Below, piece after piece: positions 1 through 64,000 of a DNA stretch of 64,000 nt. Under the pieces are notes generated by a model, which saw only the letters and a list, made by a program, of their open reading frames with translations, was not told where the DNA came from and did not search any database. The DNA is taken from contig NZ_FAOZ01000005.1 in assembly GCF_001536285.1 (NCBI RefSeq), positions 1 through 64,000 of the forward strand, in the 5' to 3' direction. How positions within the stretch are numbered: the first letter of the stretch is position 1; the number at the start of each line of letters is the position of its first letter. Made by a program: the position numbers and the translations under genes. Origin of the DNA: Parafrankia irregularis. GTDB taxonomy: Bacteria > Actinomycetota > Actinomycetes > Frankiales > Frankiaceae.

Positions 1-3000
1 AGGTGTACCGGTTCGCCGCCGCGGTCCCGCTGATGGGCAGGCTCGCCGTGTCACGGCTCGCGAACGTCCCCGTGCCCGGGGTGTACCAGCGGGCCTGCGC
101 GGAGACCCGGTCGGTATCCGGATCCGTCCAGCTGCCCTGGAAACCCACATGCACCGCCGGGTTCCCCGCCACGACAGGATCACCGAACGGGTCGTAGCTA
201 CGGCTGTCGGTCAGCGCACCGGCGGTCGTGAACGCCGCGACGAGATCACCATGGGTGTCGGTGAGCGTCGCCCAGTTCCCCGCCGACGAACCGACCGCGA
301 CCAGGTCACCATCCGGATCACGGGAGAACGACGACGAGTAGTCCGTCGCCGGTTCCTTCTCCAACCCGGCGTACGTGAACGGCGCACTGTTACGGGTCGC
401 GAGCCGGTCCAGACCGTCATAGGTGTAGTTCTGCGCCGTGCCGCCCTGGTTGTCGGCGACCAGCCTGCCGAAGGCGTCGAACACCGTCGTCGTCACGGTG
501 GAGCCCTGGATCTTCGTGTCCAGGGTGCCACGAGGCGTGTACGTGTACGTCGCCGTACCGTCCGAGGTCAGCCGGTTACGTTGGTCGAAGGTGGAGGTGA
601 CGCCGTTCTTCGAGGTGCGGTTACCGGCGGCGTCCCAGGCGTAGGTCGTCGTCACCGACGACTGGTTCGTCCACGACGTCAGCTGGTCAGCCCAGTCGTA
701 GCCATAGCTTTGTGTACCGGCACCCGCGACACCGGCCGGGCCGATGACGGTCGTCAGCCGGTTGTCGTTGTTGTCATAGGTGTACGTCTGGGTCCGCCGG
801 ACCGTGGAACCGGCGGTGAGCGTGTCACTCGTCGTACGGCCCAGATTGTCGTAACCGAACGTACGGGTCGCCCCGGAATAGGTGACCGAGGTGATCTGCC
901 CCGCGTCGTCGTAGCCCAGGGTCCGGGTGCCACCGGTGACCGTGCCAGCGACCGTGGCGAGCTCACCGCGGGCCGTGTACGTGAAGTTCGACGTACCGGC
1001 CGGGTCGGTGCGCTGCGACATCCGCCCGGTCGAGTCGTAGGCGAAACTGCTCGCCCCACCCGGACCGGCCGCGCCGGTGATCAGACCACGGTCGTTGTAC
1101 GAGAACGTCTCGGTGCCACCCGGATGGTTGACCGCGACGACCTGCCCGAGCAGGTCGTACGACAACGCCCGCGACGCCGACGCCGTGCCCACCCCGGAAC
1201 CGCTCTCGGCGGTCAGGCGACCGAGCTCGTCATAGGTGGACGTACGGGTGATCCCACCCGGGGCGACGACGGTGATGGGCTGGCCGGCGGCGTCGTAGCT
1301 GCTGGTCCACGTCCGGTCGGCCAGGTTCGGGTGCGCGGTGGTCGACGGCTCGATGACCTTCTCGGCCAGGCCCAGGGGGTTGTAGGTCGTGATCGTGGGG
1401 TTGCCGCGGCCGTCGGTGACCCGGGTTGTGTTACCGGCCAGGTCGTAGCCGATCGACGTCGTGTTGTTGGTGGAGCCGTTGACGGGAACGGTGATGGTGC
1501 GTTGCTGGTTGCGGGCGTCGAAGGTGGCGGTGGTCGGGTGGCCGTTCGCGTCGGTCTGGGAGATGACGTTGCCCGCCGCGTCGTAGCCGGTCGACGTGGA
1601 ACGCAGCAGGACATCGGTGGGTGAGTACTCGCCGACGGTGGTGGCGCGGCCGGCACGGTCGTAGGTGGTGCGGGTCTCCCGGCCCAGCGGGTCGGTCGTC
1701 GAGGTGCGCCGGCCGGCGAAGTCGTAGGCGTAGGTGGTCGTCTTCCCGAGCTCGTCATGCACGGCGGTCAGGTCGCCGGCGCCGTTGTAGTCCGAGGTGG
1801 CGGACGCGCCGGTGGCGACGTTGCCGGGGGTGAGGACGCGGACGAGGTCGCCGGCGTCGTTGTAGACGGTGTAGGTGGTGAACGTCTGGGTCAGCCACTG
1901 CTCGGTGGCGGTGGTCGCCCAGCGCCGGTCGAGGTCGTCGTAGGCGTAGAACGTCCAGCCGTCTTCCTGGTCGACCTCGGTGAGCAGGTTGTCGGCGTCG
2001 TCGTAGATCCTGCGGGTGACGCCGGCCGCGGCCTGGCCGGTGACCTGGGGGTCGGTGATGGCGACGGGCCGGTCGCGCCGGTCGTAGACGGTGGTGGTGG
2101 TCTTGCCGCGGGTGTCGATGTGGGTGGTCGGGTTGCCGTTGCTGTCGTAGGTCCACTGCTCGGTCGGCGTGATCGCGGCGCCGCCGCTGGGCCGGGTGTA
2201 GGACGGATAGGTCTTCTGGGTGACCTGGCCGAGGTGGTTGTAGCTGGTGACCGTCACCTGGTTGCGGGCGTCGCGGGCGTGGGTCGGCTCGCCGAAGGTG
2301 TTGTAGCCGACCTCTGCGGAGGGCCGGTCGGTGGCCGCGGCGGCGCCGTTCTCCTCGACCTGCACCGGCGGGGAGACCGTCTGGACGAGGTTGCCGGCCG
2401 CGTCGGTGACCTGGTCGGTCACGTAGGCCGAGTTCGGCGCGCCGCCCGGCACGTAGCCGCGGGGGTCGACGGTGCTGGTGACCTCGCCGCGCTGGTCGTA
2501 GGCGACCGCGCTGGTGAACCGCTGCACTCCGTCGCCGAAGATCGTCCTCGACGTCGGCCGAGAGTTGTCGTCGAAGGTGTCCTCGACGCGTCCGGTTGCC
2601 GTCGTGCCCGCCGCGGAGAAGTCCTTGGCGGTGACGTTGTCGCCGGCGTCGTAGGTGAGGTCGGTCCGGCGGGCCACGCCCTCGGGGTCGGCGATGGTGG
2701 CGGTGGCCCGGCCGGCCGCGTCGTACTCGGTCGAGGTCGTGCGCAGCCCGCCGCCGGTGGTGGTGGTGACCTCGTTGCCGGCGCCGTCGTAGGCGTGCTC
2801 GGCCAGGATGACGTCGTAGGCGCCGGGGCCGGACAGGAGCCCGTTGACCAGGTCCGGGGGTCGGTAGCCGTCGAGGATCTCCCGGAACGGCAGGCCGTCG
2901 AGCCAGTACAGGTGGCGGACGGTGCGGCCCTCGGCGTCGGTGGCGGAGGCGAGCCGGCCGGCCGGGTCGTAGGCCAGCGACTCCAGCACCACGTCGCGCG

Positions 3001-6000
3001 GCGAGGAGCCGGCGACCGGATCGTCGACGAAGTCCTCCAGCGTGGTCGTCGCCAGCTGGTCGTGGGCGGTGTAGGTGTACGAGGTGATCGTGCCGTTCGG
3101 GTCCGTCGTCGTCGCGACGTTGCCGTTCGGGTCGTAGGTCGTCGCGTAGGTCGACCAGGGGAAGCTGCCCGCGCCGATGGTGCGGTAGGTCTCCCGGTCG
3201 TCGTCGTCGTAGACGTAGCTGGTGGTGCGGGCGGTGTCACCGCCGGTGGCGTCCGAGATGGTGGTCTGGGTGAGGTTGCCGTTGGCGTCGTAGGTGTTGG
3301 TCGCGACCGGGGTGTGCGTCACCGAGGTGATCAGGTTGGTGACGCCGGGTTCGGTGATCTGCGCGGGCTTCCCGAGCTTGGTGTAGGAGGTGGTGGTGGT
3401 CACGCCGGCGGGGAAGGTGTCGGAGATCTCGGTCGACGTCAGCCGGCGGCCGAGCTCGTCGTAGGTGTAGGTGTGGACCAGCCCGGCCGGTTCCTGGTCG
3501 CGGCGCAGGTCGCCCTTGGCGTCGTAGCCCGAGGTGGTCGTCTTGCCGCCGGTGTCGGTGTGGGAGATCTCCAGGCCGCGTGGGATCGTCCCGCCGCCGG
3601 CCACCGCCGCCTCTCCGCCGGTGGAGTAGACCCAGGCCTCGGTGCGGCCGTACGGGTAGCCCGGCGTCGGCGGCGTCGTCTCGAAGACCTGGTCGCCGAA
3701 GCTGTTGTAGCTGTAGTAGGTCGCGTAGGTGTTGTCCGTCGGGGAGGCCGACCGGCCGTCCCGGTAGACGCTGATCAGGTCGTTGCGCGGGTCACCGGGC
3801 GGGCCGAGATAGTAGCTGTAGTACTCGGTGTTGACGAACAGAACATTGGCGTAGTAGGCACGGGCGACCGAACGGGCGAGGACGTTGCCGCGGGCGTCGG
3901 TCTCGGTCTGGACGATGTTGCCGTTCTCGTCGATGACCTGGTGCAGGAATCCGAGGTCGTTGTAGACGAACGTCCGGTTCCCGATGTCGTCGCGCTCGGA
4001 GATCAGCTTGCCGTCGTGGTACTCGAACTCGGTCTGGTGGGCCCGCGGGTCGGTCACTCGCACGACCGTGTTCGGGCTGGTCGACAGCACCGTGTAGGTG
4101 GTGCGGTTACCCAGCCCGTTCTCCCGCCACGCCACGGTGCCGTCGGTGTTGTACCCGATGGTCGTGTCGATGTTGCCCTCGGGCAGGGTGATCTGCCCGA
4201 GTTTGTCGTTGTACGCGTAGCCGTAGGTCGTCGGGTTGGCCGAGTGGGGGGCGGTGACCGAGGTCAGCTTGTCGCCGGAGTAGGCGTAGGTCCAGGTCAG
4301 CGCGCCACCGTGGGCGGCGACGTTCTGGGTGGACATGGCGGTGACGTGGGTGCCGGTCCAGGTCAGCGACAGTGTCCGCTGGGTGGTCAGGTTGGCCACC
4401 GAGGTCAGCCGGGCGTTGCTGTTGTAGGTCAGCTCCAGCTGCCGGCCGGCCGCGTCGGTGACCACTGCCAGCCGGCCGTCGGAGCGGAACGTGTACGCGC
4501 TCCCGGACTTCTCGGTCAGCGTCGTCGCTGCGGTCGCGGAGACGTCGTCGATCCGCCCGGACCCGGTCGCCTCCGCGAACGGGCCGACGCGGCTGCCGTA
4601 GACGACCGCCGGGTCGTTCACCGCCAGGATCTGGGTCCCGTTGCGCTGGACCCGGATGTCCGGCCCGTCCGTGATGACCGTCAACACGTCCGACGCGGTG
4701 CAGCACTGCCCCGCGCTCGACGTCGCGACCACCGTCTCGGCCCCACCGACGCGTTTGACCAGCTGCCACGTCCCCGCCGACGGCTGGGCCACCACCCGCC
4801 AGTAGTTGTTCGGGTCCGCATAGCGGAACGCCAGCCCCAGCCCGGTCTGCGCCACCGGCATCTTGAAGGAGAACAGGCCGTCCGCGGCCGCGGACACGGT
4901 CGCGACGTTGCGGTTCCCCGACGCGGCGGCCAGGTAGGCCGCGTTCCCGGAAATGCCCCAGGTGCCGTTGCCCAGCCCCGGTAGCGACTGCGTCTGCCAC
5001 TCTTCACCGGTGTCGCCCGTCCCCAGTTCGGTCGACGAGTTCGCCCGGGTGAAGCTGTCGCGGTGCTGGTCGTCGACGATCGTGACCGACCCGATCCGCC
5101 CGGTACCGGTGGCCTGCGCGAACAGGCCCGCCTGCGTCGCGGTCGAGAACTGCGAGTCGGTGACCGACCCAACGACCTGGTCGTTGCGGTAGACCGTCAG
5201 GACCGAGCCCGCCATCCGCACCGCGTACGTGTCACCCGCGGCGCAGCAGGCGCCGGTGAACGTCGCGACCGTCGACTTCGTCCCGCCGACCCGCTTCGCC
5301 AGGATCAGCGCGTTGCTCGAGGGCTGCGTCTGCAGGATCCACAGGTTGTTGGCGTCCTGCACCCGGAACGCGACCCCGAGATTGTCCTGCGCGACCGGGG
5401 CGGTGAACCGGACCAGCCCCTCGGACGGGGCGGGCATCACCGCCGTGCCATACGTCCCCGACACCAGGTAGGCGTTGTTCCCGTTGATCCCCCACGTGCC
5501 GGACAGGACCTGCCAGGTCTCACCCGTGTCCGCGTCGCCCAGCGTGACGGTCGAGTTCGCCGCGGTGAACGACGCCACCTGCGGGCTCGGCGCCTGCATC
5601 AGCGAGTAGTAGCCGTCCTGCGGCGTGAACATGCCCAGGCCGTTCCGGCCGAACCTGGTGTCCCGTCCGTCCGGGTAGCCCACGACCAGGTTGCCCTCAC
5701 CGGAGTCGTCGGCCCGGACGCTCATGTCCCACTGCGACGACCAGCCCGCCCCGAACATGCCCACCGACGTGTTACCGCTGTTGTACGTCCGGGTCAGCCC
5801 CAGCTCGGGCCCCACTCCGTCCACCGAGACGTCCGTCGACGACGACGCGTAGCTCCGGATCAGCGGCGACACCGAATCCACCGACGGCGCATAGGGGTCC
5901 CCGCCGAAATGCGCGCTCGTCGCCGGCTCCGGGATCTGGGTGTAGATCGTCATCGGCGCGGTCCACGCGCTGGTGACCCCGCCCGACTTGACCCGCCCCC

Positions 6001-8338
6001 GCCAGTAGTACGGATACCCCCAGCTCAACGCGTTCGCGGGCACCCGCCACGACGAGCTCGTGATGAACCCCCCCGACGACCAGCAGAAACCGCTGGCCGC
6101 GTCCGGGTTCGAGCAGATCTGGAACTCATACGTCGGACTCGACTGGTTACTGGAAAGCGTGAGCTCCGGGCGGAGAGTGTTGACCCGCTCCGCGTCCAAC
6201 GGCGTCGAACCGGTCACCTGCACCCCGGTCGCCGGCGGCGCGACCAGCGCCACCGGCAGCATCGAAACACCGTGCGTGGAGAAGAACGCCCCACCCGACC
6301 CGGTGTCCTGCATGTCGAACTTGACGATGTAACTACCCGCCGGCGGTGGGCTGACGATCGCCTGCACGTCGACCGACTGCCCACGCGCGACCGCCACCGG
6401 CAGATTCGTCTGATATCCCTGCGCCACGATTTCGGTGGCCCCAGTGATGTCATACACGTGGTACGACAGCTTGTACTGGCCGCCAGCCGGCCAGGTGTTC
6501 TTCCCTCGGTTCGTCACCCGAACCTTGATCTTGCCCGGCTGGGTCGCGGTCAACGCCTGGTCCCACACCGGCGACCCCGACGGCCACGCGTATGCCGCGT
6601 CATACGGCGACCAGGTGATGGTCATCTTCGGCCGGTGGTCCCCCGACGTCCCCGCCGCCGTGCAGGCACAGTCCTGCGAGTCGAACTCCTTGTATTCGGC
6701 GACATTCCACGACGACGCCCGCACCGACAGGCCCTGGTTCGCCGTGGTGCCGTCGTTCCAGTCCTCGACCAGCTCCGTCAGCCGCGAGTCGGAGAACGTC
6801 TCCCAGCCGGCGTCACACCCCGTGTTCCCGCTCTGATGCGAGAAAGTGCCCTGCGCGACCTCACCGCCGACCGTCGCACCCGGCCACACCAACGTGGTGC
6901 CGTTCCACGCCTGCGTCACCTGGTACAACGACACCGGATGCGCAGTGCACGCGTCGTTCGAGGCCGTGTTGAACAGCGACACCTGCGCCGACAGGACGTT
7001 CGTGTTCGCCAGCGCCGAATTGTTCGGGAAATGCAGGTAGCCGTGGTTCAGGTCGCCGCTGGCCCGCAGCCCGACCCGCAGCTTCCCGTCCGACGGCTGC
7101 GGCGTGCTCGGCGTCGCCGACGACACCCAGGTGTCATCGGTACCCGCCGCCAACTGGGTGACCGTCGGGTCCACCCGTACCGGGAACACCCGCTCCGGCG
7201 CCGCCAGCCAGTCGGCGTCCAGGTCGACCCGCAGCGCCGGCGCACCGCCGTCCGTCCCCTCGACCAGGCTGTAGGTAACACCTTCCGACGTCGCCGGCTG
7301 CGGCGCCGAGTCCTCCATCCACCCGCGCGGGATCAGCGCGACCGGCGAGCCCGACCCGTCGGAGAGAACCACCTGGCCCTGCTCGTCCAGGCTCGCGGTC
7401 AGCCCTTCCAGCGCCAGCGGGAACGTCCAGCTCGTCGGCGCGTCCGGCGACCGCAGGACGATGACCTCCTTGAGCCCCGACCCCGTCGCCGACAGCTCCA
7501 GATCCGCCTGCTCCCGCACCTCGGCGAACGTCACCGACTGCGCGTCGGCCTCCCCCGGCGACGCCGCCGCCCCCTCCAGCGCGAACCCCGCCGACACGTC
7601 CTCACCCAGCTCGACCCGGGCCAGCTGCGGATCGTCCGCCTCCTCGGCGAACGTCACCGGCGCCTCCACCGCCCGCGCCTCGAACCCGCCGCCGCTCTGC
7701 TCCACCAGCGCGGTGTCCACCTCCGCCCACTCGCCCTGGGCATCCCTGAACCGCACCGGCTCCGCCGACAGCTCCGTCGAATACGTCCCGTCCGGGTTAT
7801 GGAACACCGTCGCGTTCTCCGACCGGGCCGACTCGACCTCCACCCGGCCCGACTGCACCGTGCCGGGATCCCGCGCCCCCGGCGCCAGCTCCTCCTCCGA
7901 CGGAAGCTCCGCGCCCGCGGGCACCTCCGGCAGCTCCACCTCCCCCTGCGGCGCGTCCGGGCCGGTCGGGTGCACCACCCGCCGCGGCTCAACCTCCGGC
8001 GTCACCGGCACCGCGCCCTCGACCGGCTTCACCTGCGACGCCAGCTCCGCCTCCCCCGGCGCGGCGTCCCGCGACGTCTCCTCCGCCGCTACCTGATGCT
8101 CCCGACCCTCCGCAGTGCCATCCGAGGACTCCGGCAGCTTCACGTCCCGGAACGGGTTCCGTTCCGAGATCGGCACCAGCTTCGGCTCCGTCACCCGGTC
8201 CAGCACCACCAACGCGAACCCGGTCAGGAACAGCGCCGGCACCAGCAGCAGCGCCACCCGGCGCAACCTGCGGTGCCGCCGCAACATCCGATGGCCAAAC
8301 GACAAAGCACGACGCGGGGAAGGGTGCCGGGCGGTCAT
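1..8338 (-). CDS. Giant RHS/YD-repeat surface protein (C-terminus beyond left edge)
   Basis: An open frame of about 2,779 codons runs from an ATG at 8338 to the left edge with no stop. I checked that codons at 1585 and at the edge are in the same frame. It has a basic N-terminus and one membrane segment at about residues 28-46, then an acidic spacer. A DNRLRE-like secretion region follows (about 390-560), then an RHS N-terminal region (about 850-900) and two successive concanavalin/LamG-like domains (about 925-1255). From about 1270 onward there are many YD repeats such as YDAAGN and YDPNGN. RHS proteins build a shell that usually holds a variable C-terminal toxin. That part would lie outside this window, so toxin and immunity gene cannot be assigned. 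It is far longer than most family members. Transcription runs leftwards with no close upstream partner. Family call is secure; role as a contact toxin or adhesin is inference. Confidence 0.93.
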   Translation of the reverse strand, partial: MTARHPSPRRALSFGHRMLRRHRRLRRVALLLVPALFLTGFALVVLDRVTEPKLVPISERNPFRDVKLPESSDGTAEGREHQVAAEETSRDAAPGEAELASQVKPVEGAVPVTPEVEPRRVVHPTGPDAPQGEVELPEVPAGAELPSEEELAPGARDPGTVQSGRVEVESARSENATVFHNPDGTYSTELSAEPVRFRDAQGEWAEVDTALVEQSGGGFEARAVEAPVTFAEEADDPQLARVELGEDVSAGFALEGAAASPGEADAQSVTFAEVREQADLELSATGSGLKEVIVLRSPDAPTSWTFPLALEGLTASLDEQGQVVLSDGSGSPVALIPRGWMEDSAPQPATSEGVTYSLVEGTDGGAPALRVDLDADWLAAPERVFPVRVDPTVTQLAAGTDDTWVSSATPSTPQPSDGKLRVGLRASGDLNHGYLHFPNNSALANTNVLSAQVSLFNTASNDACTAHPVSLYQVTQAWNGTTLVWPGATVGGEVAQGTFSHQSGNTGCDAGWETFSDSRLTELVEDWNDGTTANQGLSVRASSWNVAEYKEFDSQDCACTAAGTSGDHRPKMTITWSPYDAAYAWPSGSPVWDQALTATQPGKIKVRVTNRGKNTWPAGGQYKLSYHVYDITGATEIVAQGYQTNLPVAVARGQSVDVQAIVSPPPAGSYIVKFDMQDTGSGGAFFSTHGVSMLPVALVAPPATGVQVTGSTPLDAERVNTLRPELTLSSNQSSPTYEFQICSNPDAASGFCWSSGGFITSSSWRVPANALSWGYPYYWRGRVKSGGVTSAWTAPMTIYTQIPEPATSAHFGGDPYAPSVDSVSPLIRSYASSSTDVSVDGVGPELGLTRTYNSGNTSVGMFGAGWSSQWDMSVRADDSGEGNLVVGYPDGRDTRFGRNGLGMFTPQDGYYSLMQAPSPQVASFTAANSTVTLGDADTGETWQVLSGTWGINGNNAYLVSGTYGTAVMPAPSEGLVRFTAPVAQDNLGVAFRVQDANNLWILQTQPSSNALILAKRVGGTKSTVATFTGACCAAGDTYAVRMAGSVLTVYRNDQVVGSVTDSQFSTATQAGLFAQATGTGRIGSVTIVDDQHRDSFTRANSSTELGTGDTGEEWQTQSLPGLGNGTWGISGNAAYLAAASGNRNVATVSAAADGLFSFKMPVAQTGLGLAFRYADPNNYWRVVAQPSAGTWQLVKRVGGAETVVATSSAGQCCTASDVLTVITDGPDIRVQRNGTQILAVNDPAVVYGSRVGPFAEATGSGRIDDVSATAATTLTEKSGSAYTFRSDGRLAVVTDAAGRQLELTYNSNARLTSVANLTTQRTLSLTWTGTHVTAMSTQNVAAHGGALTWTYAYSGDKLTSVTAPHSANPTTYGYAYNDKLGQITLPEGNIDTTIGYNTDGTVAWRENGLGNRTTYTVLSTSPNTVVRVTDPRAHQTEFEYHDGKLISERDDIGNRTFVYNDLGFLHQVIDENGNIVQTETDARGNVLARSVARAYYANVLFVNTEYYSYYLGPPGDPRNDLISVYRDGRSASPTDNTYATYYSYNSFGDQVFETTPPTPGYPYGRTEAWVYSTGGEAAVAGGGTIPRGLEISHTDTGGKTTTSGYDAKGDLRRDQEPAGLVHTYTYDELGRRLTSTEISDTFPAGVTTTTSYTKLGKPAQITEPGVTNLITSVTHTPVATNTYDANGNLTQTTISDATGGDTARTTSYVYDDDDRETYRTIGAGSFPWSTYATTYDPNGNVATTTDPNGTITSYTYTAHDQLATTTLEDFVDDPVAGSSPRDVVLESLAYDPAGRLASATDAEGRTVRHLYWLDGLPFREILDGYRPPDLVNGLLSGPGAYDVILAEHAYDGAGNEVTTTTGGGLRTTSTEYDAAGRATATIADPEGVARRTDLTYDAGDNVTAKDFSAAGTTATGRVEDTFDDNSRPTSRTIFGDGVQRFTSAVAYDQRGEVTSTVDPRGYVPGGAPNSAYVTDQVTDAAGNLVQTVSPPVQVEENGAAAATDRPSAEVGYNTFGEPTHARDARNQVTVTSYNHLGQVTQKTYPSYTRPSGGAAITPTEQWTYDSNGNPTTHIDTRGKTTTTVYDRRDRPVAITDPQVTGQAAAGVTRRIYDDADNLLTEVDQEDGWTFYAYDDLDRRWATTATEQWLTQTFTTYTVYNDAGDLVRVLTPGNVATGASATSDYNGAGDLTAVHDELGKTTTYAYDFAGRRTSTTDPLGRETRTTYDRAGRATTVGEYSPTDVLLRSTSTGYDAAGNVISQTDANGHPTTATFDARNQQRTITVPVNGSTNNTTSIGYDLAGNTTRVTDGRGNPTITTYNPLGLAEKVIEPSTTAHPNLADRTWTSSYDAAGQPITVVAPGGITRTSTYDELGRLTAESGSGVGTASASRALSYDLLGQVVAVNHPGGTETFSYNDRGLITGAAGPGGASSFAYDSTGRMSQRTDPAGTSNFTYTARGELATVAGTVTGGTRTLGYDDAGQITSVTYSGATRTFGYDNLGRTTSDTLTAGSTVRRTQTYTYDNNDNRLTTVIGPAGVAGAGTQSYGYDWADQLTSWTNQSSVTTTYAWDAAGNRTSKNGVTSTFDQRNRLTSDGTATYTYTPRGTLDTKIQGSTVTTTVFDAFGRLVADNQGGTAQNYTYDGLDRLATRNSAPFTYAGLEKEPATDYSSSFSRDPDGDLVAVGSSAGNWATLTDTHGDLVAAFTTAGALTDSRSYDPFGDPVVAGNPAVHVGFQGSWTDPDTDRVSAQARWYTPGTGTFASRDTASLPISGTAAANRYT

Positions 8339-8884
8339 CACAGCTCCGAAACGCGCGGGGAACAGGCACGAGCCACGCAGAAACACGCAGAACACGACCC
8401 CCGGGCGGACAGCCCGACGGCCACACACACCCGGACCCGGCCGCCGTTTTCCCCGCCGACGAGGACGAGGAGGGCACGGCAGACTCACCGGCGTGCGCAC
8501 ACCACAAAGAAACGAGACCAGGGAACGGCCAGGCCGCCCCGGCCACGCGGACACAGGGGATGCGGCAGTACCCGCCGGCAGGTGCAGGCGGTGAAAGGCC
8601 GGCGCCAGTGCCGGTGACCTGCCCAGCCACACCAGCTGACAGGCGGCTGGCGATACGCGGGCAGCACAGATCGATAGCGATGGAACGGGAAGAACTAAAG
8701 ACACGCCGGCACAGCGCCGTACACGGCGAAAACCCACCGGCAGCCAGGATGAACCTGGGGCAACCGGCAGGACAACGAGCAGGGAACCCAGGCCGCCGAA
8801 GCAGCCTTGAAGTGGGCGCCGCAAAGCATGGCACGCCCAACAATCAGGTGCAAGAAACTACTCAAAGTCCTTGCTGGAGATCAA

Positions 8885-8903
8885 AGATAACGCTCCGTTA
8901 TCT
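8885..8903. promoter_or_regulatory. 19-bp perfect dyad, possible operator
   Basis: AGATAACG-CTC-CGTTATCT is a perfect 8-bp inverted repeat with a 3-bp spacer. It lies in unusually AT-rich sequence about 550 bp upstream of the RHS start. The symmetry suits a dimeric regulator, but there is no T-tract to make it a terminator. The function is inferred from symmetry alone. Confidence 0.35.
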
Positions 8904-9029
8904 CACGCCGTCATCAAGGAAGACGCGCGCGAATACCACCAGCAAGGATCGGCGTCCAGCAGAAGCGAGAAGTCGTCAGCGGACCGTGGGCCGACGACTG
9001 ACGGCGTCACGCCGCGCGGGCAGGAACCA

Positions 9030-9086
9030 CCCACGGACGTCAGGTCGGCAGCCCACGGACGCCAGGTCGGCAGCCCACGGACCCAG
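9030..9086. repeat. 22-bp tandem repeat, 2.6 copies
   Basis: Two full units beginning CCCACGGACG and ending TCGGCAG (9030-9051, 9052-9073) differ at one base. A partial third unit follows at 9074-9086. It is intergenic and no role is apparent. Confidence 0.7.
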
Positions 9087-9715
9087 CACCCAGCTCACAG
9101 GCAACACACAGAATTTTCAGCAAACCGTCAGCGAGGGCCGGCCGCGGTCTGCCATAGTGACTCCCCGCCCCCGCACTACCACCGCATCAGCCCGCACCAC
9201 CCCGCACCAAAGTCCTCCGCACACAACCCGACCCGCCTACCCCCAGCACCCCGCCAGACACGACCCGGGCAACCGTCCGTGCCCGAATCTGGCCCGCCAC
9301 GCAAACCCGCGGCTCACCGACCCGAAACCCACCATGCCCCATATCCCCCGCCGGCATCGCGCCGCGGGGCGGCCGGGGCGAGAAACAACCAGGCCAGCTA
9401 CGTCCGCCACCGGTGTTTTCACCTGCGAGAACACCACGACAGCGCGGATGTGGTCGGCCCGTTCCAGAAAGGAGCAGGCCCGGGTGAGCCAGCATGGCCG
9501 CCTCTTCCGCCGACCAGGCAGGCCGGCCACCTCGTCGCGGCCTGTTCCCGAGTACGCGGTACACGGCACGCTCCCCGCACCTTCAACCGCCGCGAGGCCT
9601 TTCCCCCGAGCCGCCCCAGCGCCGAACGATGCCGGCGCAAACGCGCCGTCCCGTCTGCTACAGGTGGAGGACATTCCGCGTGCCACCCCCACCGTCCTTT
9701 CCGGGCAAAGAGAAA

Positions 9716-9739
9716 CCCCGGCCTGGACCCAGGCCGGGG
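9716..9739 (-). terminator. Rho-independent terminator of the 82-aa gene
   Basis: A perfect 10-bp stem CCCCGGCCTG/CAGGCCGGGG has a GACC loop. On the minus strand it is followed by TTTCTCTTTG. It begins 16 bases after the stop codon of the small gene ending at 9756, so it fits as that gene's terminator. Confidence 0.8.
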
Positions 9740-9755
9740 TGTTCCTGATCGCCGG

Positions 9756-10004
9756 TCAGCCGGCCGTCGGCACCGCCGCGGTCTCCTCGACGACGGTGAA
9801 CAGGCCACCGTCAACAGTGCTCCAGTCGCCGACGGAGCGGAAACCGAGAGTCGCGAGCAGCTTGTCGGCGGCCTCGCTGAGGGCGGGGACGTCGGCGGCG
9901 TCGAGGCGGCCGACCACGGTGCCTTCCGTGTCAGCCTCGCCACGGACGATCCGGACGTCGAGGGTGTCAGCGTCGACGAACGCGTAGGTGTTCGTGTCGG
10001 TCAA
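9756..10004 (-). CDS. Small acidic protein, 82 aa, function unknown
   Basis: The start is TTG at 10004, chosen because a perfect AAGGAGG lies six bases upstream; longer in-frame extensions have no ribosome site. The protein begins with a Thr/Asn/Tyr stretch, is acidic overall (many Asp and Glu, few basic residues) and contains a VIVGRLDAAD-like segment. I recognise no domain, signal peptide or membrane segment. It is monocistronic: a strong terminator follows within 20 bases and the nearest upstream gene is divergent and 950 bases away. The combination of ribosome site, coding bias and terminator makes this a real gene. It could be a small regulatory or RiPP-like protein, but nothing in the sequence proves either. 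Confidence 0.75.
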   Translation of the reverse strand: MTDTNTYAFVDADTLDVRIVRGEADTEGTVVGRLDAADVPALSEAADKLLATLGFRSVGDWSTVDGGLFTVVEETAAVPTAG

Positions 10005-10950
10005 GGGAGCCTCCTTGGGACATGGGAGCGATCTGTTCGATTCGTACGAGGGCCAGCCTCTCGCAGCGACACCGACCCGAACTACGCGCCTCCCGAGGTG
10101 TCGGACCGCACCGGCATCTGGCGTGCCGCGGTCGTCCTGCGAGACCAATCCCAAACCGATGGCGGCCAAATCCGGTCCAACCGCAGATGCGAATGCGCTC
10201 CACAGTAGATATCGTGCGGCGCCAGTCCGCGACCGGATGATGTGCGGCCCAGTGCGGTTGGGAACTGCCGGTCCGTGCCTCTGACGTCCTATCGGCGGGG
10301 TCGACACCAAGCCGGTCGACGAAGAAGGCCCGCGCGGTGCCGACCACGCCATCGCCGACTCGGACGATGCGCCTGACGTCCACGCGCCGTCTGATCAGCG
10401 CCGGGGCACTCGCCCGAAGCCCACGCGGTCGTCCGAACCCCGACAAAGGGGCGGCGCCGATCGAGGTGGGCGCCTACCCACCGTGAGCCGACGCCGCAAA
10501 CGCTGATGATGGTGGTCTTCGGCAGAGGCACCGTAGCTGTACGGCGACGGGCCGGACGGCGGCCGGGACGCACGCTGGCTTGCCACGCACCTGGAGAAAG
10601 AGCAGCGATTTTGGTCGGCAGCGCTACTGGTAGCGCCCGCGGTCAACCTGTCGGCCGTCGGCCCATTGCTCAGCAGCCGACAACCGTCGACACCTTTGGC
10701 TGGTCATATCCCGTTCGGCCAAGGATCGGCCACCAATAAAAGTTGACCGATCGGGATTTAGGAGAATCCATCGAGTGGCAATGATTCGCGATCCCTCCGG
10801 CCGCACTGCAGCACGAGGCGATGGATCGATTGCGGGTACGAATCGGTTCGACGCATTACTTGTCTGGGTTTCTCACTTCCTGCGAACATCCACTGGAAGG
10901 GATCCAGCTTCTCGAGAAACGGCCATCGGCGAATCACGGGAGCATCCGCA
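10005..10950. other. Intergenic region between divergent genes
   Basis: About 950 bases with mixed composition. A plus-strand frame from GTG 10775 has a GGAG upstream, but it overlaps the sulfotransferase start and encodes no recognisable protein, so I do not call it. The stretch must hold the promoters of the small gene at 9756-10004 and of the plus-strand biosynthetic cluster. I see no definite operator. Confidence 0.4.
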
Positions 10951-12078
10951 GTGGACAAGGTCGGAACAGTTGACGACATTCACGCCGCCGCCACGGCCCT
11001 GACCGGCCTCACCGATTTCGGTCCACCCGATTATCACGAGGGGCTTGAGATCATCCTGGCCGCCTACCAGGACGAGGCCGACCTCACACCGCTCGGCGTC
11101 GCGATGGCCCGCGACGAGTTGCGCGACATTCTGGTGGCCCGCCTGTTCAGCGAGGCCGGCTGGCGGCGCTATCCCGAGTACGCCGAGGTTCCGATCGAAC
11201 GGCCGCTGTTCATCATCGGAATGCCCCGAACCGGCACGACCACGCTGCACCGGCTGCTGACCGCCGATCCGGCCCATCAGGGCCTGGAACTGTGGCTGGG
11301 CGCCGCTCCGCGTCCCCGTCCGCCGCGCCCGAGCTGGGCCGACGACCCGATCTTCCAGCTCGTCCAGGGGGCGATCCAGGCATTCCTGGATCGGAACCCG
11401 GGCTATCTCGGTATCCACAACCGGGACGCGGCGAAGGTCGAGGAATGCTGGCTGCTCACCCGTCAGTCGATGATGTCGGCCTTCTTCGAGTTCACCGGGC
11501 ACGTGCCGACCTACTCGAGCTGGCTGGCCGGGCAGGACTGGACGGCCGCCTACGAGCGCCACCGCCGCAACCTGCAGCTGATCGGGCTGCCCACGCCCGG
11601 CCGGACCTGGGTGCTCAAGTACTCCGGCCACATGCTGTGCCTGGACGCCCTGCTGGCCACCTATCCGGACGCGCTGATCGTGCACACCCACCGCCGGCCG
11701 GCCAGCACCGTGCTCGGCTCGGCCTGCAGCATGGTGAGCCGGCTCTCGGCGGGCAAGTCGACCAGCTTCCACGGCGACGCGATCGGCCCGGCCCTGCTCG
11801 AGCTGGCCGACCGTGCCCTGACCCGCTTCGCGGCGGACCGGGCCCGCCAGGACCAGGCCCATTTCCACGACGTGGAGTTCGACGAGTTCACCGCCGACCC
11901 CCACGGGGTCGTCGCCGGAATCTACGAGCGGCTCGGCCGCCCGGTGCCCGAGCACGCCCGCGCCGCCATGGCCGAGGTGCTCGCCGAGGACGACCGGCTG
12001 CGCTCCCACCGTTATGACCTGGCCGAGTTCGGCGTCACCGCCGAGCAGGCCGACGCCCGCCTCGCCGGTGTGGTCTGA
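10951..12078 (+). CDS. PAPS-dependent sulfotransferase family protein
   Basis: A 375-aa protein starting at GTG 10951 behind an ACGGGAG-like ribosome site. The 5'-phosphosulfate-binding loop GMPRTGTTTLHRLL sits near residues 91-104, the hallmark of the Sulfotransfer_3-type family. A second conserved region (KYSGHMLCLDAL then VHTHRRP) matches the 3'-phosphate-binding Arg/Ser element. Length is normal for the family. No signal peptide, so it is cytosolic. It is first of four plus-strand genes (alpha-oxoamine synthase, SDR, MFS exporter) spaced 35-90 bases, likely one transcription unit. The family transfers a sulfonate group from PAPS to a hydroxyl or amine. Its substrate here is probably the product of the neighbouring enzymes, but that is inference. 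Confidence 0.85.
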   Translation: MDKVGTVDDIHAAATALTGLTDFGPPDYHEGLEIILAAYQDEADLTPLGVAMARDELRDILVARLFSEAGWRRYPEYAEVPIERPLFIIGMPRTGTTTLHRLLTADPAHQGLELWLGAAPRPRPPRPSWADDPIFQLVQGAIQAFLDRNPGYLGIHNRDAAKVEECWLLTRQSMMSAFFEFTGHVPTYSSWLAGQDWTAAYERHRRNLQLIGLPTPGRTWVLKYSGHMLCLDALLATYPDALIVHTHRRPASTVLGSACSMVSRLSAGKSTSFHGDAIGPALLELADRALTRFAADRARQDQAHFHDVEFDEFTADPHGVVAGIYERLGRPVPEHARAAMAEVLAEDDRLRSHRYDLAEFGVTAEQADARLAGVV

Positions 12079-12120
12079 CCGCCCACCGCACCGCACCGAC
12101 GCACCGCATCGAACGGAGAC

Positions 12121-13371
12121 ATGATGACCACGACGGCGCCCACCGGGACGGCGGAAGCGGCCCTGGCCCGGTGGGGTTTCTCCGAATGGATCGCGCAGAC
12201 CCGGCGGACCGGCGAGTTCATCGACACCCCCGAGCTGGACGGGGTCAACGACGCGGTCATCAGCGTCGACGGCCGCCCTGTGGTCAACTTCTCCGGCATC
12301 GGCATCCTGGGCTGGCAGCATGACCCGGACGTCCGCAGGGTCTTCGCCGCCGCGGCGGCCGAGTACGGCCTGGTCGTCGGCGGTTCGCGGCTGGTCCAGG
12401 GCCTCTCCCGGCCGCACCTGGAACTCGAGAAGCTCGTGGCTGAGATCACCGGCCAGGAGAAGGCGCTCACCTTCGCCACCGGCCTGCTGGCGAACCTCGG
12501 TTTCGTCCACGCGATGAAGGCCCGGTTCTCGTTCGCCGACGAACCCGGGGTGAACAACTCCGACATGGTCCTCGTGCTCGACTGGGACAGCCACTGGAGC
12601 ATGTGGAAGGCCGCCGACGGGTTCAAGTACGGGCGCAACCTGTTCGCCTTCGAGCACAACGACGTCGCGGCGCTGCGGACGCTGCTGGCCGAGCTGGGCG
12701 ACCGGCGGGTCGTCGTCGGTTTCGAGACGGTCTACTCGTCCGACGGCTCGATGGCGCCTGTGGGCGAGATCCTCGATGCCTGCGAAGAGTTCGGGGCGGT
12801 CAGTTTCGTCGACGACGCCAACGGGTTCATGGCGTACGGCAACGGTGGCCACCGGTTCGCGGCGGAATACGAGGCGCTGCGCCGCGCCACCTTCCGGATG
12901 GTGTCGTTCGGGAAGGCCGTCGGCCTGTCCGGCGGCGCCGTCGTCGGGCCGGCGGACGCCATCGACGCGTTCCGTTTCCTGTCAGGCACGTCGATTTTCA
13001 CGACGAACATCCAGCCGCCCACCGCGCAGGCCATCACACACGTGCTCGAGCGGATGCGGCGCGACCCGTCGGTGATGGAGCGATATCTCGACCGGATTGA
13101 CCGGCTGCGGGAACGTCTGATCGCGGTCGGCTGCGCCATCAATTCCACGCCGACCTTCGTCACCTCGATCGCCGTCGGTTCCAACGAGACCGCTGTGCGG
13201 GTACGGCGGGATTTTCTCGAGCGCGGCTACCTCGTGCCGATGTTCGTCTATCCGGCGGTCCGGAGGAACGAGGCGGTGATCCGTCTGCTCGTGAACAATC
13301 GGTTGTCCGACGAGCAGCTCGACGGATTCGTCGACACGCTGGCCGAGCTCCGCACGATCCACGGTTTCTGA
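12121..13371 (+). CDS. Alpha-oxoamine synthase (PLP-dependent, KBL/SPT/CqsA-like)
   Basis: A 416-aa fold-type I PLP enzyme behind a CGGAGA ribosome site. The PLP lysine is K265 in VSFGKAVGLSGG. His158 in DWDSHWS would stack on the cofactor, and the DDANGFMAYG segment (231-240) gives the Asp that binds the pyridine nitrogen. GGSRLVQGLSRPH (87-99) matches the family substrate loop. Members condense an acyl-CoA or acyl-ACP with an amino acid, losing CO2, to make an amino ketone. Examples are KBL, BioF, serine palmitoyltransferase and the CAI-1 synthase CqsA. A biotin role is unlikely because no bio genes are present. The adjacent SDR could reduce the ketone, giving a sphingoid-like amino alcohol. 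Family certain, substrate unknown. Confidence 0.88.
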   Translation: MMTTTAPTGTAEAALARWGFSEWIAQTRRTGEFIDTPELDGVNDAVISVDGRPVVNFSGIGILGWQHDPDVRRVFAAAAAEYGLVVGGSRLVQGLSRPHLELEKLVAEITGQEKALTFATGLLANLGFVHAMKARFSFADEPGVNNSDMVLVLDWDSHWSMWKAADGFKYGRNLFAFEHNDVAALRTLLAELGDRRVVVGFETVYSSDGSMAPVGEILDACEEFGAVSFVDDANGFMAYGNGGHRFAAEYEALRRATFRMVSFGKAVGLSGGAVVGPADAIDAFRFLSGTSIFTTNIQPPTAQAITHVLERMRRDPSVMERYLDRIDRLRERLIAVGCAINSTPTFVTSIAVGSNETAVRVRRDFLERGYLVPMFVYPAVRRNEAVIRLLVNNRLSDEQLDGFVDTLAELRTIHGF

Positions 13372-13413
13372 CAGCGCCCAACCTGCCGCGGGCCGGGCCG
13401 AGCGAGGGGCACC

Positions 13414-14376
13414 ATGGATTCCCAGTCACCAGAACCTGCGTCACCAGACCCTGCGTCACCGTCCGCGGCGGTCCCCCGGCCGCTCACCCCGCCGCGCACC
13501 CCGTTGGTCGCCCCACTGGCCGCCCCGCTGGTCGCCCGACCGGCGTCTCGGCCAGTCGCCCTGGTCACCGGGTGTTCGAGCGGCATCGGCCTGCGCAGCG
13601 TCCCGGCGCTGGTCCGCCGCGGGTTCCACGTCGTCGCCACCCTGCGCGACCTGAGCCGCCGCGGCGCGCTCGACAAGGTCGCCGACGAACACGTCACGGT
13701 GCTCCGGTTGGACGTCACCGACCAGCGGACGATCGACGAGACCGTCGCCGACGTCCTGGCCGCGACCGGCCGTATCGACGTACTGGTCAACAACGCGGGG
13801 ACAGCGCCGCCGAACTTCGTCGAGGAGGCACCGCTGGCGCAGTGGCGATCGGTGTTCGAGACCAACCTGTTCGGCCAGGTCGCGATGACCAACGCCGTCC
13901 TGCCCGCGATGCGGGCACGGGGCCGGGGCCGAGTGGTGATGGTCTCCAGCGTGGGCGGGCGAGCGCCGACTCCCCTGCTCGGCGTCTACTGCGCCTCGAA
14001 GTTCGCTCTCGAGGGGTACGCCGAGACCCTGCGGCTGGAACTGCGGCACTCGGGCATCGACGTGGTGCTCGTCGAACCGGGCTCCTACCGGACGCCGATC
14101 TACGACACGCCGCTGCTGGACGCCCCTGTCCCGGTCGGGTCGCCCTACGCGGACGACTTCGTCCGGCTGCGCGCGTTCTACGGCGAGTACATCGCCCACC
14201 ACCTGCGTGACCCCGACGAGGTCGCGGAACTGGTCGCGACCCTGGCCGCCCGCAGGCACCTGCGCCTGCGTCATCCGATCGGCACCGACGCCTGGATCAA
14301 ACTCGCGCTGCACGCCCTGCTCCCCTGGCCGGTCTACGAGCGGCTGACCCGCCGGCTGATCGGCCTGCGGCCGTAG
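13414..14376 (+). CDS. Short-chain dehydrogenase/reductase
   Basis: A 320-aa classical SDR. It has the NAD(P)-binding TGCSSGIG motif near residues 51-58, NNAG near 125 and the catalytic YCASK, with an upstream catalytic Ser in MVSSVGG. The first about 45 residues are a Pro/Ala/Ser-rich tail absent from most SDRs, so the true start might be further in, though GAGGGGCACC lies just ahead of the ATG. It sits 42 bases after the oxoamine synthase, as in sphingolipid-type pathways where a 3-ketosphinganine reductase follows the condensing enzyme. The likely reaction is NADPH-dependent reduction of the amino ketone. That assignment is inferred from position; other hydroxy/keto substrates are possible. 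Confidence 0.87.
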   Translation: MDSQSPEPASPDPASPSAAVPRPLTPPRTPLVAPLAAPLVARPASRPVALVTGCSSGIGLRSVPALVRRGFHVVATLRDLSRRGALDKVADEHVTVLRLDVTDQRTIDETVADVLAATGRIDVLVNNAGTAPPNFVEEAPLAQWRSVFETNLFGQVAMTNAVLPAMRARGRGRVVMVSSVGGRAPTPLLGVYCASKFALEGYAETLRLELRHSGIDVVLVEPGSYRTPIYDTPLLDAPVPVGSPYADDFVRLRAFYGEYIAHHLRDPDEVAELVATLAARRHLRLRHPIGTDAWIKLALHALLPWPVYERLTRRLIGLRP

Positions 14377-14461
14377 CCGCCGCCGGGCGGCCGAGCACCC
14401 ACGGCGCGTAGTTCCGAGCTTCTGACCTGGTATTTCGTCGCCCACAACGATCGGAGCGCTG

Positions 14462-15997
14462 ATGGCGTCCACTGGGCAGCCACCTGGCGTCGACGTCGTC
14501 CGCGGTGCTGGCGACGCGGTGTCGGGAGGGCTGGCCGCCGGCCGGCGGCGGGTGGTGCTGGCGATCTGCTGCACAAGCGTGTTCGTCGTCGCGATGGACG
14601 CGACGATCCTCAACGTCGGCCTGCCGTCGATCAGGAGCGACCTACACGCCACGGACTCCGGGCTGCAGTGGGCCGTGGACGCCTACAGCCTGGTCATGGC
14701 GAGCCTGCTGCTGTTCTCCGGCTCGATGGGCGACCGGTTCGGACGTAGGCGCGTGTTCCGAACCGGACTGGCACTCTTCTCGATCGGCTCGCTGCTGTGC
14801 AGCCTGGCGCCCGGGCTCGGTTGGCTGACCGCATTCCGGATGGTCCAGGCGGTCGGCGGCTCGATGCTCAACCCCGCCGCGCTGGCAATCATCACCAACA
14901 CCTTCACCGATCACCGCGAACGAGCGCGTGCGATCGGCCTGTGGGGCGGGATCGTCGGTCTGAGCCTGGCGCTTGGGCCGGTTGTCGGCGGGCTGCTGGT
15001 CGACACGATCGGCTGGCGGTCGATCTTCTGGCTCAACGTACCGGTCGGCGCCCTCGCGCTGATTCTCACCGGACGGTACCTGCCCGAGTCGCTGGCGCCG
15101 CGGGCCCGGCGTTTCGACCCGGCAGGCCAGGTACTCGTCGCCGTCACCTTCGGTACGGTCACCTACGCGATCATCGAGGCGCCGAAGGTCGGCTGGGCCT
15201 CCCCACCGACAGTCGCCATGTTCATCGCCAGCGCACTCGCTCTCGCCGGGCTGGTCGCATGGGAGAAGCGGCGCCCGGACGCCCTGTTGGATGTGCGGTT
15301 CTTCCGCAGCGCACCGTTCTCCGGGGCCACGGCCATCGCGATCTGCGCGTACGCGGCAATGGCCGGATTCCTCTTCCTGAACACGCTCTACCTCCAGGCC
15401 GTGCGCGGCTACTCCGCGTTGGACGCCGGCCTGCTGACGCTCCCGATGGCGGCCGTCGCGACGCTGACGTCGCCGATCTCCGGTCGCCTCGTGGCCAGCC
15501 GCGGCCCCCGACCAGCACTGATCATCGCCGGGATCGCGATACCCGCCAGCGGAGTCATCCTGTCCTTCCTGAGCGGCTACGAGAGTCTCGCGCCGGTCAT
15601 CTGCGCGTACGTGCTGTTCGGCGTCGGGTTCGGAATGGTCAGCGCGCCGACCACGAACATCGCGGTGTCCGGCATGCCACTCGCCCAGGCAGGCGTCGCG
15701 GGGGCGATCGCCGGTACCAGCCGGCAGATCGGCATCGCCCTCGGTGTCGCGGTCTTCGGCTCGGTGGCCGCCCATCGCGTCACAGATGGCTCCGGAACGG
15801 CGGCCATCGACCCAACCAGCGCACCACCCTGGTGGATCATGACCGGCTGCGGACTGACCATCGCCGCGCTCGGCGTTCTCACCACCGGCCGCTGGGCGCG
15901 GGAAACCGCAACCCGGACCGCAGCGCTCTTCACCCCCCGGCCGGCGCCACCCGAGCCCGAGGTGCCATCCCCGCCACCGCCCGCGCCGAGCAGGTAA
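14462..15997 (+). CDS. MFS drug/metabolite exporter (EmrB/QacA, DHA2 type)
   Basis: A 511-aa integral membrane protein with about 14 hydrophobic segments. Motif A, GDRFGRRRVF, lies in the loop after the second segment, and the antiporter motif C region is LSLALGPVVGGLL. The N-terminus begins with the family pattern CCTSVFVVAMDATILNVGLP. The C-terminal tail is a short cytoplasmic Pro-rich sequence. It is last in the plus-strand cluster and would export the cluster product by proton antiport. A hairpin just downstream (16047-16073) separates it from a convergent gene. Family is certain; the link with the product of the upstream enzymes is by position. Confidence 0.9.
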   Translation: MASTGQPPGVDVVRGAGDAVSGGLAAGRRRVVLAICCTSVFVVAMDATILNVGLPSIRSDLHATDSGLQWAVDAYSLVMASLLLFSGSMGDRFGRRRVFRTGLALFSIGSLLCSLAPGLGWLTAFRMVQAVGGSMLNPAALAIITNTFTDHRERARAIGLWGGIVGLSLALGPVVGGLLVDTIGWRSIFWLNVPVGALALILTGRYLPESLAPRARRFDPAGQVLVAVTFGTVTYAIIEAPKVGWASPPTVAMFIASALALAGLVAWEKRRPDALLDVRFFRSAPFSGATAIAICAYAAMAGFLFLNTLYLQAVRGYSALDAGLLTLPMAAVATLTSPISGRLVASRGPRPALIIAGIAIPASGVILSFLSGYESLAPVICAYVLFGVGFGMVSAPTTNIAVSGMPLAQAGVAGAIAGTSRQIGIALGVAVFGSVAAHRVTDGSGTAAIDPTSAPPWWIMTGCGLTIAALGVLTTGRWARETATRTAALFTPRPAPPEPEVPSPPPPAPSR

Positions 15998-16046
15998 AAG
16001 GGGCGGAAACCCGCATCCGGCGGGTCACGGAGTTCGACGCCGTCGC

Positions 16047-16073
16047 GGCAGCGGGGCCGGTGCCCCCGCTGCC
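16047..16073. terminator. Bidirectional hairpin between convergent genes
   Basis: GGCAGCGGGG pairs perfectly with CCCCGCTGCC across a 7-base loop, midway between the convergent MFS and decarboxylase stops. There is no clear T-run on either side, so termination is likely but not certain. Confidence 0.55.
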
Positions 16074-16096
16074 GCTCCGCTGGGCGAGGTCTGTTC

Positions 16097-17350
16097 TTAG
16101 CGGTTCGCGGTGGCGATCTGCTTGTTGAGCTGGATGGGTGGCGTGTTGAAGTCGAACGGCGGCTTGGGAACCCAGCTTCGGATGACGCCTGGCTCGAAGA
16201 TCAGGCAGTGGGTGGAGCCGCCGTACTGGAAGTAGCCGATCTCGTCGCCCTTGGTGACACGCTGTCCGGCGCTGACCCCGATCTTGCAGGAGGAGATCTC
16301 GGCCATGCCGACGAAGACGCAGGCGACGGTGCCGATGTTCTTGTCGTCGCAGGCGATCACGATCACGGCGCGGGTCGCGACCTGGCTGATGTAGCCCTGG
16401 GAGTCGTTGGGGCCGCCGGGGTCGAGTCCTTCGGCTTCGAGGTCGGAGTAGTAGGTGCCGTCCAGGTTGTAGGTGGTGACGATGGTGCCGGTGACGGGTG
16501 CGTGCCAGCGGTGGTAGTTGTAGGCGCTGAGGAATGCCTGGTAGATGTCGCCGCCGACGAACTGTTCGGCGAGTGCCCGGTGTTCGCTGGTGAAGATGTC
16601 CAGAAGGGAGTATGGCTGGGCCTTCATCCAGAAGCGGTCGGTGAGCTGCACGTTGTTCTGGATGTTGTAGGGGGTTGCCTCGCAGGCACTGACGATGACC
16701 GTGTCGTCGCCCGGTCCATCTACGGGCCGGACGCCTTTTTTGAACACTCGGGTGAAGAACGCGTTCCACGACGCGAAGCCGTAGTACGGCTGGGTCTCGT
16801 CGTGGACGTAATCTGCTATGTGGATGTAGGCGTCGGCCTTCTGGGAGAACCATCCGCCTGCGTCGTCTTTGGTGAGGTACGTCCGCGAGCCGGCTCCGCT
16901 GAGGAACTCACACCAGTACTCCAGCACGGCCTTGAGCTGGCCGTTCAGTTGCGGGAAGCGGAACAGCGGGAAGCCGGCGGGCATGCACATCGGCCAGTCG
17001 AGCAGCGCGTTGAGGGGACAGCCGACCAGCTCGGTCGTGTCGAACGGCGGGGCGTAGGTCATGAGCTCGTCGATCAGAACCATGAGCTCGTCGATGGTGT
17101 GGTAGCCGAGGTCGTAGCCGGCCGCGATCGCCTGCTCGATCGCCTGGGTGAGGTACATCCGCAGCACAGGGTCGGTGTTCACGAGGGTCGCGAGATCCTG
17201 CACGGGCGGTGTGAGCCGTGCGCCGGGTGCTCGTTTTTTGGCTTTCTCGGCCAGGTTGCGGCGGAAGGCGACGAGTGCTTCCTCGCGGACGGGTAGCCAC
17301 CGCCCGCGCCGGCTGGCCTGGACTGCAATTGTCTGGGCATCGTTGTTCAT
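16097..17350 (-). CDS. Phosphatidylserine-decarboxylase-family enzyme, PSDC/PsiD-like
   Basis: A 417-aa protein. The C-terminal half holds the pyruvoyl self-cleavage motif GGST in QYGGSTHCLIFEPG, with the preceding beta-rich core (NYHRWHAPVTG, an HWHAPV-type element). The N-terminal half has the PSDC-type domain (NALLDWPMCMPAGF, then GGWFSQKA) found in a subfamily that includes the fungal L-tryptophan decarboxylase PsiD. Ordinary bacterial Psd proteins lack this N-domain and are shorter. No membrane anchor is visible, so it is probably soluble. The family matures by serinolysis into beta and pyruvoyl-bearing alpha chains and decarboxylates a carboxylate next to an amine. Because of the architecture I favour a free amino acid rather than phosphatidylserine as substrate. 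It converges on the sulfotransferase cluster. Confidence 0.85.
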   Translation of the reverse strand: MNNDAQTIAVQASRRGRWLPVREEALVAFRRNLAEKAKKRAPGARLTPPVQDLATLVNTDPVLRMYLTQAIEQAIAAGYDLGYHTIDELMVLIDELMTYAPPFDTTELVGCPLNALLDWPMCMPAGFPLFRFPQLNGQLKAVLEYWCEFLSGAGSRTYLTKDDAGGWFSQKADAYIHIADYVHDETQPYYGFASWNAFFTRVFKKGVRPVDGPGDDTVIVSACEATPYNIQNNVQLTDRFWMKAQPYSLLDIFTSEHRALAEQFVGGDIYQAFLSAYNYHRWHAPVTGTIVTTYNLDGTYYSDLEAEGLDPGGPNDSQGYISQVATRAVIVIACDDKNIGTVACVFVGMAEISSCKIGVSAGQRVTKGDEIGYFQYGGSTHCLIFEPGVIRSWVPKPPFDFNTPPIQLNKQIATANR

Positions 17351-17759
17351 ACGATGAGTCCCTCACTTCCCGATGGAAAGGGGAATGACTGATACCGTCG
17401 ACCACCGGCCGCGTCTTCTGGTCGACATGTCACGATGTCGACGGCCACGGTTTTCTCGATCGTCCGCGGCCTCGCCGCGCGGGGCCTGACCCTAACACGG
17501 GAACGCGTGGCGCCGATTACGGGAAGCCGTCATCCGAATAGGCAGGATTTCGGGTGATGGTCCCGCCGGCTTCATGGCGGTTCAAGGTCTCTCGCCTCGC
17601 GCCGATCTGCTGGGCACCGGCAAGGTAGGGCAGAACGGCTCCGCTGCCGCGGGCCTCTGGTCCGGCCGGACCCGGGCCGTCAGGCTGTGGCGGTCTGGCT
17701 GTGGCCGTCTGGCTGTGGCCGTCTGGCTGTCAGGGGCGACACCGGCCGGGCGGTTCCCG

Positions 17760-18176
17760 GCGGGGGACGGCGGCGGAGGGGCTCGAGGCTGCCGCTGTCG
17801 CCGCGACTGCGAGGGCGGCGCCGATGCTGGGTGCGAGTGCGGTTGCGGCGGGCGAAGCGTTCGGCTCCCCACAGGTCGGCGACGGGCGCGGCCTCGACAA
17901 GGCTGAACATCCCGCGGCTCGCGCCGACTATGACGGCGACGCCGACTGAGGCGAAGGCCGGGCCGGGTAGGACCCCGAGGTTGAGGGTGGCGAGCCCGCC
18001 GGCGCCGATGACCACGGCGGTCCGGCCGCGCACGGACAGCCGGGCGACCATGGGCTGGTGGAGAACCGGCCGGCGACCTGACCGACACCACCCAGCCCGG
18101 TCGCCCAGGCTGCGCGGGTGGTCGACAGGCCCCGGCCGGTGCGGAGGCGGACGAGGTTGACGACGACGGGCCCGGC
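17760..18176 (-). pseudogene. Decayed MFS transporter remnant
   Basis: Three consecutive pieces in three frames resemble the C-terminal half of an MFS permease. The first (about 18176-18062) ends AAWATGLGGVGQVAGRF. The second (18051-17844) reads TAVVIGAGGLATLNLGVLPG and RGMFSLVEAAPVADLWGAE. The third (to about 17760) reads ALAPSIGAALAVAATA. Frameshifts join them and no start or full length exists. On the opposite strand, 18160-18299 reads as a possible C-terminal scrap ending in VRVFVRMYGH, which I cannot identify. The region looks like a recombination scar next to the toxin-antitoxin cluster. Confidence 0.6.
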
Positions 18177-18329
18177 CTGCTGGTGACCGGGCGTGTCAAC
18201 AACCGATCCTGGTACGGCACCACGCCTCTCGACGACACCGAGATCGACCGGCTGGTCGCCGGAGGCGTGCGGGTCTTCGTGCGCATGTACGGCCACTGAC
18301 CAGGACAATGTCAGGGGCTGTCCCCGCGG

Positions 18330-18671
18330 TCAGTGCGGCTGGTCGAGTTGACTGGCGACGAGCGGGAACTCTGCCTTCAGGAGCGTTGCCAGTTGCTCCT
18401 GAAGCTCACCCAGCGCGGTCGTGGCGATGCGCCACACGATTGACCAGTCGACCTCGAAGTACGCGTGAACAGCGATGTTACGGAAGCCCGTGACGGACCG
18501 CCACGGCACATCCGGCCAGCGGTCGCGGATCTCGGGCGAGACTCGCCCGGCCGCCTCGCCGATCACCAGGAGTTTCTGCAGAACGGCGCTCTGGATCAGG
18601 TCGCTCGCCAGGAAGGCGGCCTCGTCGACGTCCTGGACGAACGTCGTCGCGGCGGCCGCCGCTTCGATCAT
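18330..18671 (-). CDS. hepT: HepT-like HEPN ribonuclease toxin (DUF86)
   Basis: A 113-aa all-alpha protein. It carries the DUF86 pattern SAVLQKLLVIGEAAGRVSPE and the catalytic HEPN motif RNIAVHAYF (RX4HXY). These features define HepT, the toxin of MntA-HepT modules, in which the nucleotidyltransferase MntA neutralises HepT by AMPylating the tyrosine of RX4HXY. The ATG at 18671 is the only possible start, because an in-frame TAG lies 12 bases upstream. There is no ribosome site, so translation probably depends on coupling with mntA, which ends 19 bases earlier. An 18-bp palindrome fills that gap. Confidence 0.88.
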   Translation of the reverse strand: MIEAAAAATTFVQDVDEAAFLASDLIQSAVLQKLLVIGEAAGRVSPEIRDRWPDVPWRSVTGFRNIAVHAYFEVDWSIVWRIATTALGELQEQLATLLKAEFPLVASQLDQPH

Positions 18672-18674
18672 GTC

Positions 18675-18692
18675 GACGAGCTAGAGCTCGTC
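18675..18692. promoter_or_regulatory. Perfect palindrome in the mntA-hepT junction
   Basis: GACGAGCT-AG-AGCTCGTC is an 8-bp inverted repeat with a 2-bp centre. It overlaps the last base pair of the mntA stop codon and ends three bases before the hepT ATG. In RNA it would form a hairpin just ahead of the toxin start, where a ribosome site would normally be. A translational brake or an internal operator are both possible. Confidence 0.5.
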
Positions 18693-18981
18693 ACGCCGCA
18701 TAGAGGACCCGAGCCTCCGCGAGTACCCGGTCGCGGATGACCCACTTCAGCCGGGATTTGGGTACCAGGTCGACGTGCCGACCGACGATCTTTTCGAGCT
18801 CGTCCCGAAGATCGACGATCTCGAAGCCAAGCTTCGAGTCGGGCGCCAGTACATACAGCAGGTCGACGTCCGAGGAGTCGGTGTCGTCGCCACGAGCCAC
18901 CGAGCCGAAGACGGAGAGCTCGGCGACCCCGTAGCGTCGGCACACCTCGGCGATCCGGCTGTCACGAAGGTCGACGGTCAC
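18691..18981 (-). CDS. mntA: MntA-like nucleotidyltransferase antitoxin
   Basis: A 96-aa minimal nucleotidyltransferase. The active-site signature is GSVARGDDTDSSDVDLLY (GSX10DXD type), with the supporting HVDLVPKS segment. I chose GTG 18981 because a GGAGGCG lies upstream and the family N-terminus (RIAEVCRRYGVAELSVFGS) begins right after; a longer frame adds only unrelated residues. MntA-type proteins AMPylate the HEPN toxin encoded next. The gene leads the two-gene mntA-hepT operon. It sits among other toxin-antitoxin genes and relics. Confidence 0.88.
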   Translation of the reverse strand: MTVDLRDSRIAEVCRRYGVAELSVFGSVARGDDTDSSDVDLLYVLAPDSKLGFEIVDLRDELEKIVGRHVDLVPKSRLKWVIRDRVLAEARVLYAA

Positions 18982-19088
18982 ATCGCCATTATCGCCTCCA
19001 GGCAGCCACGACCGCACGGCTCGGGCACCGCCTCGCGGGCTCTGGCGTGCTTTCGGCGGCACCAGCCGACAATCGAGTCCGGTGATCT

Positions 19089-19688
19089 TCAAGCGTCAAG
19101 GCGAATGTGGCGTAGCTGGACGGCGAGTTGATATCCACGTCGCAGGAGCCACCCTGACGTGTCGAGACCAAGCGTGAACCCGGCGTGGCTTGCGATGTCA
19201 TCCGTCACGGCGGAGATCGACAGGGCGTCGGTGCGGAGATGGCGGGCGAACTCGGGGGCTCGCAGGACGTCGAGGGCGTGGTCGAGTTGGCGGGCGCTGT
19301 AACTGCGGGACGTTTCCCCGCGCCGGTGGATGCGTCGAATCATCGTCGCGCGGTCGGCAAGAAGCGTGACATGAACGACGCGGTGTCCGGCGAGGTGGGC
19401 CGAGGCCGTCAGCTCGACGAGCACGCCGGGGTCGAGGATGGTCATCGGCACGATCACCGGGTCCTCGGGCCCCCGGAGAGCAAGGTGGAGCATCTCGCTG
19501 ACCGCCTGGCGCCACAGCGGCACGTCGCGGAAGTCCATGCGCCGGGGCTTCGGGAGCATCCGGCGCATTGCGAAGCCGAGGTGCTCAGGGTCGCTGACGA
19601 AGCTTCCAGGCAGTCTGCGGTGCAGGTTGTGGGCGACCTGGGTCTTCCCGACGGCGTTCGGACCGTTGATCCAGATGAGGGTCGCCAC
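19089..19688 (-). CDS. TmrB-like P-loop nucleotide-binding protein
   Basis: About 199 aa. The N-terminus LIWINGPNAVGKTQVAHNLH is a Walker A kinase loop of the TmrB (tunicamycin-resistance ATP-binding) type. It is followed by the family pattern FVSDPEHLGFAMRRMLPK and DFRDVPLWRQAV. A lid-like RRIHRRGETSRSYS follows near residue 140. I chose GTG 19688 to match the short N-terminus of TmrB; an in-frame start at 19730 would add 14 residues with no better ribosome site. The family includes adenylate-kinase-like proteins and some antibiotic phosphotransferases, so the substrate is open. It lies immediately downstream of the truncated PIN gene and may be transcribed with it. Confidence 0.75.
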   Translation of the reverse strand: MATLIWINGPNAVGKTQVAHNLHRRLPGSFVSDPEHLGFAMRRMLPKPRRMDFRDVPLWRQAVSEMLHLALRGPEDPVIVPMTILDPGVLVELTASAHLAGHRVVHVTLLADRATMIRRIHRRGETSRSYSARQLDHALDVLRAPEFARHLRTDALSISAVTDDIASHAGFTLGLDTSGWLLRRGYQLAVQLRHIRLDA

Positions 19689-19733
19689 CGGCCGAAGAAT
19701 AGTCAGGCCCAGACAGACCAACATCACCAACCA

Positions 19734-19853
19734 TCAGCGAACAGCGTTCCGTCCAGGCCGGTAGAAACCCTTCTCCGCGGCGCGCAGAAGCGTGTCGGCG
19801 AGCGAGACCGGCAGGAGGACGCAGGCATCCAGCACGACCGTGTACGGGGGCAT
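19734..19853 (-). pseudogene. Truncated PIN-domain toxin
   Basis: The ATG at 19853 overlaps the stop of the HTH antitoxin by one base (TGATG), the usual coupling of this module. The reading starts PYTVVLDACVLLPVSLADTL, the beta1 strand and first catalytic Asp of a PIN RNase, and continues LLRAAEKGFYRP. It stops after 39 codons, whereas the family needs about 140-180. All later acidic residues are absent, so the toxin is dead while its antitoxin is intact. The next gene (TmrB-like) begins about 45 bases further. Confidence 0.75.
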
Positions 19854-20380
19854 CAGGGCGCGGTCGTGCCGGCGGATCGCCGCCTGGCCGCCTTGAGCGC
19901 GGCCGCGTAGTCCTCGGGCCTGGCGTCGTAGAGGCCCGCCTCGCTGGCGTCCTCGGTCATCCGGTCCAGTGCGGCCCGGCGTTCGGCGCGGCGCCGCTCC
20001 TGATAGGCCAGCAGGTCGGTGAACAGGACACGGCGGTGGCGGCCGGGCTGGTCGAAGGGGATGTGACCCTCCTCGAGGAGCCGGACGAGGGTCGGGCGAC
20101 TGATCCCGAGGAAGTCGGCCGCCTCCTGGGTGGTAAGCCGCCGGGTGTGCGGCACCAGCGTGATGATCTTTCCCTGGCGCATCGAGTTCACGACCTCGAC
20201 CAGCAGCCGGTAGACCTCCTCCGGCAGCGGTACCTGCTCACCGTCCGGGCCGAGCAGCAGCGCGGGCTCGGCGTGGAGGTCCAGGAAGCGGGCCAGGTCG
20301 AGCAGCGCGCCCAGGTCGTGCGGCGGGAACGCCACACCCGCCTGTGCCGTCGTCGTCGCGCCCTTCACACCCGCCAGCAT
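19853..20380 (-). CDS. HTH (excisionase-type) antitoxin of a PIN module
   Basis: A 175-aa protein with a central MerR/excisionase-type helix-turn-helix: TTQEAADFLGISRPT followed by LLEEGHIPFDQPGRHRRV (about residues 85-120). Its N-terminal half is a leucine-rich regulatory region and its C-terminus a charged helix. It is paralogous to the 128-aa protein at 20945-21331, which heads an intact HTH-PIN pair. The partner here is only a 39-codon PIN stub, so this is an orphaned antitoxin. Two tandem AAATCGAAA units lie directly upstream of its ATG and may be its own operator. Confidence 0.82.
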   Translation of the reverse strand: MLAGVKGATTTAQAGVAFPPHDLGALLDLARFLDLHAEPALLLGPDGEQVPLPEEVYRLLVEVVNSMRQGKIITLVPHTRRLTTQEAADFLGISRPTLVRLLEEGHIPFDQPGRHRRVLFTDLLAYQERRRAERRAALDRMTEDASEAGLYDARPEDYAAALKAARRRSAGTTAP

Positions 20381-20382
20381 AA

Positions 20383-20400
20383 CCCAAATCGAAAAAATCG
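20383..20400. promoter_or_regulatory. Tandem 9-bp direct repeat ahead of the antitoxin gene
   Basis: AAATCGAAA occurs twice in direct tandem, ending three bases before the ATG of the minus-strand HTH antitoxin. It is a conspicuous AT-rich island in high-GC DNA. It could be an autoregulatory binding site or contain a -10 element; the sequence cannot tell which. Confidence 0.4.
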
Positions 20401-20514
20401 AAACCGATCACTGCTGGTGGCGGTCGGCGGTCGGGTGCCCCTATGAGGTTCGTGGACATGACGAAGGCCAGCCAGGAGACGTTTGTGTGCACACCGGCGC
20501 ACAAGGAGGGCTCC

Positions 20515-20768
20515 GTGGCCACGACGAAGGTGGGGATCCGTGAGTTCCGCGCTGGACTCGCGGACTACCTCGCCGCCGACCACCCGATCACGTAACGCGG
20601 CACGGCCGGACGGTGGGGGTCCTCATCCCGACAAGACCGACCTCACGGCTGAGATCGCCGCACTCAGGTCCGCAGCGGCGCGGCTCGATGAGAATGCTGG
20701 CACTTGACGAGACCGAGATCGATGAAGTCGTCGAGGACCACAAGGAAGCACGACGCGGAGAGCCGGTA
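20515..20768 (+). pseudogene. Frameshifted Phd/YefM-type antitoxin
   Basis: A strong AAGGAGG precedes GTG 20515. The reading begins ATTKVGIREFRAGLADYLAA, the classic Phd N-terminus, then hits TAA at 20593 after PIT. One missing base there would restore TVTRHGRTVGVLIPTR; two further frame changes give DLTAEIAALRSAAARLDE and then LALDETEIDEVVEDHKEARR, the Phd C-terminus. So the gene has about three frameshifts. No Phd-partner toxin follows. A 59-codon frame from ATG 20769 to 20948 continues in the last frame, overlaps the next gene and may be only a tail of this relic. Confidence 0.75.
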
Positions 20769-20944
20769 ATGGAGATCCAGCGGCGACGCCTGCCCGCCGG
20801 CACGCACCTCCCCCTTGATACAGATAACGGGGTGCCGGCTGCGACAGTCGCCGCGATCGAGCCCAGCCCTCGCCACCCAGATGCACACCGCGACGCCCTA
20901 CAGTTGATGCAGTTGTTGCACTTGGATCAGATGGAGGGGTCGGC

Positions 20945-21331
20945 GTGACCGAGCTACTGCTGCTACGCGACGCCGAGGCCCTGCACCGCGCCCTGGCGAC
21001 ATCCGGTGGCGAGGTGCAGGTGGCGTTCTCGCGCGAGACAGCCGAGCTGGTCTCCCGCCTGCTCGACGCCCGGGCGAGAGGCGAGGAGCTCATCGCGACC
21101 CCCCGCGCCGCCGAGGTCACGCCGACGGAGGCAGCGGTGCTGCTGGGGATGTCACGCCCCCAGGTCCGCAAACTGATGGACCGCGGCCTGTTGCAGTTCC
21201 GCAAGGTCGGCACCCACCACCGTGTCCGGGTCTCATCGATCCGAGCGTTCCTGGAGAACGAGCGCCCACGCCGGCGCGACGCACTCACCGAACTGGCCGC
21301 CATACAGAACGACCTCGGCCTGACCGAATGA
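20945..21331 (+). CDS. HTH antitoxin of an intact HTH-PIN pair
   Basis: A 128-aa protein starting at GTG 20945. The helix-turn-helix is TPTEAAVLLGMSRPQVRKLM (about residues 60-80), followed by a wing with THHRVRVSSIRAFLENE. It is a shorter paralogue of the protein at 19853-20380. Its stop overlaps the ATG of the PIN toxin by four bases (ATGA), so the two are translationally coupled. Antitoxins of this class bind both their promoter and the PIN active site. Family call good; specific target of the toxin unknown. Confidence 0.85.
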   Translation: MTELLLLRDAEALHRALATSGGEVQVAFSRETAELVSRLLDARARGEELIATPRAAEVTPTEAAVLLGMSRPQVRKLMDRGLLQFRKVGTHHRVRVSSIRAFLENERPRRRDALTELAAIQNDLGLTE

Positions 21332-21825
21332 CCGCCATCGGCGACGCCGACCTGATCCGCGTCGTCCTCGCGGACGCGAACGTGCTCTACTCCCGCGTCC
21401 TACGCGACTACCTTCTCTACGCCGCCGACCAGGAGATCATCACCGTCGCCTGGAGCCCTGCGATCCTCGCCGAGGCCGTCGAACACCTCAGACTGAACGT
21501 GGCCCACTTCGACCATGCCGCCGCCCAGCGCCTGGTGACAGCGATGAACCGCGCGTTCCCCTTCGCCGAGATCGAGCCCTCCGACGAGGATTTCCGTGCA
21601 CTCGCCGACGTGTGGCTACCAGACGAAGACGACCGGCATGTCCTGGCCGCCGCCGTCGCCGCGGAGGCGACCGTGCTCTGCACCTGGAACGTCAAGGACT
21701 TCCCGGCCGACGCCGCGGCGGTCGCCGGAATCGAGATACTCACCCCCGACGAACTGTTCTGCCGCCTCGTGGCGGAGTACGAGACACAGATGATCGCCGC
21801 GCACCGAACGGCCGTCCGGCCCTGA
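21328..21825 (+). CDS. PIN-domain ribonuclease toxin
   Basis: A 165-aa PIN protein. The first catalytic Asp is in VLADANVLYSRVLRDYLLYA (about residue 16). The middle Glu is in SPAILAEAVEHL, and the third acidic cluster is LPDEDDRHVLAAAVAAEA, followed by CTWNVKDFP, the normal PIN layout. All acidic positions are present, so the toxin should be active. It forms a coupled operon with the HTH antitoxin upstream. PIN toxins cut RNA, often tRNA or mRNA, with Mg2+. It provides the full-length comparison for the truncated PIN at 19734-19853. Confidence 0.88.
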   Translation: MTAIGDADLIRVVLADANVLYSRVLRDYLLYAADQEIITVAWSPAILAEAVEHLRLNVAHFDHAAAQRLVTAMNRAFPFAEIEPSDEDFRALADVWLPDEDDRHVLAAAVAAEATVLCTWNVKDFPADAAAVAGIEILTPDELFCRLVAEYETQMIAAHRTAVRP

Positions 21826-21891
21826 CCGGCGCGACCGACAGCTCGACAATCGCGGCCCTGCGCCGAGCCGGGGCTTCGACAACCGCCGATC

Positions 21892-22678
21892 GGCGCTGTC
21901 GCGTCCGGCCAGGGAGGCATTCAGACTGGCGGCCACCATGATCAGGTGATGCGTCGAGGTGTAGCCGCTCCGCCGGCGCCCGTGTCGGGGTTCACGGGCT
22001 TCCGGTTCCCGCCCGAGGTGATCGTCCTGGCGGTGCGGTGGTACCTGCGGTTCGCGTTGTCGTACCGGGATATCGAGGAGCTGCTCTCCGAACGCAGGCT
22101 CCAGGTTGATCACGTCATCGTCTACAGGTGGGTGCAGCGCTTCACGCCCTTGCTGGTTGAGGCGGCCCGGCTGTGTCGGCACCGGCCCGGTGCCAGGTGG
22201 TTTATCGATGAGACGTATGTCAAGGTCTCCGGCCGGTGGACCTATCTGTACCGGGCCGCTGAACAGCATGTCCTCGCCAGCGAACGACGCGACCAAGCCG
22301 CCGCCCGGCGATTCTTCGTTCGGGCGCTGGCCCAGGGGCGCCGGCCGGTCGAGGTCACGACCGACAAGGCGCCTGTCTACCCGAGGATCCTCGACGAGCT
22401 GCTCCCCGAGGCCTGTCATGTGGACGCTGCCCGGGAGAACAACCGTATTGAAGCCGACCACGGCCGGTTGAAAGCCCGACTCCGGCCGATGCGCGGCCTG
22501 AAACGGCTGCGTTCGGCCCAAACTGTCAGTGCCGGACATGCATTGGTGCAGAACATCCGCCGCGGCCACTACGAACTCGGGATCGACAGCAGCCCGCAGC
22601 TGACGCCACAGCAGTCTGACCGGCGGACGCCGCCCCGGCCCGCTGGCATGCCCAGCTTCCTCGGAACGCAACAGCGCC
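21892..22678. mobile_element. IS6-family insertion sequence, 787 bp
   Basis: The left end GGCGCTGTCGCG (21892) and the right end, read inward as GGCGCTGTTGCG (22678), are near-identical inverted ends of the GGCGCTGTTGC type. The length suits the IS6 family. The 8 bases outside each end differ, so no target duplication is visible, as expected for an old or recombined insertion. It abuts an IS30 relic on the right. Confidence 0.75.
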
Positions 22679-22728
22679 CCCGGAACAACCTCGCCTACTT
22701 GCAAGGGCAGGCGAGTGGCGTCCGGTAA
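21949..22728 (+). CDS. IS6-family DDE transposase, probably defective
   Basis: About 259 aa with the IS6 order FRFPPEVIVLAVRWYL, then the first Asp in WFIDETYVKV, the second in VTTDKAPVYPR and the Glu in NNRIEADHGRLK. Compared with the relic at 26112-26450, it lacks five residues between YRA and VLAS, where the relic has RQVMD. Its C-terminal frame also reads through the right inverted repeat into outside DNA and stops at 22728, unlike the relic at 25501, which stops inside. The catalytic triad is intact but the two lesions make activity doubtful. Confidence 0.85.
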   Translation: MRRGVAAPPAPVSGFTGFRFPPEVIVLAVRWYLRFALSYRDIEELLSERRLQVDHVIVYRWVQRFTPLLVEAARLCRHRPGARWFIDETYVKVSGRWTYLYRAAEQHVLASERRDQAAARRFFVRALAQGRRPVEVTTDKAPVYPRILDELLPEACHVDAARENNRIEADHGRLKARLRPMRGLKRLRSAQTVSAGHALVQNIRRGHYELGIDSSPQLTPQQSDRRTPPRPAGMPSFLGTQQRPRNNLAYLQGQASGVR

Positions 22729-23122
22729 CGACGTTCATGCCCCCCCGAGCCGGGGTCGCTGTTGCGCGGCGGATCTCGCTGCTGATCGTGGCAGGGGCGC
22801 GGCCGAGCTGGCGGGCGACCTCCCGTAGCGAGTGCCCGGCGCGCCGCAGGTCCGCGATGCGGACCCGTCCGTCCTCGGACAGGAACCGGGACGACAGGGC
22901 CCGCGGCTGTTCGGTGATTGGCGGGTATGAGTAAGTCCGGTCGGCCTGGTCGGTGCTGGTGCGTCCGTAGCGCCACCGTGTCTCGGTCCTGCGGTTGATC
23001 CCGACTTCCCGGCACGCCGCCGAGTTGCTCACGCCCTGCGCCATCGGCAGATGGTAGTGATCACGCTTGGCTGCCTGCGGCTCAGGGCCTCGCTTGCGCC
23101 CGTTCGGTCGGGATCCGGTCAT
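22695..23122 (-). pseudogene. IS30-family transposase N-terminal remnant
   Basis: The frame from ATG 23122 reads a basic N-terminus, a first helix-turn-helix (GVSNSAACREVGINRRTETRW) region, then the IS30 HTH_38 signature FLSEDGRVRIADLRRAGHSL and ATISSEIRR. After that a frame change leads to RNSDPGSGG. The catalytic DDE half is missing: sequence ends at the IS6 right end. The IS30 copy was therefore cut by the IS6 insertion or a later deletion. Confidence 0.7.
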
Positions 23123-23206
23123 CGCAACACCTTTCGTGACTGGTGTTGCAACCACCGTTAGAACCCAAGTCGGTAGGTGGGGCCAGAAGAATCCCTTAGA
23201 ACCATC

Positions 23207-25141
23207 TCACGGTCGTTTGCCGGCTATTTCCAGAAGATAGTCACGGTTGATCAGCTTCAGAAAGAACCAGAACTGTGGGTCGTCCGCGGCGAGGCGCCGG
23301 GCCTGCGCATCATAGTAGATAATCCTGGAAACCGTCGCGCTAGCTGCGAGCCTCTCGGATACTTTGGCAATAAATACCTGGTCCACCGCGCGGGCTTGTC
23401 CGGGGTGGTTCTTTTTATGATCGTCAAGGGAGACAACGCCCCGCGAATCATGTCCCAGCGCCAGCAGGAGGTCGACGCAGACCGACTCGTTCTCGCCGTC
23501 CAGCGTCACAAATTCCGCTACCGGCGCACTGAAAATCCGCTTGAGTTCGTCAAGAACCTCTCGTGCGGCCTGCTCGATGTTGGTCTTGATCCGCTGGGTG
23601 CTGCGCGCGGTCCTCTCGACTCCGTTGAGCGCAGCCAGCCACCAGCACAATCGCTGCGCGCCCACGAGGCTCCCCGACGCCATTTCGACGATTGCTTCGC
23701 GATCGTCGAACTCGATGTTCAGGGCCCGCTCGCCGAGGTCGATGAGTGCGCTCAGCTCACGGCGCGTGGCAGGCTTGGGCTCTAGAACATAGATCCTGGT
23801 AGCGATATCGTGGCTGATCCGTATGAGAGATTGCGCTGTTTCCGGGATGCCGGCGATCACTACCTTGGGCGCTATTTTATCGTTCCGCGGGGCGGCAACA
23901 GCACGCCGGTCGGCGAGTTTCTTTATGTAGCTGACCACACGCTTCTTGAGATCCTCGGGCAGCCAGTGAAAATCATCGATCACTACGACGCCGTCATGCC
24001 CGTCATCCACGATAGTCCGGATCTTCTCGACGTCTCTCGGTTCATTGGCGGTCAGCAGATCAACTTTGGTGAATCTTGTGCGGTCCTGCTCTATCGCGTG
24101 GTTGAGCAGCGTTGTTTTTCCGAGACCTGACGCCCCCTCAACGACGATACTGAGACCCGGCTGGCGTAGTTTCATCTTGAAGGGTATGAACAGTTTTTGC
24201 TGAACGAACGTAACGATTGGAACCTGCGAGTAGATGAAGACATCGCCGAGTTCAAATTCCGGCCTACTACTGTCGGGTACCGTCGTCGGAAAGCGGGGGG
24301 CGACCCCTTCCCGGGAAAACACCGGAGGTGCTGCGATGCCATCCGGGATGCCGTCGGAGGCGCCGGGAGGAAACTCCGGTGCGGTCTGGGGCCTCGCGCG
24401 TCCCTGGAGTGAGCCCCTGACTCCGGTGAGCAGCGCCACTCTGGCCTCGTCCCTGCCGAGATCGACCAGATCAATACTGACGATGCTGCGGAGGACGCCC
24501 GTCGCGTGGACATTCTCGACCCGAATCGGGATTAGCTTGCGCGCCATTCCTCGGGGGTCGCTCCGGAAGGCGGCCTGCCATTCGACCTGGCCGTACACCG
24601 ACTCGAGGTAGGAAGACGACACCACTGCCAGGGTGCGTCGCGAGAGCGCCATGCCGCGATCCATTCCGGCAACCCAATTGGAACCGGGCACGAAATCCCA
24701 TGCCTGCACGAGCAGGCTATAGCCTGCTTCCTCCAGCGTCCATGCAATCCACTCCGCCCACGGACGGTCGATTGCCGTGTAAGAGATGAAGAAGTCCCAG
24801 TTATCCTCGCCGTGCCGCGTCGGTGAATCGCCGGGTGGATCTCCGGAAGGTGTGGCACTCGTCGTGGGTTCGACACGCCGCCCGCCTGCTGCCAAAAGGA
24901 GGGAGTTGGCTGGGTACAGTCTGCGGGCCTCCTCGATGAGACGATCGGGTCCGTCTCGGATCACGCCGTGTTCTAGCAGCCTAGCGACGGTGTGCCAGAA
25001 AAGCTTCGGGGTCGAGTCACCCCAGTTTGGCTGCCGCGCGCGTGGGAATCCGACAATGTCGAGCAGCATCGCCGCCGACTGGGCGTCGCTGAAAAGCTCG
25101 GCCAGTGCGTCGATCTGTTCCCCGGTCAGCGCCCGTTCCAC
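23207..25141 (-). CDS. EAD1-TIR-NTPase conflict protein
   Basis: 644 aa. Residues 1-80 match effector-associated domain 1 (LTGEQIDALAELFSDAQSAA ... LLEHGVI). Residues 114-240 are a TIR domain (WDFFISYTAIDRPWAEW), with the candidate NADase Glu at 187 in QVEWQAAF. From about 300 there is a P-loop NTPase: Walker A GASGLGKTT (336-344) and Walker B GVVVIDDFHW (384-393), then a helical C-terminus. EAD domains recruit effectors to sensors in bacterial conflict systems, and TIR domains consume NAD+ or make signalling nucleotides. So this looks like an abortive-infection protein that combines adaptor, effector and switch. GTG 25141 follows GGGGGAT. It stands alone between IS relics, and its TIR closely resembles that of the TIR-RT protein 12 kb away. 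Confidence 0.85.
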   Translation of the reverse strand: MERALTGEQIDALAELFSDAQSAAMLLDIVGFPRARQPNWGDSTPKLFWHTVARLLEHGVIRDGPDRLIEEARRLYPANSLLLAAGGRRVEPTTSATPSGDPPGDSPTRHGEDNWDFFISYTAIDRPWAEWIAWTLEEAGYSLLVQAWDFVPGSNWVAGMDRGMALSRRTLAVVSSSYLESVYGQVEWQAAFRSDPRGMARKLIPIRVENVHATGVLRSIVSIDLVDLGRDEARVALLTGVRGSLQGRARPQTAPEFPPGASDGIPDGIAAPPVFSREGVAPRFPTTVPDSSRPEFELGDVFIYSQVPIVTFVQQKLFIPFKMKLRQPGLSIVVEGASGLGKTTLLNHAIEQDRTRFTKVDLLTANEPRDVEKIRTIVDDGHDGVVVIDDFHWLPEDLKKRVVSYIKKLADRRAVAAPRNDKIAPKVVIAGIPETAQSLIRISHDIATRIYVLEPKPATRRELSALIDLGERALNIEFDDREAIVEMASGSLVGAQRLCWWLAALNGVERTARSTQRIKTNIEQAAREVLDELKRIFSAPVAEFVTLDGENESVCVDLLLALGHDSRGVVSLDDHKKNHPGQARAVDQVFIAKVSERLAASATVSRIIYYDAQARRLAADDPQFWFFLKLINRDYLLEIAGKRP

Positions 25142-25356
25142 CGTATCCCCCGTCGCGTCGTCAGCGGCCGGTGATTGCCGCGCCGACGATGGTAGCCGTT
25201 GCTGTGCGATCCGCTAATCTTGGCCTGTGCACGGTAGTCTCGCCGTCTCGCCGATGGCTCACGCGGCAATGCCGTCCGAGCATTGTCCTGTGGGGTGTCA
25301 GAAGTCGGCCTGGGCCCGTGAGCTGGGATGATGCGACGGTACGGCAGCCGGCATGA

Positions 25357-26035
<679 letters not shown>

Positions 26036-26111
26036 TGACATTGCCGTCAGTCCGTTTCTCCAGACCGCTCGCCGAACCGGACGTGCCCGTTCCCGGGCAT
26101 CCGGCTCTCCA

Positions 26112-26450
26112 CGCCGCGGCGGATGTTCTGGACCAGTGCGTGGCCGGAGCTGATCGCTTGGACGGACCGCAGGCGTTTCAGGCCGCGCATAGGCCGGAGT
26201 CGGGCTTTGAGCCGGCCGTGATTGGCTTCGATCCGGTTGTTCTCCCGGGTCGCATCGACGTGACAGGCCTCGGGCACCAGGTCGTCAAGGACCCGCGGGT
26301 AGACCGGGGCCTTGTCGGTGGTGACCTCCACCGGCCGCCGGCCATGGGACAGCACCCGGACGAAGAACCGGCGGGCGGCGGCTTGGTCGCGGCGCGTGCT
26401 GGCGAGGACGTCCATGACCTGTCGGTGCTGGTCAACGGCCCGGTACAGTG
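26112..26450 (-). pseudogene. IS6 transposase remnant, copy C
   Basis: A central fragment: YRAVDQHRQVMDVLASTRRD, VTTDKAPVYPRVLDD, NNRIEANHGRLKAR, VQNIRRG. Both ends are lost: on the left the frame runs into unrelated sequence (26047-26111), on the right it meets a TPR gene scrap at 26450. It retains the RQVMD segment missing from the longest copy. Confidence 0.75.
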
Positions 26451-26593
26451 CCCTCGGACACCACCAGGCCGCCCGGGAGCTGGATGAGGACACCCTGACC
26501 CGCCAGCGCCGGATCCTCGGCCCCGACCACTCCCACACCCTGACGACCACACGCCTCATCAGCTGGATCGACGAACAGTCCTCCCGCGGCTAG
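26450..26593 (+). pseudogene. C-terminal scrap of a TPR (kinesin-light-chain type) protein
   Basis: Reads ALGHHQAARELDEDTLTRQR, then RILGPDHSHTLTTTR, ending in TAG at 26593. This is one TPR unit of the kind found at the end of actinobacterial NB-ARC/TPR proteins. The rest was removed by the IS6 copy to its left. It suggests another NTPase-TPR defence or regulatory gene once stood here. Confidence 0.65.
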
Positions 26594-26699
26594 GGGTGTT
26601 GGTAAGAAACGTGTCACCAGGTGCAAACGCGGGTGATCTTCAATCGTGTCTACCGCCGACCCACCGTCGGCCGGGACCCCTCCCTCCCCCTCCGTCGGT

Positions 26700-27110
26700 A
26701 GTGGCTGCCAGCCTCAACTGTGGGCGCGTGTCGCTCCCGAGCTCGTGGTGGCCGCGTCGGATGTTCTGCACCAAGGCGTGTCCGGCACTGACGGTCTGGC
26801 CGGACCGCAGGCGTGTCAGCCCGCGCATCGGGCGGCGCCGTGCTTTGAGCCGGCCGTGGTCGGCTTCGATCCGGTTGTTCTCCCGGGCGGCGTCGACGTG
26901 GCAGGCCTCGGGGAGCAGCTCGTCGAGGAGCTCCTCCACATCGCGGTACGACAGGGCGACCCGCAGGTACCACCGCACCGACAGAACGATGATCTCCGGC
27001 GGGAACCGGAATCCCGCGAACTCCGACGCCAAAACCGGTAGGCGGGCACGACGTCGACGCGTCACTCGATCACGACCGATCGGCCGCCGCAGGACAGCGG
27101 AATCCGCCGC
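26700..27110 (-). pseudogene. IS6 transposase with internal deletion, copy D
   Basis: The frame joins the N-terminal GFRFPPEIIVLSVRWYL ... SYRDVEEL directly to LDELLPEACHVDAAREN and NNRIEADHGRLKAR. The first two catalytic Asp residues and about 100 residues between are deleted in frame. The reading frame extends from 27254 to 26640 without a good start. It cannot be active. Confidence 0.75.
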
Positions 27111-27223
27111 CGCAACAGCGCCCGTCGCGCGGACCGGCCGCCTTCCAGCTTCAAGCCTCACCGGAGACCACACTCCGTCACCACCGAAAGTGAGCCAGAG
27201 TCGAACTTGAAACAGTCCTCCGG

Positions 27224-30200
27224 CTAGGACCCGATATGCATGTGGGACGACCACAGGGAAGGGTGGTCCGGGTACTCATTACGAAGTCGCTTTGTTGCAG
27301 CGTGTACAGCTGCGGCCGGGGAAGCCGGCCTGGATCGGGTAAGTGCCGCGTAGATCTCGCCAGTAAGCCAGGCAGAAATGTTGTCACTAACGGGCCAGAG
27401 AGTGCCGATGACGTGTCGGTAGCCGGCGAGCTGAAACGCGGACGCGAGGTTGATAGCCTCGTCTGTAAGCCGGCCACTGGGGCGGGCCGTGGAGCACGCC
27501 GACAGATAGGCCAGCCCAGCGTGATCCAGACGTAGTCGCGCCACATCGGCTACGGTAAACGGCCTTTGCTCGTGATCTTGGAAAAGTAGGTGGCTGTCGG
27601 ACGGGCGATCCAGGTAGCTGGCACCGTGACAGGCAAAATGCACCCACTCCGTTCCGGGGAGCAAGTCGCATATCTTCTTGAAGGTCACCTCCGGCCCTTG
27701 GCGGACTAGCACCCTTCCGGAAAATCTGTCCGCCAGCGCTGCCACTTCTCGAGCTACTCCAGGCAGCGGTGAAGCGCCGGGTGTCGTCGGCATCGCCGCA
27801 ACCAGGACTCGGTGACGAGGGCCATCGAAAGTATTTTCGACGGCGCGATCACGGCGAGCGTAGATCAGGGTTCGCAGTGTCGGTGTGTACGAGGAGACAG
27901 TTCTGTCCATCACGGTCAATGGGGTGGCATCAGACCGCGTGCCGTGATATCCAGCCGCATGGACTGGCAGGAAAGATAGGAAGCCTGATAGGCACCACCA
28001 AACTCGGCTATCGTCTCCGAGTAGATCGCGACTTTCAAGAAGTTCGACTATAGGTCCAGCGAGGCTGTCCCACATCCATTGAAGAGTTCGAGCGATCCGG
28101 TTCTCGGCGGCTACCTTCTCCTTGAGAGAAGCCTTCCCTGATCTTATCACCTCCAGCGCCCCAACAAAGGGCGAAACATGGCTAAACACGATATCAGGGG
28201 TCATTTCGGCCAGCTCGACCGTATCCTCAACCCCGCCAGTCGTGACGATCAGCGCGTACGACTTAAACTCGGATACTGTGACCACTACGACCGGCCCGCC
28301 GTGAGCGGCGGCCGCTAGTTCAGCGATCCCAGGAGACGCCAGGAAGGCGCCAAAGCCATCACATCGCCGAATCCGGGTTATCAGTCGATCAAGATCGGCT
28401 CTTTGCGCGCGACGACGTCGGCCAACCGCCTCTCGGCTCTCCGACATCTTCCCGCTACCTTCCGACAGCCGATCGCCGGCTCCGCTGCCGGCTGGAAAGT
28501 CCAGAAGATCTCGCAATTCGACATACCGCCTTGCAAGATCAGGATGAGTTCTGTCGAGGGACGTCAGCTCCATCCTGTCGTCCAGCGCATGACCTAGAAG
28601 AACCCCTCTGCCTTGCTCAAAAAGCTCGACCGCGCGGCCGGGTTGATTGGCACGCACAGCACACGCCGCAGCGTCCACCCCAATGCTAGCAATAACTTCC
28701 AGAAGACTCTCCTGATCAACGCGCCCCAGGTCCCTGGGCACCAACTCTCCCAGCAGTCCGATCGCGGACTCATAGGCTCGCACCGCCTCATCCCACATCT
28801 CCCTCTTGGCGGCAGATGTGCCCCATCTCATCGCTGCTCGTACCCTTAGCCGGGTCGTCGCGGTCGTCGAATGAGTGCCCTCTCGGCCTGCGACGATGGC
28901 CGCGTCCAAGTCATCAAATGACCCAATGGCATCGAACCGATCTTGGAGGGCGAGAGCGAGATTCGACAGACACAAGGTCCGGTCCGGGTGATCGGCGGGG
29001 GCGGCGGTCACGGCCTCCCGAAGAAGGTGGATGGCCCCATTGATATCCGCGATAGATTTGAAGCGTTTGAACCTAACCAACAGGTCGGAGCCGAGATTAG
29101 CCAGATATTTTCCCCGGTTGGGATCGTCGACGCGGACAGCCGCTACCGCGTCCCGGCCCACGGCGATAGATTCTTCTAGGTCTTCGGCAGACCCGTCATT
29201 CTGGAATCGAAGACGCAGGGCGACTTCAAAGTTCACCAGAATTGCGCGGCGGTTCGGGTGGTCGGTGGGAATGTCCGCCACTGCCTGCCGGCCTACAGTG
29301 ACTGCTTCCTCCAAGTCGCCGATCGATTTTTCCCGCATGAAGCGAAGCTGCAAGGCGACGCTGAGATTGGACAGACGCATCGCCCGGTCAGAATGGTGAG
29401 CGGAGGTGGCCGCCACTGCCTCCCTGCACGCGATCACCGCCTCCTCGAGGTCTTCGATCGACCCTCGGCGCTCGAACCTGACCCTCAGCGCGAGAGCGAG
29501 GTTTGACAGGTACATCGCCGAATCCAGGCTAGCGGACACGGCAGCAGTCGCGGCCTTCCGGAGAATAACGATGGAGTTATCGAGATCAACTAGAGACCCA
29601 GTACGCACGTACCTGCTCTCCATGGCGAGGCCAAGGTTCATCAGATACATCGTTCTGTCGGGATGACCGACCGGAACTGCCTTCACCGCGTCTCGGCTAA
29701 CGACAATCGCTTCTTCCAGGTCCTGGATCGAGCCCTCCTGGTCGAAGTGAAGTTGCAAGGCAACGCCGAGATGTGAGAGAAAACTTGCCCGGTCAGGGTG
29801 GTCCTCAGAGGCCGCAGCCGCTACCTCACGGCAAATCCCCACCGTTTCTTCCAGATCATTTGAAGAACCGGTACGTTCAAAACGAGCCTGTAGGGCGAGG
29901 CCCAGGTCCGCCGAGTATCTCAGCCACTCGGGGTTGTCGGCAGGAATGGCCGCCTCCGCATCTCGGAAGGCGCTGACCGCTCCGTCCAGATCCTCGACCG
30001 ACCCGGTACGCCTATATTGGGACCGCAGGGCAAAGCCTAGATTGGACAAGAACTCCGCGCGGAGAGGGTGATCGAGGGAGGCGGTCGCCACGGCGTCGCG
30101 AGAGGCGCCGATGGCCTCGTCGAGGTCTTTGGCCGACTTGGCCACCTCGTACCGCTTCTGCAGGGAGATACCTAGGTTCGACAGCCGTCCGGCGCGCTCG

Positions 30201-30946
30201 TGATCGTCAAGGGAAGTAGCCGTCACAGCATCGCGACGGACGGCGATGGTTTCGTCCAGGTCTTTCATTGACTTCGCCATGTCATACCGCGCCCACAGGG
30301 CTATTCCCAGGTCCGACAACCGTCTGGCACGATTATGATCGTCGAGGGAGGTAGCCGTGACGGCGTCGCGCCCGACAGTGATGGCCTCATCGAGGTCCTC
30401 GGCCCACCAACCTAACTCAGCCGACCAAGCCAACTCAAACAGGCTCTGCAGGGCGAGGCCGAGAACTGACAATCTCCTGGCGCGTTCCGCATGACCGGAC
30501 GGGGTGGCGGCAACCGACCTTCTCAGCCAGTCAGCGGCAATACCGGCGAGGGCGATTCCTCTGGAGTTCACCGACTGCTGAAAAGCGGCAAACCCTTGTA
30601 TGTAGTACCGCTCTCCTTCATCTGAGCCGCCGTTTCCAAGCCCGTCCATTAGGTTACCAATTCGGGTCGGCACGGCCTCCGGTCGAACCCGGTAGACCTC
30701 TTCAAATAAGATGACCGCGAGCCGTAAATCATTCTGATCATCGCCGGCATCGAGGGATAGATACCGAAACCAGTGAAGCCATCCGGCCAAACTCAGCACT
30801 TCAAGATCTGGGCCGGGCCGCGCAGCCACCGCCAGCAGGGAACTGACCTCATCCAGAGCAGCTGGATCCAGCACGAGATCCACGTTCCGGTCGGCGGTGA
30901 ACTTCGCGATGCGCGCCCCAACTTGCGCCAACAGTTGCTCTCGCAT
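27224..30946 (-). CDS. TPR-CHAT caspase-like protease
   Basis: About 1,240 aa. I chose ATG 30946 because GGAGG lies five bases upstream. A short N-terminal helical region leads into a long array of TPR-like repeats (about 150-850) with the recurring pattern RLSNLGxAL...RF...DLxEAxxxxRxAV. The C-terminal about 350 residues are a CHAT protease: catalytic His in WVHFACHGAS and Cys in LAYLSACSTA, ending ASAFQLAGYRHVIGTLWPVS. TPR-CHAT proteins act as induced proteases in prokaryotic cell death, including partners of gRAMP effectors and gasdermins. No gasdermin or gRAMP is adjacent, so the substrate is unknown. The gene is AT-richer than chromosomal genes here, suggesting transfer. The upstream zinc-ribbon/three-TM pair, same strand and 240 bases away, is the best candidate partner. 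Confidence 0.87.
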   Translation of the reverse strand: MREQLLAQVGARIAKFTADRNVDLVLDPAALDEVSSLLAVAARPGPDLEVLSLAGWLHWFRYLSLDAGDDQNDLRLAVILFEEVYRVRPEAVPTRIGNLMDGLGNGGSDEGERYYIQGFAAFQQSVNSRGIALAGIAADWLRRSVAATPSGHAERARRLSVLGLALQSLFELAWSAELGWWAEDLDEAITVGRDAVTATSLDDHNRARRLSDLGIALWARYDMAKSMKDLDETIAVRRDAVTATSLDDHERAGRLSNLGISLQKRYEVAKSAKDLDEAIGASRDAVATASLDHPLRAEFLSNLGFALRSQYRRTGSVEDLDGAVSAFRDAEAAIPADNPEWLRYSADLGLALQARFERTGSSNDLEETVGICREVAAAASEDHPDRASFLSHLGVALQLHFDQEGSIQDLEEAIVVSRDAVKAVPVGHPDRTMYLMNLGLAMESRYVRTGSLVDLDNSIVILRKAATAAVSASLDSAMYLSNLALALRVRFERRGSIEDLEEAVIACREAVAATSAHHSDRAMRLSNLSVALQLRFMREKSIGDLEEAVTVGRQAVADIPTDHPNRRAILVNFEVALRLRFQNDGSAEDLEESIAVGRDAVAAVRVDDPNRGKYLANLGSDLLVRFKRFKSIADINGAIHLLREAVTAAPADHPDRTLCLSNLALALQDRFDAIGSFDDLDAAIVAGREGTHSTTATTRLRVRAAMRWGTSAAKREMWDEAVRAYESAIGLLGELVPRDLGRVDQESLLEVIASIGVDAAACAVRANQPGRAVELFEQGRGVLLGHALDDRMELTSLDRTHPDLARRYVELRDLLDFPAGSGAGDRLSEGSGKMSESREAVGRRRRAQRADLDRLITRIRRCDGFGAFLASPGIAELAAAAHGGPVVVVTVSEFKSYALIVTTGGVEDTVELAEMTPDIVFSHVSPFVGALEVIRSGKASLKEKVAAENRIARTLQWMWDSLAGPIVELLESRDLLGDDSRVWWCLSGFLSFLPVHAAGYHGTRSDATPLTVMDRTVSSYTPTLRTLIYARRDRAVENTFDGPRHRVLVAAMPTTPGASPLPGVAREVAALADRFSGRVLVRQGPEVTFKKICDLLPGTEWVHFACHGASYLDRPSDSHLLFQDHEQRPFTVADVARLRLDHAGLAYLSACSTARPSGRLTDEAINLASAFQLAGYRHVIGTLWPVSDNISAWLTGEIYAALTRSRPASPAAAVHAATKRLRNEYPDHPSLWSSHMHIGS

Positions 30947-31183
30947 TTCAACCTCCACGTGCTGGTGCTGTTCGACTTGAAAGATGAAGGTATTCTGCTC
31001 CGGAAAACACCGACAGGGCCGAGATGTGCGGACGCATGCTAGATCACGGACTAGTCAGCCAGCTAAGGATCACGGACGCGGTCAGGCCGACATGCCAACC
31101 ATTATCAGGTTGGATCTTATCGGAAACGGCCCGATACGGTCCTTGTCAGACAATTTTTCTAGTTAGCGCGGAGCGACGCACAG

Positions 31184-31744
31184 CTAGTGCTCCTTCTCAC
31201 CACCAGCAGCGACCTCGCCTGAGCCTGTGGATCCGAGCAGCAGGCATTCCGGCGCCACCCCGCCTTTCGCTCTCGTCGGCGCGAAGAAAGTGAGTCCAAT
31301 GACAACCGTGGCAAATCCCAGGCTGATCACCGTGAGCACCACGGCGGTTCGAAGCCGAGCTGCCGCCGCGTCGCAAACCTCGCGGTCCCATTTGCGCAGA
31401 CGTTCGTCGAGATCGGTCAAGGACCCTACTGGTTGTGGACCTGAACTCCATCCGTAGGCAGCAAGCATGGCGAAGATTCCGCCGGTGATCGAGGCCACCA
31501 GGGATGCCAATATCCCTGTGCCGATCGACCACCGCGCCCAGGTCGGCAGGTCTGCCACCGAATCCGTACCCTTGATGATGACGGCCGCCGCCAACAGAGC
31601 AATGAGCCCAGCCAGTCCATCCCTCCACCGCGCGGCAAGCGCCTGAATTCTAGCCAGTTCGGTTTCACGCATCTTCTCGACACGGTCGGCCGCGTCGAGA
31701 TCAGCCGGCGACGGTGCGGCTCCGCCAACAATGTCCGGGGTCAC
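31184..31744 (-). CDS. Three-TM membrane protein paired with a zinc-ribbon protein
   Basis: 186 aa from GTG 31744, whose first bases form a GTGA overlap with the stop of the upstream gene. A 45-residue N-terminal helix (ADRVEKMRETELARIQALAA) precedes two adjacent hydrophobic segments (LAGLIALLAAAVIIKG and IGTGILASLVASITGGIFAM). A charged loop follows, then a third segment (AVVLTVISLGFATVVIGLTF) and a short tail. Topology resembles small SLATT-like or pore-forming effectors of conflict systems, but no family motif is certain. Located beside TPR-CHAT and next to the integrated element. An effector role is inference. Confidence 0.72.
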   Translation of the reverse strand: MTPDIVGGAAPSPADLDAADRVEKMRETELARIQALAARWRDGLAGLIALLAAAVIIKGTDSVADLPTWARWSIGTGILASLVASITGGIFAMLAAYGWSSGPQPVGSLTDLDERLRKWDREVCDAAAARLRTAVVLTVISLGFATVVIGLTFFAPTRAKGGVAPECLLLGSTGSGEVAAGGEKEH

Positions 31745-32040
31745 AGAATAAGATCCACTTGCCAGGATCTGCCACAACCGACCTCGCCGTCGGCATGCTT
31801 GGTCTTACATACGCATCGGATGGGGATCTCGACCCGATCGGAAGGCGTCGTCGTCCGCTGTTCGGAGCTCCGCAGTTGGTCGCCGCGATATACGTCGTCT
31901 GGCCAGGTTCGGTCGACAGGATGTCCGCAGCCGGGGCAGGGGCCGGCGACATACCATCCCGGCGGGTCATCGCGACGTTTGAAACTCCAACCAGCGAGGT
32001 TGGGACGGTCGATGATCTCCATCTCCCATGGTATGTCCAT
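31741..32040 (-). CDS. Small zinc-ribbon protein
   Basis: 99 aa, start ATG 32040 with AGGGGAG six bases ahead. One Cys pair is CPGC in AGPCPGCGHP, and later Cys residues are in IRCVCKTKH and VGCGRSW, spaced like a metal-binding ribbon with treble-clef character. Trp-rich ends suggest a compact binding domain. It overlaps the membrane-protein gene by four bases, so the two are made together. I know no enzyme function; a sensor or adaptor role for the membrane partner is the simplest idea. Confidence 0.75.
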   Translation of the reverse strand: MDIPWEMEIIDRPNLAGWSFKRRDDPPGWYVAGPCPGCGHPVDRTWPDDVYRGDQLRSSEQRTTTPSDRVEIPIRCVCKTKHADGEVGCGRSWQVDLIL

Positions 32041-32608
32041 ACGATGCTCCCCTGAAGGGGGGCGCCGGTCGGACCGTCAAGCGCATCGGTGGCACCAGAC
32101 GATCGGCGCGCCCCGATCGTTTTCCTAGTGCTCTCAGGGGACTGCAACATACTCGATGGCGCAACTAGGGTGCGCTTTCTGCGCACAATGCCCGGTATGA
32201 CTAGAACGCGAGCAGGAGTGATTGTTCGGGCGTTGTCGCTTAACCTCTAACTTGTCGTTTAACTTGCCTGTTTCGCCTGCTGTGTTGGGGTGAGCCGTCC
32301 TTGATCTTGCCGGCGGGCTGGGTGGCGGCGTGTCGTTGGTTCGTGCTGCCGGCAGGGTGGCCGGGTCCGGGGCGGCTGAGTTTCGGTGCACTGGCCGGCT
32401 GGGAGGTCTTCGGACGGAGGTGACGGAACCCGCCGCGGACTGAAGTTGACCCGTGGTTCGGCCGGGGACTCGCGCGCCACGACCGGAGTCGAACCCGCAG
32501 GTCAGGACACCGTTGATGTAACGATCAGGTAAAAACATCGCAAATCCTGACATGAAAACCGCCAAACGCCCAGGCCAGGCGGCATGCGCCGCCCACCCAA
32601 GGGTCGGC
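32041..32608. other. Intergenic region left of the integrated element
   Basis: Nearly 570 bases without a credible gene. A minus-strand frame at 32134-32565 is Arg/Pro/Ser-rich with no domain. A stretch at 32480-32506 has a T-arm-like GGAGTCGAACCC but does not fold into a tRNA. This would be chromosomal or older-island DNA just outside the left attachment site. Confidence 0.4.
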
Positions 32609-32649
32609 TGGTGGGGCGGGTGGGGCTCGAACCCACGACCGACGGATTA
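32609..32649. repeat. Left attachment repeat (attL side), 41 bp
   Basis: Identical over 41 bp to 48835-48875; the flanking bases differ on both sides (c/t before, c/t after). It begins with TGGT, the complement of the ACCA end of the tRNA, and stops at the third anticodon base. The rest of a tRNA is absent, so this is the displaced 3' copy. The integrase gene starts 190 bases away. Confidence 0.92.
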
Positions 32650-32840
32650 CTATTGATCATCTATTGATATACGTCGTGGGCCCTCAAAACCTGTTGCCAC
32701 TAGGGAAACTTGCTCCCGAGCACGAGTCGGCGACCATCATCATCTAGCAAGATTTTTCTTGATTTCCGTGGGGTTTCCGTGGGGACCACGCTACCGTCAG
32801 AGACATCGGCGAAGCGCCCAGAACGGACGGCGGTGACCTC

Positions 32841-33983
32841 GTGGCCAGGCCCTCACTGAACCTCGGGACCTACGGCAACCTCTACACGGCGAAGTACGGC
32901 GACGGCTACCGCGCACGTGCCCGGTACCGCGACTTCGACGGGCGCACACGGCTCGTCGAACGCCACGCCAAGACCAAGGGCGCGGCCGAGCAAGCCCTAC
33001 GCACGGCCCTACGGGACCGCGCCCGTGTCGACGTCGGCACCGGCGCCATCTCCGCCGAAGCGAAGGTCGCCGTTCTCGCCGAGGCCTGGTACGAGTCCGT
33101 CCAGCGCCAGGACCGCTCCCCCAACACCACCGCCGCCTACCGGACACGACTCGACAAGTCCGTGATCCCTGGCCTCGGTGAGCTACGCATCCGGGAGCTG
33201 ACGGTCGGCGTCGTCGACCGCTTCCTGTCCATCATCACCGAGAAGCACGGACCGGCCGCCGCCAAGCAGACCCGCGCCGTCCTCTCTGGCATGTGCGGTC
33301 TCGCGGCCCGTCACGACGCCCTTGACCGCAACGTCGTACGCGACGCCGGGCCGATCGCCGAGGCCACCCCCAAGGAACAGCCGCGGGCCCTCACCCTCGA
33401 CCAGCTCCGAGAGCTGCGCGTCTCACTCCGGAACGACCCGAAGGCCGTCGGGCGCGACATCCCCGAGTTCGTCGACCTCCTCATGAGCACCGGCGTCCGC
33501 ATCGGCGAAGCCGCCGGTCTGACGTGGGGTGCCGTGAACCTCGACGAGGGCTGGATCGAGATCCGCTCGACCGTCGTACGGATCAAGGGCCAAGGCCTGT
33601 TCAACAAGCCGAAGCCCAAGACAAAGGCCGGTCATCGCCGCCTGCAACTCCCGTCCTGGATGATCCGGACCCTGAAGCAGCGTTTCGACAACCAGCCGGA
33701 CGACGTGACAATCTTCCCCGCTCAGCTCGGCGGACTACGCGACCCGTCGAACACGCAAGCCGACCTACGCGACGCCTTCAAGGCCGTCGGTATGGAGTGG
33801 GCGACCTCCCACATCGTCGGCCGCAAGTCCGTCGCCTCAGCAATGGACAACGCTGGCCTTACAGCCCGTGCCGCCGCCGATCAACTCGGCCACCGCCAAG
33901 TCAGCCTCACCCAAGACCGCTACTTCGGGCGCAAGGTAGCAGAGACCGGGGCCGCATCAGTACTTGAAGAACTAGATTTCTAG
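32841..33983 (+). CDS. int: Tyrosine-family site-specific integrase
   Basis: 380 aa from GTG 32841. N-terminal arm-binding region, then a SAM-like core-binding domain (TAAYRTRLDKSVIPGLGELR) and the catalytic domain. The catalytic Arg is in STGVRIGEAAGL, followed by KTKAGHRRLQLP, His/Arg in SHIVGRKSVAS, the second His in DQLGHRQ and the nucleophile in TQDRYFGR. The usual HXXR box appears as HXXXR, one residue longer than normal, which is odd. It lies just inside the left repeat and reads into the element, as expected for the integrase of a tRNA-specific ICE. Converges with the HEPN gene. Confidence 0.9.
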   Translation: MARPSLNLGTYGNLYTAKYGDGYRARARYRDFDGRTRLVERHAKTKGAAEQALRTALRDRARVDVGTGAISAEAKVAVLAEAWYESVQRQDRSPNTTAAYRTRLDKSVIPGLGELRIRELTVGVVDRFLSIITEKHGPAAAKQTRAVLSGMCGLAARHDALDRNVVRDAGPIAEATPKEQPRALTLDQLRELRVSLRNDPKAVGRDIPEFVDLLMSTGVRIGEAAGLTWGAVNLDEGWIEIRSTVVRIKGQGLFNKPKPKTKAGHRRLQLPSWMIRTLKQRFDNQPDDVTIFPAQLGGLRDPSNTQADLRDAFKAVGMEWATSHIVGRKSVASAMDNAGLTARAAADQLGHRQVSLTQDRYFGRKVAETGAASVLEELDF

Positions 33984-34011
33984 TATCACCTTCGAAATAG
34001 AACGCACCGCT

Positions 34012-34965
34012 CTAGTCGTTCCCATAGTCCGGCTCAAAGTTGTTCATATAACGCTCGTCAATACTTTCCGACTTGAATACCACATATCTGTATTCGATGC
34101 CAGCGCAACGCACTTCCGCCGTACTCGACAGCTCCAACTCGCAGACTGGACAGATCAACCGATCAACATCGTAAGTAATATCCCAGTATATCTCTTCCCC
34201 GGAGATTCTCTCATTCGAAATTCGAACTTCCCGCATTGGTGCCGGAATAATATTCCGACACCCCGGACATTCAATCGTGCGGAATACTCGATCGCCGTCT
34301 ACCGACACCGGACTGAAGATGGTCCGACGTACCCCAGGATCCCAGAATCGGCGTATCGGCGGAGGAACGACTCCTTCAGCGCGGCGACTTGCTTCTTCCG
34401 AAGATAGGCCTTCAAATCTGCGAACAGCATCGGCAACACGCCGACGAACCTCATTCTCTAGCTTTTTATCCTGCGCCGCAACTAGCATCCTACCGGTTGT
34501 GACGATACTCTCGCCAACCATCTCTATCGGATCAGTTTCGAGATAGCGACATAGGACTTCAACCACCCTCGTGAACTGAGGAATCCATAGCTCCTCGTTG
34601 ACATCGAACGGCGACTCACTGGAATGCATCTGTTCATTTCTCATTCCAGAGAGAAACTCTGCGTCTTTTTCCACATCCTTGAACTCCGGGATTATCGCAC
34701 AGAGCCTACCAATCACAGTCTTTATCGGTATCGACTTCGGCTTTCCCGCATCCATAGGATACCCGGCGGCAGCCATTATAGAGGACCCACTAGGCTCTGC
34801 CAGTAGTACCGGATGCACCTTTGCGAGCGGAGCGCGTAGCAAAAACTCTAGCCCCAGAATGAGCCAGTGAGCTAGAAGCTCGGGGGATTCTTCAAAATCA
34901 CTGTGATCTTGTGCGCGACTGAAGTAAAGACGAGACTTTCCTAAAAATCCGTCATAGCTCCACAT
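34012..34965 (-). CDS. HEPN-domain protein with C-terminal zinc ribbon
   Basis: 317 aa from ATG 34965, which overlaps the oxygenase stop by one base (TGATG) and has GTGGAG just upstream inside that gene; an in-frame GTG at 34977 is the alternative. The N-terminal half is helical and contains RNEQMH (about residues 109-114), the RNXXXH/RX4-6H motif of HEPN RNases. The C-terminal third has two Cys pairs, ECPGC and ICPVC, about 45 residues apart, forming a zinc ribbon. HEPN proteins are common RNase effectors in abortive infection. It is the last gene of the TIR-RT operon and the AT-rich composition matches its partners. RNase activity and target are inferred. Confidence 0.8.
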   Translation of the reverse strand: MWSYDGFLGKSRLYFSRAQDHSDFEESPELLAHWLILGLEFLLRAPLAKVHPVLLAEPSGSSIMAAAGYPMDAGKPKSIPIKTVIGRLCAIIPEFKDVEKDAEFLSGMRNEQMHSSESPFDVNEELWIPQFTRVVEVLCRYLETDPIEMVGESIVTTGRMLVAAQDKKLENEVRRRVADAVRRFEGLSSEEASRRAEGVVPPPIRRFWDPGVRRTIFSPVSVDGDRVFRTIECPGCRNIIPAPMREVRISNERISGEEIYWDITYDVDRLICPVCELELSSTAEVRCAGIEYRYVVFKSESIDERYMNNFEPDYGND

Positions 34966-35552
34966 CACAAACTCCACACGTAGGTTCGCTCAATTTCTCG
35001 AATCGCACATAGAGGCACACTTGGCCTTCTATGAAGCAACTTTTGATTGTCAAATACCAAAAGTTTTCCAGGTTCCCAGTGAATGACTGCAGTTGGGGGC
35101 AGACTGTCAATTTCTTCTACCGCCACACCGACCTTCGGGGAACCTATTCTAGGATCCCATCTAAGACGCCAAGAAGAGCTACAGGGCACCGCAGCAGGGA
35201 GGTACCGCGCCCTGCCTGACCGGTACGTTACTCGAAGAACCGTCCTCCGTAGTTGCGAAAGAACAGACTCGTCCGGAGAAAGCAACTCTGTAGAGGTTGC
35301 ATGAGAGAAGTTCAGCCCCCGCATCAGCACCCAACGGGGCGGAGTGTCAGATATTGCGCCGTCTGTGTGCCAGGGGAAAGCCCCTCTCCCATACGTGCCA
35401 GACAGACTCCAAGAATCGGCCTCGGACTCTCGGCTCGGCCGAAGCACCTTGGGCGCCCCCGGTTTCCCTAGTAGGCGAGCAACTAAAACAGCATCTGCAT
35501 CCTCTAGGAAGACGTAACCCTGATTCCGGCGGATTGCGGCCGCAACATCCAC
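34965..35552 (-). CDS. Short TauD/TfdA-like Fe(II)/2-oxoglutarate oxygenase
   Basis: 195 aa from GTG 35552. The iron-binding HXD is WHTDG in GAFPWHTDGAISDTPPRW, the distal His is in NQKLLHRRP, and the 2-oxoglutarate-binding Arg is probably in IERTYVW. It is shorter than ordinary TauD proteins (about 280 aa), lacking much of the N-terminal region, but all cofactor ligands are present. Such enzymes hydroxylate small molecules or, in other families, amino acids and nucleic acids. It sits 52 bases after the TIR-RT gene and overlaps the HEPN gene, so the three form one operon. A substrate such as a nucleotide, the RT product, or the HEPN partner is speculation. Confidence 0.75.
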   Translation of the reverse strand: MDVAAAIRRNQGYVFLEDADAVLVARLLGKPGAPKVLRPSRESEADSWSLSGTYGRGAFPWHTDGAISDTPPRWVLMRGLNFSHATSTELLSPDESVLSQLRRTVLRVTYRSGRARYLPAAVPCSSSWRLRWDPRIGSPKVGVAVEEIDSLPPTAVIHWEPGKLLVFDNQKLLHRRPSVPLCAIREIERTYVWSL

Positions 35553-35604
35553 CGACAGATCCTAGCTTCGAACTTGCTACAGTGCGGTAGCGTCGTCGAC
35601 GAGT

Positions 35605-37623
35605 TTAAGGTATTGGTATCTTGGCTGGGCGAGATTCCATGTACAAAAGTAGGTACGGATTCTCCTCCTTCTGGAAGATCGCCGCGAGGAGTTTTTGCCG
35701 GCTAACCTGACCGGCCTCGTGTATTGCAACAATAATCGCTCGCGCGACTCTCCGGTCTGGCTCCGAACTGTAAAGCCCTAGTAGTGTGTCACCGTCACTA
35801 AGATCGCAGTGCTTACCCACAAGTCGCGCAGCAAATTCCCTAACATAGCCCTGGCGATCTAGATCCGAGAGAATCTCCAGGGACAGCGTCCTTATGCGTT
35901 TTGAGCGGCGAGTGGACTTACGTAGGAATGTTAGCAAGATCTGAGATTCTGCGTAATCGTCGTGTTTGAGGCCTCCTTCTTCGATCGTTGCGATGAGTCG
36001 ATCCTCGATATCGGATCCGTAGAACGCTCGAAGATAGGTGAGAAAATGCCCTACCATATGCGGCGAGTTCACAAGTTGGTCGAGCACCGAGGCAACCGCA
36101 TAGTCACTATTAAGAGTCTTTAGACGCGTCAGAGAGTATCTTGTATCCCTATCATTCTTGTGCTTTATCGAGTCATCGAAGATCGCCTCTAGCTTCTCTC
36201 CGACCCTCGGATCACCCGTGGCGATACCATAATTAATTGCATCTTTCTCCGCGCCCTCGAGCTCTGACTCCACATCCGCCCAGTTGACGACCTTTGATTT
36301 CTGCGGAGCGAGCGCCATCCCCATGGAACTAAGGAGCCTTGCTACGTCACGCACTACCTGACGTAGGCCATCCAACGAATCTCCTAGGAGAGTAATATCG
36401 TCCGAGAAGCGCCAGTATTCGACTCCTCGTTGCGTCAAATACGAGTCGATCGGCAAAAGGTAGACGTTAGCGATGATGCCTGATGCGGGCGGCCCTTGCG
36501 GTATTCCGCGGACTCCATTGAGAGCCGAAAAATATTCGAGAAAGCTCGAAAGGTTGGCCAGTACCCACGGTTCGTCGATCGATGCTCTCAGTCTCGACAC
36601 GAGCACCTTGATTTGAATGCTTTCAAAGAAACTAGAGACATCGATCCTACCCAGAGAGTACGCCGGATTCTTTCTATGACTCTGATATATCTCGCGGCGC
36701 ATCTCTAGCCAGGCGCTGACTGGTCGGCGAATCTGACTTCGCTCAATATCCCATCGATCGCTGCACACGTTCTTGGAAAGCGACTTCTCTATCTTGGGCG
36801 CAAGATAGTAGATGAGCGATTCGTAAACAACTTGATCGAGTGGATTCATTCGCGCGATTGGTCGAAAATGAAGCTCGGATTTAGGGAAGTTGATAATCTG
36901 CGCAGGACTTGGCGAGTATCCGCGACCAAGTCTTTCAAGGAGATCCTCCCTGACCTGCAGCCAACTGTGGCGGTAGTCAGCGAGTTTTATGACGTCCGGA
37001 ACTTCCTGCTTGAAGTGAGCCCCGTACGATCTCTCCCAAGTCCTATCCATGATTTCCCCGAAGTCGGCCGGCATCGCCAGACCCTCGATCCTAGGAAACT
37101 CGGCAGGGAAAGTCGGCTCTTCCCTTCCGTTCTTCTCTCTTGGACCCGCTGCGGTGTGTGCCTTAGTGACGCCAGGGAAGGTTGGTTCCGAATCTGGCTT
37201 CGCCCGAATCCCAGCTACCGCCGATTCAATGCGGCGCACAGCATCCAGTCTACTGATTCCGAATAGATCCACAGAAAGAATCCGGGCGAGATGGCCGTCC
37301 GGCTTACAATCTTCGATCCGAAACAGAAGAAGACGCCTTTGCCTGCCAGTACGATCGGCATCGAATGCAGCCTGCCATTCGTGCGATACGGCATCAGAGG
37401 CGAGATATCTGTTCGACAATACGGCGATCATTCGTGCCGATGATCGAATAGCGCGATCGGCCTCGTGAACTGAGTGCGCGCCAGGAACGATGTCCCATTT
37501 ACGTATATGAGCGTTCCAACCAGCGTCTTCAAGCGTCCAGGCAATCCATTCGGCCCATGCCTGATCTCCTTGCTCATAGGAGACATAGAAGTCGGGAGCG
37601 CGGTCCTCCCCCCCAGCGGACAC
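35605..37623 (-). CDS. TIR domain-reverse transcriptase fusion
   Basis: 672 aa from GTG 37623, the only start since an in-frame TGA lies just upstream. Residues 10-140 are a TIR domain (DFYVSYEQGDQAWAEWIAWT), with candidate NADase Glu82 in SHEWQAAF. After a 50-residue linker, an RT domain spans about 200-460: motif A GRIDVSSFFE (Asp328), motif B GIPQGPPASG (PQG 375-377), motif C RFSDDITLL (FSDD, Asp408/409). The last 200 residues are alpha-helical, HEAT-like, as in AbiA/UG-type RTs. No retron NAXXH or VTG element and no msr-msd-like RNA gene is visible. No maturase or endonuclease domain, so not a group II intron. Defence RTs make DNA in response to phage, and TIR domains kill by NAD+ depletion. 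The fusion suggests sensor and effector in one chain. Confidence 0.87.
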   Translation of the reverse strand: MSAGGEDRAPDFYVSYEQGDQAWAEWIAWTLEDAGWNAHIRKWDIVPGAHSVHEADRAIRSSARMIAVLSNRYLASDAVSHEWQAAFDADRTGRQRRLLLFRIEDCKPDGHLARILSVDLFGISRLDAVRRIESAVAGIRAKPDSEPTFPGVTKAHTAAGPREKNGREEPTFPAEFPRIEGLAMPADFGEIMDRTWERSYGAHFKQEVPDVIKLADYRHSWLQVREDLLERLGRGYSPSPAQIINFPKSELHFRPIARMNPLDQVVYESLIYYLAPKIEKSLSKNVCSDRWDIERSQIRRPVSAWLEMRREIYQSHRKNPAYSLGRIDVSSFFESIQIKVLVSRLRASIDEPWVLANLSSFLEYFSALNGVRGIPQGPPASGIIANVYLLPIDSYLTQRGVEYWRFSDDITLLGDSLDGLRQVVRDVARLLSSMGMALAPQKSKVVNWADVESELEGAEKDAINYGIATGDPRVGEKLEAIFDDSIKHKNDRDTRYSLTRLKTLNSDYAVASVLDQLVNSPHMVGHFLTYLRAFYGSDIEDRLIATIEEGGLKHDDYAESQILLTFLRKSTRRSKRIRTLSLEILSDLDRQGYVREFAARLVGKHCDLSDGDTLLGLYSSEPDRRVARAIIVAIHEAGQVSRQKLLAAIFQKEENPYLLLYMESRPAKIPIP

Positions 37624-37827
37624 ACTGGCAGCATCTCACAACGTGTCGACAAGATCTGATTCGCCCCACGATCGACGGTGCTGCTGCGAGCGGACAGGCC
37701 ACGCGATCAAGGCTGACTTTTGGCATGCCGGCCCGCACGGGGTAGCGGGTTGGCACTGACGTTCAGGCCCACGAGTGGACCACTCGTGGAACACTTGACG
37801 ACATCGGGCCGGGCTGGCGGCGGGGGG

Positions 37828-39639
37828 ATGGTGTCGACGAGTCGCAAGCTGGTGCTTCGATCGCTCGTGGTCGTGGTCGCTGCGGTTGGTGCTGTTGGGT
37901 TGTGGGCTACCGGAGAGTCGGTGTCAGCGGCGAAGGCCGGTGTCTTATGGCAGCTCGGCTTGGGCCTGTTCACCGCATTGCTGACTGCGCAGACGATCGT
38001 GTTCGCGGTCAGCGCGGACCCTGAGACGGTCTGGCCGTCGTTCCTCGACCTGGTGGAAGAGACCGGCCTCGTCCTCTGGCTGACGGCGGGTACCTTCTCC
38101 GTGCTGCTTCCTGCGGCCGCGGACATCACCGGACGCGGTGGTGTCTTGGCCGACCTCAGTCTCGGGCTCGTGGTCGCGCAGCTCATCTTGGGCATCGACT
38201 CGCTACAGGCGCTTCTGCGGGTGCTCGCCGGTGAGGGCCGGCAACTCTTCCTTGCTCGGTTGGCATCCGAGGATCTCAGGCGGGCCGCGCGGTCCGGCCG
38301 GCCGGTTCAGGTCGACCGGGCGCACGCGCTTGCCGGGTACTTGGGGGCGGTCGAGACGGCCATCGATAGCGCGGACGTCGCGGCTCTCGGTCAGCGCATG
38401 ACGGAAGTGGCACGGCAGGCACGCGACGACGAGCACGCCGAGGTCGCCCGGTGGCGGTTGGCGCTGCTCACGTACCTGATCGAGCGGGTCGGGCGCGCGG
38501 TGCTTTACCACGATCTGACCGGCGATGCGGCGCGCGTCGCGCTACCCCACCTAATCGACGGGGCGTTGCACTCCAGCTACCGACTCACCGAGCTGACCGG
38601 CACCGGAGCGGCGCCGGAGGATCACGTCAGCGATCTCGAAGCGGCGGTCACCCTGGGCCAGGTCTGCCGTGTAATCGGCTGGCTTCAGCAAGCCGCACAC
38701 GAGCGGCTTCAGGAACGGCCGGACGACGTGAGCGCCCGACAGGTGATCTCGTCGGTCGCCAAGGGCCGGCTACGGATCGTTCAGTTTGTCGATCCGGACC
38801 CGCCCGGCTTCTACCGGCAGGCAGAGGACCCCTGGCCGTACGGGTTGAGCGATCCGGCCGCGGTCCTGGTGTGGCTTTGGTCCATGTGCGAATTCGGCGG
38901 GTCCTGGGTAGGCAGTGGCCTGTACGTGCTCGCCGAGGTGATCACCGGCGAGAAGTTCTACGGCAACTACTGGAACGACGACTGCATCTTCACCGAGATC
39001 GAGCGGCGGATCGGCGCCGACGGATCCCGGCCGCACCGCACCGAGGACGGGCGCGCCGCCGAGGTCGTCGCGGCCTGTGGAGGGCTACAGACCGTCGCGC
39101 TGGAGCTGTGCGCGACCGTCATCGCGGGTCTGCGCAACGCCCGCTACACCCCACCGGCTGGCTTCGAGCAGGACCCGACCTTCTCGACCGACCGGCGGTA
39201 TCTGCGCTCACAGATCACGATGTTCGCCACATACGACTGCCTTCCCGACCCGGATAGCGCGTTGGACTGGCTCTCGACCGCGCTGTCTCAGTTCCCGACC
39301 CGACGCTCGTTATGGCGCACCGTCGACACCGCGGTCTCCGCCGCCGGGCATCCGGGCACCCTCGACCTACACGGGCCGGACGCCCGGCCGGCCGCGACGA
39401 CTCTCGCGGCCCTGTGCTGTCTCCAGATGCACCGACCGGACGATGCACGCGAGTTCGTCGATCGCCTGCCTGAGCCGCTCGTCGCCGGTGCCTTGCAGCT
39501 TGCCCGCTTCTCGCTGACCACCGACGGACCTGCAGAGCCGGTCATGCTCACCTGGTCACCCCGCACGGCCGATCGCCTCGGCGACCGACCGGCACGGCGA
39601 CAGGAACTGTTGGGCATCGTCGAAGCGATCCTCCGGTGA
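37828..39639 (+). CDS. Four-TM membrane protein with large cytoplasmic domain
   Basis: 603 aa from ATG 37828, after a G-rich ribosome site (GGCGGGGGG); an in-frame upstream start at 37720 would overlap the TIR-RT promoter. Four hydrophobic segments lie in the first 150 residues (LVVVVAAVGAVGLWATG, LGLGLFTALLTAQTIVFAV, LVLWLTAGTFSVLLPAA, LSLGLVVAQLILGIDSLQAL). The remaining 450 residues are soluble and helical without a recognised motif. Its stop overlaps the next gene by four bases (GTGA), so it opens a three-gene operon divergent from the TIR-RT operon. No family name can be given. A membrane effector or stress sensor is possible. Confidence 0.75.
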   Translation: MVSTSRKLVLRSLVVVVAAVGAVGLWATGESVSAAKAGVLWQLGLGLFTALLTAQTIVFAVSADPETVWPSFLDLVEETGLVLWLTAGTFSVLLPAAADITGRGGVLADLSLGLVVAQLILGIDSLQALLRVLAGEGRQLFLARLASEDLRRAARSGRPVQVDRAHALAGYLGAVETAIDSADVAALGQRMTEVARQARDDEHAEVARWRLALLTYLIERVGRAVLYHDLTGDAARVALPHLIDGALHSSYRLTELTGTGAAPEDHVSDLEAAVTLGQVCRVIGWLQQAAHERLQERPDDVSARQVISSVAKGRLRIVQFVDPDPPGFYRQAEDPWPYGLSDPAAVLVWLWSMCEFGGSWVGSGLYVLAEVITGEKFYGNYWNDDCIFTEIERRIGADGSRPHRTEDGRAAEVVAACGGLQTVALELCATVIAGLRNARYTPPAGFEQDPTFSTDRRYLRSQITMFATYDCLPDPDSALDWLSTALSQFPTRRSLWRTVDTAVSAAGHPGTLDLHGPDARPAATTLAALCCLQMHRPDDAREFVDRLPEPLVAGALQLARFSLTTDGPAEPVMLTWSPRTADRLGDRPARRQELLGIVEAILR

Positions 39640-40202
39640 GCACCGGTCCTACCCCCGCGCCGGACCTGTGGCGGCGGAGCTTGCCCGCGGTCGAGACTGC
39701 CGCGACCGTGTGGACGGTGCAGGTCGCGACGCCATGGCTCACCGATCCCGACCACCAACGGGTCCGGGACGACCTCGACCTCGTCCTGTTCCTCCGGGCG
39801 CTCAAGGAGCAGACCGGCTTCTGCTTCCGGCGCGTCCTGCTCTACGACCCGCCGAGCGACCTCGGCGGCGCGCCAGACAGGTACGCCGCCGCCCAGGCCG
39901 ACCACGCGGCCTGGATCGGTCGGGTCCGCAGGCACCTCGCCGCCATCGGCGCCGAGGGAAGCGCTGGTGGATCGCTTCCCGATGGCTGCGAGTACTCGGT
40001 CCGGCTGCTCATCCTCGGCCGGGCGGGCACACGTACCGCCCCGGCGGTCGAAGATGGGCTCTGGACCGAACAGACACCACCGGCCGACGTTCAAGCCGCG
40101 TGGTCCGACCCGCGGCTGATCCCGCTCGACCCACACGAGGAATCCATCATCGGACCGCATCGGGACCGCAACCCACTGTGGCAAGGGGCGTTCCTTGGCT
40201 GA
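39636..40202 (+). CDS. Unknown protein, middle gene of GT2 operon
   Basis: 188 aa from GTG 39636, overlapping the stop of the upstream gene by four bases. Soluble, with a predicted alpha/beta core: WTVQVATPWLTDPD, DLVLFLRALKEQTGFCFRRV and a later CEYSVRLLILGRAG. No catalytic motif I recognise. The final eight bases overlap the glycosyltransferase start. Strict overlap with both neighbours shows that the three products act together. Confidence 0.7.
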   Translation: MSTGPTPAPDLWRRSLPAVETAATVWTVQVATPWLTDPDHQRVRDDLDLVLFLRALKEQTGFCFRRVLLYDPPSDLGGAPDRYAAAQADHAAWIGRVRRHLAAIGAEGSAGGSLPDGCEYSVRLLILGRAGTRTAPAVEDGLWTEQTPPADVQAAWSDPRLIPLDPHEESIIGPHRDRNPLWQGAFLG

Positions 40203-41094
40203 CGAGCCCTTCATCGACCCTGCCCTCGGCCTCACGCTCGTCGGGCACCGCTCCCTGGCCGATCGGACAGGACCGGTCAGTATCTGCATCCCTGCCCACA
40301 ACGAAGCCGAGACCATCACCGAGGTCGTCAGCGAGGCTCGCCGAGCGATCGGGATGCTCGGAGCGGACGGTGAAGTCATCGTCGCGGCAAGCGCCTGCAC
40401 CGACGAGACTGTGACGCTCGCCCGTGCGGCTGGCGCACGCGTGGTCGAAGCCGGGAAAGGTAAGGGCAACGCGGTCAAAGCCGCACTCTCGGAAGCAACC
40501 GGCACGGTCGTGGCGACTGTGGATGGCGACTTCCGATACTTCGGCTCTGAACCGATCGCCGCGACGCTGCTTCGGCCGATCATGGCGGGAATCGTCGACG
40601 CGACGATAGCCGATCTCTACTGGCGCCCCCTCTATCCGCAGATGTGGCTGTACGGCTTCCTGGCCCCGCTGGCGGGCCGCATCTTCCCCGAGATGCTATC
40701 CAAGGTCGGCGCGACCCCCTGGTCAGGGCAACGAGCCGCGGTCCGGTCCCTGTGGCCGGCTGACCTACCCGACGGCTTCACGGTCGATCTCACTCTCAAC
40801 CTGGCATGGAACGACGCACAGGCACGCGTCCGCCCGGTGCCTGTCGATGACTGGGTTAACCCTCAACGCCCCAAGCCTGAGTTGCTCCGGCAGGAGTTCG
40901 ACATCATCACCGCCCACGGGGTGACGAAGGGACGTATTCTCCCCGGAGAGGTTGAATCACTGTCTTCCTGGTTCACGCAGACTCAGCATCGCATGGCAAC
41001 CTACCGGCCCGATGTTGATGACGTCGAGGAGTTCGAGCAAATGCTACTTCGCGAGGGCATTAGGTCCATATGGCCGCCTGACGGCACGGGCTAA
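40195..41094 (+). CDS. GT2-family glycosyltransferase (GpgS-like)
   Basis: 299 aa from TTG 40195, preceded by AAGGGG. Nucleotide-sugar fold: VSICIPAHNEAETITEVV, then SACTDETVTLARAAGARVV, GKGKGNAVKAAL and the acidic VATVDGDFRYFG where a DXD-like metal site is expected. The arrangement resembles glucosyl-3-phosphoglycerate synthase and related actinobacterial GT2 enzymes. No membrane segments. As the last gene of a coupled operon on a mobile element, it is unlikely to be the housekeeping enzyme. Donor and acceptor unknown. Confidence 0.82.
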   Translation: MADEPFIDPALGLTLVGHRSLADRTGPVSICIPAHNEAETITEVVSEARRAIGMLGADGEVIVAASACTDETVTLARAAGARVVEAGKGKGNAVKAALSEATGTVVATVDGDFRYFGSEPIAATLLRPIMAGIVDATIADLYWRPLYPQMWLYGFLAPLAGRIFPEMLSKVGATPWSGQRAAVRSLWPADLPDGFTVDLTLNLAWNDAQARVRPVPVDDWVNPQRPKPELLRQEFDIITAHGVTKGRILPGEVESLSSWFTQTQHRMATYRPDVDDVEEFEQMLLREGIRSIWPPDGTG

Positions 41095-41242
41095 ACCAGT
41101 CCGATCGGGCGGCAATGGAGCCCACGTTGACCTGAACCTCCGTCAAAACCCGGCCCGAAGCGGGACGACTACCTGCATCTAGATTAATCTACGAACGCGT
41201 CCGACACCACGACTCAGATCGCAAAACAATTTCGATTCCCCC

Positions 41243-41731
41243 TTAACCCTCCGGATCAACCCTGCGCAAGGGTCGAATTTGCCGACCTCCCCCCACCCTT
41301 TCCGCATACACCTGGAAGACTTCCGAAATAAAATCTTGTGCATACATTCCAAATCCAGCTGATCTGTTTTCCGCTAGCTCGCCAAGCGACCGCCGCAAGG
41401 CAGCATGCCCAAGGCCAGCTTGTCCGGCGTCTCTATAAAAGCCTCTCCATAGGTCACCAAATTCTTTAGGTGCATGTTTAGCGATATACCATTCATCGTA
41501 GCTGTGGTGCCAGTATGCAATTCGCGCTGCGCGCTCCTCGTTGTTCGCAGGCCCACAATCTAGATCCCCTAGCTTAAGAAAGATCTCCAGAAAGCGAGAG
41601 CGAAGATCCAGAAAGACCTGTGTGACCATAACACGCTGGAGACTCTTCTGCGTCCTCAAGGAGATGAATATCGCTATAACCGCGATAACCGTCGAGCCAA
41701 GGGCAGCGAAATCTCCCAAGTCGGGCATCAT
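41243..41731 (-). CDS. Single-TM protein of unknown function
   Basis: About 162 aa from ATG 41731 (an in-frame start at 41800 adds 23 residues). One N-terminal membrane segment (FAALGSTVIAVIAIFISL), then a cytoplasmic helical domain with WHHSYDEWYIAKHAPKEFG and many aromatic residues. This layout resembles DUF4760-type proteins found on mobile elements, though I am not certain. Relatively AT-rich. It stands alone, converging with the GT2 operon. Confidence 0.62.
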   Translation of the reverse strand: MMPDLGDFAALGSTVIAVIAIFISLRTQKSLQRVMVTQVFLDLRSRFLEIFLKLGDLDCGPANNEERAARIAYWHHSYDEWYIAKHAPKEFGDLWRGFYRDAGQAGLGHAALRRSLGELAENRSAGFGMYAQDFISEVFQVYAERVGGGRQIRPLRRVDPEG

Positions 41732-41883
41732 AAATCCATTCGACAGTGTGAGCGACAGGTCCCACCTTGGGTTACCCGATGCACCTGTCCACACACGCAA
41801 CGGCGGCTAATTACTGTATTCCTCAGGTGAGGCGTATAATTCCGAACCGCTCCCGACTCTTACCTTGACCGCTTCAAAGTGAT

Positions 41884-41920
41884 TGAGGGCCGCTGCCGCA
41901 CTTCAGCGCAGCGGCCCTCA
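41884..41920 (-). terminator. Terminator of the 135-aa gene
   Basis: TGAGGGCCGCTG (41884-41895) pairs with CAGCGGCCCTCA (41909-41920), a perfect 12-bp stem, with extra CGC/GCG pairing inside the loop. It begins 16 bases past the stop at 41937 and is followed on the minus strand by ATCACTTTG. Confidence 0.75.
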
Positions 41921-41936
41921 TCGCGTGTCAGGAGTG

Positions 41937-42344
41937 TCAGGTGCAACCGGTCAGCTGGCCGTAGAGCGCCAGTGCGAGTTCGGTGACGAACGCCTGTTCG
42001 TAGCGCTCTTCGGACCGGAACGTGGACGGCTGGATGTCAACCAGGTCGGCCGCGCGCGTGCGCCGTGCCGAGAGGGTCATACCTGCGGTGCCCGGTGCCA
42101 GGCACAACATGATCGACATGATCCGGTCTATCGGCGGGTCGAGCGCATCGACGGTGTCAGCCACCAACCGCGCAGCTTCGAGCGCCCGTTGTGCGTCGGG
42201 CGGTGCCTCCTCACTCGGCTTAGCTGGGTTGAGCAGGTCGACGAGCGCCATGCGGTCGAGCAGCGACCGGGCTCGTGCGCCGTGGCGCAGGGTCGCGCGC
42301 AGCTCGGAGCGGAGAGCCTCGAAGTCAACGGTCGGTGTGATCAT
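41937..42344 (-). CDS. Small helical protein of the element, 135 aa
   Basis: From ATG 42344; codon bias is good only from here, and the terminator just after the stop supports it. Mostly helical, with RSLLDRMALVDLLNPAK, ARLVADTVDALDPPIDRIMS and a C-terminal EERYEQAFVTELALALYGQ. No motif recognised. It lies between cargo and the conjugation genes and is transcribed against the latter. Confidence 0.7.
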   Translation of the reverse strand: MITPTVDFEALRSELRATLRHGARARSLLDRMALVDLLNPAKPSEEAPPDAQRALEAARLVADTVDALDPPIDRIMSIMLCLAPGTAGMTLSARRTRAADLVDIQPSTFRSEERYEQAFVTELALALYGQLTGCT

Positions 42345-42836
42345 CGCGGTTCGACAGGGGCCAATGTGACCCCACGGCGTCCCCCGTCGGTTCGCCTCCT
42401 CTCTGTGGCGGGTGTCCCGGACCTTGCCGGGGGACGTGTTCCGTCCGGGACGACCCAAGAGCATGCCAGGTTTGCAGCTTGATCGCCATGTTTGCCTGCG
42501 TTTGCCTGCTACAGATGACGCTTGTGGCGTGCAAGGGCAGTCGAAGGCCGTCACGTCGCGATGAGTCACACCTGCCCTGAGCTGCGCGGATGGCTGTCGG
42601 CCAGCACTTCCTCAGCAGTTCTCCCACACTTTCGCCGCGCAACGCCGACGTTCCGTGCTCAGTTCTTCGCCGTTTCTCAGCTGATACCCATCCGGAAGTC
42701 GGCGTTCTCATCTGCGAATCCCAACAGTCGGCTGTCCCATCATGGGAAACGTCGAACGGCAGCCACCAAAAGCGGTCCGGTCATGGGTCCGCCGAAGGAT
42801 GGCCGCCGACAGAAGATCAACCTATGGGAGACAAGA
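42345..42836. other. Divergent intergenic region in the element
   Basis: About 490 bases that separate the 135-aa gene from the plus-strand conjugation genes. It includes a doubled GTTTGCCTGC (about 42492-42511). It should hold two divergent promoters, which I cannot place. No gene seen. Confidence 0.4.
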
Positions 42837-43028
42837 ATGCGGCGCTACTACTATCGATCTCCCTTCGGGACCATCCTCCGATGGACCCTGGGAACCGGCG
42901 CATTGATCCTCTTCCTGACCGGCCTTCAGTGGCTCTTCGTCAAAGCACTGCCCGCGATTCTTCCGTTCACCGTCGTCGGAATCCTCGTCATCGCGGTCGT
43001 GTGGAGCGTCCATCGACTCTGGGAGTAG
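42837..43028 (+). CDS. Small two-TM membrane protein, 63 aa
   Basis: ATG 42837 follows GGGAG by seven bases. A short Tyr/Arg-rich start (RRYYYRSPFG) leads into two hydrophobic segments (LGTGALILFLTGLQWLFV and ILPFTVVGILVIAVVWSV). It is first of the plus-strand genes leading to TraB. Conjugative elements of actinomycetes often carry small membrane Spd proteins for intramycelial spread; this fits by size and place only. Confidence 0.72.
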   Translation: MRRYYYRSPFGTILRWTLGTGALILFLTGLQWLFVKALPAILPFTVVGILVIAVVWSVHRLWE

Positions 43029-43195
43029 CGAAGAACATCAATTCTCGTAGCAGGAGCGCTCCCTTTTTCGGTGGAACTCGCCGGGGCCACCGATCGACCT
43101 GTAGGACTCACCCGTCACTTCATGACGCCTGCCATGAATCCGGCGCCTAGTTTCCTCACTCCGTTCCCTGACGCACAGCAGAAGGAGCTATCACG

Positions 43196-43558
43196 ATGTC
43201 CAACTCACGTAACGCTCACACCAGCGAGACCGGCGACACCATGATTTTTGGAAGTCTGGCGTTGGCCGATCTGGAGAACCGTGCCACCCGAGCGTACGCC
43301 GAGCACGGGGACGGTTACACCGCGTCATCTGTCCTGCATGTGCTGTGGATGGACCACGCCGGCGAGTCCGTCCGGGAGGCGCTGAACCTCGTCTTCGTCG
43401 AGCTGGAGAGGTATCACGCGAGGACCCGAAAGGCGTGGCACGACCTGTACAACGCGTGGGCGGTGGCGGCGGGTTTGGATCCCATTCCCGACGATCCCGA
43501 CGAGGTTCTCGGCGACAAGCTCGGCACCGATTACGGCTTCGACTCCGACAGTATGTGA
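43196..43558 (+). CDS. Hypothetical protein of the conjugation region, 120 aa
   Basis: ATG 43196 follows AAGGAG at good spacing. Helical and acidic: LADLENRATRAYAEHGDGYT, VLWMDHAGESVREALNLVFV, ELERYHARTRKAWHDLYNAW, with an Asp-rich C-terminus. No known domain. Its place between two small membrane proteins suggests a role in transfer or spread. Confidence 0.75.
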   Translation: MSNSRNAHTSETGDTMIFGSLALADLENRATRAYAEHGDGYTASSVLHVLWMDHAGESVREALNLVFVELERYHARTRKAWHDLYNAWAVAAGLDPIPDDPDEVLGDKLGTDYGFDSDSM

Positions 43559-43607
43559 CACCGCATCGTCCTGTTCACCTCCTCAAGGAAAGGGTCCGGC
43601 ACTCACA

Positions 43608-43799
43608 ATGGTGAGCATCTCCGTCGTCGTTCTCCTGCTCTTCGCGGTCGTGGTTCTCGTCCGCTCGTACCGACTTTCCATCTCGTCGGCACTGCTGTGC
43701 ATCGCGCTCGGCTTCTACCTGGCCTCCTCCAGCCTCGCCCCGACGATCGGCGACATCATCGGCGAAGTCATCGGGATCGTTTCGACCGTCGGAGTCTAG
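43608..43799 (+). CDS. Small membrane protein, Spd-like, 63 aa
   Basis: ATG 43608 after AAGGAAAGGG. It is nearly all hydrophobic: VSISVVVLLLFAVVVLVRSY and a second half with ALLCIALGFYLASSSLAPTI ending IIGEVIGIVSTVGV. Two or three short membrane passes. Comparable tiny membrane proteins precede traB in actinomycete conjugative elements. No catalytic residues. Confidence 0.75.
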   Translation: MVSISVVVLLLFAVVVLVRSYRLSISSALLCIALGFYLASSSLAPTIGDIIGEVIGIVSTVGV

Positions 43800-43972
43800 A
43801 GGGAAATCGAGTTCTGCCTCTCGTCCTCGCGATGGCTGCCCTGTCGGATGAAAGCCCGCCGGTGATACTGCCGATTCTTATCGTGCAAGGAAACCGCAAG
43901 ACCGCCGGCCTTCACCGCCTGGAGGCAACATGGCGACGTAAGAAACAAACGACACCGAGCTACTAAATTCGC

Positions 43973-44017
43973 CCCGGGGCGCGGTCCTGACCGCCAAGAC
44001 AGACGCCGCGCCCCGGG
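43973..44017 (+). promoter_or_regulatory. Strong stem-loop in the traB leader
   Basis: CCCGGGGCGCGG (43973-43984) pairs with CCGCGCCCCGGG (44006-44017), a perfect 12-bp stem with a 21-base loop, 30 bases before the traB start. No T-run follows, so it may be a regulatory or attenuating structure rather than a plain terminator. Confidence 0.5.
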
Positions 44018-44046
44018 CTCCCCGCTCTCACGGAGGAACCATAAGT

Positions 44047-46272
44047 ATGTCCGAGAATCTGCCCTCGACACCGTCCGATCCGGCCGGTGCGCCGCCCGGC
44101 ACCGGCGGATGGGTGCCTGACGTCAGCCCTGAGGCAGGCTCCCTCATCCCTTACGGGTCCGGCGACCGGCTGCCCGCCGCACCGGCGCAGATCGTCTACG
44201 ACCTCGTGAAGGCCGCGCCGCGGGACGGCCGGTCCGACACCGAGGACGTGGTCGTGACCGGCGTCCCGGTCAACCCGCCCGAACCGCCGCCGAGTCCATG
44301 GGCGCTTGCCCGGTCCGGCGCGCGGCGGCCGGTCATGCCGACCTGGTTGCGATCGTGGGCGGCGCTGCGATCGGCAGCCCGGTGGTTCGCTGGCTACTGC
44401 TTCCACACGGCCCTGTTCCATGCCGTCCGGCTACCGTTCTACGCCGCGGTTCTGGTCTGGCGTGCGCCCCGTGGCCTCGGACGCGCAACGACCGGCGCCG
44501 CCGGTTGGCTGACCGACGCCGAGACCCGACCGGCCCGTGCAACCGCGATCCGTCGGGAGGAGACGAGCGAGTACCTCAGGCTGGCGAAGCTGCGGGATGC
44601 GCGCGTTCGCGTCCGCACCATCGTCGCCATCGCCGCGGGACTGCCGACCATCGCGGCATTCACGATCACGTGGATGGCCACTCCCCCGGCCGTCCATCTG
44701 GCCATCCTCGCGATTCTGGTTGGCGTCCTGGGCATGCTCGGCGCGCCGGCGGACCGGCCACTCGTCGGGCCGGCCGTCACTCCGACCAAGGTCGGCCGGC
44801 TGACCGCTGACATCGTGGTCCGCGCGCTGGAGTCGCTCGGCATCGCCGAGATCAACAAGGCACGTCGGGAGGGTGGTGGGATCACGTTTCCCGCGCCGAT
44901 CACCCGTGACGGGCCCGGATGGCGCGCGGACGTCGACCTTCCCTACGGCGTGACCGTGTCCGACATCCTGGACCGCCGGGAACGTCTCGCGTCCGGTCTG
45001 CGGCGTCCGCTGGGGTGCGTGTGGCCCGAAGCGGTCCACGACGCGCACGCCGGTCGGCTCGTGCTGTGGGTGGGGGACGAGGACATGTCCGCGGCTCCCG
45101 CCGCCGAGTGGCCGTTGGCGCGGCGCGGCACCGCGGACGTGTTCGCGCCCCTGCCGTTCGGGTCCGATGCCCGCGGCCGACCGGTCGCGGTCCTGCTGCC
45201 GGAGAACAACGTGCTCGTCGGGTCTCTGCCGGGCGCAGGCAAGACCTCGGCGGTGCGGGTGCTCTTGCTCGCCTGCGGGCTGGACCCCACGTGTGAGGTC
45301 TGGGTCTACAACCTCAAGGGCACCGGCGACCTCGACTCCGCCGAGAAGTTCGCCCACCGGTACGTCACCGGCATCGACGATGCCAGCATCGAAGCCGCAC
45401 TCGTCGCGCTTCGCGACCTGCGCGCCGAGGTCGTCCGCCGCGCCACCGCGTTGAAGAACCTCCCGAAGGACCTGTGCCCGGACGGCAAGGTCACCCGCGC
45501 ACTGGCCAACCGCCGATCCCTCGGCCTGCACCTGCTCGTCGCGTTCTTCGACGAGTGCCAGAACCTGTTCACCCACCCCGTCTACGGGGAGGAAGCCGGC
45601 ACCCTGGCCACCGACGTCATCAAGCTCGGACGCGCCCTCGGCGTCGTCCTCGTCCTGGCCACCCAACGCCCCGACGCGAACAGCCTCCCGACCGGCGTGT
45701 CCTCCAGCGTCTCGGTGCGGTTCTGCCTGCGGGTCATGGGCCAGGTCGAAAACGACATGATCCTCGGAACGTCGATGTACAAGAACGGCGTACGGGCTAC
45801 CACGCTCCGGCCCACCGACAAGGGAATCGGCTACCTCGTCGGCGCGACGGACGACCCGCTCATCGTCCGGGCCGCCTACATCGACACGCCAACAGCCGAG
45901 AAGGTTGCCGATCGGGCACGCGCAGCCCGTATCCAGGCTGGAACACTCGCCGGAATCGCGGCCGGTGAAACCCCACCGGAACCAACTGAAAGGACGTCGA
46001 CCATTCTGGACGACGTGTTGGCCGTACTTCCTGCCAGCGAAACCAAGGTCTGGTCGGAGACCATCGTCGCTCGACTTGCCGAGCTACGCCCCGACGCGTA
46101 CACCGGATGGGGCGCCGAGCAACTTACCGTCGCTCTCAAGCCCTACGGGATTTCCCCCGGCCAGGTGTGGGGCACAGCCCCCGGCGGTAAAGGCGCCAAC
46201 AGGCGCGGGATCGAGCGACAGCAGATCGTCTCAGCGATCACGGATCGTAGCAGAAGCGGGGGCGGTGGCTGA
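44047..46272 (+). CDS. TraB/FtsK-type conjugative DNA translocase
   Basis: 741 aa from ATG 44047 behind GGAGG. Two or more N-terminal membrane segments (about 195-235: ATPPAVHLAILAILVGVLGM). The motor domain has Walker A GSLPGAGKTSAVRV (about residue 395) and Walker B LLVAFFDECQN, then VVLVLATQRPDANSLPTGV, the FtsK/SpoIIIE signature. A C-terminal winged-helix-like part (about 660-735) would bind recognition repeats. Such proteins alone move double-stranded DNA between hyphae. The CTAG-rich repeat region starting just after its stop could be the DNA site it recognises. It is the main transfer gene of the element. Confidence 0.92.
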   Translation: MSENLPSTPSDPAGAPPGTGGWVPDVSPEAGSLIPYGSGDRLPAAPAQIVYDLVKAAPRDGRSDTEDVVVTGVPVNPPEPPPSPWALARSGARRPVMPTWLRSWAALRSAARWFAGYCFHTALFHAVRLPFYAAVLVWRAPRGLGRATTGAAGWLTDAETRPARATAIRREETSEYLRLAKLRDARVRVRTIVAIAAGLPTIAAFTITWMATPPAVHLAILAILVGVLGMLGAPADRPLVGPAVTPTKVGRLTADIVVRALESLGIAEINKARREGGGITFPAPITRDGPGWRADVDLPYGVTVSDILDRRERLASGLRRPLGCVWPEAVHDAHAGRLVLWVGDEDMSAAPAAEWPLARRGTADVFAPLPFGSDARGRPVAVLLPENNVLVGSLPGAGKTSAVRVLLLACGLDPTCEVWVYNLKGTGDLDSAEKFAHRYVTGIDDASIEAALVALRDLRAEVVRRATALKNLPKDLCPDGKVTRALANRRSLGLHLLVAFFDECQNLFTHPVYGEEAGTLATDVIKLGRALGVVLVLATQRPDANSLPTGVSSSVSVRFCLRVMGQVENDMILGTSMYKNGVRATTLRPTDKGIGYLVGATDDPLIVRAAYIDTPTAEKVADRARAARIQAGTLAGIAAGETPPEPTERTSTILDDVLAVLPASETKVWSETIVARLAELRPDAYTGWGAEQLTVALKPYGISPGQVWGTAPGGKGANRRGIERQQIVSAITDRSRSGGGG

Positions 46273-46282
46273 CGGAGTGTGC

Positions 46283-46318
46283 TGCTAGGTCTAGCACCCC
46301 TACCTGCTAGGTCTAGCA
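46283..46318. promoter_or_regulatory. Paired CTAG palindromes, candidate clt/operator
   Basis: TGCTAGGTCTAGCA occurs at 46283-46296 and 46305-46318, 22 bp apart, or two helical turns. Each has 6-bp arms around GT. Within 46283-46460 there are about nine CTAG tetranucleotides, a rare sequence in such high-GC DNA. The region is non-coding (46273-46530) and directly follows traB, where actinomycete plasmids keep their clt transfer locus. Binding by TraB or by a regulator is inferred. Confidence 0.55.
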
Positions 46319-46530
46319 GCACCTCTAGCTGCCAAAACTGACTCTGAGCTGGGCTCTAGTCGCCTAGCAGGGCTCCAGCGGGGAGCCGCGAAACGGGCCG
46401 GAGAGGGGTTCCCGCCCCTCCCCACCCGTTGCTAGACCACCAGAGTCGGACGTGACCTAGCGTAGTCACGCACGGCGACGAGGTTCGCACGGGACCAACC
46501 GGAACACCGCACTCGCGAAGAGGAGACAAA

Positions 46531-46758
46531 ATGCCTACAAGGATCTCCGGATCGGCGACGACTCCCGGAACTTCCGAAGAACGCGGCACGCGACTATGGA
46601 CAGCTAACGATCTGGCTCGCTATCTCGGCGTACCCATAAACACCATCTACAAATGGCGAAGTACCGGGGAGGGTCCTCCGGCGTATCGCGTCGGACGGTA
46701 CCTTCGCTTCGACGCGGTGGACGTAGCCGACTGGCTTGAGAAGCAGAGGAGTGAATAG
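46531..46758 (+). CDS. xis: Excisionase-family DNA-binding protein
   Basis: 75 aa from ATG 46531 behind GAGGAG. The winged helix-turn-helix is LWTANDLARYLGVPINTIYK, followed by GEGPPAYRVGRYLRFDAVDV and a short helix WLEKQRSE, the standard BldC/Xis fold. It would bend DNA for excision by the integrase. Unlike most such elements it is 13 kb from int in the integrated form, and about 2.6 kb in the circular form. Confidence 0.85.
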   Translation: MPTRISGSATTPGTSEERGTRLWTANDLARYLGVPINTIYKWRSTGEGPPAYRVGRYLRFDAVDVADWLEKQRSE

Positions 46759-46876
46759 CAGCGGGAATCCGCGGCCAGCCAGGAACCACCGACCCGCGAG
46801 TCAACGCTAACCAGATACGACGAGCGAACCGGCCAACCAGGTACCCGAACGCCGGATAACAGAAATCCGTGAAGTA

Positions 46877-46915
46877 AAACGACCCCCAACACCGGTGAGG
46901 TGTTGGGGGTCGTTT
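46877..46915 (+). terminator. Strong hairpin terminator after xis
   Basis: AAACGACCCCCAACACC pairs perfectly with GGTGTTGGGGGTCGTTT over 17 bp, with a GGTGA loop, followed by CGGTTTTC. The A-run/T-run symmetry makes it usable from both strands, serving xis and the minus-strand pair that ends at 47001. Confidence 0.88.
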
Positions 46916-47000
46916 CGGTTTTCGGTGATGGAGTTCGGATTTTCCCGTGCCTGAGCTGACCGACGGTGCCGTCAGGCGACCGACGGCCGCCCCGGCATGG

Positions 47001-47249
47001 TCAGGAACCTCCCTGTGTCGATCCGCAGCCACACGGGCTGACCAGCCACGTCCGCCGCGCGGAGACGCTCGGGTCGATGATCCCGGTCATCGCCTCCACG
47101 TACCGCACGGCGAGCATGGCCGACGGCCGGTGCCGTAGCGGCGACGGCTGACCGTCGGACTCGACGAACATCAGGTGTACCGGCCCTGGATCGTCGCTCG
47201 CGAGGATCACGACACGGGCGGCCGTCGTCGCGCCCACGGCCCTACCCAC
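47001..47249 (-). CDS. Small unknown protein, second gene of a pair
   Basis: About 82 aa from GTG 47249, overlapping the upstream gene by eight bases (GTG 47237 is the alternative). A beta-rich core reads TAARVVILASDDPGPVHLMF, then DGQPSPLRHRPSAMLAVRYV. No motif recognised. The overlap with the gene before and the terminator after support it as real. Confidence 0.6.
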   Translation of the reverse strand: MGRAVGATTAARVVILASDDPGPVHLMFVESDGQPSPLRHRPSAMLAVRYVEAMTGIIDPSVSARRTWLVSPCGCGSTQGGS

Positions 47250-47532
47250 CGGTGCGGGCGCCGAGGGCCGCGCCAACGGCCTTCCAGTCGGCGTCCTCTT
47301 CATCGTGGCCGATGACCTTGAACGACAGTTCGCCGTCCACCATCGATGCCAGGGTGCACGCAATGGGCAGCGTGCGCAGTGCGGCCGCCAGCGTCGCGGG
47401 ATGGACGCCGTCCGGGACGGTCACCGTGACGTAGCGGTACGGGCCTGTTCCTTCCTCTCGGATCGTGAGCGCGGTGTCGGGGATGCTCCCAGCGCGGGTG
47501 GCGCGCTTGGGAGCTGACAACATGTCGGACAC
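47242..47532 (-). CDS. Small unknown protein, first gene of a pair
   Basis: 96 aa. I chose GTG 47532 because AGGAGG lies eight bases upstream. Sequence features PYRYVTVTVPDGVHPATLAA and a C-terminal VDGELSFKVIGHDEEDADWK, an alpha/beta protein without a known motif. Divergent from the HTH gene at 47680, with which it shares a promoter region holding two GGTAGTCC...CTAGG direct repeats (47647-47675). Confidence 0.68.
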   Translation of the reverse strand: MSDMLSAPKRATRAGSIPDTALTIREEGTGPYRYVTVTVPDGVHPATLAAALRTLPIACTLASMVDGELSFKVIGHDEEDADWKAVGAALGARTGG

Positions 47533-47679
47533 GGTGTCGACCTCCTGAAGGGTCGGTGCCGAGGGCCGCCCCTGGTGCTGACTCACCGGAGGCGGCCCGC
47601 CCTCTTTTCGGGCTACTGGGCACGCTACACGCGGTCTTCCACCATCGGTAGTCCTAGGGTGGTAGTCCCTAGGTTAGTA

Positions 47680-47904
47680 GTGGTGGGCCGGCTGATCACG
47701 ATCTCCGAGGTGCAGGAGCTACTGCGCCCGTCGTCGCCGGACGGGCACCTCTCCCGCCGCCGCGCGGACCAGATCACGAGGAAGGTCGGCTTCCCGGAGC
47801 CCGCGCAGAAGACCCCGGCCGGCCGCTTCTGGGACGAGGACGACGTCCGCACGTGGATCGCGGCGAACCGCTCGTCAGACGACACCGACCTCGACAACGG
47901 ATAA
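47680..47904 (+). CDS. AlpA/Xis-like small DNA-binding protein
   Basis: About 74 aa from GTG 47680 (or GTG 47683). LITISEVQELLRPSS ... RRRADQITRKVGFPEP, then GRFWDEDDVRTWIAANR has the layout of AlpA or MerR-type excisionase proteins: HTH, wing and short last helix. It is the DNA-binding gene closest to the right end of the element, so it may be the true directionality factor or a control protein. CTAG-containing repeats lie just before its start. Confidence 0.68.
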   Translation: MVGRLITISEVQELLRPSSPDGHLSRRRADQITRKVGFPEPAQKTPAGRFWDEDDVRTWIAANRSSDDTDLDNG

Positions 47905-48050
47905 CAGCACCCCACCGCGAACATCATCCGGGCGGACACAGGCGACACCGATCGTCACGTGATGGCCGGAGGACAGGCGGGAACTCTCGACTCCATATCG
48001 ATCATCATGTGACAGTGAGGATGTGGGGTGAGGTGGGAGAGTGCTTCCTT

Positions 48051-48569
48051 GTGAATCACGAGCAGCACATCCCGGCTCCTACCCCGCGGCTCGCGTTCCG
48101 CCCGATGACCACAGGCGACCTTGACGACATGGCCGCGCTCCTCGGCGACCCGGACGTGATGCGGTACTACCCGCGGACCAAAGGCCGTGACGAAGCCATG
48201 GCCTGGATCGACTGGAACCAGCGCCTCTACCGGCAGGAAGGCTTCGGGCTCTGGCTGGTCACGCTCCGGTCCACCGGCGAGTTCATCGGTGACTGCGGCC
48301 TGACCCCCCAGGAAATCGAAGGGACCACCGACATCGAGATCGGCTACCACCTGCGCACCGACGCCCAACGCCGCGGCTACGCCACCGAAGCCGCCACCGC
48401 CTGCCGAGACCTCGCCCGCGACATCCTCGATATCAAGCGCCTCATCGCGATCATCCACCCAGATAACATCCCTTCCCAGCGCGTCGCCGAGAAGACCGGC
48501 CTCGCCCACGAACGCGACGCCCAGACCCGTGCGGGCCAGGCGGTACGCATCTACGCCACAGCCTTGTGA
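48051..48569 (+). CDS. GNAT-family acetyltransferase (RimJ/RimL-like)
   Basis: 172 aa from GTG 48051, preceded by GGGAGAG; ATG 48021 in frame is the alternative. TPRLAFRPMTTGDLDDM is the RimL-type N-terminus. The acetyl-CoA loop region is IGYHLRTDAQRRGYATEAAT (Q/RXXGXG/A), and NIPSQRVAEKTGL the conserved end. Such enzymes acetylate protein N-termini or small molecules. Located as the last gene before the right attachment site, it is element cargo. Confidence 0.87.
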   Translation: MNHEQHIPAPTPRLAFRPMTTGDLDDMAALLGDPDVMRYYPRTKGRDEAMAWIDWNQRLYRQEGFGLWLVTLRSTGEFIGDCGLTPQEIEGTTDIEIGYHLRTDAQRRGYATEAATACRDLARDILDIKRLIAIIHPDNIPSQRVAEKTGLAHERDAQTRAGQAVRIYATAL

Positions 48570-48834
48570 CAGCCAGGGCGCGACCACCCGCAACCGGGGC
48601 CGAGGCATCCTCGGCCACGGCGAGACGGGCGCAGAGGACCGGTCAGCGCGCCCATCGATCCCGGCGATTTGCCTCCTCCGGGCCGGCCAAGCAGATGCGT
48701 CGACAGCCAACGACGAGCGGCATCGAAGATCAACGATGGCGGTCGACAGCTTCGCAAAGCGTGGGGTTTCCGTGGGGTTTGCGATCTTCAGGGCCTGCCC
48801 AGTGGGCTCAAAAGTGGCTATCTACCAGGGGTTT

Positions 48835-48875
48835 TGGTGGGGCGGGTGGGGCTCGAACCCACGACCGACGGATTA
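48835..48875. repeat. Right attachment repeat (tRNA side), 41 bp
   Basis: Second copy of the 41-bp repeat, lying within the functional tRNA gene from its CCA end to the third anticodon base. The distance to the left copy is 16,226 bp, which equals the element length. Confidence 0.92.
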
Positions 48876-48911
48876 TGAGTCCGCTGCTCTGACCGGCTGA
48901 GCTACCGCCCC
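48835..48911 (-). tRNA. tRNA with CAT anticodon (Met, or Ile2 if lysidine-modified)
   Basis: The minus strand folds into a standard cloverleaf: acceptor GGGGCGG/CCGCCCC, anticodon stem GCGGA/TCCGT around CTCATAA, T-arm GTGGG-TTCGAGC-CCCAC, discriminator A and encoded CCA. The anticodon is CAT, read by Met or by Ile2 when C34 becomes lysidine; sequence alone does not decide. Its 3' part is the integration target of the 16.2-kb element, which leaves it intact. Confidence 0.93.
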
Positions 48912-49119
48912 CGATGAGCCACCCTCGGTGTGAGGATGGCACTGCAAGCGTAGCGGTCCGGATCGGGCGTGGGTCACGCGGTCGGTGATCGGGTCGGGTC
49001 CGGGGTGTAGGCCGCTCGACCTGCTGCGGCCCAGGCGCGGTGCGGTGCGGTGCGGCCCAGGCGCGGTGCCGTCGATGTGGCCCGGCGACGGGTCCGGGGT
49101 GTGCGGGGCGGTTGGTGGG

Positions 49120-51264
49120 TCAGGGTCTGGGCTGGTCCGATGGTTCGCGGGTCGCCAGGCGGCGTTGGAGGGCGGCGTGGCGGTACTGGTAGTAGGGGCC
49201 GGCCTTGCGCAGGACGGTACGGCGGCGGGCGTCGTCCAGGAAGGCCATCAGCCGGAGCGGGGTTCGGCCGGTGAGTGCCAGCCAGCAGACGGTGGCGGAG
49301 TACAGCGATGATCGGGTGGAGGCCAGGCCGACCAGGGCGACGGAGATTCCGCCGGCGAGGCCGGTCGCCGCGCCGTTCACGACGGTGACGGCGAGGCCGA
49401 CGGCGAGGCCGGTCGCGGTTCCGCTGACCAGCCCGGTTAATCGGTCGTACCGAAGCAGCGCCCGGGCGGCGGTGGCGCGGGTCAGGTCTGCGGGTGGTGT
49501 CAGGCTCGCCAGGGTGGCGGTGACCAGCGCGGAGCCCGCGAGGCCTCCCGCGACACCGCCCGCGACGCCCTCGGTCAGGGCGTGGACGGGGTCCGTCCCG
49601 AGGCCGGCGGCGAGGCCGTAGACGCAGCCGGCCAGGATGCCGCCGAGTGCGCCGAGCGGGAGCGCGAACAGCAGGCCGGTACGGATGTCCGCCGTGGCGG
49701 GCCAGGTGAGGGCGACTCTGCGCGGTTCGGTGAACAGTCCGCCTGACCGGCGTACCGCGTAGGCCTGGATGAACGCGGCCATGGTGCCGTCGGCGACGCC
49801 GACTGCGAAGCCGGCGACCAGGGTGGCCGCTGTTCCCGCCAGGATTCCGGTGACGAGTGCGAGCAGCAGCCGTGAGCCCGCTGTTCCGAGCCGCCACCAG
49901 GCGAGGTCGTAGGCGGGGGTTGCTCCGGGACGTTCCTCGTGGACCAGTCGTCGGGCGAGATAGCGGTGGTATCGCAGCGCCTGGTCGGCGTTCCAGGCGG
50001 AGCGCTGGTTTCCGGAACGTGTGGTCGCTTCGGTTCCGGGATAGACGGCGCCGATCAGTCCGTCCAGGAGATGGTTCTCGATCGATTCCTGGTCGGGAAA
50101 CCTGGCCTGGTCGCAGAGCTCCGCCGGGTGGGCCGCCGAGGAGCGGTGGTAGTTCGAGCGGGCGAGGGAGAGCATCAACGGCAGGCTCAGTGTGCGGACG
50201 AGGGGGGCGGTGGTGGACGTCGCGATGAGCGAGCAGACCGCGGACCAGCGGTTCGGGTCGGTTCCGGCCGCGGCGTCCAGGACGGCGATCATCTCGTCGC
50301 CATCGAGTGGGAGGACTTCGACGGCGGGGGTCGCCTCGATCGGGGTTCCGGCTCCGTCCGGTGATATCGCCGCGGCGTAGGCGGCGGTCTGCCAGACGAC
50401 CACCAGCGGGTCTCCTGCCCGCAGCGCGCGGTTGATCGACCGGATCGCGTCCGTCTGGGAGGCGGGGGCGAGCGTGTCCAGGCCGTCGATGACCGGGAGG
50501 AGGAGGCCGGTTTCGCGGAGTCTTCGCACCGCCGTGACCGTCCGACCGGCACGCGAGCCACCGGCGTTCGAGACGGGCGCGCCCAGCGCGGGATGGCAGC
50601 GGACGAGCTCTGCTTCGAACCACGCCCAGAAGCTCTGGTTCGTCGGGTCCCAGGATCCGGCGTCGACGAGGACGGGTACCGGTGCCTGTGCGGTCTCCCG
50701 TGCGGCCAGCAGGTCGAGGACGAGGTGGATGGCGACCACGGTCTTTCCGGCTCCGCTGTCGCCGACTATCGCCAGGCGCCGGGTCGGGATCTGCCGGTAC
50801 CGGTCGGCCAGGTGCTCCTGGCGGCCGTCGAGCAGATGGGGCTGCCAGTCCGGGGCGGTGTTCCCGCTCCGGACGCGCCCGGGGGCGACCGCCGCGAGCC
50901 GGCGCACCGCGCAGGTGGGAGCGCTGACGCTCGCCGACGCGCTCGTCGCCGCCAGCCGAAGCGAGTACATCGCGCCGCCGGTGAGGCCGCGGTGGACGAG
51001 TTCGTCCTCCCACCGCACCCGCACCCGGGCTGCCAGTTCGGTCAGGAGCCGCGGCAGGTTCTCGGCGGTGTGCTCCGCGGTGGCGGCGACCGACGAGCCG
51101 CCGACGAAGGCGATGATCGCCAGGGCGAGGCTCGCCGCGGCGAGCAGGCGGTCCACCCCGGCCCAGTTCCACAGGAGTGCGGGGGTGATGACGCTCCCGA
51201 ACACGGCGGTGAGGCCCGCGAGCCGAGCTCGGTTGACCCGCCGGAGGCGCGAAATCCGCGACAT
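49120..51264 (-). CDS. NACHT-type NTPase with membrane-rich C-terminus
   Basis: 714 aa. Two N-terminal membrane segments (ARLAGLTAVFGSVITPALLW, LLAAASLALAIIAFVGG), then an NTPase with Walker A AIVGDSGAGKTVVAIHLV (about 165-182) and Walker B LLLPVIDGLDTL, followed by a helical NACHT region. The second half (about 460-660) has many hydrophobic Gly/Ala-rich segments, instead of the usual LRR, WD or TPR sensor. ATG 51264 follows GAGGTGG. NACHT proteins are STAND switches, many with antiphage roles. A membrane-embedded C-terminus could act in sensing or in membrane disruption. It lies just outside the integrated element. Confidence 0.85.
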   Translation of the reverse strand: MSRISRLRRVNRARLAGLTAVFGSVITPALLWNWAGVDRLLAAASLALAIIAFVGGSSVAATAEHTAENLPRLLTELAARVRVRWEDELVHRGLTGGAMYSLRLAATSASASVSAPTCAVRRLAAVAPGRVRSGNTAPDWQPHLLDGRQEHLADRYRQIPTRRLAIVGDSGAGKTVVAIHLVLDLLAARETAQAPVPVLVDAGSWDPTNQSFWAWFEAELVRCHPALGAPVSNAGGSRAGRTVTAVRRLRETGLLLPVIDGLDTLAPASQTDAIRSINRALRAGDPLVVVWQTAAYAAAISPDGAGTPIEATPAVEVLPLDGDEMIAVLDAAAGTDPNRWSAVCSLIATSTTAPLVRTLSLPLMLSLARSNYHRSSAAHPAELCDQARFPDQESIENHLLDGLIGAVYPGTEATTRSGNQRSAWNADQALRYHRYLARRLVHEERPGATPAYDLAWWRLGTAGSRLLLALVTGILAGTAATLVAGFAVGVADGTMAAFIQAYAVRRSGGLFTEPRRVALTWPATADIRTGLLFALPLGALGGILAGCVYGLAAGLGTDPVHALTEGVAGGVAGGLAGSALVTATLASLTPPADLTRATAARALLRYDRLTGLVSGTATGLAVGLAVTVVNGAATGLAGGISVALVGLASTRSSLYSATVCWLALTGRTPLRLMAFLDDARRRTVLRKAGPYYQYRHAALQRRLATREPSDQPRP

Positions 51265-52097
51265 TGAAGTTTTTCCACCTCAAGTTGGATGGACCTGGGG
51301 TTACCACCGGTGTTGTCCAGGCCGTGGATGGCCGAACCACCGGTCAGAAGGAGAAGCCGATGTCAGGGCGTTCCGGTGCGTTGGCACCGGCGCCGATATC
51401 GACGCACCTGCGCGGATCGAGACTGCCCCGCCCGCGTTTCCTCGCGCTGCCTACGTGCCGCAGGAGTGGGGCCCGCTCCGGTTCGACCCCGGACGGGGAA
51501 CCTCCGGACGATGCTCCATGGACAGACCTCGTGCTTTCCGCCCTCATGATCCGACGATGCAGACCGTAGCACGATTGTGCTGATGCATGTGCATAAGCAC
51601 CGTCAAACGACCGAGCACGGCAAGCCCGGACGTGTCGCCGTGTCGATCGCGTCGATCGCGTCGACGCCGAAGAGCTGGCATGGGGACCGGCATCCCCGAC
51701 CGACAATCACGTTAGGTCAGATGGACAAGTGCACGTGTTTCTCGACATCGCCAGCCGAGTTGCCGACGCCAGGGCACGTTGACGTGCGGAAACAGTCAGG
51801 GGCGAGCCTGGAAGTGCGAGTCGTGAATTCCGACCAAACGCGACCGGTGGCCGGCACCGATCACCTGAAGTAGCCGGCACCGGATCGAACGACCAGGTGG
51901 CAGTCCGGCACCGGGTGCCCTCGCCTCCGCGGCCGGCGACAAGAACCGAGCCGGTAGTAGGCTTCTCGCCGGGATGAGGCGCGGGATCGAGACGTACGCG
52001 CTCGATGGTCGGGTAGCGGGCTGGGCCACGAGAACCCGCTCCTCGCCGACGAGCTGGCGCCCCGCGAGGTCGCCAGCGGGTCGGCGGTTCGAAGAAG
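51265..52097. other. Intergenic region between NACHT and DUF262 genes
   Basis: About 830 bases with no supportable gene. It contains small repeats (GTCGATCGC twice at about 51643-51662) and several short hairpins. It must hold the divergent promoters of the two neighbouring defence genes. Confidence 0.4.
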
Positions 52098-53309
52098 GTG
52101 ACTGAGACGACCGGAACCGTGCCGTTGCCTCCCGCCGAGGAAGGCCGCGATTCCGCAGATAGCCGTGGTCCCGCAGACGGCCGGGGATCCGCAGACGGCC
52201 GGGGATCCGCAGACGGCCGCGACTCGGAGGAACTGCTCGCCGAGGATGTCGCCGAGCTGCAGGAGGTGGATCCCGATCCGCCCCAGATCAGCTACAGCGG
52301 CACCGACTTCGATATCGAGGGAATCGTTCGCCGGCACGACCGGGGCGACATCGTGGTGCCGTCGTTCGGCAACGACGATCCGAGCATCGAGACCGCGGGA
52401 TTCCAGCGCGAGTTCGTCTGGAAGCGCAGCCAGATGGACCGGTTCATCGAGTCGCTGCTGCTCGGCTATCCCATCCCGGGGATTTTCCTCGTCCAGCAGC
52501 AGGACCGCCGTTATCTCGTCCTGGACGGGCAGCAGCGCATCAGGACGCTGAGCCTCTTCTACGGTGGCAGCATCGGCAACCGCGAGTTCGCGCTGCAGAA
52601 CGTCGCCCCCCGTTTCCGGGATCTCACGTACAGCACACTTTCGGACGAACAGCGCCGCACCCTCGACAACACCTTCATCCAGGCGACCGTCGTCCGGACG
52701 GACGGGACGACGCAGTCGCTCGACGGTGTCTACCAGATCTTCGAGCGGCTGAACTCGGGTGGCACCCAGCTCACCCCGCACGAGATCCGCGTCGCGCTCT
52801 ACGCCGGCGAGTTCATCAGGTTCCTGACCGCGCTGAACGACAAGCCGGCCTGGCGGGCGCTCTACGGCCCGCGCTCCCCTCGGCTGCGCGACCAGGAGAT
52901 CGTGCTCAGGTTCATCGCGCTCTACATCTCGCCCGGCAACTACCGACGTCCGCTCAAGAAGTACCTCAACGACTTCGTCGGGACCCACCGGGACCTCGAT
53001 GACCTGCCGGTGGAGCTCATCGAGCGGCGTTTCACCCGGGCGACGGAGCTGGTGCTGGCCGACGCCGGGAGAAACGCGCTGCGTGCTCGGGGCCGCCAGT
53101 TGAACGCCTCTCTCACCGAGGCTCTGCTGGTGGGTCTGGCCCGCCGGCTCGACGCCGGTGACGAGCCGAGCGCCGGCCAGGTGAGCATGGCGATCACGAA
53201 CCTGCTCGGCGAACCCGGGATCGACTACGTGACCACCCGGGCCACCGCGGACGAGGACAGTGTGCGCAGGCGTCTCGGACTGGCCACGAGGGCCTTCTCC
53301 CGCATCTGA
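52098..53309 (+). CDS. DUF262 (GmrS/ParB-nuclease-like) protein
   Basis: 403 aa from GTG 52098. The first about 45 residues include a repeat, SADGRG, encoded by an 18-bp tandem repeat. The DUF262 core has GFQREFVWKRSQMDRFIESL, GYPIPGIFLVQQQ and the hallmark LVLDGQQRIRTL (about 142-153), then FERLNSGGTQLTPHEIR. DUF262 proteins, including the GmrS half of type IV restriction enzymes, use the DGQQR pocket for nucleotide-dependent action on DNA. The HEPN gene begins one base after the stop. The pair is probably an antiphage or toxin-antitoxin module. Confidence 0.88.
   Translation: MTETTGTVPLPPAEEGRDSADSRGPADGRGSADGRGSADGRDSEELLAEDVAELQEVDPDPPQISYSGTDFDIEGIVRRHDRGDIVVPSFGNDDPSIETAGFQREFVWKRSQMDRFIESLLLGYPIPGIFLVQQQDRRYLVLDGQQRIRTLSLFYGGSIGNREFALQNVAPRFRDLTYSTLSDEQRRTLDNTFIQATVVRTDGTTQSLDGVYQIFERLNSGGTQLTPHEIRVALYAGEFIRFLTALNDKPAWRALYGPRSPRLRDQEIVLRFIALYISPGNYRRPLKKYLNDFVGTHRDLDDLPVELIERRFTRATELVLADAGRNALRARGRQLNASLTEALLVGLARRLDAGDEPSAGQVSMAITNLLGEPGIDYVTTRATADEDSVRRRLGLATRAFSRI
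52153..52224 (+). repeat. 18-bp coding tandem repeat, four units
   Basis: Units of CCGCAGACGGCCGGGGAT (52171 and 52189 identical; 52153 and 52207 diverged) encode Ser-Ala-Asp-Gly-Arg-Gly repeats near the N-terminus of the DUF262 protein. Slippage would change the length of this linker without breaking frame. Confidence 0.85.
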
Positions 53310-53310
53310 G

Positions 53311-53895
53311 ATGGGCACCGGACAGATGGGCACCAGTCAGACGGGCGGCAACCAGACGGGCAGCAGCCAGACGGGCGGCAGAGGGCCGCGCCGCCATGCC
53401 CGCGAGGAGTGGCCGCCCGCCGAGACCCAGCTCATTCTCGGTCGCCTCGGGGAGTTATCGGCCCTGGTGCAGGAACAGGCGCGGATCCCCGACAACCAGG
53501 AAGTCGCGTCGTGGCTGGCCCGGCTGCTCGTGGTCCGCAGCTGCGGCTATCTGGAGCAGACCGTCGTCGTGACCTCCCGGGCCTACATCAGCCGGACGTC
53601 CAACGGCATGGTGCGAAACTTCGCGCTGGGTGCGCTGAAACGCGCGCCGAACCCCAGCGCCGACGCTCTGGGAGAGCTGGCGCTGCGCTTCGATCCGGCG
53701 CTGAAGTCCGAACTGAGAGCCCTGCTCGGGGCGAACGACCAGCGGTTGAGACGTGAGCTGAACTATCTGGTCGAGCTGCGGAACAAGATCGCCCATGGGC
53801 AGAACGAGAACGTCGGTGTGGCCAAGGCGCTGATCCTCAAGGAAGTCGCCTGCGAGGTCGCCGACTGGTACATCCTTCGCTTCCGGCCGCGCTGA
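53311..53895 (+). CDS. HEPN-domain protein paired with DUF262
   Basis: 194 aa from ATG 53311, one base after the DUF262 stop. The first 25 residues are a Gly/Thr/Gln repeat (MGTSQTGGNQTGSSQTGG). The rest is helical: VASWLARLLVVRSCGYLEQT, ELRALLGANDQRLRRELNYL, and the catalytic RNKIAH (RX4H) in LVELRNKIAHGQNENVG, typical of RiboL-PSP/MAE_28990-like HEPN RNases. DUF262-HEPN gene pairs recur in bacterial conflict loci. Both genes of this pair start with tandem-repeat linkers, which is unusual. Confidence 0.82.
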   Translation: MGTGQMGTSQTGGNQTGSSQTGGRGPRRHAREEWPPAETQLILGRLGELSALVQEQARIPDNQEVASWLARLLVVRSCGYLEQTVVVTSRAYISRTSNGMVRNFALGALKRAPNPSADALGELALRFDPALKSELRALLGANDQRLRRELNYLVELRNKIAHGQNENVGVAKALILKEVACEVADWYILRFRPR

Positions 53896-54107
53896 GACCT
53901 TCCGCACGCCGTGCCACGGCGATCTCGGCACGGCCGCCTGGCTCGGCCATCTGGAACGGCCGCCCGGCGCGACCGTCTCTCTCTCCCCCCAGTCGGCGAG
54001 AGTGCTACTGCCCACCTTTGCTGACACCACGGCGGTGTTCCCTCGTAGCGTCACCATGGCCCCGCAATGCGGATGGGGTGACCTGTTTCGCTAGGAAAGG
54101 CACGACG

Positions 54108-54263
54108 ATGGCGGATGTATCGGTGCGTCTGCCGGCCGAGGCCGGCACTGAGATCGTCTTGAATCTGTCTCTCTCCCAGGCAGTCCGGCTGATCGAATCC
54201 CTCACGGGCAGGGTCGCGGACGTGATGACCAAGCCCGAGCGGGTGGGAGTCGGTTCGCGCTGA
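54108..54263 (+). CDS. Small protein, 51 aa, function unknown
   Basis: ATG 54108 after AGGAAAGG at good spacing. Sequence starts ADVSVRLPAEAGTEIVLNLS and has an amphipathic helix SLSQAVRLIESLTGRVADVM. No motif recognised. It lies 95 bases ahead of the SDR gene on the same strand, and could be a leader gene of that operon. Confidence 0.6.
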   Translation: MADVSVRLPAEAGTEIVLNLSLSQAVRLIESLTGRVADVMTKPERVGVGSR

Positions 54264-54358
54264 GCGGAGACGACCCGCGCTGAGCGGAGGCGGCCCGCCT
54301 GCTGCGGTGGGCTGAACATCCACTGGTCGCACCGGCCCGGTACGCCGATGGTGGGCGC

Positions 54359-55120
54359 ATGACGAACACATCGACGCACCGTGTTGCGGTCGTCACCGGT
54401 GGCTCCCGCGGCATCGGCCGTGAGGTGGCCCTGAGGCTCGCCGCGGACGGTTTCGCGGTCGTCGTCGGGTACGCCGGTCGGACGGACGCGGCGCAGGACA
54501 CCGTGGCCGCCGCCGAGGCCGCCGCCGAGGCCGCCGGCGCCGGGGGTTCGGCGATCCCCGCGCAGGCCGACGTCGCCGACAAGCGCGCCGTCGCGGGCAT
54601 GTTCGACGCGGCCGAGGCGGAGTTCGGCGGGGTCGACGTCGTCGTGCACGCCGCTGGCAGGATGCCCCTGTCGACCGTCGCCGACCTGGATCTGGCGGTG
54701 CTCGACGAGTTGTACCGCACGAACATCCGCGGCACCTTCGTCGTCGCCCAGCAGGCAGCCCGCCGGCTGCGCCGAGGCGGGAGCCTGATCACCTTCTCGA
54801 CGTCGATTCTCGGGCTCGCCCTCCCCCGCTACGGCCCGTACGCGGCCAGCAAGGGCGCCGTCGAGGGCCTCACCCTGATCCTGGCCCGGGAGCTGCGCGG
54901 CCGGGACGTGACCGTCAACGCCGTCGCACCCGGCCCCACCGCGACCGACCTGTTCCTGCACGGCAAGGACGAGCAGACGATCGCCCGGCTGGCCGCGCAG
55001 CCGCCGCTGGAACGCCTGGGCACCCCGGCCGACATCGCCGGTGTCGTCGCCTTCCTCGCGAGCCCCGCAGGCCACTGGGTCAACGGCCAGAACATCCGCG
55101 TCAACGGCGGCATCGTCTGA
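54359..55120 (+). CDS. Short-chain dehydrogenase (3-ketoacyl-ACP-reductase-like)
   Basis: 253 aa. TGGSRGIG (about 14-21) binds NAD(P), HAAG is the NNAG-like motif, and the catalytic Ser and YAASK are in FSTSILGLALPRYGPYAASK. The C-terminal half matches FabG-type SDRs (VNAVAPGPTATDLF, ends NGQNIRVNGGIV). Soluble, length normal. It is next to the envelope polysaccharide genes but on the opposite strand, converging with them. Substrate unknown. Confidence 0.9.
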   Translation: MTNTSTHRVAVVTGGSRGIGREVALRLAADGFAVVVGYAGRTDAAQDTVAAAEAAAEAAGAGGSAIPAQADVADKRAVAGMFDAAEAEFGGVDVVVHAAGRMPLSTVADLDLAVLDELYRTNIRGTFVVAQQAARRLRRGGSLITFSTSILGLALPRYGPYAASKGAVEGLTLILARELRGRDVTVNAVAPGPTATDLFLHGKDEQTIARLAAQPPLERLGTPADIAGVVAFLASPAGHWVNGQNIRVNGGIV

Positions 55121-55192
55121 CCTCACGGGGCAGCGTCACCCGCCCTGCCGGGCCACCGAGCCCAGGCCGCACGACCGGCGGCGGGCACATGT

Positions 55193-55678
55193 TCACGTTC
55201 GCCGCGGTGTTCGTGCCGACGACGAGGGGACGGGGCCGTGTGCCTCGCTGCTCGCGAGTTCGTCACGCTGCTGGCTGAGGAAGCGGCGCAGCTCCGTGCT
55301 GGACGTGTGGACGGTGTACGGGAAGTAGACGACGCGGGCGCCGACCGTGGCCAGGTCGGCTTCCAGCTTCCGTCCTTTCGGGGTGTGCTGCCAGTCGTCG
55401 CCCTTGAACAGGACGTCGTAGTGGACCGCCGGCCACATGGCGAACTTGTCGTGATGGGAGTCGACGACGACCTCGTCGACCAGGCGCAGGCTGCCGACGA
55501 TCTCGAGGCGTTCCGCGAGCGGAACGACGGGCAGGTGGCCTTTCACCGCGAGTACGACCTCGTCGGTCACCACTCCCACGACGAGATGGTCGCAGGCCCC
55601 CCGGGCACGGCGGATGATGTTCAGGTGCCCGATGTGGAACATGTCGTAGACACCGGGAACGTAGCCGACGACGGTCAT
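55193..55678 (-). CDS. Cytidylyltransferase (TagD/GCT-like)
   Basis: 161 aa from ATG 55678, overlapping the upstream stop by four bases (ATGA). The HXGH nucleotidyltransferase box is VYDMFHIGHLNIIRRA, and the later RXXXSST element is YTVHTSSTELR. These make a CTP:glycerol-3-phosphate-type (or ethanolamine-phosphate) cytidylyltransferase, giving a CDP-alcohol. The coupled CDP-alcohol phosphotransferase upstream would use that product, so the pair probably attaches a phosphoalcohol to a lipid or polymer. The last 20 residues are a variable tail. Confidence 0.9.
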   Translation of the reverse strand: MTVVGYVPGVYDMFHIGHLNIIRRARGACDHLVVGVVTDEVVLAVKGHLPVVPLAERLEIVGSLRLVDEVVVDSHHDKFAMWPAVHYDVLFKGDDWQHTPKGRKLEADLATVGARVVYFPYTVHTSSTELRRFLSQQRDELASSEAHGPVPSSSARTPRRT

Positions 55679-56574
55679 CGTCGACCGCCCCGCACAGCGT
55701 TCACGACGCGAACGTTCACCCCAGGCATGAACGATGTCGGAGCGGGCGCCGGCGGAGCGAGCGGCCCTGGAGCCGCCGAGGTCGCAACGGCGCCGTTCGC
55801 GGCGGTCGCGCCGGTGGCAGCGGTCGGGGTGGTCACCCCCAGTGCGGTCATCGCCCGGTAGCCGCGCAGCAGCACGCCGAGCAGGTAGAGCGCGTTCGCG
55901 GCGGCGAGGGCCGCGTAGGCGACGCAGAACGGGGCGCTGAACGCGGTGCCTGCGCCGAGCAGGACGAAAATCAGGCACAGCAGCCCGTAGTCGCTGGGCA
56001 GTACGAGAAGCGACCGCCAGATCGGAGCGTTCGTCCCGGTCGCGGCGGCCACTGGGCGGGTCCGGCGCAGGAAGTCGCTGATGATCATCGAGAAGAAGGT
56101 GACCGTGGCGACTGCCGCGAAGGCCAGCGGGACCAGGAGGAACTCGCCGCGGCCGAGGGCGGAGAAGCGGAAGCAGGAAACCGCGACGGCCAGGTGCAGC
56201 AGCGGGATCTTCGCCGAGTCGCAGACGTGGTCGAGCCATTCGCCGACCGGGCTGCCGCCGCCGCGCAGCCGGGCGAGCTGGCCGTCGGCCGCGTCGAGGG
56301 CGTAGCCGATCACGAGGGCGAGGCAGACGGCGACGCCGACGGGTGCGGTCGGGCGGGCGTACGCGAGCAGGGCGATGCCGCCGAAGGTGAACAGCCCGCT
56401 GATGGCGGTCACCTGGTTCGGGGTGAGCCCGGCGGTGTAGCCGGCGGCGGCGAACAGTCGACCCAGCCGCCGGTTCACGAAACGCGAGTAGGCGGGTGCG
56501 CCTTTCGGTGACTTCTGCGCGGAGTTCAGCCGATCCAGAGCCGCGCGGAAACCGGCCGGCGGGGAGACGCTCAT
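55675..56574 (-). CDS. CDP-alcohol phosphatidyltransferase
   Basis: 299 aa integral membrane protein. The signature DAADGQLARLRGGGSPVGEW then LDHVCD fits DGXXAR-X8-G-X3-D-X3-D (about residues 93-118). Roughly six hydrophobic segments. A long Ala/Pro/Thr-rich C-terminal tail (about 240-290) is not part of the family fold. Overlaps both neighbours by four bases, so genes 57905 to 55193 form one operon. It transfers a phosphoalcohol from CDP to a membrane acceptor. Confidence 0.9.
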   Translation of the reverse strand: MSVSPPAGFRAALDRLNSAQKSPKGAPAYSRFVNRRLGRLFAAAGYTAGLTPNQVTAISGLFTFGGIALLAYARPTAPVGVAVCLALVIGYALDAADGQLARLRGGGSPVGEWLDHVCDSAKIPLLHLAVAVSCFRFSALGRGEFLLVPLAFAAVATVTFFSMIISDFLRRTRPVAAATGTNAPIWRSLLVLPSDYGLLCLIFVLLGAGTAFSAPFCVAYAALAAANALYLLGVLLRGYRAMTALGVTTPTAATGATAANGAVATSAAPGPLAPPAPAPTSFMPGVNVRVVNAVRGGRR

Positions 56575-57905
56575 GCGTGCCTCCGGCTCGCGAGGCGCAG
56601 CGCCTGCCGCCGCGGCACCGAACCCGGAAGCGAAAGCGGAGCCGAAAGCGGGGCCGAAAGCGGGCGCGGAAGCGGAAGTGGAAGCTGGAGCGGGAGCTGA
56701 AGCTGAACAGCGGCAGGAACCGAAACGGGGACGGGACCGGGAGCGGTGACGGGCGCAAGGTCCCCGCTCTCGGTGAATCGGCGAAGGGAGCTGGTCAATG
56801 TGGGCCGCCAGTGCGGGTCACGGCCGGCGAGGCGGAGGCAGAGTTTCTCGTAGCCGACCGCGACCTCGTCCCAGTCGAATTTCGCGGCGGCCCGGTTTCG
56901 CGCGAGCAGGCCGTACCGATCGCCGATGATCGGGTTCCTTTCGGTCGCTTCGAGGTGGCGGGCCAGCTCGTCCGGCTCGGTGAAATAGAAACCGGCGTCG
57001 CCGAGCACCTCGCGGTTGAAGCGGTTCCCGGTGGCTATCACGGTGGCGCCCGCGCCCATCGCGCGCAGCAGCGACGGGTTGGTGCCGCCGACGCTGTGGC
57101 CGTGCAGGTAGGTCAGGCTGGCCGCGTAGAGCGCGTTGAGCAGTTCCTGGTCGTAGACCGCGCCCAGGGAGACGACCCGCGGGTCGGTGGCGAGGAGCTG
57201 GGTGAGGTCGCGGGTGTACCGCGTCGGGTAGGGGTTTCCGCCGACGACCACGAGTGGATGTCGGGAGCCGCTCGCCAGGTATCCGCGGGCGATGAGGTCG
57301 ATGTTGTTCTCGGGTTCCATCCGGGCGACGACCAGGTGGAACTCCTTCGCGCGCAGGCCGAGCTCGGCGACCCGGGCGGTAGCGGCGGATTCGAGCAGTG
57401 GGGCGCCGTAGGTGAGCACGGTCGAGTCCGCGTGGAACTTCCAGCGGTAGTAGTCCGCGATGGCCGTGCAGTCGGCGATCAGGTCATCGGCCCAGGCCAC
57501 CGCGAGGGCCTCGGCCATCATGTAGTAGCGCCGCCCGGCGCCGGCCCATTTGCCGCGGCGCCACTCCAGCCCGTCGACGTGCACGGCCACCGGGATTTTC
57601 CGCAGCCGGAGCAGGGGTAAGAGGGGGGCGTTGGCGGCGTTGAAGAGCAGCGCGACGTCCGGCCGGTGCCGCAGGGCGTGCGCGACGCTCACCGTGGTGT
57701 GGCTGATTGTCTCCAGCGATCGGCGGCGCAGGGCCGGCAGCTCGACTCGGCGCATTCCCAGGAATTCGTCCGGGCCTTTGCCGCGGCAGTAGACGGTGAC
57801 GTCATGGCCCAGCTCGACGAGCCGGCGGCCGACCTCCTCCACCGCCGTCTCGAAGCCGCCGTAGTTCGCCGGCACACCACGGGTACCGAGCATGGCTATT
57901 CGCAT
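56571..57905 (-). CDS. GT4 glycosyltransferase (DUF1972 N-terminus)
   Basis: 444 aa; ATG 57905 is preferred (GGGGCG just upstream, and IAMLGTRGVPANYGGFETAV is the family start). The DUF1972/GT4 layout is complete: N-terminal GTRG...GGFET, C-terminal VVARMEPENNIDLIARGY and GHSVGGTNPSLLRAMGAG. It resembles rhamnosyl- or mannosyltransferases of capsule loci. The last 60 residues are a low-complexity Pro/Leu/Val tail encoded by GGAAGC-like repeats. First gene of the operon with the CDP-alcohol enzymes. Confidence 0.88.
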   Translation of the reverse strand: MRIAMLGTRGVPANYGGFETAVEEVGRRLVELGHDVTVYCRGKGPDEFLGMRRVELPALRRRSLETISHTTVSVAHALRHRPDVALLFNAANAPLLPLLRLRKIPVAVHVDGLEWRRGKWAGAGRRYYMMAEALAVAWADDLIADCTAIADYYRWKFHADSTVLTYGAPLLESAATARVAELGLRAKEFHLVVARMEPENNIDLIARGYLASGSRHPLVVVGGNPYPTRYTRDLTQLLATDPRVVSLGAVYDQELLNALYAASLTYLHGHSVGGTNPSLLRAMGAGATVIATGNRFNREVLGDAGFYFTEPDELARHLEATERNPIIGDRYGLLARNRAAAKFDWDEVAVGYEKLCLRLAGRDPHWRPTLTSSLRRFTESGDLAPVTAPGPVPVSVPAAVQLQLPLQLPLPLPRPLSAPLSAPLSLPGSVPRRQALRLASRRHA

Positions 57906-58087
57906 TTCGCCCCACCCCACGTTCAGATTCCGTGCGTGCCCCGCAACGCGAACGTAGCCGTCACCCTTATCCGCAGATGGCAGGGATCGTCATTTTCTGG
58001 AAAATTAATGGTACACGGAGCGGCACCTCTTGTTCAATTTCTGGAAAACTGGTGCCAGCATTCCAGGAAAGGCCGAGAAAAAGTCTC

Positions 58088-60619
58088 CTAATTTGTTCTG
58101 CCGGCCTGGTTGTGCCGTTGGATCTGGGCCGGCGTCAGCGCGGTCGGGTAGATCGCCACCTCGTCGATCGCGCCGGCGAGGAAGTTGCTGGTCGGCCGGT
58201 CCGGCCAGAATCCCAGGGCGTCCCCGCCGACCCGCCAGTAGCCGCTGAACGCCTGGGCGGACGTCGTCGCCGGATCCTGGCCGACCTGGGCACCGTCGAC
58301 GTAGAGCGACATCCCGGCGCCGGACAGGGTGGCCACCACGTGATGCCACCGCCCGTCGTTGTAGGCGCCGGCGCTGGTGATCGTCCGGAAGCCGCCGGGG
58401 TTCACGCCGAACGTGACCCGGCCCGCGTTGGTCAGGTAGACGTGCCGGTCGTAGCTGAAGGACGTCCCGGTGTTGCTGCCGCCGAAGCCGAGGAGCTTCC
58501 CGCCGCGGGTCGAGGTGGTGTTGAACCAGGCCTCGGCGCTGAACGTGGCCGGCGCGGTCACCGCCGTCGGCGTGGCGCCGAAGCCGGTGGAGGTGCCGCT
58601 GAAGGTCGAGGCGGTGTCCGCGTCACCGGCGATCGCGCCCGGGGTGCCACGGGTCACGGTGCTCCCCAGGCGCAGGTCCGCGCCGCCGGCCAGGTCACGG
58701 GAGGTCGTGGTGCCGGCCGTCTCGCCGAGACGCCAGTAGTTGGCCGGCCCGTCGGCCAGGACCGTCCGGGCGTAGGCGCTGGTCGGAGCGGGGCCCGCGC
58801 CCGTCACCGTCACCGGTGCGCTGGTCGGGCCCGGCGTGACGTTGCCGAGCGGGTCGGACACGTAGACGCGGTAGGTGTGGGTGCCGGCGCTCAGGCCGGT
58901 GTCGACGAACGTGGCCGGCTGCGGTTTCCAGAACCGCCCGTTGATCGTCGTGGTGTGGACGGGGCTCGCGGTGTTGCCGTCCCGGACGATCCGGTAGGTG
59001 AGGGCCTCGTTGTCGTTGTCGTAGGTCGTCGTCCAGCTGACCCGCGCCGAGCCCGCGCCCACTGCCTGGACGGTCGGGGTCAGAGCCGCGGCGGAGTAGA
59101 CCGGGCCTACCCGGTTCGGCGCCACCGCGCGGATCGCGAAGCGGACCAGGCCCTGCTGAGGCGTCCCGTTCACGGACGGGAACTCACCGCCCAGCGACAG
59201 GTAGCTGCTGTTCCCGGTGATCGACCAGGCGGCCTGGCCCTGGCCGGTGAACGTGCCGGCGGCGAGCTTCGGGTACCAGTTGAGCTGGGTCGGGGCCGGG
59301 TTGCCGGAGAAGTCGGCGTAGCCGATCAGCGTGTTGCGCCCGACGGTACCGGTTGCCCTGGTGGTAAAGGCCAGCGCCCGGTAGTACGACATCGGATCGG
59401 TCTGCGGGAAGGCTCCGATGTTGCCGCAGAAGTGCGCGTGCCCCACGTTGTACAGGACGCCGCCGACGGCGAAGTTGTCGTAGGTGTCGCCGTGGCAGTC
59501 CTCGAGCCAGATCAGGTCACCGGTGGTGGGGTTCGCGGCGAAGCTGCCCTCGAGGTTGCCGCTCGTCGCCCCGGACACCCAGCCCGACCCGTAGATGTTC
59601 GTGCCGTCGGTGCGCAGGCTGTCGATGCTCGCCTTGTCGCCGGAGTTGCGCACGATCCGGTTCGCCGCCCACGGCAGGGTCGCGCCGGTGGTGGCGTCGA
59701 CGGCGCCGAGCCCGGTCGCGGACACGCCGTTGAGGGAGTTGAACTGGCCGCCGACGATGACCCGGGACCGGTCAGGGGTCAGGACCATCGCGTTGACCTG
59801 GCCGTTCGCGGCCGCCGGCGCCCAGTTCAGCAAAGCCCCGGTGGACGTCGAGTAGGCGGCCAGGCGGGAGCGGGTGTTTCCCATCGCCGAAGCGAAGACC
59901 CCGCCGGCGTAGAGGGTCGAGTCGGAGGCGGTCAGGGCGCGTACCGACGCGGCGGCGCCGCCCGTCCAGCCGCTGACGAGGGAGCCGTCGACGGTGCTGA
60001 ACGCGGCGATCCGGTTGCGGGTCTGCCCGTCGACGGCGGTGAAGTCACCGCCGACGTAGATCCTGCGGCCGTCGGGTGAGGCGGTGATCGCCCGGCCCTG
60101 GGCGTTGAGCGTGTGGTTGAAGCCCGCGATCAGGTTGCCGGTCGTGATGTCGTAGGCGAGCAGGTTGCCCCGCGGGGTCTCGTTCACGCCGGCGGCGGCG
60201 CCGGCGGGCCGGGCCGCGGTGAAGCTGCCCGTCACGAAGACCGTGTTGCCGACGGTCGCCTGCGCCCACACGACGCCGTTCACCTGGACGGTCGGCAGGG
60301 CGTCCACGCTGACCGTCGCCGGTGTCGACGGATCGGGTGGCGCGGTGTCCGCCGCGGCGCCCGGTGCCGTCAGCAGGACCGACGCGCCGGTGCCGACGAC
60401 GGCCAGGGCGGCGACCGTGGCCACACCGACCAGGCGCCTGGCGAACCCGCCACGCCCGACGAACCCGCGATGCCCGGCGACCGTGCCGCGCCCGGCGAAC
60501 CCGCCACGCCCGGCGGGCTGGCCCGCGCCGCCGGCCGGCCGGACAAGCCTGCCGGCAGGTAAATCCCCGCCTCGCCCTGACTTTCGCCGCGTCACCCGCG
60601 TCACCCGCGTCACCCGCAT
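58088..60619 (-). CDS. Secreted beta-propeller/Fn3/LamG surface protein
   Basis: About 843 aa from ATG 60619, chosen because AGGAAGAG lies just ahead (an in-frame start at 60673 adds 18 residues). A very long basic N-region precedes a signal segment (LVGVATVAALAVVGTGASVL, then AAA-D cleavage). It then has repeats of a WD/PQQ-like propeller with IYVGGDFTAVDGQ, LYAGGVFASAMG and VIVGGQFNSLNG. A fibronectin-like domain (about 520-620) and a LamG/concanavalin-like C-terminal domain (YWRLGETAGT ... WHHVVATLSG ... GAIDEVAIY) follow. Likely a cell-surface carbohydrate-binding protein of the polysaccharide locus. Tandem GTCACCCGC units encode its first residues. Confidence 0.85.
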   Translation of the reverse strand: MRVTRVTRVTRRKSGRGGDLPAGRLVRPAGGAGQPAGRGGFAGRGTVAGHRGFVGRGGFARRLVGVATVAALAVVGTGASVLLTAPGAAADTAPPDPSTPATVSVDALPTVQVNGVVWAQATVGNTVFVTGSFTAARPAGAAAGVNETPRGNLLAYDITTGNLIAGFNHTLNAQGRAITASPDGRRIYVGGDFTAVDGQTRNRIAAFSTVDGSLVSGWTGGAAASVRALTASDSTLYAGGVFASAMGNTRSRLAAYSTSTGALLNWAPAAANGQVNAMVLTPDRSRVIVGGQFNSLNGVSATGLGAVDATTGATLPWAANRIVRNSGDKASIDSLRTDGTNIYGSGWVSGATSGNLEGSFAANPTTGDLIWLEDCHGDTYDNFAVGGVLYNVGHAHFCGNIGAFPQTDPMSYYRALAFTTRATGTVGRNTLIGYADFSGNPAPTQLNWYPKLAAGTFTGQGQAAWSITGNSSYLSLGGEFPSVNGTPQQGLVRFAIRAVAPNRVGPVYSAAALTPTVQAVGAGSARVSWTTTYDNDNEALTYRIVRDGNTASPVHTTTINGRFWKPQPATFVDTGLSAGTHTYRVYVSDPLGNVTPGPTSAPVTVTGAGPAPTSAYARTVLADGPANYWRLGETAGTTTSRDLAGGADLRLGSTVTRGTPGAIAGDADTASTFSGTSTGFGATPTAVTAPATFSAEAWFNTTSTRGGKLLGFGGSNTGTSFSYDRHVYLTNAGRVTFGVNPGGFRTITSAGAYNDGRWHHVVATLSGAGMSLYVDGAQVGQDPATTSAQAFSGYWRVGGDALGFWPDRPTSNFLAGAIDEVAIYPTALTPAQIQRHNQAGRTN

Positions 60620-60928
60620 CACGCTCTTCCTACGCCGAGCGCGACCGGAAGCACGCCCACCATTACCCAGCATTAATTCACAGCTGTGCCGGTTTTCGGG
60701 GAACCTTACACAGCGATCCGCGCCATCTCAACCGTTCAGCATTGCGACGAATTAGCCCCCACGCGGCGACGCGCCACGGAAACCAAGAAAAGTCAACGGA
60801 GAATCAACGGTCCCGACCGGAATTTCGTCGACCCGATAAACAGATCAGGCCGCCTTTTGAAGCCGGTGCCCGCGGTGGGTGTGCGCCAACCCGCGCGCCA
60901 GCGGACCGCCCGTCAGCCGACCGGGATG

Positions 60929-61495
60929 TCAGCCGATCGGACCGGAGAAGACGACCGCGGGTTTCGCCGGGTCGTAGCTGACGACAGCTGTGACCCTGGC
61001 GCGCTGGTCCTCGGGGATGAGGAAGACGTAGACACCGTCGACGGTGCGCCCCGGCTGCAGTGTTCCTGCCAGGGGACGCACCGTGCCGCCGTCATCGGGC
61101 TGCGCCGGCGTGTCGTCCGCGCCGTAGGACACGGTGATGTTGGCCCCGTTCAGGTCGACGACCTGCCCGGAGTCGTTGCGCAGGGTGAACGTGAAGGCGA
61201 CGGCGGGCCGGCCGACGAACTGCCCCGGCCCCTCGCCGGTCGAGCGCACCGGGCTGATGTCGGCCACCGAGACAACGACCTTGCCCGCTCCGGACGCCGG
61301 CGCCGAGAACGGAGCCGGGCCGGCGGTCGGTGCCGGCGCGCTCGGCACGGCGGCGAGCGCGGTCGGGAAGGGGCCCTGCTTTCGGTAGGGGTCGTCCCCC
61401 GCCCCGTCGTCGCCACCTCCACAGCCGGCAAGCGCGACCACGGCCGCGACAACCCCGGCCAGCACCCCGGACCCAAGGACGGATAACGATCTCAC
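60929..61495 (-). CDS. Lipoprotein with DUF4352-like domain
   Basis: About 188 aa from GTG 61495 (GTG 61516 also possible). The lipobox is VVALAGC at about residues 18-24, followed by a Gly/Asp linker and an Ala/Pro spacer. The C-terminal beta-sandwich (VVVSVADISPVRS, FTFTLRNDSGQVVDL, DGVYVFLIPEDQRARV) matches DUF4352-type immunoglobulin-like domains. Anchored outside the membrane. Lies between surface-protein and glycosyltransferase genes. Function unknown. Confidence 0.85.
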   Translation of the reverse strand: MRSLSVLGSGVLAGVVAAVVALAGCGGGDDGAGDDPYRKQGPFPTALAAVPSAPAPTAGPAPFSAPASGAGKVVVSVADISPVRSTGEGPGQFVGRPAVAFTFTLRNDSGQVVDLNGANITVSYGADDTPAQPDDGGTVRPLAGTLQPGRTVDGVYVFLIPEDQRARVTAVVSYDPAKPAVVFSGPIG

Positions 61496-61753
61496 GCCGG
61501 GAACCCTACGACCCACCGCGCTTCATCAGCCAGTTCCCGCCCGCGGCACCGCCAGATTCCATCGATTCCTGCAACCTTTTCATCAGACCACGGACGAGAT
61601 ACCGATACCCAGCGCTCCGATATGGTGCACCGAATTTCCGGCCGCCGGGTCGACCGGCACTTCCGTGCCACCTTTCCCACAGACTTCCGATGAGACCGCG
61701 GAATACCCGTGACCTCCTTCCGAAGCCCGTCGCAGGCTCCCGAGCCTCGGTCA

Positions 61754-61832
61754 GCCGCTGCCGCCGCTGCTGCCGCTGCCGCCGCCGCTGCTGCTGCCAC
61801 TGTTGCCGCCACTGTTGCTGCCACTGTTGCTG
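61754..61832. repeat. GCN/12-bp tandem repeat tract
   Basis: A GCTGCC-rich tract (61754-61796) is followed by three units of CCACTGTTGC(C/T)G at 61797, 61809 and 61821. It lies in the 470-base non-coding interval between the lipoprotein and the GT4 gene. Frames across it (Ala-rich) lack a ribosome site, so I treat it as a slippage-prone intergenic repeat. Confidence 0.75.
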
Positions 61833-61966
61833 CCGAGCAAGAAGGGAGGCTTCTGGCTGCTGCAGCAACCCAAATCCTCACTTCTTGCGGATTACCAAGT
61901 GGCTATATGATCCTTTTGCCCTTTTTGGGATGAGACGCGCCGGAGCCCTGCTGGTTCCGGCGGCGG

Positions 61967-63250
61967 TCAGCTCGGGTCTTCGGGGCGGGCCGCAGCCAGC
62001 GTGCCGATCAGGGCGTTGATGTGGTCGTGGTAGCGCTCCAGGCCGAACCGTTCGACGGCGTCGGCGCGCCCCGCCGCCGCCAGCCGGGCGGCGAACGGCC
62101 AGTCGTCGAGCAGGGCGCTGACCGCCGCCGCCAGGGCCGCGGGGTCGTCCGGGGGGACCAGCAGGCCGGTGCGGTCCGCGATGACGATCTCCTCGAGCCC
62201 CTGGGTGGCGCTCGCGACCAGCGGACGTCCGGCGAGCAGGGCCTCGACCGCGACGTTCCCGAACGGTTCGGCCCGGGACGGGACCAGGACGACGTCCGCC
62301 GCGCGGAGGAAGGGCTCGATGTCGGGCTGGAAGCCGTGGAAGCGCACCCGGTCGGCCAGCCGAGGGTCGGCGGCGACGTCCCGCAGCTGCCGCTCGTACC
62401 ACTCGTAGCCCTCGAATGTGCTGCCGACGAGGTCGAGCTCTACGTCGCGGCCGGCGTCCCGGAGCCTGAGCAGCGCGTCGAGGGCGACGTCGGTGCCCTT
62501 GCGCGGGGAGAGCCGGCCGACGAGAACCAGCCGCGCCGGAGTGCCCGGCCGCACCGGCAGCACCGGCACCGGCACCGGCACCGGCAGCGGCAGCGGCAGC
62601 GGCAGCGCGGACGATGCCAGCCGGCGTGGCTGCGACTCGGGCGACGGCGGGGCGGGCGACGGCGGGGCGGGCGATGACGGCGGGGGCGGCGGGGCTGGGC
62701 CGCCGGCGCGGGCGACCCCGTTGTAGACGAGCTCGGTCCGTCCGGCCAGCGCCGGCACGGCCGCGGCGAGGGTGGCCGCCGCGGCGGAGCTGTTGACCAC
62801 GATCGTCCGGGCCAGCAGCAGCGGGGCGGTGAGCGCGACGCCGACGAGCCGGCCGGTGCGCTCCGCCTCGTGCACGTGGACCAGGCTCGGCAGCCGGCAC
62901 AGCCGCGCGGCCACCAGCCAGACCGGGATCGTGATCGTGTTCACGTAGAGGACGTCCGGCCGGACCAGCCGGATCAGCCGGACCAGCCGCGCGACCGCGG
63001 TCACCATCCGCGCCACGAGACCGAAGGCCCGGTGCGGGCGCAGGTATCGCTTGCGCAGGACGGGGACGTCACCGGCCCGGACCTCGGCCCCGGCCTGTTC
63101 CAGCAGCGGCCACAGCGGCCCCCGCTCCGGCAGGACCACGATCGCGCGTGCGCCGGCGGCGACGACCCCGCGCACCGAGTCGAGCAGCATCCGGTCCGCG
63201 CCGTACAGCTCGGCGGAGGGGTGCGCGAACAGGACCGTCCGGCGGGCCAT
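61967..63250 (-). CDS. GT4 glycosyltransferase with proline-rich insert
   Basis: 427 aa from ATG 63250 (TGATG overlap with the polymerase gene). GT-B fold: N-terminal TVLFAHPSAELYGADRMLLD, C-terminal LVLVGRLSPRKGTDVALDAL, GFQPDIEPFLRAADVVLVPS and EPFGNVAVEALLAG with the donor-binding Glu pair. Between the two halves is a low-complexity insert of Pro/Ser then Leu-Pro/Val-Pro repeats (about 190-235), encoded by tandem CCGGCA/CGGCAG units. Otherwise of normal length. Probably adds a sugar to the exopolysaccharide repeat unit. Confidence 0.88.
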   Translation of the reverse strand: MARRTVLFAHPSAELYGADRMLLDSVRGVVAAGARAIVVLPERGPLWPLLEQAGAEVRAGDVPVLRKRYLRPHRAFGLVARMVTAVARLVRLIRLVRPDVLYVNTITIPVWLVAARLCRLPSLVHVHEAERTGRLVGVALTAPLLLARTIVVNSSAAAATLAAAVPALAGRTELVYNGVARAGGPAPPPPPSSPAPPSPAPPSPESQPRRLASSALPLPLPLPVPVPVPVLPVRPGTPARLVLVGRLSPRKGTDVALDALLRLRDAGRDVELDLVGSTFEGYEWYERQLRDVAADPRLADRVRFHGFQPDIEPFLRAADVVLVPSRAEPFGNVAVEALLAGRPLVASATQGLEEIVIADRTGLLVPPDDPAALAAAVSALLDDWPFAARLAAAGRADAVERFGLERYHDHINALIGTLAAARPEDPS

Positions 63251-64000
63251 CAGCCGGCCCCGGCCGGGATCCGCTCCGGCGCCGGCCGGACCGTCGGGCG
63301 CGCCGGCACCGAACCGCCCGAACCTCCGGGACGTCCCGCCGACGCCGGACCTCGCTCGGGCGCCGGATGCCCCGGTGCCACCGGACGTCCCGGAGGCACC
63401 GGACCTCGCTCGGGCGCCGGACGTCCCGCTGTCACCGGACCTCGTTCGGGTGCCGGCCCCGCGGAACCGGCCCGTCGGCGGGTCAACGCGCCGGTCCAGC
63501 CGACGATCACCGCCAGCAGGATGTTCGCGACGTTGGCGGGTGCCGCCATGTGCTCGGCGGTCAGGCCGTCGAAGAGGAGGAACAGCAGCAGCGCGGTCAG
63601 CAACGTCAGGTCCGCCCGCTCGTCCGGCCGGATCCGGCGCCACAGCCCGCGCAGCGCGACCACGATCCCACCCAGCAGCGCCAGCCAGAGCAGCGCACCG
63701 ATCGCACCTCCGTCGACCAGGACGTTGACGAACGCGTTGTGCCCACCGCCGAGACCGATCGCGTCGAGGAAGATCCCGCGGGAGGCGGTCAGCCCCCAGC
63801 CGGTCATCGGTTTCTGCTCGAACGCGTCGAGGGCGAGCGACCACAGGTTGGTGCGCTCGTTGAGCGTGGCCAGCTTCTCGGCGGACTCGCCCCGGCTGAG
63901 GTAGGACAGCACGACGTCCAAGGAGGTGACCGCCGCGATCGCGGTGAAGACACCGATCGTGGCCAGCAGGTCGAGCCGGCGCGCACCGCGGGCGCCGCAG
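63250..64000 (-). CDS. O-antigen ligase/polymerase-like membrane protein (N-terminus beyond right edge)
   Basis: The frame enters open from the right edge and ends at 63250. Hydrophobic segments alternate with the Wzy_C/WaaL signature GWGLTASRG and GGGHNAFVNVLVDGGAIGAL, which carries the conserved HN. After the last segment comes a 75-residue tail of APERGPxxxGRP repeats. Such proteins polymerise or ligate polysaccharide units at the outer face of the membrane. Its stop overlaps the GT4 start, so they are co-translated. Confidence 0.82.
   Translation of the reverse strand, partial: CGARGARRLDLLATIGVFTAIAAVTSLDVVLSYLSRGESAEKLATLNERTNLWSLALDAFEQKPMTGWGLTASRGIFLDAIGLGGGHNAFVNVLVDGGAIGALLWLALLGGIVVALRGLWRRIRPDERADLTLLTALLLFLLFDGLTAEHMAAPANVANILLAVIVGWTGALTRRRAGSAGPAPERGPVTAGRPAPERGPVPPGRPVAPGHPAPERGPASAGRPGGSGGSVPARPTVRPAPERIPAGAG

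Follow-up and report, generated by a model that had tools for sequence, protein, structure and literature searches.

A sulfotransferase-oxoamine synthase gene pair in Parafrankia irregularis and its relatives points to sulfated amino-alcohol lipids

The genes investigated in this study are located in a 64,000-nucleotide stretch of the genome of Parafrankia irregularis, here termed the window, where four open reading frames follow each other on the forward strand at distances of 42, 42 and 85 bp. The first of them, which begins with a GTG start codon, encodes a sulfotransferase (ST) of 375 residues (10951-12078), the second an alpha-oxoamine synthase (AOS) of 416 residues that is a member of a distinct clade (12121-13371), the third a short-chain dehydrogenase/reductase (SDR) of 320 residues with a variable region of about 45 residues at its start (13414-14376) and the fourth a DHA2/EmrB-type MFS exporter of 511 residues (14462-15997). 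These assignments are reflected in Pfam matches to Sulfotransfer_3 (PF13469, E 1.3e-45), Aminotran_1_2 (2.3e-21), adh_short (1.1e-49) and MFS_1 (1.6e-59), and the tight, same-strand run that had been described in an earlier note on this DNA was found as such. A GC3 of 0.87-0.91 and dN/dS ratios of 0.14-0.37 with respect to Frankiaceae orthologues, which in all four cases indicate purifying selection, identify the four reading frames as real coding genes. Between strains, nucleotide similarity spans the block and ends at its edges, with unrelated flanks beyond, thus fitting the expectation for a mobile cassette. On the upstream side, blastn similarity begins at position 10646 in the comparison with the orthologous block of genome G018 and at 10810 in the comparison with that of Frankia sp. 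R82, delimiting a conserved upstream or promoter region of the block (10646-10950, + strand). The cassette in the window itself contains neither an acyl-activating enzyme nor an ACP. As the earlier note had stated, there is no bio operon near the synthase, and the genome's own BioF-like gene is found on another contig (C22).

Other parts of the window carry genes of different character. A 2940-residue RHS-repeat protein with DUF6531 (5-8824, - strand) is likely a polymorphic-toxin-type or cell-surface protein. The protein encoded past the exporter (16097-17350, - strand) contains PSDC and PS_Dcarbxylase domains and resembles phosphatidylserine decarboxylases, in a form that is also known from fungal tryptophan decarboxylases; it was considered as a member of the cluster and rejected, being located on the opposite strand and near no other ST-AOS copy. 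Two adjacent small reading frames (18330-19092, - strand), which by eye resemble a pair of HepT-type and MNT-type nucleotidyltransferase proteins, are followed by an HTH protein that resembles excisionases and by a protein with a PIN domain (20945-21825, + strand). The region between 28000 and 44000, which is mostly of lower GC content (down to 0.53 compared to about 0.70) and which includes a phage-type integrase (32841-33983), is a probable integrated mobile element.

The sulfotransferase contains the PAPS-binding motifs PRTGTTTLH (residues 92-100) and THRRPASTVLGSACS, which are invariant among 8 orthologues and where PRTGTTTLH and THRRP..S both align with 2zq5, the former as 5'-phosphosulfate loop and the latter as 3'-phosphate motif. 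With both motifs present, the protein is a predicted PAPS-dependent sulfotransferase. 2zq5, which we take to be the mycobacterial sulfotransferase Stf1, is its best solved relative (phmmer E 9.6e-116). Both proteins are of the Sulfotransfer_3 type and match over their full length, although 2zq5 was deposited as an uncharacterised protein, and we know of no pairing of the latter with an oxoamine synthase. The presence of three APS-kinase domains in the genome implies that PAPS is available to the enzyme.

In a comparison of the synthase with NCBIfam equivalogs, no model scores above its cut-off. The highest score is obtained for BioF (TIGR00858, 213 bits at a cut-off of 426), followed by SPT (165 at 500 and 147 at 640), ALAS (144 at 339), CqsA (NF005526, 126 at 428) and KBL (TIGR01822, 119 at 493). 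In a 57-row tree, the protein is located within an 11-row clade of ST-linked synthases (support 100/98), which nests in a 32-row clade (100/100) with a stem of 1.78 changes per site that is set apart from BioF, KBL, SPT, ALAS and CqsA. AU tests reject a grouping with BioF (p 0.029) and with KBL (p 0.0065), and the synthase thus lies outside both clades, whereas a firm place inside either of them would, according to the earlier note, have refuted its proposal. Scores, tree and AU tests together rule out an assignment as BioF or KBL. A misread housekeeping enzyme with unrelated neighbours, as might be suspected from the first rank of the BioF model, is consequently hardly conceivable at a score of half the cut-off and with the BioF-like gene of the genome residing elsewhere. 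The comparison with SPT and CqsA that had been proposed along with this test gave a less clear-cut answer: the synthase does not group with SPT in either of two trees, but such a grouping is not rejected by the AU test (p 0.06), and the neighbour of the wider clade is ALAS in one tree (89/96) and CqsA in the other (90/82), on long branches. The AlphaFold2 model (pLDDT 90) matches the fold of SPT, ALAS, KBL and BioF across about 390 residues, these families providing the best PDB matches (TM about 0.81-0.88) and oxoamine synthases occupying all top rows in Foldseek and VIA-align. The model also matches SulA (7u7h, Z 39.9), to which the sequence shows no special closeness, and a plasmid search has revealed a single nearer relative, from Eleftheria terrae (46%). 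Owing to one exchanged active-site residue, described below, we have filed the protein as a variant with an AOS fold rather than as a standard member of the family.

The catalytic residues of the synthase are retained with one exception. The Schiff-base lysine Lys265 (12913-12915), the PLP-stacking His158 (12592-12594; SulA His140), Asp231 at the pyridine nitrogen (12811-12813; SulA Asp217) and the substrate carboxylate-binding Arg388 (13282-13284; SulA Arg376), all encoded on the + strand, align with their counterparts in BioF, KBL, SPT, ALAS and CqsA and are invariant across 30 relatives, as is Asn56 (12286-12288, + strand), which by its position is the probable equivalent of Asn53 of SulA and SPT. 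The roles of the equivalent residues are known for SulA and SPT, where Asn53 is involved in carboxylate activation (PMC9304779). These residues strongly suggest that the enzyme joins an acyl thioester and an amino acid by decarboxylative condensation. The exception concerns position 234 (12820-12822, + strand), where all members of the clade carry Asn, an observation that is partly circular for loci found with the first of the two contig scan patterns DDANGFM and GIGILGWQ, compared to His in 25 of 25 aligned reference synthases. The Frankiaceae copies and those of G181 and Eleftheria were found without a motif pattern and all carry Asn. In SulA, the equivalent His220 contacts the 3'-hydroxyl of PLP and it was described as conserved across the family (PMC9304779). 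Its replacement by Asn could change the chemistry of the enzyme.

A further position concerns the origin of sulfur. The order of a synthase followed by an SDR and the match to the fold of SulA would both be compatible with a cysteate-using sulfonolipid synthase of the capnine type. However, the residue equivalent to SulA Lys281, whose alignment position was deduced from PMC9304779, is Thr295 in the window, with Ala prevailing across the wider clade, which makes the use of cysteate unlikely. A cysteate route is thus rejected as a likely function, and since it would also render the sulfotransferase superfluous and the sequence is not specially near to SulA, we consider it very improbable.

The relationship between both genes is reflected in their distribution. 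The sulfotransferase is found directly upstream of the synthase on the same strand in 12 of 12 copies from 11 genomes of Frankia, Pseudofrankia, Nocardia, Amycolatopsis and Streptomyces, which bears out the co-occurrence that the initial proposal had expected. Among 35 Frankiaceae genomes, which include Frankia sp. R82, AgB32 and AgB1.9 and Pseudofrankia sp. BMG5.36, a search with the synthase has retrieved 9 copies in 8 genomes, and an independent search with the sulfotransferase has identified 9 copies in precisely these 8, while none of the remaining 27 contains either gene alone (Fisher 4e-8 for both present in 8 versus both absent in 27, uncorrected for relatedness). When 84,980 species genomes were scanned, further copies came to light in Nocardia alba, Amycolatopsis sp. 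GM8 and Streptomyces nanshensis. Since, in a 394-genome sample of the class searched at E 1e-100, the synthase is limited to Frankiaceae and one distant relative, the system is rare and scattered. In a genome of 9.5 Mb that encodes 7 Sulfotransfer_3 proteins, and with unrelated flanks, the pairing in 12 of 12 copies exceeds chance.

The order of all four genes is less widespread. It is found in three genomes only, those of the window, Frankia sp. R82 and Frankia sp. AgB32, the latter two being the only ones to retain an orthologue of the exporter. G018 contains the pair and the SDR without exporter and additionally a second copy of the pair, whereas in G003 (5.43 Mb, single contig) the pair is followed by a different MFS protein with 35% identity to the exporter of the window. 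An orthologous SDR follows the pair in five genomes and is absent from the Pseudofrankia, G003 and Nocardia copies. The four-gene order put forward in the earlier note thus stands everywhere with respect to its first two genes and in its full extent only in these three genomes. The conserved unit is the ST-AOS pair, and the four-gene run, which we rejected in this role, is its local version. The second copy in G018 (L019, contig 159) is located between reading frames that by eye resemble a transposase and a recombinase, with neither SDR nor exporter, and may reflect the way in which the pair moves.

The genes that accompany the pair in relatives share a common theme, which is the supply of long-chain acyl groups and not the metabolism of biotin or threonine. 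Downstream of the run in Frankia sp. R82, the same strand encodes a carbamoyltransferase and carries an AMP-ligase-like reading frame of the fatty-acyl-AMP ligase (FAAL) cluster, as well as an ACP gene and a reading frame resembling P450s. In three Pseudofrankia genomes and in Nocardia alba, the pair is found with a carboxylic acid reductase (CAR, 1628 bits at an equivalog cut-off of 1300), an AMP ligase, which in Pseudofrankia is closest to FAALs, and a CMAS-type methyltransferase; two of the Pseudofrankia genomes and Nocardia contain a ferritin-type fatty-acid desaturase (FA_desaturase_2) beside the pair, Pseudofrankia harbours P450 genes in its vicinity, and Amycolatopsis has only the CAR of this set of partners. 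In Streptomyces nanshensis, the order is a FabA-like protein, PfaD (633 bits at a cut-off of 449), the pair with its SDR, and an O-acyltransferase-like protein, with ST, AOS and SDR sharing 57%, 67% and 66% identity with their equivalents in the window. These fatty-acid-handling neighbours and the PAPS supply of the genome agree with the use of an acyl substrate and with the sulfation envisaged in the earlier note. The Pseudofrankia clusters (L024:3043-3828, + strand, and L030) also encode a 262-residue protein with no Pfam match and a weak ferritin-like match, which is possibly a diiron oxygenase.

These neighbours also bear on a different assignment of the steps, in which the sulfotransferase would act on the acyl chain or another partner, or in which the Asn-type synthase would carry out other PLP chemistry within the same single pathway. 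The clade-wide replacement of the PLP-binding histidine would be in line with the latter and the P450 and desaturase genes of relatives, which could provide other hydroxyl sites, with the former. Still, the remaining catalytic residues are kept within an intact fold and the pair is also kept where no P450, desaturase and CAR genes accompany it, and we thus regard such an assignment as rather unlikely.

The wider clade of Asn-type synthases spans Actinomycetota, Pseudomonadota, Cyanobacteriota and Bacillota. In a cyanobacterium, a fusion of an AMP ligase and a carrier domain directly precedes the synthase and in Streptomyces an ACP directly follows it, which, together with the FAAL-type ligases of relatives, suggests a carrier-bound acyl donor. 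A conserved cluster in many Streptomyces and Pseudonocardiaceae (L043-L056, L058-L062 and L065-L066, e.g. L051:2278-14222) encodes a fusion of an AMP ligase and an aldehyde dehydrogenase, an acetolactate-synthase-like ThDP enzyme, a ketosynthase and a condensation-domain protein, followed by the Asn-type synthase, an ACP, a FabG-type SDR and an MFS protein, and in Streptomyces NRRL S-118 (L057) the synthase is located next to a PKS. In Pseudomonas and Vreelandella (L033, L049 and L063, around 10000-12400), the synthase is followed by a FemAB-like acyltransferase in a locus adjoining conserved regulator and transporter genes, and the same acyltransferase is found just downstream of the synthase, on the opposite strand, in Crossiella. 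This neighbour suggests an N-acylation of the amino ketone. The conserved biosynthetic settings of these synthases support a biosynthetic role for the entire clade.

Collectively, the pair and its fatty-acid-handling neighbours point to sulfated amino-alcohol lipids of a hitherto undescribed family. In the proposed pathway, the synthase would condense an acyl thioester, probably bound to a carrier protein, with an alpha-amino acid to yield a long-chain 2-amino ketone and CO2, the SDR would reduce the ketone to an amino alcohol, and the sulfotransferase, in light of its invariant pairing, would transfer sulfate from PAPS to a hydroxyl group of the amino alcohol or, less likely, to its amine. 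The anionic product would finally be exported by the DHA2 transporter, whose assignment as MFS exporter, already made in the earlier note, is upheld by a score of 264 bits for TIGR00711 (EmrB/DHA2) at a cut-off of 230. Relatives would join the pair to other acyl suppliers, such as FAAL, desaturase, methyltransferase, CAR or a PUFA-type synthase. We consider such a sequence of condensation, reduction, PAPS-dependent sulfation and export, built around the ST-AOS pair and with the sulfate retained in the product, to have a slightly better than even chance of being correct.

Alternatively, sulfation could serve as a transient activation, where the O-sulfate of the amino alcohol is lost by intramolecular displacement to form an aziridine or by elimination to form an alkene or enamine, leaving a product free of sulfate. 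A vicinal amino alcohol and a sulfotransferase would together constitute the substrate set for a Wenker-type ring closure, and some bacterial sulfotransferases are known to activate leaving groups. However, the cassette in the window encodes no dedicated cyclase or lyase, the exporter would suit either product and a search of the open-licence literature gave no relevant precedent, which together makes a transient sulfate improbable. With respect to family scores, the synthase lies far below the SPT cut-offs, and the SDR, at 155.6 bits, lies below the cut-off of 400 of the KdsR equivalog (NF049977). The serine-derived backbone implied by the term sphingoid of the earlier note and an O-sulfated end product are therefore putative.

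The proposed system resembles known pathways in part. With the SPT pathway, which consists of SPT and 3-ketodihydrosphingosine reductase, it shares the fold, the set of Lys, His, Asp, Arg and Asn residues and, in the window, the order of synthase and SDR, while differing in its distinct clade, the Asn in place of the O3'-contacting His, the low KdsR score and the constant presence of a sulfotransferase. CqsA, the CAI-1 autoinducer synthase, has the same fold and joins the Asn clade, not firmly, in one of two trees, but is 24% identical to the window protein, retains the His and has no sulfotransferase. The sphinganine cluster PfSgaAB of Pseudomonas fluorescens MYb115, where SgaB was compared with SPT by its authors, similarly combines an oxoamine synthase in a secondary-metabolite cluster with a dedicated acyl supply, although without a sulfotransferase (PMC12134224). 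SulA, the cysteate acyl-ACP transferase of sulfonolipid synthesis (PMC9304779), has in common the fold, the presumed use of acyl-ACP and the suggested sulfur-bearing amino lipid, whereas in the window sulfur would come from PAPS via the sulfotransferase instead of cysteate, with the equivalent of Lys281 being absent. In the open-licence literature, we have found no paper that describes this gene pair or in which an oxoamine synthase is linked to a FAAL, a CAR or a sulfotransferase, and a search for sulfated sphingoid and amino alcohol terms has returned nothing.

Sulfur-bearing sphingoid-like lipids have been known chiefly as cysteate-derived sulfonolipids of Bacteroidota. Our tentative proposal, which we would place short of even likelihood, is that a catalytically distinct, Asn-type branch of oxoamine synthases with carrier-bound acyl donors has become coupled to a sulfotransferase in one actinobacterial lineage, leading to new PAPS-sulfated sphingoid-like lipids that are not derived from cysteate. 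The ST-AOS pair and the DDAN motif provide a simple hook for genome mining, and the change from His to Asn makes the role of the contact to PLP-O3' in the AOS family directly testable. If true, actinobacteria of soils and plant symbioses would have arrived at such head groups independently, by means of a sulfotransferase, and a metabolite class would be added to Frankia.
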